In this document: one piece after another, positions 1 through 64,000 of the stretch
How positions within the stretch are numbered: the first letter of the stretch is position 1
Layout: every line of letters starts with the position of its first letter
Assembly: GCF_029867415.1 (NCBI RefSeq)
Contig: NW_026705912.1
Span: 62,001 to 126,000, forward strand
Length of the DNA stretch: 64,000 bases
Source of the DNA: Vicia villosa
Lineage: Eukaryota > Streptophyta > Magnoliopsida > Fabales > Fabaceae
Reading direction: 5' to 3'
Translations under genes and position numbers: made by a program
Notes under the pieces: generated by a model
Told to the model about the DNA's origin: nothing
Seen by the model: the letters and a program-made list of their open reading frames with translations, nothing else
Database searches by the model: none

Positions 1-345
1 CATTTTAAATATGTTCCAAATGTGGAAATTGAACTGTGAATCAATTCAAACTCCAATTATTTAATAATAACAAACACAAAATTTGATTTCTATATCAAAT
101 CAATTCAATTTAACTTGGATTAAATCATGTCCAATTTTGGATAAATCCCAAAGACAGCCCAAGAGTAGATGTCGATTAGGGAAACTATTGGATTCTAAAT
201 CGTGTAGCTGATACTTTCATGTATAGTTCTGGTAAAAACTAAAAGAGATAACAGAAAACTTTACCAACTTGCCCACACATACAAAATTACAAAAGCAAGT
301 ATTCTAATAAATAGTAACTTAAAACAAATAATGGTCAGAACTAAC
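1..345 (-). other. Left-edge intron part of the FHA2-like gene
   Basis: This stretch lies downstream of the exon 2 splice donor (GTTAG on the minus strand, from base 345). I see no further exon in it. The remaining C-terminal coding part of the gene must lie left of the window. The sequence is AT-rich and otherwise featureless. Confidence 0.55.
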
Positions 346-503
346 CACAGCATGAAGTTTCTCCATAGGCATCCACTCTCCAGGGCCACAAAGGTCAGAA
401 AGCACATTAGCTACAGATGATACTACATCCTTTTCTTCCAATTGCTGAAGTTGAAGATTATCAGCATCACGATCTACTCGGGACCTCCCTTCTGCCTTCT
501 TAT
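346..503 (-). CDS. FHA2: FHA2-like protein, exon 2 (partial gene)
   Basis: This 158-nt exon encodes about 53 residues, including DRDADNLQLQQLEEKDVVSS and LCGPGEWMPMEKLHAVV. That is the conserved acidic/helical block found C-terminal to the FHA domain in plant FHA2-type nuclear proteins (established family knowledge, recalled, not searched). The acceptor is CTTGCAG before base 503, and the donor GTTAGT starts at 345. Exon 1 ends in phase 1 and this exon restores the frame with a split Asp codon, which supports direct joining. The exon ends in phase 0. With exon 1 it gives about 290 residues, so roughly the last 30-70 residues should lie left of the window. Confidence 0.8.
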
Positions 504-2450
504 CTGCAAGTATCAAACCATGGTAATTAAGGTTGTTAAACTTAAAGTCAAGATCCAACCTAGGATTGAAGAAAGAAATAAATATGTAGATAGAATGATC
601 ATAACAGGGGATTGAAATATCTTAATATTCAAAATTGCATATGCATACTAAAATAACCTCTAAAGCATACTAAAATTTAATCATCCCACAAATCTAAAAT
701 GCACAAGTCTCGCGTAAATCAAAAGTCATAAGCCACAAATTAAGCTTAAGTTAAAATATAACACCCTCATAATATAAAAGTTAAAATATAGTTTCTTTAT
801 TTCATGTTCATCATAACTTTCATCGGGAATAAATTGTTTTGAATAATCCATAATAAAAAAATCATTCATATCAGAAGCCTCAATCACTATTTATGAGTTT
901 CAAAATAGCCAATAATTTTACAATCTATTTTACCTACACATGGATAGAGATTGAATATGGTCTCTCCCCAAGGATCAAACAACAACAGCACCCCTACATG
1001 TTCTCCATGCTGTTATATTTTTAGTATAATTCAAACTCATCATTTTTCTAATCTAAACATAAATTTACGCTAAAAAATTTACTGATTAACCTATACCTTA
1101 CTATAAGTAAAATATAGACAACAACATAACAGTAAACATATTTTCCTATTATATTAGATTAGCAACATGAATCATACATACATAGGGAGAAACATCTAAA
1201 GCTTCCTGAGAGGTTTCCTAGTTCTTCCTCTACCACTAATTATTGGACTCTCCCCCATCTTCTCTATTCTCTATTTTGGAGCTTTTGCAGGAATTTTCCA
1301 CACAAATCAAGCTACTTGAGGTGAGATTCTACCATCTCCACCACAATAGGTGCTACAACATTCTTTCTCGAATACTTCCATTCCTAATCTTATCATGTCC
1401 TATATGTCCATTCATCCATCGTATCATTCTTATCTTAACAACATTCAGCTTTTTTTCTGCTCGGCTTTTTAGAGTAGCATAATATTTGGTCTCAAATAAC
1501 ATTACATATCTTATAGCTGAGATTTTAAAGTTTCTCTTAAGCATCAATGATACTTATCTATCACAAATAATACCAAAAAAGCACACTTCAATCTCATCCA
1601 CCTTAATTGAAACCTAAAGTGTACAAATATCTCCCACTTTTCCCTGAAATTTTTTATGATAGGCCCAAGATACTTAGTCAATGTGATTTGCTGCATAGTA
1701 TGGTCTCCAAATCAAAGTCTTATCTATAAACTATAATTAGTGTTCCTTTTGCTAAACTTACACAAAATATATTTCATTTTCCGTTTCCATTAATGCAAAG
1801 CATGTGCTAACAAAGCTTGTCTCCACATCTCTACACTTTCATTTACATCTTCTTTTGATTATCCAATAGATACATTTAAAATTATATACTTCAATGTAAA
1901 AACATTTGATTTTATAAGACAAAGTATGTTAGCAATAAAATAAAAATGGAAAATTCATCACATGCAAGGAAATAGTACTCAAGCCGCACAACAAACAGTT
2001 AATGAGTCAAAAAAGGAGTGCGTAGATGAAAAACGGAAATTTAATTTAACCAAATAAAGTCTACTCTACACACTGCATTTTTCACTTGATTTCATTCCAA
2101 CCCAATATTACCCAAATCTATGGGTATTTTGCATGAGGACTTGTAACATCCTAGAGAGCAAGTTCGCAACAAGTTCAAAAAAGAAAGGAAACTTGAATAC
2201 ACATGAACATGAAAATTTATCAATAGATGCAATTGAAAGTAACTACAATGCAAAGAAAACATTAATATGGTAAGTACCTAGAAACTTGAGGAATCCTCTC
2301 TTAAAAGTTATCTGTCAAGTGGAGAAACCAAGCTACTTAAGTACTCCACTAAGCATCCCATACTACTCGATGTGGTACTTATTCACCCCATAATACCAAA
2401 GTCCCTATCATATTATATTTGTAATTGAAAAAAAAAATGCAAATGCTAAC

Positions 2451-2613
2451 GGGTTCCCTTATGGCACTTGTTAGTGTGCTAAAAATAGAAACTTTGTATT
2501 AGAAATTATGCATTCGAATTTCTAGAAAAGTTGAAAATTGCTCTTTTTGAAGACATAATTTACATTTGTGTATTCCTTAACATGTGCCCTTAGGGCATAT
2601 GTGAGCAAGACCC
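2451..2613. repeat. MITE-like segment with imperfect terminal inverted repeats
   Basis: The left end starts GGGTTCCCTTATGGCAC and the right end, read in reverse, starts GGGTCTTGCTCACATATG. Inside them TCCCTTATGGCACTTGTTA matches GCCCTAAGGGCACATGTTA imperfectly in inverted orientation. The 163-bp size and non-coding content fit a small non-autonomous DNA transposon. I could not find a clear target-site duplication, so the call is tentative. Confidence 0.35.
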
Positions 2614-3228
2614 TTAAAAGAATTATGAAAATCAACATTAAAATGGAAGGAAGTTCTAAATTCTATCACTTATCAATCATTAAAGTTATTAATACCAACT
2701 GTTCTAGTGAGAAATCAGGACAGCTGTTATAATGAAGATAATAGATACAAGTTAAATAATTCATACTGCATGTATATAAATGCTAAAAATATACACAAAA
2801 GAACCTTGTTATTGTTATAAAGAATTATAGTAGTCATTGTAACTTGAATCAAAATTTAAACAAGGTTTCTAACCCTATAGTCTGCTATAATTAAGATAAA
2901 GTGAAGGCAAAATTGTGAGGGAAACAAACAATATTGCTGAATAACTGAGGAAATGGGGGCAAGAAGGGCTCATCATCAATGATTGAAATTGCCATAATTG
3001 TGGTCGCACCCGGGAACAAAACGCAAAATGCTCCACATTTCAGTTTCCATATTCAATCTTGTGCAATTGATAACTCTGAGCCACATTTGACAGCAACGCC
3101 ATCAAAAGCAACAAGGAGTTGATAGTACTTTTAATAGAAATATTTATGGTCTGTTAAGCACATTAAACAACAACAAAAATAGTAACTCCAGAAGGAAGAA
3201 AAAAACTGACTCATCTTCCCTACAGTTG

Positions 3229-3664
3229 TGTGATACTCATAAATGCTACCTAGAATCAGGAGGGCAGCGTAGACACTTAAAATGTGAGATTATCACGTGT
3301 AATATAGAAACAAACACACATGGGTCTTGACACAAGGTGTCAAAGTCGAAGCATTTAAACCTTTTATGATTTTTTGTTATAATGTGAGTCCAATCAATTC
3401 AACCGTTGAATCATATTATATTTACTTGATGATAATGGATATAAATCTTCAGACTTAGACATTCATATCTATCGGATTTAATAGTAGTTATTATTTACTC
3501 CCTTATGACTCGTGCAAAAAATGTGATAATCATCTACACCCCAGCTGTGATACTCATAGATCCAACCTAGAATTAGACACACGGTGTCAACACTTAAAAT
3601 CTGAAATTAACACGTAATGTAGAAAAAAAAAATAACACATGCGAGTCTTGACACTGTGTCAAAA
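3229..3664. repeat. Imperfect direct repeat (two copies of about 120 bp)
   Basis: Copy 1 (about 3229-3345) and copy 2 (about 3546-3664) share GTGATACTCATA, CCTAGAAT, the block ACACTTAAAAT, TAACACGT and GTCTTGACAC. About 200 bp of unrelated AT-rich sequence lies between them. No coding content is visible. The duplication is old, judging by the many mismatches. Confidence 0.5.
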
Positions 3665-5650
3665 TTGGCATATAAGCACCTTCGATGTTTATTTTGTTAT
3701 AATCTATGCTGTCAATTTCTATTGCGGAGCGGCCGACCTCATAACCGGGATTGTGGGGTCACGGATTGCGAGATGGCCACAATTCTACTACTTTTTATTA
3801 AATAATCAACACTATAAATATATTTTATACATATATAAGTCATGAAATTATTTATTTGAAGTATGATTGGGTTTATTTAAGGCCCATTAAGTGAAACGCA
3901 AACCCTAAAACTGACTGATGTCTTCTCTAAATAAATCCTAAAACTGAAAAGTCCTCTACTCAGAAAGAGCAGCCTCTTAGCCTCTTCTCTCTTGCTGTTG
4001 ATAGCTGCCACCACAGAACTGTTGTGCCCCTTCGTTTTCACATTCTTTGTTTCTTTTAGTATTCTATTTCTTCTTTCTTGCTTCTTCATTTCTTCTTGTC
4101 ATGTGAAGGTACTGGCCAGAAAAACTCCAAATCACGACCGGAATACTGCCTAAGTATACTGTAGCAGAGCTCCAAGCCTGAAACAAGTAGCAGGCAACAG
4201 CCAAACCGCTGTGTTTGGGGATGGGCATGGATTGTTCCACGCCACCATACCGATGTCACGTCACTATATATCACTTTTTACAACAAAGGTTATGATGTGA
4301 ATTCAACAAATTCTCCCATCTAATGTCATTATTCTACCCTTTATTAGTTCAAGACAGGTGAAATGTAAAGACCCTTTATAATAAATAATACCATCAAGAG
4401 CAGTATAGGAAAGTAATGAGAACGAACATAAAGTGACTTGATATAGTATCAAATAGTTTTCGAATTGTTCCGGTGTAATCAGAACTTTTATTTCAATGTT
4501 AGAATAGTTAAATTGGACTCCAAGTTATAGAAAATTAAAATATGCCAAATTTGACGCCTAGTGCTAATAAAGACATGCATACATATACACATATAGAGGT
4601 GAATTCTAAGGCACCATGCCGCACATTGTTTGATGGGTTAGACTATGTAGACCTATGATAGTTGATGTTGGACCATCACATTCGTGGACCATCTAATTAG
4701 ACCATAAATCAAAGGGTTGCAAGTCTGATAACTTTCAAAGCGGTAATTGGAAGAAAATGACAAAAAATTGAAAATGAGAGTTTTACATAATTTATACTCT
4801 GTCTCTCATTCTAAATATTGTCATACCATAACCCCAGACTTCACTTTCCCACTACTAAAGAACAGCCCATCCGGCAAAATACCAAAAAAAAAAAAAAAGG
4901 GAAAAAACTCAATGTACATAAACAGGGGAACCTAAAAACAGAGGAAATCGCGACAAGACTAGGTTCTCCCGGCACCCTAGACAAAGCTCCAAGCCCAGAA
5001 TTGTAGTCGGTAATCACAAACCAAAGTCCAGACTTCCATTTGCAGCTCTTCATAGTTGGCATCAGCCTTGGGTAGTGACTTTTTCTCGGGTTAATTTCCT
5101 CTACCCTATGGTACAAAGTACAAACAAAGGGTTAATTTTGGTGGGTTTTCTCCAGGTTTTAGCCAGGTTATTGATGGATTTTCTGCATCAACTAGGATTG
5201 GTGGATTAACTAACGACCCCACCAAATTTACCTTCTAACATGCAATCCTATCACAATGCCAGCAACACAAGTTCTGAGCTAGAATCAAGATCGGTCAAGC
5301 TTGCATAACACATACAGTTGCACATTATAAATCTGCCTTATGATTTTGACATCTATGGTCTACACGCTCACCACTGGCTGTCATATACCACTTTGTTAAT
5401 TATGTAAAATCTCTAGCAATAAGTGGCTTATAGGCATCATAACTATCTCAGACTATAGTGCCTACTAGAAGACAACTTGAACTAATCATCTTAGGCCATC
5501 TTGCGATTGGGCTATAGGCAATGTAGTCAAACACTAGATTTTAAGTAGGATCTGAAGCATAAAAATATATAATACATAAACAAATTACCATAATTCAAAA
5601 CATTAAACTAAGTTAATTAATAATTCAGAGACCCGCTTGAAGCCATTAAG

Positions 5651-5895
5651 TCATAGAGACCACACAATTAAGCTTGTCAAAGAGAAAAGGAAGAAATAGA
5701 GCCGTGGTGAAGAAGAGGAGGAGAGGGGTTTGCAGAAAGAGGAGAGACCGAGCATCGTTAGGGCTTTCTATTTGTGTCCTGGTAGTGAGAAGGGAGAGAG
5801 AAATCACGTGTTTTATTGGTTCTAAAGAAAAACATGACCCGTTTTTAGCAAGGCCTGGCAAAACAGGTGGCCGGACATGGAAACCTTATATATCC
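5651..5895 (-). promoter_or_regulatory. Promoter-like island with a short 34-codon ORF, inside the intron
   Basis: On the minus strand a TATATAAGG box (5884-5895) is followed by CACGTG, a pyrimidine-rich leader, GCCCTAACG and an ATG at 5755. A 34-codon ORF runs to a stop at 5651 and is rich in Ser, Phe and Leu. The layout resembles the promoter, leader and first exon of a plant nuclear gene. It could be an alternative start for the host gene, a retroposed fragment, or chance. Confidence 0.2.
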
Positions 5896-7608
5896 TGCTC
5901 AAAACACTCTGTCTTGACTATGAAAAGCAATATTGGCAATCTTGCTCTGATCCTACGTGTCAAGTGTCAACACTCGATTCTGGCTACATTGGCTATAAGA
6001 GGTTATATTTACTCAATCATCAGCTTATCCCTAGCATATTGACAATATAAGCCGTGGAGTATTAAAAAATGCAAGAAATCACATATACTAAATGCGAAGC
6101 TCATTAAAGGGTTTAAATGGTGAAAACTGCCAGAAGATAACAATGATGATGTTGTAAATTCATAGTTTCTACACCAGCAGATGCGTATGCTAAACTTGAT
6201 ACTCCATTATATATTTATTGGTGTGGAGTCCAAATATCACATGATAAGGATGAAGATTATGTGGGTTTAACATTGTGCAGGTATGATTTTTATGAGACAG
6301 TCTTCAAGGGAATCTCAAGTTTTGAGATCCTGTCAGTCCTCTCAGCAATAGCCAGCCACATCTATGATCTTGAGAAAAAACTATAAAGAATTACCATAAT
6401 TGTTGTTCTTACAACCTTGCTCTAAAATGTTCTATACTTTTATTATTAGAAATATTGGTGTTAGATGATAGTACAATCCATCGACGCTGATTGATCCATA
6501 TATTGAAGCTCATTGGAAAACAAAAGGATCGTTCTTTCTGAAAATTGAAGTTCAAAAGACTCTGATTCCCTTGACTAGCACGCTCTCCTTAAAATTTACC
6601 AACTCAGTTGTAAAACCAAAGATGGTCCTCATCACAAAAGACAGCCCGGAAGGACTGATGTTTCACAAAATGCCAGGACAACTTATCAATGTACTAAATG
6701 ATTTGAATCTAATCCACATCATTTTTCTAGTCTTGCTATAAAGAACCTACCAATCGATTCAATGATCTACCTACCTCACCATCGACTGCAAAGAGAATCT
6801 CATGTTCCGTGGTATCCTTATAGTTCCCTAATTAATAGCAATTACAACTATGATCTTAAAAACAAATGATAAAGAACTATGTAAGTGTAGGTAAGACCCT
6901 GCTTTTACAAATTCTATACTTTCATTAAAAACTTGGTTTTAGAGGCTTGAGACAATAGAGCCCAATGACATTGGTTGATCCATCAAGTGAACCCTTTTAG
7001 ATCATGACACTCACTCCTCAAACCCCATGGATAAGAATGCACAGCACCTATATATAACCTCCTAGAAATATTGCAACCCACTAGAAAAGCCACAGCAAAC
7101 AGTAACACTCACACAGACACAAACAGATACAATAGCCACTACAGAAGATAAAGCTATGTAACCTAACAAAACCAATCATCCTCAGACAAAACACAATTTT
7201 AAAAATAAAATTCTAGCAAACCAAAAATCCTAACAAAAACAACATTCTAGGAAACTAAAAACCCCAAACAAAAAATAAAACCCTAGCTGCCAGCATATAA
7301 ACGACCAGTTAAATATACAAGGCCCCAACACACCCTAACTACAAAGCAGGGCACACACACACACAATTGAATCCTCCTTCAGCTAACTGCATAAAACATT
7401 AAAACCAGCATTCACAAAGGAACAACATTACATAGCCTCTTCCCACATCAATAAAGAGACACAACAGAAAAATTGCATAATCATAACTATTGTGAAATAA
7501 AATTCCTTCAATCCAAGTATCTGCTGTGAAATTTATTCAAATTGAGTCTAAAATCTAAATCACAGAACATTCACAGCAATATAAAAGAAATTCTCAACAA
7601 AGACTAAC

Positions 7609-8320
7609 CAATTGGTCCAGGCAGAGAAGCCTTACCCCCAGAACCAACTCCACCACCATACCCGTAACCATCATAAGCCTCCCTCCTGTTAACCTTCTTC
7701 CCACTACTCCCACCACCAACACCAACACCACCAACATCCACATCAGCATCATCATCCATCTCATACTCATCCTCATAATACTCCCTCCTCCCTTTCTTCA
7801 CCATCGCACCACCCGACCCCGCAGGATGTCCATAACCATAATGCGGCTGAACAGGCAGAGCAGGAGCAGGAGGAGGAGCAGGGGCAGGAGCAGCAACACC
7901 TGCAGAATGATGATTATGATTCGCATAATGCCGAGGACCAACACTCCCCCCGCCGCCGAGTATACTCCTAACCGGAAGCAAAAAGTAAAACTCCTTATCA
8001 CCGATCTGAAGAAGATCCTGAGAATCAAGCTTAACAGGAGGGTTCCCAGGGAGATGAAGAACACCTTCAACTAAACACCCGTTCTTCCCAAGCACTTCTA
8101 ACGCAAAACGACGCCGCGTGAAGTCGTAGAAGATACGAGCGTGATGACGTGAAATGTTCATTCCACCACCGAGACTTGAAAGGTCGACATCGACGGTGGA
8201 TTTCTTGGAGTTGCGGCCGAGGATTATGGAGTAGGTTTGCATATAGTATTCGAAGTCTTCGCCTTGAAGTTTGGCGAAACCGGCTTCCACGTCACCGCCG
8301 CCGGTGCTTGCGGTTCCCAT
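7609..8320 (-). CDS. FHA2: FHA2-like protein, exon 1 with FHA domain
   Basis: Exon 1 encodes 237 complete codons from the ATG at 8320. It is a forkhead-associated (FHA) phosphothreonine-recognition protein, expected in the nucleus. Counting from this Met, the FHA fold spans about residues 25-116: Gly35-Arg36 in IILGRNSKK, the Ser57-Arg-His-His60 loop in MNISRHHARI, and Asn80-Gly81 in GKNGCLVEG. These are the diagnostic phosphopeptide-binding positions. A Gly/Pro/Ala-rich low-complexity tail follows, then an acidic stretch (YYEDEYEMDDDADVDV). The frame stays open upstream to 8437, but that part has no ATG, so the start at 8320 is preferred. The donor is ATTG/GTTAG at 7609. Similarity to Arabidopsis FHA2 is from memory. 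Confidence 0.88.
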
Positions 8321-8437
8321 CGCGAATTGAAGAGAGGGAGCGGAGAGAAAGAAAGAGGGGTTTGTGAAAGTGTGAAATGGAGGAGGAGAAGAATGGGAAT
8401 TATTACTCTTTCGCTCGTCAAATGAAACGTTCCCCAA
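8321..8437 (-). other. Probable 5' UTR of the FHA2-like gene
   Basis: On the minus strand this segment is rich in CT tracts (CTTCTCCTCCTCC, TTTCTTTCTCTCC), typical of plant leaders. It lies directly before the ATG in context CGCGATGG. The reading frame is open here but lacks an ATG. The transcription start is not determined. Confidence 0.5.
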
Positions 8438-8710
8438 AAATAATAAAGTATTTAAAATATTAATTTTTTCATAATTATATTTTTTACTACCTCCACAAGA
8501 AAAGATGTTTTTAATATATTAAATAAATAATGTATTTATACACATCTAAAAATGAATATTTTCTTGTAAATGGAATCAGAGGGTGTATTAGTTTCTTTTA
8601 ATTTTTCAAATTTTTTTCTTAATACTATTTGCTCATAATTTCTACTTTAATATAATAAAGTAATATACTACTAATTTTACTTAATTATCCTAATTAAAAT
8701 ATTTTAAGAG
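8438..8710 (-). promoter_or_regulatory. AT-rich presumptive promoter of the FHA2-like gene
   Basis: About 270 bp of strongly AT-rich sequence separates the leader from the poly(A) end of an L1-type insertion. Several TATA-like runs are present but none stands out. The call rests on position only. Confidence 0.3.
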
Positions 8711-9335
8711 TTTTTTTTTATCAAAGCAAAATTAACTTTTCTCATTTATAATCAAAAGTTCAATATAAGGAGGAACTACATGTATAATATTACGTCTAGC
8801 CCATAAATTTGTCGTCTTCGCTAACGAGTGAGCAACCATATTCGCTTGATGTTTGACAAACTTAACTTTAAAGTTGGGAAAATTCTGTAATAATAATTGA
8901 ATATCTCTTATTATAGTATAAAACTCCAAAATTCCTACGGTAATAGAGTGAAAAGCTTGCACCACTCGAAGAGAATCACTTATGAAAATAATCCGATCAA
9001 GATTTAACAAAATAACATCTTGGATAGCTTCTTTGAGGGGCTAAAGCTTCCGCTACAAAAACAGAAAGGTTACTTGGATCTCATGTCACTCCTACGGCAA
9101 TAAAATTGCCGAGTTCATCTTTAAGGCACCATCCTCTATTTGTCGTGCTTCTATTCTTATTAAAACCCGCGTCCAAATTATACTTGATCCATCTGCGAGG
9201 AGGCGTTTTCCAACTTAGAATATGTTGATTATCATTGTTACTATCATGAACTCGTTGCACCCGAAAACCAATCTCGTCAATTATGATAAGCAAGCCAACC
9301 AAGTCTGGAGCCATCATCATGCTCATTATTCCAAA
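8711..9335 (-). pseudogene. 5'-truncated LINE (L1-type) with RNase H-like domain relic
   Basis: Two minus-strand reading frames (9326-9081 and 9010-8732) together cover a plant LINE-type RNase H-like domain (RVT_3 class). WKTPPRRWIKYNLDAGF and WCLKDELGNFIAVG carry the first strand pair, RIIFISDSLRVVQAF the second acidic position, and VKFVKHQANMVAHSLAK the C-terminal motif. A TGA stop near 9077 and a frameshift near 9035 break it. After the stop at 8732 comes TTTTGCTTTGATAAAAAAAAA, a LINE-like 3' end with poly(A), seen as poly(T) at 8712-8719 on the plus strand. A weak TAAGAG duplication flanks it (8705-8710 and 9336-9341). It is a dead copy. Confidence 0.75.
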
Positions 9336-9336
9336 T

Positions 9337-10717
9337 AAGAGCCTTTTTTAGTACCCCTTAAATGTCATTTCAACTTTATAATCATTACTTACCCTAATTC
9401 CTTAACCTAATTAAACATTGCATTTATTTTTATAGCCAAAATACAATGTTTTAAAGTTTTGTATTGGAAACATGCTACTCTTTCTCATTCCTTTACAACC
9501 TAATCAATTATTTATTAAAGGCAAGCCAATTCAGTTCATGTTCTTCTTATTCCATCGTAGAGAAGCTTTTCTTTTCAGCTTCCACTCCGCCTCAACTACA
9601 CCTTATTCCTTCCATCAGTCTTCTATTGTCATCTCTAAACACTTTTCATCCACCAGTGAACCTCCTTGATTCTCCCATAATAACCAATTTTCATCCACTG
9701 GTGACTGCATTGGTGTGGCAGAGTTTCAAATTGAAAAGAAGAAAAGGTATTTTTTTATTTTCTTCATCTATGAATATCATAATTTTTTACAAAATCAAAA
9801 ATTAAATGGTATATAGTTTTTCAAATCGGTTTAGGCTGATTACAATCTCTTCCTTTTCATTTGTTCATCCATAAATGAATTTGTGTGTCAGTGTTTCAAA
9901 TTGGAAAGGAGAAAAGGTAAGATTTTTTTTTATTTACTTCATCTATCAATCTCATCCCTTTTTACAAAATTGAAAATTAAATAATATATATTTGCAAATG
10001 GATTTTGATTTAATGGGTTGCTTTTAGTTTCTGTTGATTAAGATTACGAATCCATTCCTTTTCAATTCCAATTATTTTGTTCATAGATTAATCACTTATG
10101 TTTTTTAGAAGATATATGGTTTTTTACAAAATATAATTTATGCAACATTACAATATTTCTATTTGATTTAAGGTCTGATTCGGTTCATTTGATTATCATT
10201 GCTGCTTTTAGTCCATTCAATTTGGTTTCACCGTTTGCTTCAATTTGCAATTATGTTTCAATTCTGCTTGGATCATAGTAAACAAACAAATCATTATTGA
10301 TCTTTTATTTTATTTTTGTGTTTGCAGGGCTAGAGCAAATATTCTTCTCCAACACAACAACAAGTCTAAATCGGTAGTTTTAAAAGTTCTTTTAAGGTTC
10401 ATTTTTAATCAATTATCTAAATTACTTTGTATCCTCCATATCTATTATAGTCTAATATAATTTTGAAATAAATAAATAGGTTTCTTTGCAAGGCTGCAAT
10501 AATATAAGAAGACAGACAAGTTGATCAAAAAAGGATCCAAGAAGATTAGCAACAATTACAATAGTTGAAGAAACAAAGTTTATTTTAATTCATTGTCTAT
10601 AATTATACGTGTATTAATCATTATAAGTATATAAATTTTTGTAAAACCGAAAATAAACATTGCTTTTATAATTATTATGAATTATTAAAATAACTTATAA
10701 CATATCTATTGCACTAT
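9337..10717. other. AT-rich intergenic DNA, no gene recognised
   Basis: Reading frames are short and none resembles a known protein. The only structure I see is a direct duplication (9717-10007), whose copies each contain an AAAAGGT splice-donor-like site, and an acceptor-like TTTGTGTTTGCAG near 10327. A spliced non-coding transcript is possible but not supported further. Confidence 0.4.
9717..10007 (+). repeat. Imperfect direct duplication (two copies of about 115 bp)
   Basis: Copies at about 9717-9830 and 9887-10007 share GTTTCAAATTG, AAAAGGTA, CTTCATCTAT, TTTTTACAAAAT and AAAATTAAAT. Both contain AAAAGGTA/AAAAGGTAAG, which resembles a splice donor. No coding content is apparent. Confidence 0.5.
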
Positions 10718-11083
10718 TTTTTTTAGAGTACTTTTATTAATATCGAAAAACAATTAATATAACTGATCCAAGGGGTATAGGTGCCTATTCAAAGAAACTA
10801 TAACTATGCATGAGTTAAAGCATTTACATAAATACAAAGTTTCCTATGCATGTTACATCTCACTCTAATATTTTCAATTATCATCTCCTTCATCTTCGGC
10901 GTCAAAACTCCTTTGGGAGAAAATCATGTTATTTATCCCTTTCCATATTTCATAAATAGTTTTTGCCAATGCTATTTTCAACAATTTACTTTTCCATCCT
11001 TTTTTCTTTTTCTTATTGATAAGCCAAAGACATTCTCTATTCCATCCCTTAGGTCTTAGAGCCGTTTCAAAACGTCGTGCCAA
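10718..11083 (-). pseudogene. LINE 3'-end relic (post-RT C-terminal region)
   Basis: The minus-strand frame 11083-10874 contains LRPKGWNRECLWLINK and LLKIALAKTIYEIWKGINN. This is the Trp- and Ile-rich pattern found at the C-terminus of plant L1-type ORF2 proteins after the zf-RVT region (family knowledge, from memory). The 3' tail (GATATTAATAAAAGTACTCTAAAAAAAA on the minus strand, broken here by description) ends in a short poly(A) at 10718-10726. The copy is truncated at its 5' side where the 68-bp tandem repeat starts. Confidence 0.5.
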
Positions 11084-11486
11084 ATATTTTTATAAACAGG
11101 AAAAAATCAACTGTTTACACAATTTTTTTTTTAAATCGGGAATAAGTTACAAATATTTTTATAAACGGGGAAAAGTCTACCAATGATACAATTATTTTTA
11201 TAAACGAGAATAAGTTATACATATTTTTATAAATGAGAAAAGGTCTACTTTTGATACAATTATTTTTGTAAACGGGAATAAGTTACAAATAACTTTTTAA
11301 ATGGGAAAAAGCCAACTGTTGATACAATTATTTGTTGAAATGAAAATATTACAAATATTTTTATAAATGGACACACGGGTTCAAAAAACTTGTCCCCGCC
11401 CTACAAAACCATGGGTGCGGGGCGTGGCGAACACGCGGGGATTGCACCTTTTATGAATGGAAAAAAATCAATTGTTGATACAATTA
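11081..11486. repeat. 68-bp tandem repeat, about 4.5 copies, last copy interrupted
   Basis: Units start at 11081, 11150, 11218, 11286 and 11352 (69, 68, 68 and 66 bp long). Each begins with CAAATATTTTTATAAA or a variant, contains GATACAATTATTTTT, and ends in GGGAATAAGTTA. The fifth unit is split by about 90 bp of GC-rich sequence (GTGCGGGGCGTGGCGAACAC) flanked by TTTTATAAATGG and TTTTATGAATGG, as if something inserted with duplication of its target. Confidence 0.7.
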
Positions 11487-11654
11487 TGTCTCTGTGTGAA
11501 GCATACTACACTATATACTCATATATTCTTCAACATAATTTCTATATATATCCTGTCAGCAACTACAGCTTGATAAATTCAACTAATATTTATATGACAA
11601 TCATCATTTAAGACATATTTCTCTCAATTCGTATATTTGTCTTTCGCGTAACCA

Positions 11655-12657
11655 GGAATTTTAAGTTTTGGGATACCAAGTCTCCTTCACGAAAGTCTCC
11701 TTTGTCTCGACCAGTTGCTCATTCTCCCTAATGTTGTCGATATTACTAAGCATAGGAACAAAAAATTGCTAAAAAATTGTCATCACGATTCGAGCATATT
11801 CAGAGATATTAAGTTCCTTGAGTTGAGCATATGCATCCAAAATTTCTGGACCAACGACAGGTTCAGAAAGAAGCACATGAGGAAAATCTAAATCCAACGC
11901 ATAAGTACGAATCTTGTCCATTAAAGCCTTGATTTTTGTTGCCTTAAGACTAGTCGGAGTTAGAAGAGGCTTCACGTAAGCTTACTAGACTGCAAAGCCT
12001 ATCTATCGCCTCCAGAGCATAAGGTTTTATCATCAACATATTTGAGGACGAGTGTGAATTAGATTATTGAGGCACACCTAGAGGAGAGTGGGTTGCAGTA
12101 GGGGTAGCATTTTTCTTTGCCACAAAAGCCTACAAATTTTATGAGTCTGAAAAACTATAGTCAGAACTAGTCGAACTAGAATCCTTATACATGGCAGGAC
12201 TAGTGACTGAGTCAAAATCATTTCCAGTAGTCTGAACAGTCAAACCAATGAACTCACCAGCGTTGACGGCAGGAATTTCGTGGTGGTGAGAAGAAGAGTC
12301 CATTGATGCAGGAGAGTATCCAGCTACATTTTGAGGTTGCTGACCAGAAGTATTAACCTGTTTATAAATGAAGGTGTGTAAGGAAAAATCCAACAACTTA
12401 GGTAGAAAAAAGTGAAATAGGTGGTTACCTGGGCCGAGAAAGGAGGAAGGGTATCTGGATTTTCCGCGCCAAAAGCAGCATCAGCAATCTTAGTTGGCTC
12501 TGAAGTCTCAACAGTTGAAGGAGATGTAGGATTGATAATAGTCGTATCAATCGCCATGGTCTCCGCATCCAAAATAGGTTGAGCTTCAGGTTCTTTATCC
12601 ACGAGCGTTTTGTTTTTCTTTTTTACTTCACCGCTCTTGGTAGGAGAATCATGCTTC
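11655..12657 (-). pseudogene. Two-exon gene relic of unknown function, cut by copia element 1
   Basis: On the minus strand an open frame runs from the element 1 LTR boundary at 12657 through KKKNKTLVDKEPEAQPILD to a donor (CAG/GTAACC at 12429/12428). A 71-bp intron follows, then an acceptor (AACAG at 12358) that restores the same frame, and coding continues to a stop at 12139. Further down, another frame (11975-11769) reads IRTYALDLDFPHVLLSEPVV and ISEYARIVMTIF, and LSNIDNIRENEQLVETKET follows near 11740-11670. Frameshifts and stops separate these parts. The composition (Ser/Thr-rich, then helical) resembles tails of plant transposase-related or mobile-domain proteins, but I cannot identify it. 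The missing upstream coding part would lie beyond the retrotransposon nest. Confidence 0.45.
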
Positions 12658-13742
12658 TGTTAGAACAAGAAATATTCTGATCAATATTCTTAGTTTTGAT
12701 GATAACATTATATATGAATTTTGTATAAGACAATGTGGTACTCTAATTATTCACGTTTTCCTTTTCAGGAAAAGTCAAAAGAGTATGCACAAAATCAGCG
12801 TTCAGAAGCTCTAACTCAGAAGATCTGGATGGCTTCATTAGAACATGGTCTGGCAGACATCAGAATATGGTCTTGAAGAAATCAGAACATGATCTGGAAA
12901 GCATCAGAAGATGGCAGTCAGAAGCAAAGCTCTAAAGATCTGATTGTATCACGCTCCAAAGCACTTCCAAAGTCTGATGGCTGAAGTTGCATCTGCACCA
13001 AAGATGAAGACTCTGATATTCAAACGTTATTCTAATAGTCTGAGTCCAGAAGCAAGTACAAGATGAAAAAGCTATAACATCAAATCTGTCTAACTGACAA
13101 AAGGGACGTTAGAAGCTACAAAAGACAAAGTCAGTAAAAGCATTTGAAGCATGGCTCGAGGTAGTTGACAAAAGAGTGAAACATTAAATGCAGCAGTGTA
13201 CTATTCGCGCAAAGCATTAAATGCGCTCAACGATCACATTTTCTCACTGCCTATATATAGAAGTTATGATGCTGAAGCAACAACAACTCTCACACGTGAA
13301 GTAACAAAGCGCTGCCAAAAAGCTATCACACAAAAGAAAAGAAGAACTTCATCTTCACCCTCACAATATTGTAATATTTTAGTGAGTGTTAGAACTTAAA
13401 ATTAAGAGAAAAATCACTTGGTGATTATAGCTTATTAAGAAGCAATTTAATCTCTTGTAATATTTATTTTACATTGATTGTAAAAGGAAGTTCCTAGAGT
13501 GATCAAATTGTGATTTGTAAACTCTAGAAGACTTAGAGGTTATCTAAGTGGAGAACCATTATAATCAGTTTGATTAGTGGATTAAATTCTCAGTTGAGGT
13601 AAATCACCTTTCAGGGGTGGACTGGAGTAGTTTAGTTAACAACGGAACCAGGATAAAAATAACTGTGTAATTTATTTTTATCTACCATTTTTGGAAACAA
13701 CCCTTATTCAATCCCCCTTTCTAAGTGTTTTTCACTCCTTCA
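12658..13742 (+). repeat. 5' LTR of copia element 1 (1085 bp)
   Basis: The LTR starts TGTTAGAACAAGAAATATTC and ends CACTCCTTCA, followed by ATTGGCATCAGAGC. It carries one copy of the CTAGAGTGATC...CTCTAGAAG module (from 13494), whereas other LTRs of the family carry two or three. A TATATATAG segment at about 13252-13260 is a candidate promoter. Confidence 0.85.
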
Positions 13743-13744
13743 AT

Positions 13745-13756
13745 TGGCATCAGAGC
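13745..13756 (+). promoter_or_regulatory. Primer-binding site (initiator tRNA-Met)
   Basis: TGGCATCAGAGC, two bases after the LTR, matches the plant initiator tRNA-Met primer site TGGTATCAGAGC with one change. Confidence 0.8.
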
Positions 13757-13818
13757 GTCGGTTCTAGGTGCAAACACTTAATCGTGTTAGAGAAAAGATT
13801 CAGGGAGAAAAACACAAA

Positions 13819-15263
13819 ATGGTTGATCCAGCTACTCCAACTCCTACTGAGCAAAACAACAATGGTAACAATGGAAGTAGTAGCTTCAATGGTTACAATA
13901 GACCACCAGTCTTTGATGGTGAAAACTTTGAATACTAGAAAGATAGACTTGAAAGTTATTTTCTATGTCAAGATAGTGATCTATGGGATTTAGTGTTGGA
14001 TGGTTACACACATCTGGTTAATGCTCATGGAGTCAAGATTTCTAGATAAGCTATGAGTGATGATCAAAAGAAAGAGTTCAAAAATAATCACAAATCAAGA
14101 ACTATATTGTTAAAGGCTATCTCACATGCTGAGTATGAGAAGATAACAAACAGAGAATCTGCTCATGACATCTTTGAATCTCTGAAGATGACTCATGAAG
14201 GAAATGCACAAGTCAAAGAGACAAAAGCTCTGGCTCTAATCCAGAAGTATGAAGCTTTCAGAATGGAAGGTGATGAAAACATTGAAGCAATGTTCTCCAG
14301 ACTCCAAACTCTAACTGCTGGATTAAGAGTTCTTGACAAGGGATACACAAAGGCTGATCATGTTAAGAAGATAATCAGAAGTCTTCCCAGAAGATGGGGA
14401 CCAATGGTTACAACATTCAAGATTGCAAAGAATCTGAATGAAGTATCTCTTGAGGAGCTTATAAGTGCACTGGGGAGTCATAAGATTGAGCTAGATGCAA
14501 ATGAGCCTCAGAAGAAAGGTAAGTCTATTGCTTTAAAATCTAAAAATAAACACTGTGCTAACGCTTTTCAGGCAGAAGAAGAAGAAGAATCTGACCAGTC
14601 AGAAGAAGAAGATGATAAATTGTCTCTCTTATCCAGAAGAGTGAATCAATTCTGGAAGAGAAAGAAGAGAATATTCAAGAACTTCAAGAGACCTGAAAAG
14701 GGAGAATCTTCTAAACACGGAAGATCTGGCAAGAAGAAGGTAGTGTGCTATGAATGCAAAGAACCTAGACACTACAAGAATGAATGTCCTAAGCTTCAGA
14801 GGGAAAGGCCTGGAAAGAAGTTTGAAAAGAAGAAAGGCATGATGGCTACATGGGATGACTCTGATTCATCTGATCAAGAGTCAGACTCTGAAGATGAGCA
14901 AGCCAACATAGCACTCATGGCAACAGTTGATGCTGGTGAAGAATCTACTTCTGATTCAGACTCTGATGAGGTATTTTCTGAACTCACTAGAGAAGATTTA
15001 GTTTCCTGCTTATCAGAACTTCTGGAAGTCAAGAGTCAACTTAGTATCAAATACAAAATGCTCAAAAAGTTTCTTGCATCTGAAACTAAGAGACTTGAAA
15101 TAGAAAACTCTGAACTAAAAGAAAAAGTTTTAAAATTAACTAAAGATGTTGAAACATCTTCAAGTTCAGAAAATTCTATTCCAAGCACTAACAATATTCT
15201 GAAAGAATATGACTTGAGCTTCAGAAAGTTCTTATCTAGAGGTATAGGCAGAAGTCAGCTAGC
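13819..15263 (+). pseudogene. Copia gag, element 1 (truncated, two internal stops)
   Basis: Gag starts at the ATG at 13819 and is Asn/Gly-rich, then enters a UBN2-type copia Gag domain (motifs NRESAHDIFESLKMTHEG, ADHVKKIIRSLPRRWGPMV). The zinc knuckle CYECKEPRHYKNEC (from about 14747) keeps the CX2CX4HX4C metal ligands, but the usual Gly before His is Arg. Two stops break the first part: TAG at 13936-13938 in place of Trp, and TAA at 14047-14049. From 14053 the frame is open. Coding ends at 15263, where the gypsy LTR begins; the residues after that belong to the LTR. An acidic Ser/Asp/Glu-rich region and a predicted coiled coil follow the knuckle. Confidence 0.88.
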
Positions 15264-16127
15264 TGTTAGCTGGAGATTTCGATCGCTATATATATTCTTC
15301 GAAAATTTAAGTTTTTTGAAGAGAGAATGGCTTTGGATGGCTATTTTTGAGAATGTTATTGGTGATGAAGATTCCTAAAATTGAGGCTGAATCGAGATAG
15401 GTGGTCTTCGAGGCCTTGAGTGGTCTTCGATATACAAGGATGCTGAAACTTAAAGTATTTTGATACATTCTCACGAAGAACACATTGCCACATATCGAAT
15501 AAGGTTCAAGCGGGAAGTTTTGAATTTCGAAATGATCTGTTTAAATCGATGAGGACAAATGGTGCCCCAAAGATTCGAAGCGCATGCATGTGGGTAACAT
15601 GGCATTTCATTAGTGTAGGACCTTTAGGGTCGAATTAGTATAAATAAGGGTATTAGTATCAGGATCCAGTGTGTTCATTTTTTACAAATTACTCACAAAT
15701 CACTCAAGTATCAAACGTTAAGAGAAAGAGTTTTCGCTGAGAAATGTACGTGTAACACCAACACCTTACATATGTTTGTATTTCTAGTATAGAATCGAAG
15801 TATCTTTTAAATTCCTTTACTTTTTCGTTAAGTCTTTTCATTCCAGCAATTTACATTCTCTTTACATTCTCGTCGAAGTTTATTTATGTTTATGGTCTAA
15901 CCGATTTATGTTTCGCCGTATATTTACTTAGTTTATTTCGCAAGTTATTCATAGATTTACACCATCCCATTATAGAAGAATAAAAACCAAGAGAACATGA
16001 ACCAAATCATCTTAAAAGACGACTTTCGACACATGTCCTAGGATCAATCTAGTCGATCCTGCGAGTAACCAAAGTATATTCATAATTTGGAAGACTAGCG
16101 GTTGTTTACCGGAAATCACCGTAAACA
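15264..16127 (+). repeat. 5' LTR of the Tat-type gypsy element (864 bp)
   Basis: The LTR starts TGTTAGCTGGAGATTTCG and ends AAATCACCGTAAACA. The end matches the end of the solo LTR at 24889-25845 in reverse orientation, so both are one family, though their U3 parts have diverged. Many TTCGAAG/CTTCGA motifs occur. Confidence 0.85.
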
Positions 16128-16130
16128 GAT

Positions 16131-16148
16131 TGGCACGCCCAGTGGGAC
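16131..16148 (+). promoter_or_regulatory. Primer-binding site of the Tat-type element
   Basis: TGGCACGCCCAGTGGGAC lies three bases after the LTR end, the position expected of a primer-binding site. I did not assign the tRNA. Confidence 0.65.
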
Positions 16149-16287
16149 GGTGTCAAAAAGTTGTCATTAAAAGTTTTTGCTTTTGACTTATAGATTTAGA
16201 ACATATTAGAACCTTGTATGAACCTTAGGAATGGTAAATTAATCCAACAGTGCACAGCTAATTCCTAAAGGTAAGTACAATAAGAAA

Positions 16288-17526
16288 ATGGTCAATTCAA
16301 CCAGTGAAAGGGGAAACCAAGATCCCCCATAAGGATCAGGAACAATAGCCGCAAGTACAACAAATGTTTCGACCACCATGCCAAAAACACAAGTGATACC
16401 CACATCGACAGGGTCCGCGACCGTAAATAGTTCCTAGTCCATGCCCGAATCCACATCGATGTCAACAGGGACGATACCAGTACTTAGTTCGACTACGGTA
16501 CCACCCCTTACAAGCACAACAGAAATCCCACATTTTTCGACAAATTTTGCAAGTCATCCACCACCATTTACCCCCGAGACCAACGAGATTCGAAGGTTGA
16601 AGGCCTTGGAACCAACAACCTTATGGAATGCCAACATCCTATATGACAGGAATGCAAGGTGGAGGAACTTCGTATACCCAGCCTATTACGGCAACCTTTT
16701 CGCCAAATGTAGGTTCAGCCGGTCGAAGCGTACAAAATCCAGGCCCATCAGGCCAAATGCCTACACTAACCACAAATAATCAAGCAGTATTTAGGCAAGA
16801 GATGGATGCAAGCAACCATGACATGGTGGGTGTACTTGCTCGAGAGATGGGTTCGATTTTTTCTCCCTTAATAACAAACATTGCTAGGACTAACCAGGAT
16901 AATGTGGAGGCATATCAACGAATATCCATACAAATGGGGCGTATAGCAGATTTCTTTGGGGCCCCTCAAACGTCTACCAGACGAAGAAACAACCAGGCTG
17001 CCATTCAGGCAGACAAACCAATCTTGGAACCTATCCTAGACCCAGTTCGACCATCTAGGCAAACGCCTAGTGAGAGAAATCAGGTGATAGATTTAGAAAA
17101 TACTATTCAACAGGAAGTTCCTGAAAAGCAACCTAGGGTAGTTGTAGTTAATAGGAAGCAAAATGCAGTTGAAGTAATACACAGGGTTAGAAGAGACAAT
17201 ATGGCGACAGAAAATAACTTGACAACCCTGATCGAAAGGATTATGGCTAATGATGGCCTTAATACTTGACTTCGACGTCCAAACTACACTTCCCCTGTAG
17301 CAGATTATATTTTACAAACTGAATTACCTAGAGGTACCAAAGTGCCCAAGTTTACGAAATTTTCAGGGGATACTAGTGAATCAACCGTGGAACACATAGC
17401 CCGATATTTAACAGTGACAGGTGACTTAGCAAATAGTGAGAACTTAAGGATTAAATATTTCCCTAGTTCATTAACAAAAAATGCTTTTACGTGGTTCACC
17501 ACCTTACCTCCAAACTCCATAGATAC
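16288..17526 (+). pseudogene. Tat-type gag, N-terminal part (broken)
   Basis: A candidate start is the ATG at 16288. Stops follow in frame (TAA 16330-16332, TAG about 16435-16437), then an open stretch from 16441, a frameshift around 16600-16650, and a frame from 16628 to a TGA at 17267-17269 that replaces an Arg codon. After it the frame stays open to 17526 and encodes the conserved retrotransposon Gag core (VPKFTKFSGDTSESTVEHIA, FPSSLTKNAFTWFTTLPPNS). Copia element 2 interrupts directly after the codon for Asp in NSID; coding resumes at 28729. Confidence 0.85.
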
Positions 17527-18657
17527 TGAAGGATAGAAAAACACTTAGAAAGGGGGGATTTGAATAAGTGTAGCTTTAAAACTTGTAAGATAAAAACTAT
17601 TTGCACAATGATTTTTATCATGGTTCGTTGTTAACTAAACTACTCCAGTCCATCCCTTTAGAGTGATTTACCTCACCTGAGGATTTAATCCACTAATCAC
17701 ACAAGATTACAATGGTTTTCCACTTAGACAACTTCTAAGTCTTCTAGAGTATACCGATCACAACCTGATCACTCTAGGAACAAACTGCTTAGATACCCTC
17801 TAAGACTTTCTAGAGTATACTGATCAACAACCTGATCACTCTAGTTCTTACAACTTAATGTAAACAAATTCTTTTAAGAGTTACAATGCTTCTTAGAAAG
17901 CTATTATCACAACTGTGATTTTCTCTTAAGTTTGAGCTTAATCTCACTAATATATTACAACAGCAATGTAGTGAGGTTGAAGATGAAGTTTGAGAGCTTT
18001 TTGAATTTGACAGCGTTTCTGTATATTTGCGCAAGTGTTATATTTAGCTTCTCATCAAAACTTCAATATATAGGCGTCTGAGAAGATGACCGTTGGGAGC
18101 ATTTAATGCTTTGCGTAATCCGTACAACATTGCATTTAATGTTTCACTCTTTTGTCAACTGCCTTGAGCCTTGCTTTCGCTGAGTCTACTGACGTTACCT
18201 TTAATAGCTTCTAACGTTCCTTTTGTCAGTCAGCGTAGCCTGCCATCTTGTACTTGCTTCTGATCTGATGTTTGTGTAAACAACGTTTGAATATCATCAG
18301 AGTCAAACAGCTTGGTGCAGAGCATCTTCTTGTCTTCTGACCTTGAAGTGCTTCTTAGCGTGATACCATGAGAACTTCAGTGCTTCTGCTTCTGATCTCA
18401 AGTTCTTCTGATGCTTCCATAGACCATGTTCTGATTCTGCTTGACCATCTTCTGATGTCTTGCCAGACCATGTTCTGATGTTGCATGCTGAACCTTCTGA
18501 GTCAGTGCTTCTTGCGCTGATTTTGTGCATACTCTTTATGTAATTCCTGAAATGGAAATTGCATAGTATTAGAGTACCACATTATCTCATACAAAATTCA
18601 TATACATTGTTATCATCAAAACTAAGAATATTGATCAGAACAAATCTTGTTCTAACA
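17527..18657 (-). repeat. 3' LTR of copia element 2 (1131 bp)
   Basis: Read on the plus strand, it runs from TGAAGGATAGAAAAACAC to AATCTTGTTCTAACA. It is similar to the 5' LTR at 27587-28723 with scattered differences (for example the poly-G run near 27607 is longer there). It holds two copies of the CTAGAGTGATC module (about 17740-17850). Confidence 0.88.
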
Positions 18658-19672
18658 ATCTCCCCTTTTTTGATGATGACAAAAACATATATAAATGATA
18701 TGAATTTGCAATCAGAATATCAGACGGCTAAAGACAATTACACAGCTATAGCATAAGCATATAAACATAGTGTGTGAATATGTCTCCCCCTGAGATTAAC
18801 AATCTCCCCCCTGAGATAAATAATCTCCCCCTGAAATAAATACTGGAAGAGATTTATAAATAAAGGACTTCCCTGAGTATTTTCAATTTCAGTTGAGACG
18901 ATCACGTATGCTTAGATCTTCAGAACATTCATAGCTTCTGCTTCTTGCTTCCATAGGACAGCTTCAGAGCTTGAGTTTCTTCTTGAATCATTGCATGCTA
19001 GATTGTATCAGAACATTGTTGAATGTACCAGAGCATCATCAGAGCATCTCTACATCCTGAAATGTTACAGAACAAACTAAACGACAACAGTCAGAGCATG
19101 AATGAATCAGAACATAAAATATGTATCAGAACATATACTATGTATCAGAGCAAAAAAAAAATAATGTTTCAGAGCATATTTAGAACCCAAACATGCATCA
19201 GAACATATAAGGAATAAGAATGAGTTAGAGCATATTCTATCATCAGAATATCATAACATTCTTCCTTCTTGACTCTGATCTTGAAGCTTCACAGCACTCA
19301 GCTTGCTTCAATTTCCATGAGCTTGTTTCCATACAGAATTGCTTTTCCTCATGTCTTTGCTTCTCATGTTGAGCTTTTAATAATATCTTCAATTTCTGCA
19401 AAAACACTCAAAGACATAGAACTTGCAAGTTCTGTTAGAGATGTGGAGACTTTCTCCCAGCAACTAATAAAATAAATCATATCATTTATCACAGTTTCTC
19501 CCCTTTTTTGTCATAACATCAAAAACACAAAAGATTCAGATGAAAAACAAACAATATGAGAGAAAGAAGGATAATTTTCATTGATTTGCAAAAGAGAATT
19601 ATCAGAAAATACAAGGAAGATGCATAGAAGACAGATGCAAGAAACAAAGAAAAACAACTAAGACACAAAGGA
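18658..19672 (-). other. 3' non-coding region and polypurine tracts of element 2
   Basis: On the minus strand GTCATCATCAAAAAAGGGGA ends just before the 3' LTR at 18658, the expected polypurine tract. Upstream, 18783-18833 contains three further purine tracts of the form TCAGGGGGAGA, and 19494-19512 a fourth (ACAAAAAAGGGGAGAAA). The remainder is rich in CAGAACAT and TCAGAAGC motifs and has no coding frame. Confidence 0.7.
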
Positions 19673-22600
19673 CTAAGACGACCCTAGCTTAGACATAATC
19701 TTGGCCAGCCTGTCATGAATCCCAGCATTGCTCTCAGTCTGTCTTTCCATGAAAGAGCGGAACTCAGCATTGATGGTATCTTGGTTGTCCATACGAGAAG
19801 CTAGCTCAGCCTGATTCTTCTGAATAACCTCTAGAGTCTTCACCAGAAGAGAGGGTTCACCAGAAGAAGCTTCACAACTTCTGTCCAGAGGGACAACATT
19901 CACAACCGCAACTTCTATAGTAAGATCATCAACTTGATTTTCCTCAACAGAAATAGTCCCAGCAGGATGATCTTCAGCATCAGCTTCTTCCATAGAGGCA
20001 TCTCCATCATATTCTGGAGCAGGAAGATCAGAATCTCCATTCTCAAGTGCTTGAAGAATGGCAGCAAGATTCCTTGGTGCAGAAGAACCTTCAACTTCTG
20101 GCGGGTCAACAACTTCTAGAATGACCATATTGGAGTCTTCCTCAGAAGGATTCTCCCTCAGAAGGTCAAACAAAGATTTGAAGTCTCCAGTCAGAACTGG
20201 ATACTTAGGTCTCCAGACCACAATATCCCTGCAAGGATTAGCTTCCATTTCCGCAGCAATTCGTGCCTCTACAAGTTCATCAATGAATTCTTTCTCTTCA
20301 AAGCAATATCTTCCTCCAAGACGACTGAACCAGAAGTCTTCATAGTTCCTCAGAATTCCACAAGGTCGTGGAGCAAGTTCTACACAAATTTCCTGAAGTT
20401 CTTCAAAATAAGCATATGCTTTTCTTCGGAAGATTCTCCAGAATTTTCGCATAGCAACATCATTTAATCCAGCATGTGCAACTATTTTGAGAGTATCAAA
20501 GACTCTTTTGAGATTCCTCTTTACCATTTCATAAATTACACCAATAGGGTATGCTCGACGGGATTTGATTTTGGTTATAGGAGAGCCTGGTTTCAGAACA
20601 AGGTAGGGTTGAGGTTCTCTATCAAGGCGGAAAGATGATTCTGCTTCATTCTCAGAGTCTAACACTACCAGTTCAGCTGCAGGACGAGGCTTGGGAGTGT
20701 AGTTGCAGTCATGGAGCAATTGCTCATGTGATGTAGAATCTGGAAGATCAGATACTGAGGGATTGTTTTGAGAGGTGGAAGGAATGGGTTCATAGTGTGC
20801 ATGAGGTGGTGGTTGAGAGGTGGATATATTTGTGTGAGGTGGAAAGAGAGTTTGAAGGGGTTGGATATCAAGAACAGGGGTTTCAAGGGCCTGGTCAGAA
20901 GCTATATTGGTTGTGGTTGGAGATGTAGAAATGGGAACATTTGAGATGGGTGAATGAGAAGGGGCAAGAGTATTGGTTACAGGAGAAGAAGGAGGTGTGA
21001 GAACATGGATGTTTATGGGTGATTCTGATGGGGCTTTTTCTGGTTGATTTACTGGTTCAGGGGTTTGAGCAACATTTATTGGTGCAACTTCTGAACGTAA
21101 AGCAGGAACAAAATCAGGTTCAGAGAGATGTATACCTTTGGACACCTTCTGAACTGCTTCAAACACAGCCTCAAGCTTCCTCTACTTCTTACTTTTTTGC
21201 TCTTCCACAATCTTTGCCTTTCCAAGAGAGATTTCTCTTCTTCTGGCAGATTCAAGATTCTCCTTCTCATTATCAACAACCTTCTGACCTTCAACTTCTA
21301 GAGTTGTTGGTCCTTGAATGATTTCTTCTTGCTGATTCACAGCTTCTGCATGCTGATTCACAGCTTCTTGAATTTCCTTATCTTCATCTGAGGCTTCAAG
21401 GATCAATTTTCTTTTTCTTGACTTTTTCTTCTCAACAGCCTTGTCAGCTTCCACACGTTTGTTATTAGACTTTCTCTTCTTCTTTTTCTTCTTCTCAGCA
21501 GTCTCTTTCTCACTGTTTTTATTTTCAGCTAAAACAACCGGAACATCTTCTTCAACAGCTTTTTCCTCAACAGCTTTCTCAACAACAACAGTAGCAGCAA
21601 CTACACTTTAGACTACCTTCTCCTGGTTAACAGAAGGATGATCAAATTTTCTCTTTGTCCTTCTTTCCTTCTTGACACCAGCTTCCGGTGCATCTTCTGA
21701 GACATCTTCCGAAGCAGCAGGCATGGAAGTAGAAACTTTCTTGTGACCACCTTTAGCAGGAGCATCTTTGTCTTTTTCTTCCTTTAGTGAGTTCAGATAC
21801 TTAGTTCTGACTCCTGGCAGTTCACTTCTGAAGAAGGATTCAAAGTCCGAAAGAACAGGATCTCTTCTGTTCCTTGCACCTGGGAGAGGTTGAGGGGTTT
21901 GTCTGATAGATTCAATAACCTTCATCTTTCTCAAGGTGAGAGCATTCAAACAGCTTTCTGTATCAACAACAAGATCTTTGATGGTCCCTTGAGCTTCCAA
22001 GTCCTCAACAATCTTGGATGAACCAGAAGATTTGTAATAATTCTTCCAAAAGGAATAATACAACTCTTCTTTGCACTGAAAGCGTTTCTGGAATCTCTTA
22101 CAGCAGTCCACATGTGGTTGAAGATTATGTAGATAATATCAACCTTCTTCTGAGTGGCTATGCAATAAAGAATATACTTCTGCTCATTGTTGACAAAGTC
22201 TGCAGAATGGGTTGCTTTTCTGTGATAAAAGCACCCCAGAAGAATCTTGGTCCAGACTTTGTAGAGATCCTTCATGTTCTTGACTCGCTTTGTTTGCTTC
22301 ACGTATGTATAAAGAGTGGCCAAAACCTCATCCCACTCAGCCCTTTGATCAACTTCATGAACACCTTCAGGGTTTCTTAGGTCAAACATCATTCTCAGAA
22401 TGTTTTCAGTAACAACCACAAACTTCCCATGGACAAAGTACAGAATAGATTTAGGAGCAACAACAGCATGCACCCAAAATTCCTTTACAAGATCTGGGTA
22501 AACCGGTCCACAGAACTCAGCAAATAACGAAGTCCATCCTTGAAAAATGATATCTTCTTTAAGGTGAAATTATTCTCTTCAAGACTATCAAAGTCTACCA

Positions 22601-22730
22601 TAAGTTCACAGATAACTTCCAACTCCTTTTTGGGAATAGAGCAGGAGATAACCGGAATAATTTGTAGATCTTCTTCTTGAAGATGAAGAGGAATGGATGA
22701 GCCAGCGTTTAGAGACGACGAAGCAGCCAT
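19673..22730 (-). pseudogene. ORF2 of copia element 2 (broken copy)
   Basis: This is a decayed copy of the ORF2 that is intact at 51317-54058. It starts at the ATG at 22730 (MAASSSLNAGSS) and ends at 19673 with a coiled-coil-like end and LAKIMSKLGSS. It is broken by frameshifts near 22560 and 22025 and by stops at 21608-21610 (TAA) and 21182-21184 (TAG). The last 497 codons (21166-19673) are open. Conserved blocks shared with element 3 include FVHGKFVV, FGRIITNLLVH, LLGCFYHRKATH, RPCGILRNYEDFWF and AAEMEANPCRDIV. Domain order is the same: a globular N-terminal part, Lys/Glu-rich middle, Pro/Ser/Thr-rich linker, conserved C-terminal part, coiled coil. Function unknown. Confidence 0.85.
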
Positions 22731-23130
22731 TGAAACAGTACTGAGATGGCAAGAAATATTTCTGGGTTTGCGCTTAGGGTTTGAGAAAAGACCGAAGAGG
22801 TTGTTTAAAATGCATGCAAGAAGAAAGAGAGAATGAGAGCGAAAAAGATAAACGTTATGATTTGAAATGTATTTATAGAGACGGATTTGAAAAAAAAAAG
22901 AATGCAATAAAATTATGAGAATGAACAGTTATAGAATCAAATGAAATCAATTGCATTAAATGATGAGTGACGTTAGGTGAGAGATCGTGGTAATTGAAAT
23001 GATTTAACACAGTTACCTAGGGCGGCGTCCCATCAGATTCACTCACGCTTTTACCAACCGTACAGACACGTGTTCACCATCAGAATACACTTGATGACAG
23101 CTGTGTTGCACTGAATAGAACTTTTCATCT
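22731..23130 (-). promoter_or_regulatory. Internal promoter and leader of ORF2, element 2
   Basis: On the minus strand it shows GAACACGTGTCTGTACGGTT (23056-23075), TAACGTCACTCATCATTTAA (about 22957-22976), a TATA box CTCTATAAAT (22871-22880) and a leader with CTCAAACCCTAAG (22773-22785), ending at the ATG at 22730. Each block recurs in the same order and spacing upstream of ORF2 in element 3 (50940-51316). This conservation supports a real Pol II promoter, not chance. Confidence 0.65.
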
Positions 23131-23141
23131 TCTGATTCTAA

Positions 23142-24728
23142 TCACTGCTTCTGATTATTACTCTTTAGAAATGATCTAGTTCTGATAGGATCATCTTTCT
23201 TTCCAAGAATCACATCTTCTGAGTGAGCTGCGGTGAGTCTAGAAGATCTTCTGACTGTTGGCTCTTCATAAATCCTGAGATTCTCTAAAGATGCAGCAAC
23301 TTGATCTTCTGATCCTTTGCTTCTGAGACTTTCAGCTTCTGAACCTTTGCTTCTTGTTACTTCAGCTTCTGATATATCAATATCTATATCTGCAAAATTC
23401 TCAAACTGCTTTGGCTTTTCAAGACCAAGCTTATCATCAAATCTGATATTGATTGATTCTTCTACAACAAATGTTTCAGTATTGTATACTCTGTAGCCTT
23501 TGGAGCGTTCAGAATATCCAAGAAGGAAACATTTTTGTGCCTTAGAATCAAACTTACCAAGATGATCTTTAGTATTCAGAATAAAACAAACACGTCCAAA
23601 AGGATGAAAATATGAAATGTTGGGCTTTCTGTTCTTCCACAATTCATAAGGAGTCTTATTTAGAATAGGTCTTATAGAGATTCTATTCTGAATATAGAAT
23701 GCAGTGTTTATTGCTTCTGCCCAGAAGTGCTTAGCCATATTGGTTTCATTGATCATGGTTCTGGCCATTTCTTGTAGAGTCCTATTCTTTCACTCTACAA
23801 CTCCATTTTGCTGTGGAGTTCTAGGGCAAGAGAAATCATGGGCAATGTCATTTTCTTTGAAGAACTCCTCAAAGAATCTGTTCTCAAATTCACCACCATG
23901 ATCACTTCTGACCTTTATGATTTTACACTCCTTCTCAGATTGAATCTGAGTGCAGAATTCAAAGAACACTGAATGAGACTCATCCTTGTGTTTTAAGAAC
24001 TTTACCCATGTCCAGCGGCTATAATCATCTACGGTGACTAATCCATATTTCTTCCCTCTGACAGATGCTGTTTTGACTGGTCCAAACAGATCAATGTGCA
24101 GAAGTTCTAACGGCCTAGAGGAAGAGACAACATTCTTAGATTTGAATGCAGGTTTGGAGAACTGGCCCTTCTGACATGCTTCATAAAGAGCATCTGATTT
24201 GTATTTCAGATTTGGGAGTCCTCTGACCAGATTTAGTTTGTTAATCTGAGAAATCTTTCTCAAACTAGCATGTCCTAATCTTCTGTGCCAGACCCATTGC
24301 TCTTCAGAAACAGACATAAGGCAGGTCACCTTCTGCTTCTCAAGATCAGAAAGATCAATCTTATAAATGTTGTTCTTTCTCTTGCCTGTAAATAGGATTG
24401 AGCCATCCTTCTGATTTACAGCCTTGCAAGACTTTTGATTGAAGATTATATCATAACCATTGTCACTTAATTGACTTATGGACAGTAAGTTATGCGTTAA
24501 TACTTCTACAAGAAGTACATTAGTTATGGAAGGAGAGTTACCAATACTTATGGTTCCAGAGCCAATTATCTTGCCCTTCTGATCTCCTCCAAACTTGACT
24601 TCTCCACCAGACTTAAGCACCAGGTCTTGGAACATAGACCTTCTTCCCGTCATGTGTCGCGAGCACCCAGAGTCCAGGTACCATGACATTTTGTGCTTTG
24701 TCCTCTTTGCTGCCAAGGATATCTGCAA
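23142..24728 (-). pseudogene. Copia protease and integrase of element 2 (truncated pol)
   Basis: The frame from 24728 encodes an aspartic protease active site (YLDSGCSRHMTG, near 24655), then the Gag-pre-integrase zinc region (WHRRLGHASLRK), where the first Cys of the CX2C pair is Tyr (ALYEACQKG). The integrase core follows, with acidic residues in LLHIDLFGP, VRSDHGGEFE and QNGVVE. A TGA at 23790-23792 replaces an Arg codon. The frame then runs on as the integrase C-terminal part to a stop at 23142. The reading ends before any RT motif, so RT and RNase H have been lost. Protease starts in the +1 frame relative to gag, with a 116-nt overlap (24613-24728). Confidence 0.9.
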
Positions 24729-24888
24729 CAGAAATTATCTTCTCCTTAGGTACCCACAATTTCTTGGGTCCTTTCTTGTTAGTTTTCCTCAAGTTCTGAT
24801 TGAACTTGGGTTTAGCATAATAATTAACAGGAGGGACAACATGATATTCTTTAGGTTTGGCAGCATGATATCTTTTAGGTTGTGTCAC

Positions 24889-25845
24889 TGTTTACGGTGA
24901 TTTCCGGTAAACAACCGCTAGTCTTCCAAACTATAATAAATATGATTTGGTTACTCGCAGGATCGACTAGATTGATCCTAGGACACATAGTCAAAAAGAT
25001 TGTTATCAATGGTCATTCGAACCATAGTCATGATTCGTCTTCGTTAATAAGAATTGTTTCGAATAAAACGAGTAATCTTGACAATCACTTGGTTATACGT
25101 AAGTATAATTTCAGTGAAAGGATAAGTAAAATAACATATGAAACGAAAGTATTGTTAAAGCGTAAAGAATCTTAAAATGCAGGAATGTTAAATACTTCAA
25201 AAGTAAATGACATGAAAGTAAAAATACAGAAATGTAAATGGCAAGAAGTAAATGAAATGCAATAATACTGAAAGATATTTGAAAACGAAAGAGAATACAC
25301 ATGTATTAAAATGGTGGTGTCATACGTACATTTTCTCAGCGAACTCTTTCTCTTAACACTTGATACTTGAGTAATATGTGAGTGATTTGTACAAAATGAA
25401 CACACAGAATCCTAACATTAAGACTCCTATTTATACTAATTTCGACCTTAACGGCCCTACGCTAATCTAATGCCACGTTTCTCATAAGAACTCCAAGGAC
25501 GCCATCTGTTATTTAGACAGTTACGAAACCGTCTTCGAATTTCAAATCTTCCCGCCTGAGTCCTTCTTCGACGCGTGGCAGTGTATTTAAAAACACTACG
25601 AAAACACGCTAAGTAGTAATACTTGAACATATTTCATAAATTCTGTCTAAGTCCTCGAAGACATACACTTCTACTAGCTTCAGTATTCATTATCTTCATA
25701 ACGAACTTAGAAGTCTTCATTCTCGAAGCATGGCCATCAGGGGCCATTCTTTTATTTTTAAGGGATGGTCATCAGTAACCATCTTTCCTTCGAATTTTTC
25801 CTTCTTCGAAGAACCAAATTTGTAAAACGAAATCTTCAGCTAACA
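24889..25845 (-). mobile_element. Gypsy Tat-type solo LTR (957 bp)
   Basis: It runs from TGTTTACGGTGATTTCC to AAATCTTCAGCTAACA on the plus strand and is flanked by GTCAC (24884-24888 and 25846-25850). It is the reverse complement of an LTR of the same family as 15264-16127. It interrupts gag of element 2 within a His-Val-Thr tract. No internal region remains, as expected after recombination between the LTRs of a full element. Confidence 0.92.
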
Positions 25846-27500
25846 GTCACATGCTTCTTGGTGTGTGTAGTATGAAAGCTTTGTGCATGTGAAGTGAGCC
25901 TGATATCATGTGAGTGGCCATATTTGAACTGATCATACAATGGCTTGTATGTGATTTTCAAATCATCTACAGGTTCAAATCTACGTGGGATATCACCCTC
26001 ATAGCCAACGCCAATCCTTTTGTTTCCAGAAACTCCATATATCATAGAAGCAAGGTGGCTTCTGCCAATACTTCTAGATAGAAACTTTCTGAAGCTCGAG
26101 TCATATTCTTTCAGAATATGATTGAGGCTAGGAATGGATTTTTCTGATTCAGAAGGAGATCCAATGTCTTTGGATAATTTTAAAACTTTTTCCTTCAGTT
26201 TAGAATTTTCCACTTCCAGCTTCTTAGTTTTAGATTCAAATAGCTTTTTCAGCTTTTTGTATTTGATACTAAGATGAGCCTTGAGTTCCAGAAGTTCAGT
26301 TAAACTGGAAACTAACTCTTCTCTAGATAGTTCAGAAAATACCTCTTCAGAATCTGATTCTGATGTAGATTCTGATCCATCATCCACTGTGGCCATCAGT
26401 GCAAGGTTTGCTTGCTCGCCTTCAGAGTCTGATTCTGATTCTGATTCAGAATCATCCCATGTTGCCATAAGACCCTTCTTCTTATGAAACTTCTTCTTGG
26501 GATTCTCCTTCTGAAGTTTTGGGCATTCATTCTTGAAGTGTCCAGGCTCATTGCACTCATAGCAGATGACCTTCTTCTTGTCAGATCTTCTGCCTCCAGA
26601 AGATTCTCCTCTTTCAGGCTTCTTTAAACTTCTGAAGTTTTTGAACTTTCTTTGCTTGCTCTTCTAGAGTTGGTTAACCCTTCTGGAGATCATGGACAAT
26701 TCGTCTTCTTCTTCTAATTCCGATTCTTCAGAATCTTCTTCTTCAGCCTGAAAAGCGTTAGTGCATTTTTTATAATTAGATTTTAATGCAATAGACTTAC
26801 CTTTCTTCTGAGGTTCATTTGCATCTAGCTCTATCTCATGGCTTCTTAAGGCATTGATTAGCTCTTCCAAAGAAACTTCATTCAGATTCTTTGCAATCTT
26901 GAATGCAGTCACCATTGGACCCCATCTTTTGGGCAAGCTTCTGATGATCTTCTTTACATAATCAGCCTTGGTGTAGCCTTTGTCCAGAACTCTTAATCCA
27001 GCAGTTAGCGTTTGAAATCTTGAGAACATTTTCTCAATATTTTCATCATCCTCCATCTTGAAGGCTTCATATTTTTGGATTAGGGCAAGAGCTTTGGTAT
27101 CCTTGACTTGAGCATTTCCTTCATGGGTCATCTTCAATGACTCATATATATCATAGGCAGTTTCCCTGTTAGATATCTTCTCATACTCAGCATGAGAGAT
27201 AGCATTCAGCAAAACAGTCCTACATTTATGATGATTTTTGAATTGCTTCTTTTGATCATCATTCATTTCTTGTCTTGTAAGCCTTACGCCAGTAGCTTTC
27301 ACTAGATGTTTGTAACCATCCATCAGAAGATCCCATAAGTCACCATCTAGAACAAGGAAGTAACTCTCAAGTTTATCTTTCCAGTATTCAAAGTTTTCAC
27401 CATCAAATACTGGTGGTCTAGCATAACTATTGTTACCATTTCCATTGTGTTGCTCAGCAGAGCCAGATGCAGATGTATTTGTTGGATCTTCACCAGCCAT
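25846..27500 (-). pseudogene. Copia gag of element 2 (one stop, split by solo LTR)
   Basis: The ATG at 27500 starts MAGEDPTNTSASGSAEQ. The UBN2-type Gag domain follows (SNRETAYDIYESLKMTHEG, ADYVKKIIRSLPKRWGPMV), then a zinc knuckle CYECNEPGHFKNEC encoded near 26570-26530. A TAG at 26664-26666 replaces Trp. The frame continues through an acidic Ser/Glu region and a coiled coil to the solo LTR at 25845. The last part of Gag is encoded at 24888-24613 on its other side and contains KPKFNQNLRKTNKKGPKKLW. Confidence 0.88.
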
Positions 27501-27572
27501 CTTGTACTGAAGCGTTTTTCTCTTCCTGAATCTTTTCTAAACACGGTTAAGTGCTTGCACCTTAGAACCGGC

Positions 27573-27584
27573 GCTCTGATACCA
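27573..27584 (-). promoter_or_regulatory. Primer-binding site (initiator tRNA-Met), element 2
   Basis: On the minus strand TGGTATCAGAGC lies two bases after the 5' LTR end, an exact match to the plant initiator tRNA-Met primer site. Confidence 0.88.
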
Positions 27585-27586
27585 AT

Positions 27587-28723
27587 TGAAGGATAGAAAA
27601 ACACTTAGAAAGGGGGGGGGGGGGTTTGAATAAGTGTAGCTTTAAAACTTGTAAGATAAAAACTATTTGCACAATGATTTTTATCCTGGTTCGTTGTTAA
27701 CTAAACTACTCCAGTCCACCCCCTTGGAGTGATTTACCTCACTTGAGGATTTAATCCACTAATCACACAAGATTACAATGGTTTTCCACTTAGACAACTT
27801 CTAAGTCTTCTAGAGTATACTTATCACAAACTGATCACTCTAGGAACAAACTGCTTAGATACCCTATAAGACTTTCTAGAGTATACTGATCAACAACCTG
27901 ATCACTCTAGTTCTTACAACTTAATGTAAACAAATTCTTTTAAGAGTTACAATGCTTCTTAGAAAGCTATTATCACAACTGTGATTTTCTCTTAAGTTTG
28001 AGCTTAATCTCACTAATGTATTACAACAGCAATGTAGTGAGGTTGAAGATGAAGTTTGAGAGCTTTTTGAATTTGACAGCGTTTCTGTGTATTTGCGCAA
28101 GTGTTATATTTAGCTTCTCATCAGAACTTCAATATATAGGCGTCTGAGAAGATGACCGTTGGGAGCATTTAATGCTTTGCGTAATCCGTACAGCATTGCA
28201 TTTAATGTTTCACTCTTTTGTCAACTACCTCGAGCCTTGCTTTCGCTGAGTCTACTGAAGTTGCCTTTAATAGCTTCTAACGTTCCTTTTGTTAGTCAGC
28301 GTAGCCTGCCATCTTGTACTTGCTTCTGATCTGATGTTTGTGTAAACAACGTTTGAATATCATCAGAGTCAAACAGCTTGGTGCATAGCCTCTTCTTGTC
28401 TTCTGACCTTGAAGTGCTTCTTAGCGTGATACCATGAGAACTTTAGTGCTTCTGCTTCTGATCTCAAGTTCTTCTGATGCTTCCATAGACCATGTTCTGA
28501 TTCTGCTTGACCATCTTCTGATGTCTTGCCAGACCATGTTCTGATGTTGCATGCTGAACCTTCTGAGTCAGTGCTTCTTGTGATGATTTTGTGCATACTC
28601 TTTATGTAATTCCTGAAATGGAAATTGCATAGTATTAGAGTACCACATTATCTCATACAAAATTCATATACATTGTTATCATCAATACTAAGAATATTGA
28701 TCAGAACAAATCTTGTTCTAACA
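27587..28723 (-). repeat. 5' LTR of copia element 2 (1137 bp)
   Basis: The LTR carries the same ends as the 3' LTR (TGTTAGAACAAG...ATCCTTCA on the minus strand). Two copies of the CTAGAGTGATC module lie at about 27800-27915. A run of about ten G residues at 27613-27623 distinguishes it from its partner. Confidence 0.9.
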
Positions 28724-29485
28724 GATACTTGGGCTCATCTTGAGAGAATGTTCCATGAACAGTTTTACATGGGACAAACCAAGATCAGTTTGAAAGAACT
28801 GGCTAGCATTTAGAGGAAATTCACAGAACCTATAGATGACTATTTGAATAGGTTCAGTTTATTAAAATCAAGATGTTTCACAGTTGTTCCAAAACATGAA
28901 TTGGTCGAAATGGCTGCAGGCGGTTTGGACTATTCAATTCGAAAGAAGTTAGATACTCAATATTTGAGAGACATGGCCCAATTGGCAGATAGAGTTCGAC
29001 AAGTCGAACGACTAAAAGCTGAAAAGGCCAGGGAAAATAAGACTTACAAGAAAGAGAGAGTAGCCTATGTCGAGGCTGAAGACGTCGAAGTCGAAACCTT
29101 AGATGATTCATATGGCTTTAATGAAGTCGAAATAGATTTGGCTGAATTAAAAGAGGCACCTCCATATTCTTGTAAATTGCTCACCCCCTCTAATGGAAAA
29201 AACCCTGTCGAACCTGACAAAAATGACAAATTCCCAAAGAAAACATACACTTTCGACGTCACCAAGTGTGATGAAATTTTCGATTTATTAGTTAAAGATG
29301 GCCAGATGATAGTACCTCCTAATTCTAAAATCCCTCCGTTGGAGCAACGGAAGAAACGAGGTTTTTGTAAATATCATGGGTTTTTGGGCCATAAAACCTC
29401 ACAATGTTTTCTTTTCAGGGATCTAATTCAAAATGCTATCAAGGATGGTCGTTTGAAGTTCGCTGACAAAGGAAAAGCAACATGA
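28724..29485 (+). pseudogene. Tat-type gag, C-terminal part
   Basis: Coding resumes right after copia element 2, in the same Gag core (WAHLERMFHEQFYMGQTKIS). A TAG stop lies near 28812. The frame then continues as MAAGGLDYSIRKKLDTQYLR and LADRVRQVERLKAEKAR to a stop at 29483-29485. A zinc-finger-like motif CKYHGFLGHKTSQC near 29368-29409 shows the CX2HX4HX4C pattern typical of this lineage. Confidence 0.85.
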
Positions 29486-30587
29486 AGGTTGATGCTGATC
29501 CCCGTAATGTCGCTGACACCAACTATGCTGAACCTGTCGACATTAACATGGTGGATGTGTCTGAGGCTGATATCACGGAGTGGGAGATGGTTTCAGCAGG
29601 AAAGCAGGCTACTGAGAGCCTAAGTAACAATATGATCTTCAATGCTGAAGTTGAAGGTCCGCTCGAGTCAAAGACTACTGATGGTATTATGGAGAAAACT
29701 AGTGAGGCCACTGAAGACCTCAGGTTGAAGCTCCAGAAAATAAGGATTTTTGAAGTTCCCCCAGCGAGAGTTAACATGGTAAATGTTGGACAACCTTTAT
29801 CTGAGATTGAAGAACTGGAAAAATGTCTGGTGAAGGAGCAGGAAAAAGGAAACTATGGAAATCCAAGGGCAAATGAAAGTTTGAAGGAATATCTCTGGAG
29901 ATGCCATGAGAAGAATGTTGGGTGAATGCTGATGTGTCCAAGATGCTCAATTATGCTAAGTCGAAGGGCTCAGGCTAACTAGGAAAGGGCCCAACATAAC
30001 AAAATGCAAGGACACTGGAGGCAAGAAAACCAGTTGCTGAAGACTTACCCAAGGCCTTGTGAAAGTCTTGTCAGTTTTCTGGTTCGATGTCATAGGACAA
30101 AAGTTGAAATCATTATGTGTCCTAGGTGTGGTGCAGTTTATGATAACCTGATGGCAGAATCTTTCGAAAGGGTATCATTCTCTACTGGTTGGGATGCACA
30201 AGGAATCAATCCCAACATGTACGTGTTCGATAATCGAGCATCATCGAGAAGGCCCGATAGCCCTCATCCCAAGGCTCGGAGAGTGACATTTAAACTCCCA
30301 GCAGATGTACCTATGGACAGATGGACGCACACTGGCACAAGGAACAACAAATGGCGAAACTTTGACCAAGGTGGGAGAACAGTCGTGGCATATAGGAGGC
30401 AGTTCTAGATGTCAAATCGAGAGATGTACATGCTCGAGAATTATAAACGCAGGAATCCAATGTCCAGATCTTAATGGAGGAGACACTAGAGAATAAAGAA
30501 GGCTGAAAGAGATTCAAAAGTAAAAGAAGTTGGAGAATATAGCAGCAGCAAAGTCCCATTGCAGGGGCAAAGCCAAACAAACCCCCT
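29482..30587 (+). pseudogene. Tat-type linker region between gag and protease
   Basis: A frame starting at the ATG at 29482 overlaps the gag stop as ATGA and runs to 29925 (acidic, no known domain). A second frame (30004-30408) contains CPRCGAVYDNLMAESFERVS and FKLPADVPMDRW. Stops between the frames show decay. The position is that of the C-terminal Gag extension and linker of this family; no function is assigned. Confidence 0.6.
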
Positions 30588-31466
30588 GTGGAGCGCAAGT
30601 TGTTCAGTTCAGAGAGTGAAAAGAAAGAAGAAAATGCACAATCTTGGAGAGACGAAGATCGAATGACTAATGATTTCGATTCAGATGGAGTTTTTTCTAT
30701 AAACCTCAACTGCAATGTGGTATCGGTTCTCCCTCATGAGTACTATCAAGAAACGGAAGTTGAAGACTGTGAGGAAGCTGACGAAGAGGAAATGGCGAAG
30801 CACAGACCAGTATGTTACTACGTGATGAATAATGGTGCTGTCGAAGAGCAAAAGGCATTCTTCGAAAGACCTGACCAGGGTATGAGAAATCATCTGAAAC
30901 CTCTCTACATAAGAGCCAAAATCGAAAATATAGGCATCAACAAAGTTCTCGTTGATGGAGGGGCAGCGGTGAACTTAATGCCTCAATATATGTTGAAGAG
31001 GATTGGCATGTTCGACACAGACATAAAATCATATAAAATGGTCTTGTCTAACTATGAAGGGAAAGTAGGACACACCTTGGGAGTTATCCAAGTAAACCTA
31101 ACTGTGGGTTCAGTCACAAGGCCAACTATGTTCATGGTAATTCCAGCAAAGGCGAACTATAACCTTCTATTAGGAAGAGAATGGATTCATGGAGTGGCTG
31201 TCGTACCCTCAACGATGCACCAAAGGTTGACTATCTGGAGAGAAGATAGAATAGTCGAAAACATAGAAGGAGACCAAAGTTACTATATGTCTGAAGTGAA
31301 TCAAGTCAACAAAACAAGCTTCGACAAAAACCTAGCCAACATAGGACAGTGTCGAGCAGCAGAGGAGATATACTCTCCAAATAAGAATGCTCTGTACTAT
31401 TTATCTCTTCACCCTAATGGATTTCAGTGGAATAGAGAGATAATGGGAGATCTCGAAGAGACATAA
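30588..31466 (+). pseudogene. Tat-type aspartic protease region
   Basis: This 292-codon open frame has an acidic N-terminal half (SDGVFSINLNCNVVSVLPHEY) and a retropepsin core with NKVLVDGGAAVNLMP near 30940-30985. The usual D-S/T-G-A catalytic motif reads D-G-G-A here. YNLLLGREWIHGV follows at the expected distance (the I/L-L-G-R flap/helix motif). It belongs to a dead element, and the frame may continue to pol with stops removed by decay. Confidence 0.8.
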
Positions 31467-33421
31467 CCCATCGAAGGATTACCATGAACACAGCCAACTG
31501 GCTAGGACGAAGACGTTGAGTATGTCTGAATTGTCCTTCTTTGAAAAGATTTAAGCTTATATAGTCGAGAATAAAAGAAAAGCGGCTCTTGAGACCGAAA
31601 TATCAAACATGGCTGTCGAGGCCATGCAAAAAGAATCAGAAGTACTAGGTCCACTGATACACTTTATTCCAGAACCACCCGACGCTAAGATCTTTGACAA
31701 ATAGGTTTCAGGCGAACAAACAAGTCAAAGATTAGACGCATTTTACGATGAAGAACCTTTGGGATTCGAAAAGGATCCAATGGAAACAAATGTGAAGATG
31801 TTGGCTCAATACCCACTCGAAGAAGTAGATCTCGGAGACGGGAGTTTGAAGAGGGTAACATATATTAGCGCAAAATTGCAGCCAACCCTAAAAACAAAGG
31901 TCATTGCGTTACTAAAAGAAAATAAAGATTGCTTCGCTTGGGACTATGACGAGATGCCTGGTTTATAAAGAGAACTGGTCGAATTGAGGTTGCCAATAAA
32001 AGAGGGGGAAAATCCCATCATGCAAACTCCTAGAAGGTTCACACCAAAGATTCTCTCAAAAATTAAAGCAGATGTTGAAAGACTTCTTTGTTGCAAATTC
32101 ATTAGGACTACGAGGTATGTCGAATGGATTGCTAATATAGTACATGTTATTAAAAAGAATGGACCTTTAAGAGTATGTATAAATTTTCGTGATCTGAATG
32201 CAACAACCCCTAAAGATGAATATCCTATGCCTGTGGCAGAAATGTTAGTGGACTCAGCTGCAGGCTTCGAATATCTAAGTATGTTAGATGGATATTCAGG
32301 ATACAACCAAATTTTCATTATAGAGGAAGATGTGTCTAAAACAGCTTTTTGTTATCCTTGGGCAATAGGCACCTACGAATGGGTCGTTATGCCTTCTGGT
32401 TTGAAAAATGCTGGGGCAACTTATCAAAGAGCAATGAATTCTATATTTCATGATTTTATAGAAACTTTTATGCAGGTGTACATAGATGACATTGTCATAA
32501 AATCTGCATCAGATGACACTCATCTCAATCATCTCCGCCAATCATTCGAAAGAATGAGAAAACATGGCTTGAAGATGAACCTCCTTAAGTGTGCTTTCTT
32601 TGTCCAGGCTGGAGACTTCCTAGGCTTCGTAGTCCATAAGAAGGGATTAAAAATTAATTAAAATAAAATGAAGGCTATTATGGATACAAAACCTCCATCC
32701 ACGAAGAAGGAGTTGCAATCACTGTTGGGAAAGATAAACTTCTTGAGACGATTTATCTCTAATTTGAGTGGGCGAACGCAAGCCTTTTGCCCCTTACTCC
32801 GTTTGAAGCAAGGAAGGTTCGAATGGCATGCTGAAAATCAAGGAGCTTTTGATAAAATCAAGCAATATTTGATACACCCACCCATCTTGTCACCTCCAAA
32901 TGGGAAGAAACACATGAGACTTTATATCTCAGCTTCCGATACCATTATAGGTAGCATGTTAGTGCAAGAAGATGAAAATGGCATCGAAAGAGCCATTTAT
33001 TATTTAAGTAGGGTACTTAATGATGCAGAGACTAGGTATACTGTCATAGAAAAACTCTGTCTTTGTTTATATTTCTCTTGTATAAAACTTAAGTATTATA
33101 TAAAGCCAATTGATGTTTATGTTTCATCTCATTTTGATGTTATTAAACACATGCTATCTAAACCAATATTGCACAGTCGAATTGGCAAATGGGCTTTAGC
33201 CCTCATTGAGTATTCTTTAACCTTTCAACCTCTTAAGGCAATGAAAGGACAAGTTATATCAGATTTCATTGTAGACCATGCAGTGGTCGAAAACCCCCAA
33301 TAATATGTTGATTTGAAACCTTGGAAATTATATTTCGATGGTTCAACACACAAAGAAGGGAGTGGAGTTGGTATACTTATAATTTCTCCTGAAGGAATTC
33401 CAATAAAACTCAAGTACAAAA
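31467..33421 (+). pseudogene. Tat-type reverse transcriptase and RNase H (three or more stops)
   Basis: RT motifs run in order: LRVCINFRDLNATTPKDEYP, FEYLSMLDGYSGYNQI, GTYEWVVMPSGLKNAGATYQ and the catalytic box YIDDIVIKS (about 32478). The first RNase H follows (FDKIKQYLIHPP, LYISASDTIIGSMLVQED, AIYYLSRVLNDAETRY). The second RNase H starts at WKLYFDGSTHKEGSGVG and is cut at 33421. Stops lie at 31966-31968, 32659-32661 and 33301-33303, besides stops before 31759. The frame is otherwise conserved, so it is a fairly recent but dead copy. Confidence 0.9.
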
Positions 33422-35958
33422 TGTAGCAGCCTGCCCTAAAAATAAACCTTTTAGAGTCGCCACCTATTCTGAAGGGCGAATAGGAAACCCTACGCAGTTA
33501 AGAGATCCAGGGTAAGTTATTATAATCAGGTCGAGGGAAGGTGTTAGGCACCCTCAACCCTTTCCTATTGGCTTTGAATCTAAGGGTCAAGTTTTATGGC
33601 TAAAATAGTTAGATTAATGGCTAAAGAAATGAATAGGGGGAAAATTGAGATTTTAGGGAGGGGGACTCGCCTTGGTTATCCAAGTGCCTACGTATCTCCT
33701 TAGGGAGAATCAGAGTCAACGTAGTTCGGGCACAAGGTTGTACGCCTTAGAATTTGATATGAATGTGTTGACGGTATTTTGAATTACCGTTTCGCCGTCT
33801 TGAAAAGGTATTTTGAATTACCTTCGTAGTTTCGCAGTTTTGAAGAGACGAAAATCCGTGGTTTGTGGTTTGATGTGTTTTAAGTGTTTGGGCGTACAAC
33901 CCTGGTTTGATATGGCACCGTTAGATACGATGACCAATAGATTTAGTCAGTATAGCTAACGGATTAAGGGGCATTGCTGGTTACTCAGATCGATAGATTG
34001 ATCGTCGCGGGCAGCAAATTGAATGTGTTTTGAATTATATATTTTTTGTCTCTTGCCTAATACGACTAATGGATTTAGTCGGGTCGAGAAGAGAATTAAT
34101 GTTAATGTTTTATTATTTTTATCTCTCGTCTAATGCGACTAATAGATTTAGTCGGGTCGAGGAGAGAATTATTCAAGAGGTTAATATTTCGCCAAATGGG
34201 CAATGGGATCGGGCAAACCCTAATAATACACGGATTGACTAGGGTTTTATTGTGTTTAATAATTAAAAATTAATTAAATCAATTAAGTCGAATAATCGAC
34301 ATAATCGAATAATCGGGATGACCCTAAATAATTATAAATCCTAATCATCAACCTCATCCTAATTTAAATCCTAATCCTAATTAAATAAACTAATTAAATT
34401 AAACCTAATCAATTAACAATTTAATCTAATTAATTAAATAATAAAAATAAACAGAACCTGGGTACTGATTTGGTGTGGTGCGCTTCTGAAAGAGTACCAT
34501 GGAGTTGCATCTTTGTGAGCGTTAGATCAACCAGAGTGGGGATCAGATGGTGAGAGATCGAGGTACATGATGATCCTCAAGAGATGTGCAGCGTGTGATC
34601 TTTACATTGGTTATAGCAAACAAGTTAAGAAAATAGTGAGAAAATAAACATTGATATACCCAGGTCTTTTGGTTTACCATTGATATGCCTCAACCACTTG
34701 TGCTGCGTGTTTTTGTTGTTAACATGATACATCAATTAATTTATATAAAAACAAATTAATCAAAGTCTTTTAAAAAAACTGGGCACGCGGACTGCCCTTC
34801 TTCTCCATTCACCCAGCGATTTTTCCTTTGCCGACAGTCCGACCTCCATGGCTATTGCATCTGCCTTCTTCAAAAATTCACACAAGCCACATAAATAAAA
34901 AACAAAGACACGGTTAGACTCACCTTGCCGTCGCGGTATTGAACCGAATTCGTTCGATAGTTGTGTTTGATTGTCGCTGCGTCGTTGATTTACGAAGCTG
35001 TGCGGCAGAAGTTGGGCTTCATTGGTAGTGAGCAATTGAGGTTGTTCCACCTCTGTTCTTCAATTCCGATTCAGACTTTCTTGACTCTTTTATTGCTATA
35101 TGGATCATCAGCTTCTCCCATCAAATGCTCAAACGTGAAAAAAGTCAGAACAAGGGTCCTTTATTATTTGTTTTTTTTACAATACACTCATGTGAGAGAG
35201 AGAGAGAGTATTGGTTTTGTCTGTGTGGCTATATACAAGGGTGTGGGATTTTTGGTGGAAAAGAAACCAAATATTTTTTTTCGGCCTCCCCTGTTCTCCA
35301 TCCCTTTTAGAATATATATGAATCAATTAGGGTTTATTTGGGCTCTTGGATCTTTGAGTCATGTGTTGGAAATTTGATTGAAAAAAAATATATATATATA
35401 TTATTTCCTTCTAAATTTGGAAAGTCTTCCTCATAGACCATGCAAATGAATTTTTACTATCTTATGAAGTTATATGGGCCTTTTATTTGATCAAAACCAA
35501 AGCAATATATTTTTATCCGTTTATTTTGTATTTTTACTTGACTTATTTGCCTTTTAATTGACTAAAATTCAAATAAATCTAAATAAAAAGTATAAAAATA
35601 TGGGGATGGGTTTTGAGGTCAAATTATGGGTCATGGGACTGTTTGAAATCAAAATTCTAGGCCCATTAGTTAAAAAACCAAGTTTTGAGCAATTAGGGTT
35701 TTATGCACATCTTAAGAATCGCCCAACTCCTAAGCCTTGCATCTCCTTTACTTTTTGCCATATAACCATGTTCCAGGACTTTTTAGAAAGCCTGATGAGT
35801 CCTTTGAAACCTCCTTTTGGTTCCACCTCGATTGGATCTTCCATGCTCAAGTTATGAGCTTTGACCTAAAAGGTATTTCTTGTTGACTTTTTTTGGAGGA
35901 CCTCTAATCTCTTGTACCCTTCAGATGAAATGAGATGGGCAAATTTCGGGGTATGACA
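33422..35958 (-). repeat. 3' LTR of the Ogre-derived element (2537 bp)
   Basis: It is collinear with and highly similar to the right LTR, with a short GA run (about 35195-35207) where the right LTR has a long one. It lacks the intact tRNA-like arm seen in the right LTR. The polypurine-like GAACAGGGGCAGC on the minus strand (35959-35971) adjoins its end. Confidence 0.88.
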
Positions 35959-36559
35959 GCTGCCCCTGTTCAATCTTCTTAAACCTGAAGAATCAGATAG
36001 ACACGTCTGCCTATCGTGATCTAAAGGTAGAAGATGATTGGACACTGAAATGCCCTGAAATTTGCGTTTGTTGGAAAAAATTCCGTGGGAGATGGGCTTA
36101 AAGATGCCACCCAAGGTAAATACCCCTCTCTTTTGAAGAATGTGAAGCAGATGATTTGGAAAGGAACCACTTGCTTTGATTGTAGCATGGCCTGAAAAGG
36201 CAATTTTATGCAATGTGATGATGCATGTAATGTATGATGCAGTGAGCTTCTCAAAATAAATGAGAGCCATGTGTGTATATGCACTATGTATGAATGAGGT
36301 ATGTTAGTTGAATGATGCATGATTGTTAGTTATGTTAGTTGAAGTATGTTAGTAATTCTGAAAAGAAAGATAAAACCTTTGCATGTTATTGATGATGTTT
36401 TGAAAGATATCACTGCCAAGGGACCAACGTGATAAGAAACCCAATTGGGAAACCCTTTTGTAGATCCTTGTTGTACAATCCTTTGTAAAACCCTGTTTGC
36501 CTAGAAAAGCTCCTAGAAAGGATGGAATACGTCTTAAAGAAGACTGCCTGGAAAGGCTC

Positions 36560-37200
36560 CTACACCAATAGGGTTATTTGTGAGGGTTATCGCAAACTCA
36601 CCTGCACCAATAGGATCATTTGCTATGCTTATAGAAACTTCACCTGCACCATTTAGGATAATTTGCTATGCTTATAGCAACTTCACCTGCACCATTTAGG
36701 ATAATTTGCTATGCTTATAGCAACTTCACCTGCACCACTTAGGATAATTTGCTATGCTTATAGCAAACTCACCTGCACCATTTAGGATAATTTGCTATGC
36801 TTATAGCAAACTCACCTGCACCATTTAGGATAATTTGCTATGCTTATAGCAACTTCACCTGCACCATTTAGGATAATTTGCTATGCTTATAGCAACTTCA
36901 CCTGCACCATTTGGATCATTTGCCCTGGTTCGGACAAATTTCACCTACACCATTTGGATCATTTGCCCTGGTTCGGACAAATTTCACCTGCACCATTTGG
37001 ATCATTTGCCCTGGTTCGGACAAATTTCACCTACACCATTTGGATCACTTGCCCTGGTTCGGACAAAATTCACCTGCACCATTAGGAGTCATTTGCCCTT
37101 GTTCGGACAAGTTTACCTGCACCACGGGAATTACCTGCAATGGTTCTGACAAGCGTTCCTGCATAAGAAGAGATCATTTGCTATAGTTCTAGCAAACTTA
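36560..37200. repeat. 41-43-bp tandem repeats with hairpins
   Basis: About eight units contain TTGCTATGCTTATAGCAA plus CACCTGCACCATTTAGGATA. Five further units have TTGCCCTGGTTCGGACAA in place of the first part and CACCATTTGGATCA. Single variant units follow (TTGCTATAGTTCTAGCAA at about 37179). The first part is an inverted repeat in nearly every variant, so a hairpin is kept while its sequence changes. Confidence 0.85.
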
Positions 37201-37254
37201 CCTGTATCAAAGGAATTGCCTGCCATGGTTCTGACAAGCGTACCTGCATGGAAA

Positions 37255-37440
37255 AGATTCACCTATTTGGAGACTCACGACTCGAGGTTCGGAGAAAGTA
37301 GCATGCCAAATATTCATGACTCGAGGGTCGGAAAGGAAATGATATGTTTAGAAACGCACGACTCGAGGGTCGGAAAACACCTATCACAACACGAGGGTTG
37401 GAAACTCACAACACGTGGGTCGGAAGACTTTTGTAGTATG
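37255..37440. repeat. Short tandem repeats with ACTCGAGGGTCGGAAA
   Basis: Five units of roughly 25-45 bp contain CACGACTCGAGG or CACAACACGTGG followed by TCGGAA. The sequence degenerates to the right. A separate pair with CGGTAAGGTTACCG (a 6-bp-arm hairpin) occurs at about 37520 and 37590. Confidence 0.6.
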
Positions 37441-38059
37441 TGAATGCACTAGATGATATGCAAATGCCAATGTGTATGTATGTTATGAGTGAAATGAAAC
37501 AACAAGGTTGCTATCATCGGTAAGGTTACCGGGACACATCAATCAGGTGATTGGGAAGAATATCTCAATAAGGTTACTGGCATCGGTAAGGTTACCGGAA
37601 AGTAGGAGGACAATGTAGTTTAGCACCATAGTTTTGAATTAGATGTTTTGATGTATGGGATAATGCTCATGCTCATGCATATGTTGATTGATGTAACGAG
37701 TGGAACGAAGTAATGCCTTCTATAAGACTACCTGAAAAGGTTTCTGGAATGGATATGAAATTTTGTCTTAAAGAAGACTACCTGAAAAGGTTTTTTTAGC
37801 AAGGATGAAGAATGTCTTTAAAGAAGACCACCTGGAGAGGCTGAAAGATGTCTTAGAAAGATTACCTAAAAAGGTGTGGTGTGATGTATCAACCAATGTA
37901 TGCAATGCATGATCATGATGCTCCGATGATAGGTTGTTGATAACCAAAGTGTATATAGCTCGCTGGAGTTTATAAGGTTGTTGGATGCTAGTGCGATTTC
38001 CCAATACCTGCTTTTGAACTTTGATGATCGTAGTTAGGAGAAAGATTTGTTCGAGGTTG

Positions 38060-38340
38060 TAAAGTATGAGAACACCTTTTCCTTTAGATGTACACCTTGC
38101 CCCGGTTTGATCCTTTGAAATACTCCACGCCTTTGATTTTCGAAGTTCTCCATGTCTTTAACCTTTTGCAGTTTGCACCTTTTGTAATTCTCCTCACCTT
38201 TGTCTTTTTCGAGGTTCTCCACACCTTTCGAGATTCTCCACGCCCTTAACCTTTTGAGGTTCTCCGTGCCTTTAACCTTTCGGGGTTCTCCACACTTTTA
38301 ACCTTTGGAGATTCTCCACACCTTATGGGTTTGATACCCC
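38060..38340. repeat. Short repeats around GGTTCTCCACACCTTTAACC
   Basis: About seven degenerate units of 27-35 bp combine TTTCGAGGTTCTCC or TTTGGAGATTCTCC with ACGCCTTTAACCTTTTG. They show no reading frame of interest. Confidence 0.55.
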
Positions 38341-40919
38341 ATGCCCCAATGTTTTGTGGAAAAAGACGCCTCTGATCTCCAGCTATGAAGGAAGTGCCCC
38401 GAGAAATAACCTTGTCAGATGCTTCGACGTTTAGACTGAAGGGTATGCCCTTGATCTCCAGGATATAGAGGGCTATCAATAGTGTTCTATCCTTTGAATT
38501 TGAATTCTTCCCATGTTTGACATGCCCCTGATTGTGATTGCTTCGAGATGTGCCCCAAGTCGATTGAACCTTTAGGATGAATGCCCCTAGTTAATAGGAT
38601 GTTTGATTGCATGCCCCTGCGACGCTTGAAATTTTTCCCCTGTTAAGGGGAACCCCCTAGATGTGATTCCCCCCATTCCAGAGTCTTTATTAGAAAGGTC
38701 GCCTTTGATTAAACCAATTTCAAGATCTCCTCGATGCTAAGTGTATACTCGCAGATGACGTTGTACCATTTGAGAAGTAACTCCAATGCAATGTGTATGC
38801 AAGTTTTGAAATCGAAGTCCGTTATGAATTAGGACGAGATGATTTAGAAATGAATGCTTGAAGAAGCGCAGTGGTTTAGAAATAGTTTTTAACAAACTTA
38901 GGAGTCAGTATAACAAACCCTGCGTAATATGCTTTCATAGTTAACCTTGCCTCAATTAGGACTTTTGAATGTTGTAACTTGGCCTGGTTCACAATTTTAA
39001 GAAACAATGGATATAAGGCTCAAAGTTTATTTACCCCACCCCTTTCTCCTTGATGTTCTCCGAATCCTAAAAATTCGCTTAATCCAATGGATGTGCTTTG
39101 TTTGTAAGAGAATCGTTTCAGTTATGATGTTGAGCAGAAGCCTTAGTAGAGATCCAATCACTAATAACAAAAATGTTGTGAAGATCCAAGCATTGATGTG
39201 AAGCTTTGATGGTTTAGCAGTCACAAGATTATCCTTTGTATTTCGCCACTGTTTTTTCTATCCCTTATTTTTGCATGAGCTAATTCTTTTGAATTTGACC
39301 CATCGGGATGCCCTAATTTTTGCCTAAGTCTTTTTTGTTTTCTTTTATGAAACTTTCCATTTTGACTTAGCGGGCGCTTTTCTCCTTTTTCTTTTGAATG
39401 CTCCTTGGATTTTGAATATTGTGACTGCTATGTTGATTTGCAAGCTTCGACTTTGATACTTCCTCGATCTTGAGTGATGTAATGAGGAAGAAGATTGTTG
39501 TGAATGTTATCTCCATTGCTCCCTCATTCTTGGATGAATGCGAGGAAGAAAATATGCTCGAACCTTTACTTTGCTTGATCCTTGCGCTTGAACCTTTGCT
39601 TCGTTGATTGATTCTCTTGACAACCAAAATACGCCATTGAATTATTTGAAATCTACCCTGCCCCTGGTTAAAATCAAGGTTTTTTGAAAAGTAAAAACAA
39701 ACTCCAACTCCTGGCTCGAGGGGGTAACGAGGGATTAACATCCTTATATCTCCACTGTTTGGGAATTGAAGCAATGCCTGTACATCCTCGGCTCGGTCTT
39801 ACCTTGAAAGCATATGTTTAGGTGCACTTTGTTATTTGTATTCGTCATTCTCCCTCACGTTTGTTAATACTCCTAAATTTGAAATTGAAAATAGAAGTGT
39901 GCGAATGAAAAGTCGTAGTAGTGAACGAATGAAGCGAATGAATTGACTCCAAAACCTGCATGGTCATCCCATTAAAATTGCTAATCCGAAGGTACAACTC
40001 TTATCCTGAGTGACACTTAATGATCGTAGGGGTTGAAATTCTGAGCGTGGTAAACACCTATTGATCCTAGGGACAATCTCCTTTGTAGATCATTGATCTT
40101 GTTTTACTCCTTAGTTCATGGACTTGTAGAAGTGAAGGGTAACCTCGAATTCTCCTTGGGCATGTCAACCTTGTCGGGAATAAATTGTTAGCGGTGGGTT
40201 TTCGTCGTATCGGAACTTCATGAGTTTCCTTTGACTGAACCTCTTTTGCTTTTCCCGAGGATAGTATCACACCATTTGCAATCTCCAGGGTTTGTAGATT
40301 AATAGAGAGAACGCCTATGACCCTTTTGCCCCTTGGTGTGGAGTTAACATTGGTCGCCTTCCTTCCATCGTAGTTATGCATCTTTGTTCGGGATTTTGCC
40401 CCAGTTGGACAAACCCTTGCCCCCAGGTTATCGTAGAGCGTCCTTGTAAGTTTGATATGTTCTAAGATGAACCCTTTTATGACTAGATACATATTGAGTG
40501 TATCTATGAGGGAACTTCTTTGTTGAACTAATCCTTGCTCGATGACAACCTTTATTGTATTTACAAACCCGTTACAGAAAGGCATGGGCATGCGGCTGGC
40601 ATGGTGAAAGACACCCCTTCTTGGTAAGACTAAGATCATTCTCAATACTTTATTCTCCTTTCTCCATAGCTTATGATCCTTTTGATTTTTTTTGTGAGTC
40701 TCAGGAAATCGGCTAGCACGGAACGGGTGGATACGGGCGAAGATGCAAATGTAAATTTATGAATGCATGAAAATGCAAATGCATGCGTATGCGAGACTCC
40801 TTGTATTATAACTCCGTGTATGCAATGCCGACGTATGACATATAATCCTAGGGATAGCCTTTAGAGGTGATGTTAGACCCTAGTGAACCTTGCAAGATAG
40901 ATGTTATGACATGCCAATG

Positions 40920-41790
40920 GAAATCCCTTAGATTAAGGAGTATGCAGAAGGTAGCGGCTGGTGAGCGTTCAAGACAGTCGCCAAGTCTCATGGCCATCGA
41001 GAGGCCGTTCGACGTATACCGATGAAGTTGTCCCTCGTGGAAAGGTTCTCTATGCGGAACACAACCTACCTAAGGACGATATAAGACGAAGTGAAATCCC
41101 TACAGGCTAGGGATGAAAGATGTATAGATGGGAATCCAAACCCTACAAGTTAGAGGGTGCACGGAAACAAGCATGGAGTGACCGTTCAGGACAATCACTA
41201 GATCTCATAGCCATCAAGAGGCCAATCAAACGCATGCTAATGAAGTTGTCCTTCGGGGAAGGACGCGTCGTTGTGAAAACACATGGATGTAAAAGAAAAT
41301 CCCTATAGGCTAGGGAGTACGTAGGAGTAAGCACCGGGCGACTGTTCATGACAGTCACTGGATCTCATGGCCATCGAGAGGCCAATCAATGTGCACTAAT
41401 AAGGGTGTCCTTCTACGAAGGATTCAATTTTAGAAATAGAATCCCTACCGGCTAGGGAATGCGTAGACGTAGGCACGGAGTGACCGTTCAAGACAATCAC
41501 TAGATCGCATGGCCATCGAGAGGCCAATTGATGTGCGTAAACGAAGATGTCCTTCGTGGGAAGGACACGTAGTTGTAAGAATATAAGGATATATAAGGAA
41601 AGTCCCTACAGGCTAGGGAGTGCGTAGATACGGGCGCGGAGTGACCGTTCATGACAGTCACTAAGTCTCATGGCCATCGAGAGGCCAATCAACGTGCATA
41701 AATGGAGGTGTCCTTCGTGGGAAGGACATGGTTTTGGAAATAGGGTCCCTGCAGGCCAGGGAACGCGTAGGAATACCTGCAAAATCAAAA
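40920..41790. repeat. Tandem repeat of about 145-200 bp, five copies plus part
   Basis: Units begin near 40927, 41095, 41297, 41440, 41599 and 41744. Each contains ATCCCTACAGGCTAGGG, GTGACCGTTCATGACAGTCAC, TCATGGCCATCGAGAGGCC and GTCCTTCGTGGGAAGGAC or variants. Three of these blocks are inverted repeats, so each unit can form three small hairpins. Confidence 0.8.
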
Positions 41791-42540
41791 TGCAAGACAT
41801 TCGCAGTATAAATTGCAACCACATAATAAGCATATAAGCACATAAGCCCTAGGTTCATAGGTTCGACGTAACGGCTTAGGGTGCCTACCCATCCCATTGG
41901 TATGTTCTAGAAGGTCTCATGGGGTCGTTCGTAGCCGCCGAGACTTTTTGTCTCTTTGGATTTTGGAACAACTCGTTGGTCCATGAGGTTCGAATTTTAG
42001 GGGTTGGTTCCCAGAGAGATCAGCTAAATACCTAGTCCAGCCCTCAACAAGGTCAAGCCTCGTATTAGACCTTTCCGGATATTCAACCCACTCTGAGTGG
42101 AATTATAATAAGACTCGTAGGCGATGTAATTCCCCTCTGGTCTTAAATATAATTCCCACGCTTAGGTTTTAACGCAATTTATATATCCTAAGAATGCGAT
42201 AAAAATACCAAATATTCAATTAACAGAAATATTTAATCGAATTGATATAAATGAATGAGATTGTAAATGAATAAATAAATAAATAAATAAAAATTTAAAT
42301 ATTTTAATATACAAATCCTAAATCCATAGAAATTATAAATAAATATATGAATAAAAATTTAAATATTTAAATATAAAAATATAAAAAGAAAAGAAATAAA
42401 ACCTAAATCCTACTCCAAAACCCTAATTTTGGCAAATTAGCCAAACCCTAAAAAAAGTTCGCCAAAAAACCTAAAAAGTTTGCCAAAAACCTAAACCCTG
42501 TCAAAACCTATAGGAGCCTAATAATTCACCATTAAGTGTA

Positions 42541-42558
42541 TCCCCAGCAGAGTCGCCA
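42541..42558 (-). promoter_or_regulatory. Primer-binding site of the Ogre-derived element
   Basis: The minus strand reads TGGCGACTCTGCTGGGGA two bases inside the LTR. This is the type of primer site reported for Ogre elements (tRNA-Arg, from memory). It fixes the element's orientation. Confidence 0.75.
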
Positions 42559-42560
42559 GC

Positions 42561-43031
42561 TGTAGCAGTCTGCCCTAAAAATAAACCTTTTAGAGTCGCC
42601 ACCTATTCTGAATGGCGAATAGGAAACCCTACGCAGTTAAGAGATCCAGGGTAAGTTATTATAATCAGGTCGAGGGAAGGTGTTAGGCACCCTCAACCCT
42701 TTCCTATTGGCTTTGAATCTAAGGGTCAAGTTTTATGGCTAAAATAGTTAGATTAATGGCTAAAGAAATGAATAGGGGGAAAATTGAGATTTTAGGGAGG
42801 GGGACTCGCCTTGGTTATCCAAGTGACTACGTATCTCCTTAGGGAGAATCAGAGTCAACGTAGTTCGGGCACAAGGTTGTACGCCTTAGAATTTGATATG
42901 AATGTGTTGACGGTATTTTGAATTACCGTTTCGCCGTTTTGAAAAGGTATTTTGAATTACCTTCGTAGTTTCGCAGTTTTGAAGAGATGAAAATCCGTGG
43001 TTTGTGGTTTGATGTGTTTTAAGTGTCTGGG
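42561..43031 (-). repeat. 5' LTR of the Ogre-derived element, first piece
   Basis: It matches 33422-33890 almost base for base and ends at CTGGG (43027-43031), where a gypsy-type solo LTR interrupts it. The LTR resumes at 59761. Confidence 0.9.
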
Positions 43032-43670
43032 TGTAACACCCCAATTCTACCCAAAGCATTTAGGCAAGAAAATATCAGAGTATTAAAATTTCATACAACA
43101 CAATTAGGATGTTACACTAAGTAACCAAACAAACTGTTATACCCCAAAATTTGCCCGCATCTTTTTTTAAGAAAACTCCAATCTGAAAATTAAGAGTCTC
43201 ATATAATCATGGATTTTTATTTCAACAAATATCCTGACATATGAAATACTTAGTTTTTAGAATTTTTCTTATACAGTAATTTGGCTTGCAGTTGAATTTA
43301 TTCTTACGCAAACGCCAAATACTGTTTATTACTTCACACATGCTATTTATTTATTTACAGATAAATAGTACTGACACAATTGGTACAGAGTTAAATCTTT
43401 TTGCAGGCGCAGAATCAGGAAACTCAGACTGTACTGGTAACAAGTAGATTATTATTATCTTTTGTTTCCCACTAATTTTTGTACTATATTCCATTATTTT
43501 CAAAAATCTTTTCAAATCTCTTTTTCAAAAATCAAATCCTAACTTTATTCTCTACATCTCTCTTTTTCCCAACACTATCATACACTTTCTTTCAAATCTT
43601 ACTTCCACTCAAATTTTCCTTTTGTACGGAATCACATCATTCCCCAACGTCTCTATACTTCTTTCCACTC

Positions 43671-43680
43671 TATAAATACC
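43671..43680 (+). promoter_or_regulatory. TATA box of the Ogre-type LTR
   Basis: CTATAAATACC is preceded by a pyrimidine-rich stretch and followed after about 30 bp by CTCACATC, a plausible start site. It lies 100 bp before the small ORF at 43771. Its position near the left end of the LTR would make U3 only about 0.55 kb and leave most of the LTR transcribed. Confidence 0.6.
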
Positions 43681-43770
43681 TCTCATTTTTTCATAAAAAT
43701 CTCACATCAAATTCTAATTCATCTCTCAAATTTCTACTTCATAATCCATCCTTTCTTCTTCCCCGACAAA

Positions 43771-43938
43771 ATGGCGAAGCGGTGGGAAACGTGTTTTCTT
43801 ATGGTCATCACCATTGCTACGGTGATCATGTCTTTCTTCTGTCTACATAACCCGGAACACTGTGGACCTGGGATGCTTATGCTCCCAATCATCTACATGT
43901 TACTATTTGTAGCATGGGTTATCAATCGTCATTCTTAA
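43771..43938 (+). CDS. Small 55-residue protein with two hydrophobic segments in the Ogre LTR
   Basis: An ATG in good context (GACAAAATGG) opens a 55-codon frame. It has a basic start (MAKRWE), a first hydrophobic stretch (CFLMVITIATVIMSFFCL, residues 8-25), a short polar loop with Cys, Pro and Gly, a second hydrophobic stretch (MLMLPIIYMLLFVAWVI, residues 35-51), and an NRHS tail. It looks like a two-pass membrane peptide. It is the first ATG I see after the TATA box, so it could be the first ORF of transcripts from this LTR. I know of no named homologue. It may be chance, since a frame of this length is not rare. Confidence 0.4.
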   Translation: MAKRWETCFLMVITIATVIMSFFCLHNPEHCGPGMLMLPIIYMLLFVAWVINRHS

Positions 43939-46900
43939 AATTTGTCGTATTTCTTATTTCTTAAATGTACCGTTTATTCGTACTGTTCAATATAGTATGT
44001 AATATTTGTACTGTCAGTATTAAATGTTGTACTATTTGTCATAATATTGCTTAAATACTCAGATAATATTTTGTGTGTTTTCTGCCAGTCAAATATTCAT
44101 TTTTCTGTGCATTAAATGATTTTCAGGGTTATTATCGGTAATTTTGCCCGCATACAGTAAATATTAGTTATTTATTATGTCTGTGTTTTTTTTAACAAGT
44201 CATGTAAATAAACTTTCATTTTTTCACATAGAACAAAAACAAAAACAACAAAAAAGAAAATTAACTTTGACTGTTGATTTTTCACTCTAACTGCTACGTC
44301 AATACCTGAACAGTCAGTTGACAGTCAAACTGCTGGCAGTACAATTCTCAGTGTTTTGTACCATCAATTAAATCAATCTTTTACAATTCAAAATTCCAAG
44401 ATTTTTGTTCTATAAGTCTTCTGAATATCACGCGATTAGCAGAGACTCAACACTGCACAAAAATCAGGTACGCTTAACTGTCTCCTACACAAACAGTCCC
44501 TGACTAGGGTTTTCTTGTTTTTACAGGAGAAACAAGTTTTTGAGACCTCAAATGGATTTCATGCACATCCATATATCTCAAAGTACCATCATACAAATTT
44601 TCAAACTTCAATTCACTCAGACGCACCGTCAGCAGCTCAAACAGTCAACAGACGACCCGTGTGACTAAAAAGTCAACAGACAGTCAAAAATGAAATTTTT
44701 TGTCAAAATCCATATTTTGTCAAAGGATTCATCATTTGATCATTGGATGATCATAATTCATCAAGGAAAGATCAAAAATCAACAAAACCCTAAGATTCAA
44801 AATTAGGGTTTTTGCCTGAAAAGTCAACTCAACTTTGACTGATCATAACTCTCTCATCCTTCATCCAAAAAATTCAAACCAAAGCTCATTTTGAAGGAAA
44901 TTCAATTATCTTTCAAATGCAATTGATCCCATGGTCATTGCATTCACCATTTGAAAAATATGACCAAAGACATTACAGGTCATTTTCAAAGTCAACAAAA
45001 AGACACTTTTTTCAAAAGGACACACAAGGAGCATCAAAAATCATTTTGACATGAGACCAAAGACATTGGTTAGAGGACTCTCTGAGGTTTCGAAAAAGTG
45101 CAAGAACTCCTTCATATGACAAAAATTGAGGGATTTACACCTTGTTGAAGTTGGCTAAATTTTGGAAAATACATAAAAACAACATTGCTCAAAAATGTAT
45201 TTTTTCCAAATGGGGCCAAGTTTTCATGGTTCAAACATCATTTCCATAATATTATGGGCCTCCCACGACCAAGACTAAGCCCATACCATTTTTATCCATT
45301 TTTGGCTTAATTTTATCTTATTTTAAGATTAAATTAAAAGGAAAAATGAATGGATAATGGATAGCTTACAATCTAAGCATGAGTCATCCAAAAATCTTCA
45401 ATTTTCTGCAGAGGATTGAGGTACAAGGCAAGAGCATTGAAGGGAAGCAAGACTTGGTCAACAATTCAAAGGTTTTAATATAAAAAAATCAAGAATTCAA
45501 CAAAGACAATTAAGGCTTCTTAGCTTCCATTCTAAGCACAACATAGTCTATATAAAGGCTATAACACTTCACAATCAAAAGAGGACGAATTCAGAAGCAT
45601 TCATAAGCATATATCACTCTTGTAACAACTTGTAATATTCAAAGAAACTTGAAATTCGAATTTTAAGTTTCAGTCAATTTCAATACAAACTAAACATTCA
45701 AACATCATCTCTGAGCTTCACTGAAACTATTCCAATCAATTGCAAGTCTTAAACCTCATTGAATCGAGCTACACAGGTCACGATTTGCTCAAACAAAAAC
45801 CAACTCATATCTGATCATACACGCACATTTAACAAGATGTAGATATATATTTGTGTTTAGATTGGTGCTCTGGTCGTTTCTGGAGCTTTAATTAAGTTTT
45901 AATGACCGTTTGCACAAAACCACCATTTTAGGGTTTCTAAGCTCAAATTTAGGGTTCTTCATTAGAGCCAAAATTAAACCAAATTAAGGGCATGGTTACA
46001 TTCAGTGGAACAAGACGAATTTAATGGTCCTATCGCGCCTGATTTCTATGCTTGTTTACACCTATTCGCTATTTTGCAGGGATGAGTTTAATTTATTACA
46101 GCGCTTCTAGCCAGAAAGCGCTGTTAAAAGTGGTGTCTGGAGGTTGAAGATGATGCGTGTCCTCACCCCATTGGCCAGCCAGCGCGCGCGTTCTTTTAAA
46201 TTTTCCTCTAATCAAGTGTTTTGCAGGTATACTGATTGCCATGCGCCTCAAAATTTGAGCCTTCTGATCCACTTTCCATCCAATCCAACGCGCCAGATCA
46301 TGCATGAACATCATACTCCCTCATAATCAACCACATCTGATTAGTATCCTTTTATTTTTTATTTCTATTTTCATTTCTTTGCAAAATTAATTAAAAATAG
46401 TTAAAAAAATCCAAAAAATACACAAAAAATATTTTTAAGCTTCTAAAATAATATATTATTTTTTGAAATAAAAATATTTCATTTTTCTTCATAATTCCAA
46501 TATTTTGCATAATTAATTAGTATATATTTATATATTTGCTTTTTAATTATTTTCAACCAATAAAAAAAAATCATAAAAAAAATTGTTCTTTATATTAAAT
46601 ATTGTTTATATATTATAAACTAATTTTGTACATATTTAGGATAATTTTCTCTTTAAGTTTTAATTATTTGTATAATTATTTGCATAATTATGTCTTAATT
46701 AACTTAATAAACTTCAAATCAATTTCAAAAATTCCAAAAAAAATTAGTTTTGTTTTAAAATTAATTAACAAGCACATTTGAACATATTTTTAAGCTTAAT
46801 TTCTAGGTTTAAATTTATTTTCTTTTTCTCATTTTAATTTAATTAATTATGCATTAATTTTAAATTAAAATCAATCATCAAAAAAAACCAAAAACATGCA

Positions 46901-47300
46901 TTTCTCTATTTATCTTATTGCAATTTAAATTCCTAGATAAATGTATAGGTTGTCAAAATCATGTAAATAGGCTTAGTTTACATTTCCTGCACAATCGATG
47001 TAATAGCGTAGATTTACTTTCCGCACTTTACATTTCCGCATTTTAATTTCCAGCAAATATAAACTGCGTGTATGTCAAAGATAAAATTGAACCGTTAGAT
47101 CACTAACTTCAAAGATAAAATATCTGAATCCAATCACAATCACACTTGCACCTTTTAAGGTAATCCCTTCTCATTCTTTTCAAAATCAAAGTCAAAATTC
47201 TACTGTTTCGAGAACAAAATCGAACCTTTTGTTTGTATCCGGTGAAAGGATAGATTTTTAAAGGAAATAGGATAAAGACCTTACAACTCAGGGTAGACCT
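43939..47300 (+). other. AT-rich body of the Ogre-type LTR, no gene seen
   Basis: The sequence is AT-rich with many short poly-A and poly-T runs and repeated AAAGTCAACA, ATCAT and TTCAAAT motifs. A hairpin-like AGCGCTTCTAGCCAGAAAGCGCT lies near 46099 (described in parts: AGCGCTT and AAGCGCT arms). No reading frame resembles a protein. Confidence 0.5.
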
Positions 47301-48510
47301 TGTTAGAACAAGATTTGTTCTGATCAATTATCTTAGTTTTGATGATAACAATAATATGAATTTTGCTTAAGATAATATGGTACTCTAATCCAATGCAATT
47401 TCCTTTTCAGGAAATATATAAAGAGTATGCATAATTCAGCGCTCAGAAGCTTTGTCTCAAAGGGTTCAGCATGCAACATCAGAACATGGTCTGGCAAGAC
47501 ATCAGAAGATGGTCGAAGCAGAATCAGAACATGGGTCTATGGAAGCATCAGAAGAACAAGAGAACAGAAGCACTGAAGTTCTGATGGTATCACGCTCAGA
47601 AGTACTTCAAGGTCAGAAGATCAGAAGATGCTTTGCACCAAGCTGTTTGACTCTGATGATATTCAAACGTTGTATTCACAAACATCAGATCAGAAGGAAG
47701 TACAAGTGGCAAGCTACGCTGACTGACAAAAGGAACGTTAAAAGCTACTAAAGGCTACGTCAGTAGACACAGCGTGAACAAGGCTCGAGGTAGTTGACAA
47801 AAGCGTATAACATTAAATGCGATGCTGTACGGAACACGCAAAGCATTAAATGCACTCAACGGTCATCTTCTCCAACGCCTATAAATATGAAGTTCTGATG
47901 AGAAGCAAGGTTAACGATCCTGCACCAAAACAACTTATATTAAACTTGCTGAAACGCTGTTCAAATTCAAAGCTCAGAATCTTCATCTTCATCAAAGCTC
48001 ACTACATTGCTGTTGTAATATATTAGTGAGATTAAGCTTAAACGTTAAGAGAAATATCACAGTTTGTGATTATAGCTTTTAAGAAGCAATTGTAATACTC
48101 TTAGAATTGATTACATTAAGTTGTAAGGAACTAGAGTGATCGTGTGGATCAGAATACTCTAGGAAGTCTTAGAGGTTATCTAAGCAGGTTGTAACTAGAG
48201 TGATCGTGTGGATCAGTATACTCTAGAAAAGTCTTAGAGGGTATCTAAGCAGTTGTTCCTGGAGTGATCAGTGTGTGATCAGAAGACTCTGGAAGACTTA
48301 GTTGCTGACTAAGTGAAAAACCATTGTAATCCGTGCGATTAGTGGATTAAATCCTCAGTTGAGGTAAATCATCTCTGCGGGGGTGGACTGGAGTAGTTTA
48401 GTTAACAACGAACCAGGATAAAAATATCTGTGCAATTTATTTTTATCTGTCAAGTTTTTAAAGCTACACTTATTCAAACCCCCCCTTTCTAAGTGTTTTT
48501 TTATCCTTCA
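47301..48510 (+). repeat. 5' LTR of element 3 (1210 bp)
   Basis: The LTR runs from TGTTAGAACAAGATTTGTTC to TTTTTTTATCCTTCA. Three tandem copies of the CTAGAGTGATCGTGTGGATC module lie at 48131-48322. A TATAAATATG box at about 47880 is a candidate LTR promoter. Confidence 0.93.
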
Positions 48511-48512
48511 AT

Positions 48513-48524
48513 TGGTATCAGAGC
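48513..48524 (+). promoter_or_regulatory. Primer-binding site (initiator tRNA-Met), element 3
   Basis: TGGTATCAGAGC lies two bases after the 5' LTR, an exact match to the plant initiator tRNA-Met site. Confidence 0.9.
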
Positions 48525-48596
48525 GCCGGTTCTAAGGTGCAAGCACTTAACCGTGTTTAGAAAAGATTCAGGAAGAGAAAAACGCTTCAGTAAAAG

Positions 48597-50516
48597 ATGG
48601 TTGATGAAAGTGAAAAGTCTACACCTGCATCTACATCTGGCTCTGCTGAGCAATACAACGGTAACAATGGTTATACTAGACCGCCGGTATTTGATGGTGA
48701 AAACTTTGAATACTGGAAAGATAAACTGGAAAGTTACTTTCTGGGTCTAGATGGTGATCTATGGGATCTTCTGATGGATGGTTACAAACATCCAGTAAAT
48801 GCCAGAGGCGTAAAGCTGACAAGGCAAGAAATGAATGATGATCAGAAAAAGCTTTTCAGGAATCATCATAAATGCAGAACTGTTTTGCTGAATGCTATCT
48901 CTCATGCTGAGTATGAGAAGATATCTAACAGGGAAACGGCCTATGACATATATGAGTCCTTGAAAATGACTCATGAAGGAAATGCTCAAGTCAAGGAGAC
49001 TAAAGCTCTAGCTTTAATCCAGAAGTATGAAGCCTTCAAGATGGAGGATGATGAAGACATTGAAAAGATGTTTTCAAGATTTCAAACTCTTACTGCTGGA
49101 TTGAGAGTTCTTGACAAGGGATACACCAAGGCTGATCACGTAAAGAAGATCATCAGAAGCTTACCCAGAAGATGGGGTCCTATGGTGACTGCATTCAAGA
49201 TTGCAAAGAATCTGAATGAAGTTTCTCTGGAAGAGCTTATCAGTGCCTTGAGAAGCCATGAAATAGAGCTGGACGCAAATGAGCCTCAAAAGAAAGGTAA
49301 GTCTATTGCATTAAAATCCAATATCAAGAAATGCACTAATGCTTTTCAGGCTAGAGAAGAAGATCCTGAAGAATCAGAATCTGAAGAAGAAGATGAACTG
49401 TCCTTGATCTCCAGAAGGCTAAATCAACTCTGGAAGACCAAGCAAAGGAAGTTCAGAGGCTTCAGAAGTTCAAAGAAATTTGAACGTGGAGAATCTTCTG
49501 ATGACAGAAGATTTGACAAGAAGAAGGTCATGTGCTATGAATGCAATGAGCCTGGACACTTCAAGAATGAATGTCCAAATCTTCAGAAGGAAAATCCCAA
49601 GAAGAAGTTTCATAAGAAGAAAGGTCTTATGGCAACCTGGGATGAGTCAGAAGATGATTCAGACTCTGAAGATGAGCAGGCTAACTGTGCGCTGATGGCG
49701 ACAGAAGATGACGGATCAGAATCTACATCAGAATCAGATTCTGAAGAGGTATTTTCTGAACTTACTAGAGATGAGTTAGTTTCCGGTCTAACTGAACTTC
49801 TGGAACTCAAGTCTCAGATTAGTCTCAAATACAAAAAGCTGAAAAAGCTGTTTGAATTTGAAACAAAGAAGCTTGAGTTGGAGAATTCTGAATTAAAAGA
49901 AAAACTTTTAAAATTATCCAATCATGTTGGATCTCCTTCTGATTCAGAAAAATCCACTCCTAGTCTAAACCATATTCTGAAAGAATATGATTTAAGTTTC
50001 AGGAAGTTCTTATCTAGAAGTATTGGCAGAAGTCAGCTAGCTTCTATGATATATGCTGTGTCTGGAAACAAAAGAGTTGGCATTGGTTTTGAGGGTGAAA
50101 CCCCATACAAACTTGAACCTGTTGATGAAATGAAATTCACATACAAGCCATTGTATGATCAGTTCAAGTATGGCCACTCCCATGATATTAGGCACACTTC
50201 ACATGCTCAAAGTTTTCACATAACACACACCAAAAGGCATGTGACACAACCTAGGAAATATCATGAAACTCACATTAAAAATTATCATGCTGTTCCTCCT
50301 ATTGCTTACAATGTTAAACCCAAGTTCAATCAGAACTTGAGAAAATCTAACAAGAAAGGACCCAAGAAAATGTGGGTACCAAAGAAAAAGACTATTTCTT
50401 TTGCAGATTCTCTTGGCGACAAAGAAGATAAAAGTCAACATGACATGTCTCCTGGACTCAAGTTGGTCTCAACACTTGAAGGGAAGAAAGATTGTCTTCC
50501 AAGTTCTGGTTCTTAA
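48597..50516 (+). CDS. Gag of copia-derived element 3 (639 residues, intact)
   Basis: This is the structural Gag protein that would form cytoplasmic virus-like particles and bind element RNA. After an Ala/Ser/Asn-rich start comes a UBN2-type Gag domain (about residues 30-240; PPVFDGENFEYWKDKLESYF, ADHVKKIIRSLPRRWGPMV). An acidic Ser/Glu tract follows, then the zinc knuckle CYECNEPGHFKNEC at residues 313-326 (CX2CX4HX4C intact). Next are a second acidic Ser/Asp tract, a Leu/Lys-rich coiled coil (about 395-450), and a basic tail (KPKFNQNLRKSNKKGPKKMW). It is uninterrupted, while copies in elements 1 and 2 have stops. Protease lies in the +1 frame with a 116-nt overlap at the end. Confidence 0.92.
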   Translation: MVDESEKSTPASTSGSAEQYNGNNGYTRPPVFDGENFEYWKDKLESYFLGLDGDLWDLLMDGYKHPVNARGVKLTRQEMNDDQKKLFRNHHKCRTVLLNAISHAEYEKISNRETAYDIYESLKMTHEGNAQVKETKALALIQKYEAFKMEDDEDIEKMFSRFQTLTAGLRVLDKGYTKADHVKKIIRSLPRRWGPMVTAFKIAKNLNEVSLEELISALRSHEIELDANEPQKKGKSIALKSNIKKCTNAFQAREEDPEESESEEEDELSLISRRLNQLWKTKQRKFRGFRSSKKFERGESSDDRRFDKKKVMCYECNEPGHFKNECPNLQKENPKKKFHKKKGLMATWDESEDDSDSEDEQANCALMATEDDGSESTSESDSEEVFSELTRDELVSGLTELLELKSQISLKYKKLKKLFEFETKKLELENSELKEKLLKLSNHVGSPSDSEKSTPSLNHILKEYDLSFRKFLSRSIGRSQLASMIYAVSGNKRVGIGFEGETPYKLEPVDEMKFTYKPLYDQFKYGHSHDIRHTSHAQSFHITHTKRHVTQPRKYHETHIKNYHAVPPIAYNVKPKFNQNLRKSNKKGPKKMWVPKKKTISFADSLGDKEDKSQHDMSPGLKLVSTLEGKKDCLPSSGS

Positions 50517-50935
50517 ATCTGTTGAAGAAACTATGTTCGTAGGAAATCAGAAAAGAAAGTTTATTAGTCTTGGAACCATCTGTTTTGTTTGTCTCTAAAG
50601 CATTGATGTTTCGTTCTTGAGTATTCTAAATGCTCTAAATGCTACAGAATATACAATATTGAAACATTGATTGTGGACGAATCAATAAATATCTGGTTTG
50701 ATGATAAACTTGTTTCTAATGAAACAAAACGCTTAAGAATTTCTGCAGATACAGTTTTGTCTTATCAGAAGCTGCAGAACAAAGAAGTGAACCTCCAGAA
50801 GCTGTGTATATCAGAAGTAATGGATCAGAAGATCATTCAGATTTATATCAGCACACTTCAGAAGGAGTGTTTCCTGAAGAGAAACTTGATCAGATCAGAA
50901 GCAGTGATCAGAATCTGAAGGCGTAAAGTCTATTC
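50401..50935 (+). pseudogene. Protease and integrase C-terminal remnants of element 3
   Basis: The +1 frame from 50401 matches element 2 protease but is decayed: the active site reads LDSSWSQHLKG. After about 50600 the sequence jumps to the integrase C-terminal part (ESINIWFDDKLVSNET near 50680), followed by degenerate reading to about 50916. The integrase core, RT and RNase H are deleted. Confidence 0.75.
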
Positions 50936-50939
50936 TGAA

Positions 50940-51316
50940 ATTTACAGCTGTCATCTATTATCTGATGGTGAACACGTGTCTGTACGGTTTGTACAAAGCG
51001 TGCAGTTGAAAAGACGCCGACCTAGGTAACTGTTTTAAATCATTTCATTTACCACGTTCTCTCTCCTTACGTCACTCATCATTTAATAAAATTGATTTCT
51101 TTTGATTCTGGAACTGTTTAGTTTATATTTCTTTTTATTTTCCTTTTCAAATCCGTCTCTATATATTCTTTTCAAATCATATCTTACATCTTTTTCGCTC
51201 CCTTGTCTCTCTCTCTCCTTGCATTCTCTCGTTTGAAAAGTTCTTAGCCGTTTTCTAAAAACCCTAATCGAAAACCCAGTTCGCTTTTCTTGTTCGTTTT
51301 TGTTCATTCTGCATCC
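50940..51316 (+). promoter_or_regulatory. Internal promoter and leader of ORF2, element 3
   Basis: It contains AACACGTGTCTGTACGGTT (50971-50989), CTTACGTCACTCATCATTTA (about 51066-51085), a TATA box CTCTATATATTC (51157-51168), a CT-rich leader (CCTTGTCTCTCTCTCTCC) and AAAACCCTAATC (51257-51268) before the ATG at 51317. All blocks recur in order in element 2. ACACGTGT is a G-box core and ACGTCA a bZIP-type site (established motifs), and AAACCCTAA a telo-box. The order suggests ORF2 is transcribed separately from the LTR transcript. Confidence 0.7.
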
Positions 51317-54058
51317 ATGGCTGCCTTCTCATCCCAAAATGCTGAGTCATCTGTTCCTCATCATCTCCAAGAAGAAACTTTGCAACTCACTCCTGTTGTT
51401 GCATGCTCCATTCCTAAAGATGAATTGGAAGTTCTGTGTGAACTCATGGTTGACTTTGACAACATTGAAGAAAACCAATTTCACCTTAAAGAAGACATCA
51501 TCTTTCAAGGATGGACCTCGTTGTTTGCTGAGTTCGTTGGTCCAGTTTATCCGGATCTTGTCAAGGAGTTCTGGGCACATGCTGTGGTTGCTCCAAAATC
51601 TATACTTTCTTTCGTCCATGGAAAGTTTGTTGTTATTACTGAAAACATCCTAAGAATGATGTTTGATCTGAAAAACCCTGAAGGGGTTTATGAGTTTGAT
51701 CAAAGGGCAGATTTGGGAGATGTTCTATCCACTCTCTATCTAAATGTCAAGAAAACAAAACACGTCAAGGATTTGAAAGATGTCTACAGAATCTGGACAA
51801 AGATCCTTCTTGGGTGTTTCTACCATAGGAAAGCAACACATGCCTCGGATTTCATCAGTAATGATCAAAGGTATATTCTTTATTGCATTGCCACTCAGAA
51901 GAAGGTTGATGCGATTTACATTATCTTCAACCATATGTGGAAAGCAGTAAAGGATTCCAGAAACGCTTTCAGAAAAGAAAATGGTGGAACAATCATTCCT
52001 TTTGGTAGAATTATTACAAACCTTCTGGTGCATTCCAAGATTGTTGAGAGTCTGGAGTCTGAAGGTATTATCAAAGACCTTGCTGTCACCTCTGGAGCCT
52101 GTCTGAATGCTTTTTCTTTAAAGAAGATGAAAATAATTGACACTATCCTCAAAGTTCCTCAACCTCTAGCTGGAACAAGAATCAGAAGAAAACCAGTACT
52201 AGCTGACTTTGAAACCTTCTTCAATAGTGAGGTACCTGAAGTCAGAACTAAGTATCTGAAGTCACAAAAAGAGGATAAGAGTCTTAAAGATCAAGACAAA
52301 GGTGCTCCTATTAAAGTGAATCGTAAGAAGGAAGAAAGGACCAAAAGAAAGTTTGATCATCCTGCTGCTACCACCAATAAAGAAGTGGTCCCAGAAGAAG
52401 TCATTGCAAAAGTTGCTAAGGCTGTCTCTGCTGATTTTGAGAAGAAAAAGAAGGAAGCTGAGAAAAAGAAGAAGAAGTCAAATAACAATGCTGAGATTGT
52501 TGAAGTTGTTGAGAAGAAGAAAATCAGAAAAAGAAAGATGATTCTTCAAGAATCTGATGAAGAAAATATCTCTCAAGAGGCTGAGAATCAACCAGAAGTT
52601 CTGGCATATGTCAGAAGGAAAGAAATCGCTAGCGGCAAAACAAAGATTATTGAAGAGCCGAAGAGTAAGAAGCAGAAGAAGACTGAGGATGTGGCCAAAG
52701 CTTTTCTGAGAGGTTCCAAAGGTATATGCATTTCTGAACCTGATTCTGTTCCTGCTGTTTGTTCAGAAGCTGCACCAATAGAGGTTGTCCCTACACCTGA
52801 ACCAGAAAAAGCCACATCAGAATCACCTGTCTTTGTCCATGTTCTTACACCTCCATCTTCTCCTATAACCATTCCTTCCTCTCCACCTACCATAAATCCT
52901 GTTCTGGATATACCACCCCTTCAAACTCTCTTTCCATCTCAACCTTCTCTCAATGCCACTCTTGAACATACTCCCTCCACCTCTCAAAACAATCTTTGTG
53001 ATTCTCCTCTTCCAACCTCTGCATCACATGAGCAGCTGCTCCGTGATTGCAACTACACTCCCAAGCCTCGTCCTGAAGCTGAAGTGGTAGTGTTAGATTC
53101 TGATACTGAAGCAGAATCTTCTTATAGGTTGGATAGAGAACCTCATCCGTACTTCACTTCCAACCTTGCCTTTTCAAAAACCCAAATAAAATTCCGCCCT
53201 GTATATCCTATTGGTGTAGTTTTTGAAAACATAAAGAGGAATCTCAGAAGTACCTTTGATACTCTCAGAATTGCTGAAAGTTCTGGATTGAATGATGTTG
53301 CTATGCGGAACTTCTGGAGGATCTTTCGCAGAGAATCAGATGCTCTGTTTTTAGAACTTCAGGAAGCCTGTGTAGCTGCTGCCCCACGGCCTCGTGGAAT
53401 TCTGAGGAATTATGAAGACTTCTGGTTTGCTAGTCTCAAAGGAAGACATCTGTTGGAAGAGAAGCCCTTCTTGGATGAGATGGAACAATTAAGATTGGCT
53501 GCTGAAATGGAAGCAAATCCATGCAGGGATATTGTTATCTTTATTCCTGATTATCCTGTTCTGCTCGGAGATTTCAAGACTCTTTTTGACTTTCTGAGGG
53601 AAAACCCATCTAAGGAAGATCCAAGCTTGGTCATTCCAGAAGTTGTTGACCCACCAGAAGTTGAAGGTCCTTCTGCTCCCAGGAATCTAGCTGCCATTCT
53701 TCAGGCACTTGAAAATGGAGACTCGGAAATTCCTGCTGCAGAATATGGAGATGCTTCTATGCAAGAAGCAGATGCTGAAGATCATGTTGCTAAAACTGTT
53801 CCTGTTGAGGAAATCCCTGCAAATGATCTATCTATGGAAGCTGCAGATCAACATGTCATCCCTGTGGATAGAAGCGTTGAAGCTTCTTCTGATGAATCTT
53901 CTCGTCTTGCAAGGACTCTGGAAGAAATTCAGAAGAGACAGGATGAGCAAAGCTCACTCAATGCTGAGTATAGCGCTTTCATGGTGAGGCAAGAAGGACA
54001 CAACAATAAGGTTCAAGAGATGCTGACCAAGATCTTGTCAAGACTAGGGCCATCTTAG
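51317..54058 (+). CDS. ORF2 of the copia-derived family: intact 913-residue protein, function unknown
   Basis: The start is the ATG at 51317 (MAAFSSQNAESS); the frame is open to TAG at 54056-54058. A globular N-terminal part spans about residues 1-330 (LVKEFWAHAVVAPKSILSFV, LLGCFYHRKATH, FGRIITNLLVH). A Lys/Glu-rich stretch (about 335-455) contains EKKKKKS and KKKIRKRK, likely nuclear targeting. A Pro/Ser/Thr-rich linker covers about 490-570. A conserved C-terminal part (about 615-815) includes MRNFWRIFRRESDAL, RPRGILRNYEDFWF and AAEMEANPCRDIVIF. The last 50 residues look like a coiled coil. I see no signal peptide, membrane segment or polymerase, nuclease or protease motif. It sits where SIRE-type elements carry their env-like ORF, but it looks soluble and has its own promoter. 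It may be a captured host gene or belong to the loosely named plant transposon protein families; I cannot decide. Confidence 0.9.
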   Translation: MAAFSSQNAESSVPHHLQEETLQLTPVVACSIPKDELEVLCELMVDFDNIEENQFHLKEDIIFQGWTSLFAEFVGPVYPDLVKEFWAHAVVAPKSILSFVHGKFVVITENILRMMFDLKNPEGVYEFDQRADLGDVLSTLYLNVKKTKHVKDLKDVYRIWTKILLGCFYHRKATHASDFISNDQRYILYCIATQKKVDAIYIIFNHMWKAVKDSRNAFRKENGGTIIPFGRIITNLLVHSKIVESLESEGIIKDLAVTSGACLNAFSLKKMKIIDTILKVPQPLAGTRIRRKPVLADFETFFNSEVPEVRTKYLKSQKEDKSLKDQDKGAPIKVNRKKEERTKRKFDHPAATTNKEVVPEEVIAKVAKAVSADFEKKKKEAEKKKKKSNNNAEIVEVVEKKKIRKRKMILQESDEENISQEAENQPEVLAYVRRKEIASGKTKIIEEPKSKKQKKTEDVAKAFLRGSKGICISEPDSVPAVCSEAAPIEVVPTPEPEKATSESPVFVHVLTPPSSPITIPSSPPTINPVLDIPPLQTLFPSQPSLNATLEHTPSTSQNNLCDSPLPTSASHEQLLRDCNYTPKPRPEAEVVVLDSDTEAESSYRLDREPHPYFTSNLAFSKTQIKFRPVYPIGVVFENIKRNLRSTFDTLRIAESSGLNDVAMRNFWRIFRRESDALFLELQEACVAAAPRPRGILRNYEDFWFASLKGRHLLEEKPFLDEMEQLRLAAEMEANPCRDIVIFIPDYPVLLGDFKTLFDFLRENPSKEDPSLVIPEVVDPPEVEGPSAPRNLAAILQALENGDSEIPAAEYGDASMQEADAEDHVAKTVPVEEIPANDLSMEAADQHVIPVDRSVEASSDESSRLARTLEEIQKRQDEQSSLNAEYSAFMVRQEGHNNKVQEMLTKILSRLGPS

Positions 54059-54225
54059 CTTGAGTCTGTATTGTTTCTTTCTTTTCGTTGCATCTGTCTT
54101 TGTGCATCTGATCTTACTTATCTTCATGTACTTCTGTACCTGCTGTTTGAACTTCAATGAAATCATCTTCTTCCTCCGTGTGTTTCGTTTTGTTTGTCTC
54201 TGAATATTTTTTGCTTTTTGATGAT

Positions 54226-54245
54226 ATGACAAAAAGGGGGAGAAG
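54226..54245 (+). promoter_or_regulatory. Polypurine tract-like site after ORF2
   Basis: ATGACAAAAAGGGGGAGAAG lies 170 bp after the ORF2 stop. It is also present in element 2 (about 19494-19512, minus). It resembles the true polypurine tract at the 3' LTR but lies 1.1 kb upstream. Confidence 0.5.
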
Positions 54246-54772
54246 ATAAATGATAAATGATTTGATTAATCTATCAGTTGCTGGGTAAAGCTCCCACACA
54301 TTCACTAACAAGAACTGCAAGTTCTATATGGTTAAGTGTTTTGCAGGTATAAAGAAGTGAAGAAAATCTTCAAAGCAAACACAAGAAGCAAAAACCATAA
54401 GAAGTGTTATTCTGTAAAAAGAATAAGCTCATGGAAACTGAAGCAAGCTGAGTGCTATCAAGCTTCAGAAATCAGAAGCAAGAAAGAAGAATGAATCAGA
54501 AGCACTGATAATAGAATTTGATCCATATTTGTCTATTTGTTCTGACAAAATTCTATTTGCTCTGATACATTATTTTAGCCTATATGGCTCTGATACATAT
54601 CATGTGTTCAAATATACATTTTATGTTCTGACTCGTTCATGCTGACTTTTGTCGTTTAGTTTTTGTTCTGTAACATTTCAGGATGTAGAGATGCTCAGAT
54701 GATGCTCTGGTACATTCAACAATGTTCTGATACAAATCTAGCATGAAGTGATGTTGGTAGAAATTCAAAGCT

Positions 54773-55110
54773 CTGAAGCTATCCGAGGCAAGCAGAAATC
54801 AGAAGCTGTGAATGTTCTAAAGATCCAGAAAACTCAAGTTCTGAAGCTGTCCTAGATGGAAGCAGAAATCAGAAGCTGTGAATGTTCTGAAGATCAAAGA
54901 AATTCAAGTTCTGAAGCTGTCCTGAATGGAAGCAGAAATCAGAAGCTGTGAATGTTCAGAAGATCAAAGAAATTCAAGTTCTGAAGCTGTCCTAGATGGA
55001 AGCAGGAATCAGAAGCTGTGAGTGTTCTAAGGATCTAAAGAAATTCTAGTTCTGAAGCTGTCCAATGGAAGCAGAAGTCAGAAGCTATGAATTCTCTAAA
55101 GACAGAAGCT
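54773..55110 (+). repeat. 70-bp tandem repeat, five copies
   Basis: Units start at 54773, 54841, 54911, 54981 and 55052. Each begins CTGAAGCTGTCC and contains GGAAGCAGAAATCAGAAGC, TGTGAATGTTC and AAATTCAAGTT. Units 2 and 3 differ by only a few bases; the outer ones are more divergent. Confidence 0.9.
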
Positions 55111-55167
55111 TATATGATCGTCTCTACCGAAATAATCAGGGAAGTCTTTTATTAAAGTTCTTCGAGT

Positions 55168-55228
55168 ATTTATTTCAGGGGGAGATTATTTATCTCAGGG
55201 GGAGATTGTTAATCTCAGGGGGAGACAT
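55168..55228 (+). repeat. Three tandem purine-tract modules (TCAGGGGGAGA)
   Basis: Three copies of TTTATTTCAGGGGGAGATTA or TTAATCTCAGGGGGAGA lie 110-170 bp before the 3' LTR. The same triplet is present in element 2 (18783-18833). ATCTCAGGGGGAGAT is partly palindromic. Confidence 0.8.
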
Positions 55229-55325
55229 ATTCATATGCTTATGCTATAGCTGTGTAATTTGTCTTTTGCCGTCTGTTCTTTCTGATCGCAAATTCATATC
55301 ATTTATATATGTTTTTGTCATCATC

Positions 55326-55339
55326 AAAAAGGGGGAGAT
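55326..55339 (+). promoter_or_regulatory. Polypurine tract of element 3
   Basis: AAAAAGGGGGAGAT abuts the 3' LTR TGTTAG at 55340, the position required to prime plus-strand synthesis. Confidence 0.88.
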
Positions 55340-56548
55340 TGTTAGAACAAGATTTGTTCTGATCAATTATCTTAGTTTTGATGATAACAATAATATGAAT
55401 TTTGCTTAAGATAATATGGTACTCTAATCCAATGCAATTTCCTTTTCAGGAAATATATAAAGAGTATGCATAATTCAGCGCTCAGAAGCTTTGTCTCAAA
55501 GGGTTCAGCATGCAACATCAGAACATGGTCTGGCAAGACATCAGAAGATGGTCGAAGCAGAATCAGAACATGGGTCTATGGAAGCATCAGAAGAACAAGA
55601 GAACAGAAGCACTGAAGTTCTGATGGTATCACGCTCAGAAGTACTTCAAGGTCAGAAGATCAGAAGATGCTTTGCACCAAGCTGTTTGACTTTGATGATA
55701 TTCAAACGTTGTATTCACAAACATCAGATCAGAAGGAAGTACAAGTGGCAAGCTACGCTGACTGACAAAAGGAACGTTAAAAGCTACTAAAGGCTACGTC
55801 AGTAGACACAGCGTGAACAAGGCTCGAGGTAGTTGACAAAAGCGTATAACATTAAATGCGATGCTGTACGGAACACGCAAAGCATTAAATGCACTCAACG
55901 GTCATCTTCTCCAACGCCTATAAATATGAAGTTCTGATGAGAAGCAAGGTTAACGATCCTGCACCAAAACAACTTATATTAAACTTGCTGAAACGCTGTT
56001 CAAATTCAAAGCTCAGAATCTTCATCTTCATCAAAGCTCACTACATTGCTGTTGTAATATATTAGTGAGATTAAGCTTAAACGTTAAGAGAAATATCACA
56101 GTTTGTGATTATAGCTTTTAAGAAGCAATTGTAATACTCTTAGAATTGATTACATTAAGTTGTAAGGAACTAGAGTGATCGTGTGGATCAGAATACTCTA
56201 GGAAGTCTTAGAGGTTATCTAAGCAGGTTGTAACTAGAGTGATCGTGTGGATCAGTATACTCTAGAAAAGTCTTAGAGGGTATCTAAGCAGTTGTTCCTG
56301 GAGTGATCAGTGTGTGATCAGAAGACTCTGGAAGACTTAGTTGCTGACTAAGTGGAAAACCATTGTAATCCGTGCGATTAGTGGATTAAATCCTCAGTTG
56401 AGGTAAATCATCTCTGCGGGGGTGGACTGGAGTAGTTTAGTTAACAACGAACCAGGATAAAAATATCTGTGCAATTTATTTTTATCTGTCAAGTTTTTAA
56501 AGCTACACTTATTCAAACCCCCCTTTCTAAGTGTTTTTCTATCCTTCA
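55340..56548 (+). repeat. 3' LTR of element 3 (1209 bp)
   Basis: It is nearly identical to 47301-48510. The differences seen are C/T at 47653/55692, A/G near 48316/56355, T/C near 48502/56540, and one C fewer in the run near 56518-56523. Three CTAGAGTGATC modules lie at 56170-56361. Confidence 0.93.
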
Positions 56549-56553
56549 GACCT

Positions 56554-57082
56554 CCTAGTTTGCTTGCTCAAATCAAAACAAACAAAATTCTCATACACTG
56601 TTGTTTTTCAAAACAAAACTTTCCAAAAAGACAATATTTTGTATACATCCAAACACGGATCATTACGAAGTTAACGTTCTTTTCAAAACATCTTTCGAAA
56701 GATAAACAAACATTTTGTATACATCCGCACAAGGATCATTACAAATTCAATTTACAAAGGTATTTGAAACCACATATGAGCATTCTAAAGCAATTGAAAA
56801 GTGATTAAAAAACAAGTGAGCTAAGCAAACTTAAGAGCCCATGGATAACCATGGATACAAAGGGTGCTAACACCTTCCCTTTGTATAAACTACCCCCTTA
56901 CCCAGAATTTCTTAAAGGTCTTTTTTCTGTTTCTTTTATAAACCTTTCCTTAATTGGATAAAATAAAAGGTCGGTGGCGACTCTGTGAATTTTCAAAAAT
57001 GCGAAAGCAGTAAGCGATAAAAAAGAGTCAGTTCACGTATCTCTCCCGCTCAGAGGTATGGCCCGAAAAACGGAGGTCCACA
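56554..57082 (+). other. 3' end of the Ogre-type solo LTR
   Basis: This piece continues the Ogre-type LTR after element 3. It contains two near-copies of TTTTGTATACATCC...GGATCATTAC (about 56636 and 56713), CCATGGATAACCATGG (a palindrome near 56841) and GGTGGCGACTCTGTGAATTT, and ends AACGGAGGTCCACA. No gene is present. Confidence 0.75.
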
Positions 57083-57169
57083 CAAACACCTAGAAAACAA
57101 ACGGACATCAGCGATGCCAAAAGCATACACACCTGCCAATAAAATGATACATAACACACGGAAGGTATG

Positions 57170-57172
<3 letters not shown>

Positions 57173-57235
<63 letters not shown>
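57173..57235. repeat. (AT)n microsatellite, 63 bp
   Basis: About 31 uninterrupted AT repeats. Confidence 0.95.
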
Positions 57236-57236
<1 letters not shown>

Positions 57237-58894
57237 GTATAGCTCTCACTCTCAAAGAGGAGTTTTCCAAAATAAAGCATTTACTATACACATCATCACA
57301 TATACATGTTCAAAGAGTCATATACAAATAAATAACAATAGACTCCCGACTCCCCGGTGTTACGTATCAGAGCGACCGACAAGACCAACTGGAGAACTAC
57401 CTCTTCCAAAAGACTCCCAAAGCGACTAATCTGCAGGATGCCACTCAAGCATCAAATCAGCAGAAGGGTGAGAATATAATTCATAATGAAAGCATGACAA
57501 TTATAGTAATGCCAACAAGTATCATCAATAATCATACAACAAAGTAATCCACCAAGTCAACCACAATCAATATATAAGTAATGCGACACATGAATGGTAA
57601 CATAAATTATAAAGATTGACGATGATGAATGAGACTCGACTATGCATATGCATGTGGTACCAAATCCGGAGTAAAACTCCTCCTTGTCATTATGACAAAT
57701 ACACCTGCCGAGCATTATGCTGGGACTTTATTCCACTCAGGAAGCCCGCAGGCTGTCGTCATCGAGCACGCAGCTCCCACTGATGACCTCTTGCCACTCA
57801 GGCTAATATACTGTTACCGAGCATTAAGCTCCTACTGGTAACCATGCCCGCAGGCCATCTGTTAACAGCATTCCGCCATTAACGTATTGAAATGTTATGC
57901 TGTGCAAATATATGACTCTATTACACAACAACAACATCATCAACAATATAACACGATCATACACTCACGTTACATCGTTTATATTCTATCCAAAAGGATA
58001 CATCACCAATTAATAACATCGTTATCAATTACATCATACCATAATTACCACACAGGCATTAATAAGCACACAGCACACATTCACCGTTAAAACATACTGG
58101 CCACATCGGCATAAATGATCGCATAATTGCATCACCTCAAATTAATATTGGCCATTAGCCCACAACTCCAACAATACATTATCAATAAGTTGTAATAACA
58201 ACAATTCAACAATGATAATACATCATTCTCATGACAACAATGACTTGCCATAAGGCCACACATCATGTTAATAACAAACAACCAAACATTGTCACATATC
58301 AAGAATGAACATTCATCAATACATAACACATATGAACATGATCTCATGTTATCGACAACTAATCACATACCTCGTACCAATACGATAACATTCACACAAC
58401 ACATCATCATGATTTATCATGCACTAGTTCACAAAACCATTTATGAAAATCAACCAACCACTACTACATCCTACATCATTAACAATTACCACCAAGCACT
58501 ATGATTATTTACCAATCATATCGCGCATATAAACAATTATGTGTTTTCATCAACAACCCTCATAACCAATTAATAACAAGCTAACCAAGCCTATACTATC
58601 ATATAGAACATCCAACTAGCTTCCTAACACTTCGAACGGCGTACGGAACGGAGCTACGGATCAAAGTTACAAGGTTCCAAAGTTTGGATAATTGAACATA
58701 CTACACAACTCATCACTTGATCCTAATAAAAATAATGGGATACTTCATCCTATGAATCATTTAATTAGATAATAATATAGTTCATTGCGTTAGCTTTCCA
58801 ACGCTTCGAACGGCGACAAAATTGGAGTTACGGTTCAAGAGTTACGAAGTTTCAAAGTTTTGGAAAAACAGAAAAAGCTGTTGTCCGCTTCAGC

Positions 58895-58969
58895 TCCGCT
58901 CAGCGGACCTTCGCAGAGAATTTTATGCAACAGAACCTCCGCTCAGCGGACCCACCTCCGCTCAGCGGA
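58895..58969. repeat. Three copies of the palindrome TCCGCTCAGCGGA
   Basis: Exact copies lie at 58895-58907, 58938-58950 and 58957-58969. Each has 6-bp perfect arms and a one-base centre. Confidence 0.9.
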
Positions 58970-60518
58970 CCTGCGTAAACCCAGAAAAAACCAGAACGAA
59001 CCAGAACAGTTTTAACCCTCTTATACCCACCAAAACCACTCCAAAACATCATTATAACACCAATACAACACATACAAACCATAGAAACAACCTAACATCA
59101 AACTTTTCATGGTTGATTCATCAATCTATCTCAAAACCTAACTTTTTATTCAAACTCAATCAAGCCATGGAAAAGGAAAACAAACATGATCAATCACCAT
59201 AACACAACAAGGATATCATTTAATCATCATACAATCATTCTCAAACAAACTTAAATCAAACAAAGACCACACAAGAAAATTGTGGAAATTGGAACAAGAA
59301 GAACAAGAACAAGAACAAGAACAAGAACAAGACTATAAGGATCATACATCCAAGATAAATTAGATTCACCCCCTTACCTTGCTATTGTGACGATCGGCAA
59401 TCGATTTGGTTGAGAATCCTCCACTTTCTCTTGTTTTTCCCCTTTGCTCTTCTTCTTCCTCTCTTCTCTTTCTTTCCATCCCTTTCCCTTCTCACAATAT
59501 TTCTTTCTTATAAAGAAAATATCTACCCCGCGGAAATGACCAAAATGCCCCTACGCTCAAATATCGTTCAAACGCCCCAAAACGCGGAATATTACCTTAA
59601 TGATATTTCTAGTACCAAAAATATGAAAACCTTCAATTAAATATTAGTCCGCCATTCCGAACTACTACCGACTGAAACGACTTCAAAAACGGTAAAATTC
59701 CAATAAACGTCACAAACGTCCAAATTAAGCATATACTTATTTTCCGGGCGTTACACTGGGCGTACAACCCTGGTTTGATATGGCACCGTTAGATGCGATG
59801 ACCAATAGATTTAGTCAGTATAGCTAACGAATTAAGGGGCATTGCTGGTTACTCAGATCGATAGATTGATCGTCGCGGGCAGCAAATTGAATGTGTTTTG
59901 AATTATATATTTTTTGTCTCTTGCCTAATATGACTAATAGATTTAGTCGGGTCGAGAAGAGAATTAATGTTAATGTTTTATTATTTTTATCTCTCGTCTA
60001 ATGCGACTAATAGATTTAGTCGGGTCGAGGAGAGAATTATTCAAGAGGTTAATATTTCGCCAAATGGGCAATGGGATCGGGCAAACCCTAATAATACACG
60101 GATTGACTAGGGTTTTATTGTGTTTAATAATTAAAAATTAATTAAATTAATTAAGTCGAATAATCGACATAATCGAATAATCGGGATGACCCTAAATAAT
60201 TATAAATCCTAATCATCAACCTCATCCTAATTTAAATCCTAATCCTAATTAAATAAACTAATTAAATTAAACCTAATCAATTAACAATTTAATCTAATTA
60301 ATTAAATAATAAAAATAAACAGAACCTGGGTACTGATTTGGTGTGGTGCGCTTCTGAAAGAGTACCATGGAGTTGCATCTTTGTGAGCGTTAGATCAACC
60401 AGAGTGGGGATCAGATGGTGAGAGATCGAGGTACATGATGATCCTCAAGAGATGTGCAGCGTGTGATCTTTACATTGGTTATAGCAAACAAGTTAAGAAA
60501 ATAGTGAGAAAATAAACA

Positions 60519-60597
60519 TGACCTGGGGATCGAACCCAGGTCTTTTGGTTTACCATTGATATGCCTCAACCACTTGTGCTGCGCGTTTTTGTTGTTA
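60519..60597 (-). other. tRNA-like segment inside the Ogre-derived LTR
   Basis: On the minus strand AGCACAAGTGGTTGAGGC resembles a Pol III A box, and CCTGGGTTCGATCCCCAGG forms a perfect T arm with a B box (GGTTCGATCC). There is no matching acceptor stem, so it is not a working tRNA gene. The left LTR lost the T arm (near 34655-34665). Confidence 0.6.
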
Positions 60598-61066
60598 ACA
60601 TGATACATCAATTAAGTTATATAAAAACAAATTAATCAAAGTCTTTTAAAAAAACTGGGCACGCGGACTGCCCTTCTTCTCCATTCACCCAGCGATTTTT
60701 CCTTTGCCGACAGTCCGACCTCCATGGCTATTGCATCTGCCTTCTTCAAAAATTCACACAAGCCACATAAATCAAAAACAAAGACACGGTTAGACTCACC
60801 TTGTCGTCGCAGTATTGAACCGAATTCGTTCGATAGTTGTGTTTGATTGTCGCTGTGTCGTTGATTTACGAAGCTGTGCGGCAGAAGTTGGGCTTCATTG
60901 GTAGTGAGCAATTGAGGTTGATCCACCTCTGTTCTTCAATTCCGATTCAGACTTTCTTGACTCTTTTATTGCTATATGGATCATCAGCTTCTCCCAACAA
61001 ATGCTCAAACGTGAAAAAAGTCAGAACAAGGGTCCTTTATTATTTGTTTTTTTTACAATACACTCA

Positions 61067-61068
<2 letters not shown>

Positions 61069-61106
<38 letters not shown>
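61069..61106. repeat. (GA)n microsatellite
   Basis: A run of about 18 GA units; the partner LTR has about six (35195-35207). Confidence 0.92.
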
Positions 61107-61110
<4 letters not shown>

Positions 61111-61865
61111 GGTTTTGTCTGTGTGGCTATATACAAGGGTGTGGGATTTTTGATGGAAAAGAAACCAGATATTTTTTTTCGGCCTCCCCTGTTCTCCATC
61201 CCTTTTAGAATATATATGAATCAATTAGGGTTTATTTGGGCTCTTGGATCTTTGAGTCATGAGTTGGAAATTTGATTGAAAAAAAAAAAATATATATATT
61301 ATTTCCTTCTAAATTTGGAAAGTCTTCCTCATAGACCATGCAAATGAATTTTTACTATCTTATGAAGTTATATGGGCCTTTTATTTGATCAAAACCAAAG
61401 AAATATATTTTTATCCGTTTATTTTGTATTTTTACTTGACTTATTTGCCTTTTAATTGACTAAAATTCAAATAAATCTAAATAAAAAGTATAAAAATATG
61501 GGGATGGGTTTTGAGGTCAAATTATGGGTCATGGGACTGTTTGAAATCAAAATTCTAGGCCCATTAGTTAAAAAAACCAAGTTTTGAGCAATTAGGGTTT
61601 TATGCACATCTTAAGAATCACCCAACTCCTAAGCCTTGCATCTCCTTTACTTTTTGCCATATAACCATGTTCCAGGACTTTTTAGAAAGCCTGATGAGTC
61701 CTTTGAAACCTCCTTTTGGTTCCACCTCGATTGGATCTTCCATGCTCAAGTTATGAGCTTTGACCTAAAAGGTATTTCTTGTTGACTTTTTTTTTTGGAG
61801 GACCTCTAATCTCTTGTACCCTTCAGATGAAATGAGATGGGCAAATTTTGGGGTATGACACAAAA

Positions 61866-62620
61866 TATAAGGTCCTCTATGCTCCAACAATGAGGCAGAA
61901 TATGAAGCATTACTTGCAGGACTTTAAGCCTTGTTGGAATTGGGGGCAACTAGAGTCGAAATTAAAGGAGATTCCGAATTAGTGATAAAGCAGCTGACAA
62001 AAGAATACAAATGTATTAAAGAAAATTTGATCATGTATTTTGTCATGACGAATAGGCTGCTCAAAAAATTTGAATATGTGGATTTTAAACACGTCTCAAG
62101 AGTAAATAATCAAGAAGCAAATGACTTGGCACAACTAGCTTCAGGGTATAAAGTATCGAAGGAAAACTTGGAAGAGTTAATTGAAGTAAGAGGAAAAGTA
62201 ATGGCAACGAAATTGTCTCCAACAGATTTAGAGAATTCACCACTAGGCTTCGCCAACGAGCAAGAGTTCGAAGTGTTAAACATAGATTCTCTAGCAGATA
62301 CAAATTGGAGGAGTCCGATCGTGAATTACTTGAAAGATCCTTTAACATATGCAGAAAGGAAAGTAAAATACAGAGCCTTGTCATATTTCTTGATGGGGAA
62401 AGAATTGTTCAAGAAAACCCCTGAAGGAGTCTTACTAAAATGCCTTGGCTAAGTAGAAGCTTATCGAGCACTTTCGAATGTACATAGTGGAGCATGTGGC
62501 GCACATCAGGCTGGGCACAAAATGTAATTCTTGTTGTTTCGTTATAGAATGTATTGGCCTACTATGTTAAAGGATTGCATAGAATTTGCCAAGGGTTGCC
62601 AGGAATGTCAGGTACACGCA
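61866..62620 (+). pseudogene. Tat-type second RNase H and integrase start
   Basis: Coding resumes after the Ogre-derived element with NNEAEYEA-type residues near 61887-61910, then LELGATRVEIKGDSELVIKQ and HVSRVNNQEANDLAQLAS of the second RNase H. The integrase zinc-binding region follows (VHSGACGAHQAGH and CQECQ). Stops lie at about 61869, 61924 and 62450 and at 62523. The reading ends near 62620, where similarity to integrase stops. Confidence 0.85.
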
Positions 62621-64000
62621 AGTAATGTCTCCTACGTATACAAGGGGCATGGCACGCTTTGCCCAAATAATCTGGGGCAATCAAGTCAAGATTCTGAGAA
62701 TCTCTCAAGGGTGCCAAAACAATCAGGGGCATGCATCCAAGTAGATCTGAAGCAACTTCCCAATCAACATGGGACATTGTCCTGGGCCTATGATTACTAA
62801 AGGCATGTTCGCCCATAGTGCACATCTCATAAAGTCCTCGCGAGGCGAATCTTTCCAAAGTTCCTACTAGCAGGGGTAAATCTATGCAAGTCCAGTTTGA
62901 CATCTTGATCAATACTCAGTGGTGTGTCCTAATCAAATCCAGGAATGGTAGTTACTATAATACTGGGGGAAACTTTCAAGACACCCTCGTATCCCCACAG
63001 AGCCGGGTTCACAAGATCATATCCCCACAGAATAATCATTAAAAAGATACCTTCAAATACTCTCGTTCCAACAAGACATAGCTCCCCGACAAAGTTTACA
63101 TCTTCAACACTGCCGGTTCCCCGACACTTTTCTCTTCCCCAAATAGGTTTATTCATCTCTCTTATCCCCAGTCAGGGTACATCAAGATCAATCATTCAAA
63201 TGGCTATCCCCAAGCAGAAATCATAAATCCCCAGCTGAGCATCTTCAAGATAGGATCAAACATCAAAATTACAATGACACGGAGATCCACCTTCTCAATC
63301 AAGATGTGTCAAATAGCATAAATCATAGTCATACGTCATAAATCATAAACATATTCGTACATCGCATACATTTCATACAAAGTTTCTCATTTATTTTGAG
63401 GGACTCATTACACCATACATCATACAATTGCATAAATGTTCATACATAATACATAATGCATCGCGACAAATGCGTACATAACATGCAAGGTTCTCATTTA
63501 TTTTGAGAATCCCGTCACATAAACGCATTACATGCATCATGACATGGCATAAAAAGCTAACTTTTCCTTTTTCAGGTTACTGCTGCAGTCAAATAAACAA
63601 CTTCAAAACCTTTCAGATCTAAGTCGATACCTTGGACGGTTCCTTAATGATCTACCTTCGAATCTAAGTCAATACCTTGGACGGTTCCTTAAATGTTCTA
63701 CCTATGGATCTAAGTCGGTACCTTGGACGGTTCCTTAATGATCTACCTTCGGATCTAAGTCGATACCTTTGACGGTTCCTTAATGATCTACCTTCGGATC
63801 TAAGTCGATACCTTTGACGGTTCCTTAATGATCTACTGATCGGTCACCATTTCTGCTACTTTTCATTCTGTTCTCGGTAATATTTTGTCATAGTTTGCAA
63901 CATGTTAGTAAGTTATTTTAGCATTTTGGTCAAGTATTTAGTGTTATGTGTTTTAATCTTTGTTAAGTTTATTTAGTAGTTTAAGAGTTCCTTTGATGTC
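62621..64000. other. Retroelement-like non-coding DNA of unclear origin
   Basis: No gene is seen. The first part has GGGGCA-rich and TCCCCAG-rich phrases (62640-63240), then AT-rich CATAAATCATA and CATACAT runs with two CTCATTTATTTTGAG blocks (about 63387 and 63493), then a 45-bp tandem repeat. The style matches 3' non-coding regions of Ogre-type elements (impression). It could be a further insertion running off the window or a deletion junction. Confidence 0.45.
63616..63838. repeat. 45-bp tandem repeat, five copies
   Basis: Units start at 63616, 63661, 63707, 63752 and 63797. Each reads GATCTAAGTCGATACCTT, GACGGTTCCTTAATGATCTA and CCTTCG with small changes. Units 4 and 5 are almost identical. 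Confidence 0.92.

What the first reader, a model, noticed from the sequence alone, without database searches (positions are those of the whole stretch)
47301..56548. Recently active copia-derived family that has swapped reverse transcriptase for a separate 913-residue gene
Element 3 is complete by LTRs, TSD (GACCT), primer site and polypurine tract, and its LTRs differ at only three substitutions plus one indel that I saw. Yet it encodes only intact Gag and intact ORF2. Protease is decayed, and integrase core, RT and RNase H are deleted. Intact Gag and ORF2 beside dead pol suggest selection for these two products and mobilisation in trans by an autonomous relative.
Basis: partly seen in the sequence, partly recalled or inferred. 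Interest (0 to 1): 0.86.

Follow-up and report, generated by a model that had tools for sequence, protein, structure and literature searches.

The report
Non-autonomous retrotransposon keeping two genes
In what appears to be hairy vetch, a family of jumping genes has lost enzymes it needs to copy itself but still carries two intact genes that selection has preserved, and one of them may be a protein that counters the plant's silencing of such elements.

Summary
Window 47301-56548 is a complete LTR element: 5-bp TSD, LTRs differing by 3 substitutions and 1 indel, PBS, PPT, intact Gag (639 aa), intact ORF2 (913 aa), no RT or RNase H. It is one of many copies of an RT-less Sirevirus (Ty1/copia) family in a genome matching Vicia villosa. 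46 of 47 copies examined, itself included, share the pol deletion. ORF2 dN/dS is 0.26 (0.09 against a deeper sister group) against 0.70 expected under neutrality; Gag C-terminus 0.32.

The "swap" reading is wrong. RT-class relatives carry an ORF2 downstream of pol, where Sireviruses have their "envelope-like" gene. ORF2 is that gene; RT-RNase H was deleted. Pol-less Athila families with selected gag and env are a published parallel.

The parts
47296..47300 (.). target-site duplication GACCT, left
47301..48510 (+). 5' LTR (TGTTAG...TTCA), with 23-bp and 64-bp tandem repeats
48511..48524 (+). Sirevirus-type PBS: ATTGG spacer then TATCAGAGC
48597..50516 (+). gag, 639 aa, Retrotran_gag_2 and one CCHC knuckle
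   Evidence: C-terminal dN/dS 0.32
50517..50893 (+). pol relic: start of protease, deletion of the rest of protease and integrase core (50587/50606), SH3-region remnant to 50835, RT-RNase H deletion by 50894
50894..51316 (+). 5' region of ORF2, candidate internal promoter: CACGTG (-344), TATATA (-157), CT-rich patch (-111), AAACCCTA (-58), no upstream ATG within 350 nt
   Evidence: over 30 copies TATA box at -156 to -163 in 28, AAACCCTA in 30, no upstream ATG in 28; diversity 0.021-0.023 vs 0.046 in the pol relic
51317..54058 (+). ORF2, 913 aa: PF20167 N-domain with VANC21-like predicted fold, basic NLS-like clusters (376-407, 451-456), predicted long C-terminal helix (low confidence); no strong transmembrane segment
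54759..55105 (+). about 70-bp tandem repeats in the linker, rich in ATCAGAAGC
55167..55225 (+). upstream PPT cluster (AGGGGGAG at 55177, 55197, 55217; another at 54235)
55330..55339 (+). terminal PPT AGGGGGAG plus AT attachment dinucleotide
55340..56548 (+). 3' LTR
56549..56553 (.). target-site duplication GACCT, right
17527..28723 (-). element 2: related RT-less element (TSD GTATC) keeping protease, integrase and SH3 domains; ORF2 of the same type, broken

Best explanation
Element 3 belongs to a many-copy, non-autonomous Sirevirus (Ty1/copia) family. Shown: relatives have the usual order gag-pol-ORF2; here RT-RNase H is lost, with a right junction shared with element 2's group, and in element 3's group most of the protease and the integrase core are lost as well; copies of this family have kept amplifying while Gag and ORF2 show purifying selection. 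Inferred: the RNA is packaged into particles built largely from its own Gag, while protease, integrase, RT and RNase H come in trans from RT-bearing relatives. Because gene products that work fully in trans would not be kept intact, Gag and ORF2 should act preferentially on the RNA or DNA of the copy, or close family, that encodes them; Pol need not. ORF2 is probably made from its own promoter-like region as a nuclear protein.
For: Shared junctions in 46 of 47 copies. ORF2 stop-free in 43 of the 50 best-scoring matches, and, among 40 places chosen on non-coding DNA, in 21 of 23 over the full length and 13 of 17 through codon 400. A second ORF2 subfamily: 49 of 50 N-terminal rows lack a stop, with the same relic upstream in 3 of 3 sampled. 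dN/dS 0.26 (bootstrap 0.17-0.40) in 31 copies chosen on non-coding DNA vs 0.70 expected; Gag C-terminus 0.32 vs 0.71, 28 copies; 0.087 between E3- and E2-type ORF2 N-termini, 16 and 14 copies. RT-bearing relatives: 46 of 127 scored integrase matches have frames of 600 aa or more; RVT_2 266-268 bits in two. PPT/attachment site and first 24 nt of the LTR identical in one RT-class copy, L049. Junction and ORF2 type reassort: an RT-less copy with the other ORF2 type (L125/L122) and an RT-class copy with element 3's type (L124/L087).
Against: No transcript, protein or new insertion was observed. The neutral expectation is model-based (spectrum from one relic region, no context dependence). Selection may in part have acted in RT-bearing copies and been carried in by recombination. 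7 of 20 RT-class copies and 2 of 20 short-frame copies gave no ORF2 match in the short stretch probed. Four RT-bearing copies are 85.6-86.5% identical to element 3 in gag, so the exact helper is not identified, and no PBS or 5' LTR of an RT-bearing copy was read. Promoter: low diversity is not special to the region before ORF2 (55106-55339 is 0.005, the LTR start 0.011), and element 2's leader has five upstream ATGs.
Confidence: 0.8

Rival explanations
1. The family is a simple parasite: everything is supplied in trans, and Gag and ORF2 are intact only because the copies are young.
For: LTRs of element 3 differ at about 0.25%; the 50 best ORF2 matches are 97-100% identical.
Against: dN/dS 0.26 and 0.32 vs 0.70-0.71 expected; 0.087 for the deeper split at dS 1.2. 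Protease, integrase, RT and RNase H were lost while Gag and ORF2 were not.
Confidence: 0.1
2. Selection acted only in RT-bearing donors; RT-less copies get fresh Gag and ORF2 by recombination.
For: Reassortment between RT-less and RT-class elements is seen.
Against: 12 of 13 typed RT-class copies (of 20 probed) have another ORF2 type, and the E3-type relic accompanies its own ORF2 in 46 of 47 copies and a second ORF2 subfamily in 3 of 3.
Confidence: 0.1
3. ORF2 is an envelope-like protein for movement between cells.
For: Position of the Sirevirus ENV-like gene (PMC3414828, PMC2829016 passages).
Against: Highest 19-residue hydropathy is 1.49, no clear transmembrane segment; several basic NLS-like clusters; N-domain model resembles a DNA-binding protein.
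Confidence: 0.05
4. ORF2 replaced RT by capture of a separate gene.
For: In elements 2 and 3 ORF2 follows the pol remnant directly.
Against: RT-class copies have ORF2-related sequence downstream of the pol stop: 3 of 3 long probes and 13 of 20 short probes; L124 shows a pol end followed by the element 2/3-type ORF2 region.
Confidence: 0.03

Closest known systems
Pol-less Athila families of Arabidopsis (PMC2410132; passages read)
   Same: Whole families without pol that keep Gag and Env ORFs under purifying selection, are thought to be mobilised in trans, and recombine with pol-bearing families. Sunflower Athila's 3' ORF also hits PF20167 (PMC11728184, passages).
   Different: Athila is Ty3/gypsy in Arabidopsis; this is Ty1/copia Sirevirus in a legume, and here the accessory gene has a VANC-like predicted fold and a motif array.
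ENV-containing Sireviruses (PMC2829016, PMC3414828; passages)
   Same: PBS, PPT octamer and AT/TG attachment, multiple PPTs after the third gene, gene between pol and 3' LTR; internal promoter proposed but not identified there.
   Different: RT and RNase H (and, in element 3, most of protease and integrase) are missing.
TR-GAG elements (PMC8704663; passages)
   Same: Non-autonomous, keep Gag; one was seen to transpose in Arabidopsis ddm1.
   Different: TR-GAGs have a single ORF; here a second, selected ORF is kept.
VANC anti-silencing factors of VANDAL elements (PMC5735166, PMC12844716; passages)
   Same: Fold match to DNA-bound VANC21; element-encoded; short motif at high density in non-coding regions with tandem repeats.
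   Different: VANDAL is a Mu-like DNA transposon; no sequence-level match (Pfam, PDB) was found; the motif is different and its copies here run in both orientations; anti-silencing is not shown.
Maize Grande gene23 (PMC7264820, passages)
   Same: Accessory gene in the 3' internal region with its own promoter, nuclear product.
   Different: Antisense in Grande; sense here.

Membership tests
Sirevirus (Ty1/copia) | AGGGGGAG starting 10 bp before the 3' LTR, AT/TG attachment | tested here: met
   AGGGGGAG at 55330, AT, TG at 55340; definition from PMC2829016
Sirevirus (Ty1/copia) | multiple upstream PPT copies, mostly after the ENV gene | tested here: met
   54235, 55177, 55197, 55217, all after ORF2; none on the + strand between 47301 and ORF2's end
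Sirevirus (Ty1/copia) | PBS TATCAGAGC after ATTGG | tested here: met
Sirevirus (Ty1/copia) | multiple CCHC motifs in gag | tested here: inconclusive
   one zf-CCHC above cutoff in element 3 gag
Sirevirus (Ty1/copia) | RT groups with Sireviruses in a tree | not tested
   element 3 has no RT; two RT-bearing relatives match RVT_2 but no tree was built
Sirevirus ENV-like gene | gene between pol and 3' LTR | tested here: met
   RT-class relatives L047-L049, L124/L087
Sirevirus ENV-like gene | transmembrane domain | tested here: not met
   maximum Kyte-Doolittle 1.49 over 19 residues; no dedicated predictor run
Sirevirus ENV-like gene | sequence homology to SIRE1 ENV | not testable with these tools
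   no protein labelled SIRE1 ENV was returned
TR-GAG | single ORF coding Gag | tested here: not met
   ORF2 also present and selected
Pol-less Athila | Ty3/gypsy Athila LTRs and gag | tested here: not met
   copia-type gag PF14223
VANC | VANC fold | tested here: met
VANC | sequence family (DUF1985, recalled as the VANC domain) | tested here: inconclusive
   no such Pfam hit at E up to 1 in 27 members; a distant relative could be missed
VANC | dense target motif in non-coding tandem repeats of the element | tested here: inconclusive
   ATCAGAA 6-9 per kb in LTRs and linkers of elements 3, 2 and L049, 3.7 in element 1's LTR, 4.7 in gag, vs 0.10 outside; mixed orientation, binding untested
VANC | causes loss of DNA methylation | not testable with these tools
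   needs experiment
VANC | encoded by a VANDAL (Mu-like) transposon | tested here: not met
   LTR retrotransposon

The most novel reading that the evidence does not exclude
The 'envelope-like' gene of these Sireviruses (and, by PF20167, perhaps of Athila) is not an envelope but a VANC-type, sequence-specific DNA-binding anti-silencing factor. It is expressed from its own internal promoter, enters the nucleus and binds ATCAGAA arrays in the LTRs and linker of its own family, keeping them transcribed. That is why elements that lost all of RT and RNase H still keep it under strong selection: it protects the DNA copies whose arrays it recognises, a benefit that Pol from elsewhere cannot give.
Probability: 0.4. 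Interest if true: 0.88.

Novelty: new variant of a known kind. Interest (0 to 1): 0.68.

Why it matters
It gives a Ty1/copia counterpart to the pol-less Athila families and separates, by natural experiment, the proteins a retrotransposon must make for itself (Gag, ORF2) from those it can borrow (Pol). It also makes an old question testable, what the plant 'envelope-like' genes do: the fold match, the NLS-like clusters, the promoter-like region and the motif array point to counter-silencing rather than to infection.

Tried and rejected
ORF2 as a replacement for RT: rejected. Full-length ORF2 structure: pLDDT 34, not used. Sequence search of the PDB with the N-domain and its alignment: nothing credible (best E 1.4 and 0.17). 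Viral structure library: no match below E 0.001, best 0.21. Rfam (gathering threshold) and tRNA scans of the window: none. Absence of upstream ATGs as evidence for a leader: weak, 0 observed vs 2.7 expected in 350 nt, fraction 0.053. Gag second-codon-position diversity looked nearly unconstrained (0.034 vs 0.044 at four-fold sites); that alignment kept gapped rows. One search uses the 28 of 29 copies with fewer than 4 gaps and gives 0.32; both are told. L050, L051 and L064 (frame-shifting indels) were dropped from the dN/dS set; L060 and L021 (stop codons) were kept with the stop skipped. In one search, L107, L118 and L087 (early stops) were not used, and L111, L112, L113, L119 and L122 gave no usable start of element 3's type. 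Gag of element 3 against L040, L044, L042 and L041 gives 0.23-0.26, but those hits hold one or two stops each, so I do not lean on them. Candidate counts of the first look (19392, 63050, 3295) are not copy numbers and are not used as such. L124's 232-aa frame had no Pfam hit; I call it the RNase H end of pol by eye.
Full report
What is there. With 1.5e-8 substitutions per site and year (the rate quoted in PMC2410132), three substitutions in about 1210 bp mean roughly 80,000 years, with a wide error. Pol survives only as the start of the protease and a piece of the SH3-like region.

Host. C4 is 2,634 bases shorter here (197435516 against 197438150). The host is therefore most likely hairy vetch, perhaps another version of that assembly.

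It is a family. All 50 scored ORF2 matches are full length at 97-100% identity, 43 without a stop (only the best candidates are scored, and element 3 is one of them). Of 30 loci taken from it, 29 have element 3's gag end and the same pol deletions within 1.5 kb upstream, and 30 of 30 run into the same linker and LTR downstream. In a second sample of 40 places chosen on the non-coding region before ORF2, 23 are among those 50 ORF2 matches (21 of them stop-free) and 17 are not; all 17 have the same deletions, and 13 of 17 are open and unshifted through codon 400. A further ORF2 subfamily (protein P0005, 77% identical) gives 49 of 50 stop-free N-terminal rows, and 3 of 3 sampled have the same relic upstream.

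Selection. In 31 copies from the non-coding-chosen set (17 from the first loci, 14 of the 17 new ones), ORF2 codons 1-400 give dN 0.0107, dS 0.0411, ratio 0.26 (bootstrap 0.17-0.40). The mutation spectrum of the dead pol relic predicts 0.70. Gag codons 429-639 give 0.32 against 0.71 in 28 copies. In the protein-chosen set the ORF2 ratio is 0.33-0.34. Between element 3's group (16 copies) and element 2's group (14 copies, RT-less by the short distance from integrase to ORF2) the ORF2 N-terminus has dS 1.23, dN 0.107, ratio 0.087. The region before ORF2 is less variable (0.021-0.023) than the pol relic (0.046), but the tandem repeats (0.021) are alike and the PPT region (0.005) and LTR start (0.011) lower still.

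RT-bearing relatives. Element 2's integrase finds 127 scored matches at 95-97% identity apart from itself (100%); 46 have frames of 600 aa or more and 24 lie at 525-540 aa. Of eight loci, one is element 2 itself, four carry RT, two are RT-less with ORF2, one is interrupted. RVT_2 scores 266-268 bits in L040 and L044. 'RT class' below means a long integrase frame; RT was not read in each such copy. Downstream of pol, three RT-class copies carry ORF2-related sequence: L049 34% identical to element 3 over the N-domain and 49% over the C-terminal part, L048 49% over 68 residues, L047 77% over residues 720-911. Probing 20 further RT-class copies at the expected ORF2 start: 12 of that other type (four of them over only 59-62 residues), 1 of element 3's type, 7 no match; of 20 short-frame copies: 17 of element 3's type, 1 of the other, 2 no match. 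L124 shows a pol end (RNase H by eye, no Pfam hit) followed by the element 2/3-type ORF2 region; that copy's ORF2 has an early stop. So ORF2 belongs to the gag-pol-ORF2 layout and was not swapped in for RT.

Recombination. Element 2's 5' half is 92-96% identical to the four RT-bearing copies read; element 3's gag is 85.6-87.1% identical to theirs and to element 2's. In the ORF2 N-terminus, element 2's type is 74-85% identical to element 3 and 36-47% to the other type. The short sequence right of the RT-deletion junction is shared by element 2's group and element 3; the left side is too short to settle whether the junction is one event. RT-less junctions occur with either ORF2 type. This reassortment is what template switching between co-packaged RNAs would give; co-packaging itself is inferred.

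What is known. Pol-less Athila families with selected Gag and Env, mobilised in trans and recombining, were described in Arabidopsis (PMC2410132, passages), so the first-level finding is a Sirevirus variant of a known kind. A search for Sirevirus plus non-autonomous listed 14 papers, none of which, by title and opening of abstract, describes an RT-less Sirevirus keeping its ENV-like gene. I found no paper linking PF20167 or ENV-like proteins to VANC in what was listed or read (15 of 395 listed; two papers searched for VANC), but PMC12844716 discusses VANC and then asks whether extra ORFs of Tork and Athila elements shape their methylation, so the general idea is in print as a question. PF20167 itself occurs in one held paper.

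Limits. No expression data; neutral model simple; copy numbers not known; the autonomous helper not pinned down; the VANC match rests on one predicted model of moderate confidence.

Noticed in passing
window 12658-15378: Element 1: a third related LTR (74-75% identical) with PBS variant TTGGCATCAGAGC and a gag; no 3' LTR of its own found in the window.
   Followed up: partly
G000 C5:83619668 and 83627637; C7:61352694 and 61360705; C4:4758749 and 4766859: Pairs of family copies about 8 kb apart, as expected of tandem LTR-internal-LTR-internal-LTR arrays formed by unequal recombination.
   Followed up: no
L044 and L045 (C1:49396097, C1:50468622): Two RT-bearing copies with nearly equal match figures and one TAG each in the match, perhaps a segmental duplication or sister insertions.
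   Followed up: no
window 53417-54016 (ORF2 codons 701-900): Four-fold diversity rises to 0.11 in codons 701-800 and second-position diversity to 0.029 in 801-900, suggesting recombinant C-termini.
   Followed up: no
window 7604-8437 (-): Open frame that looks like a plant gene with an FHA-type domain (by eye, not scanned).
   Followed up: no
window 28844-33303 (+): Open frames that look like gypsy-type gag, protease and RT fragments (by eye, not scanned).
   Followed up: no
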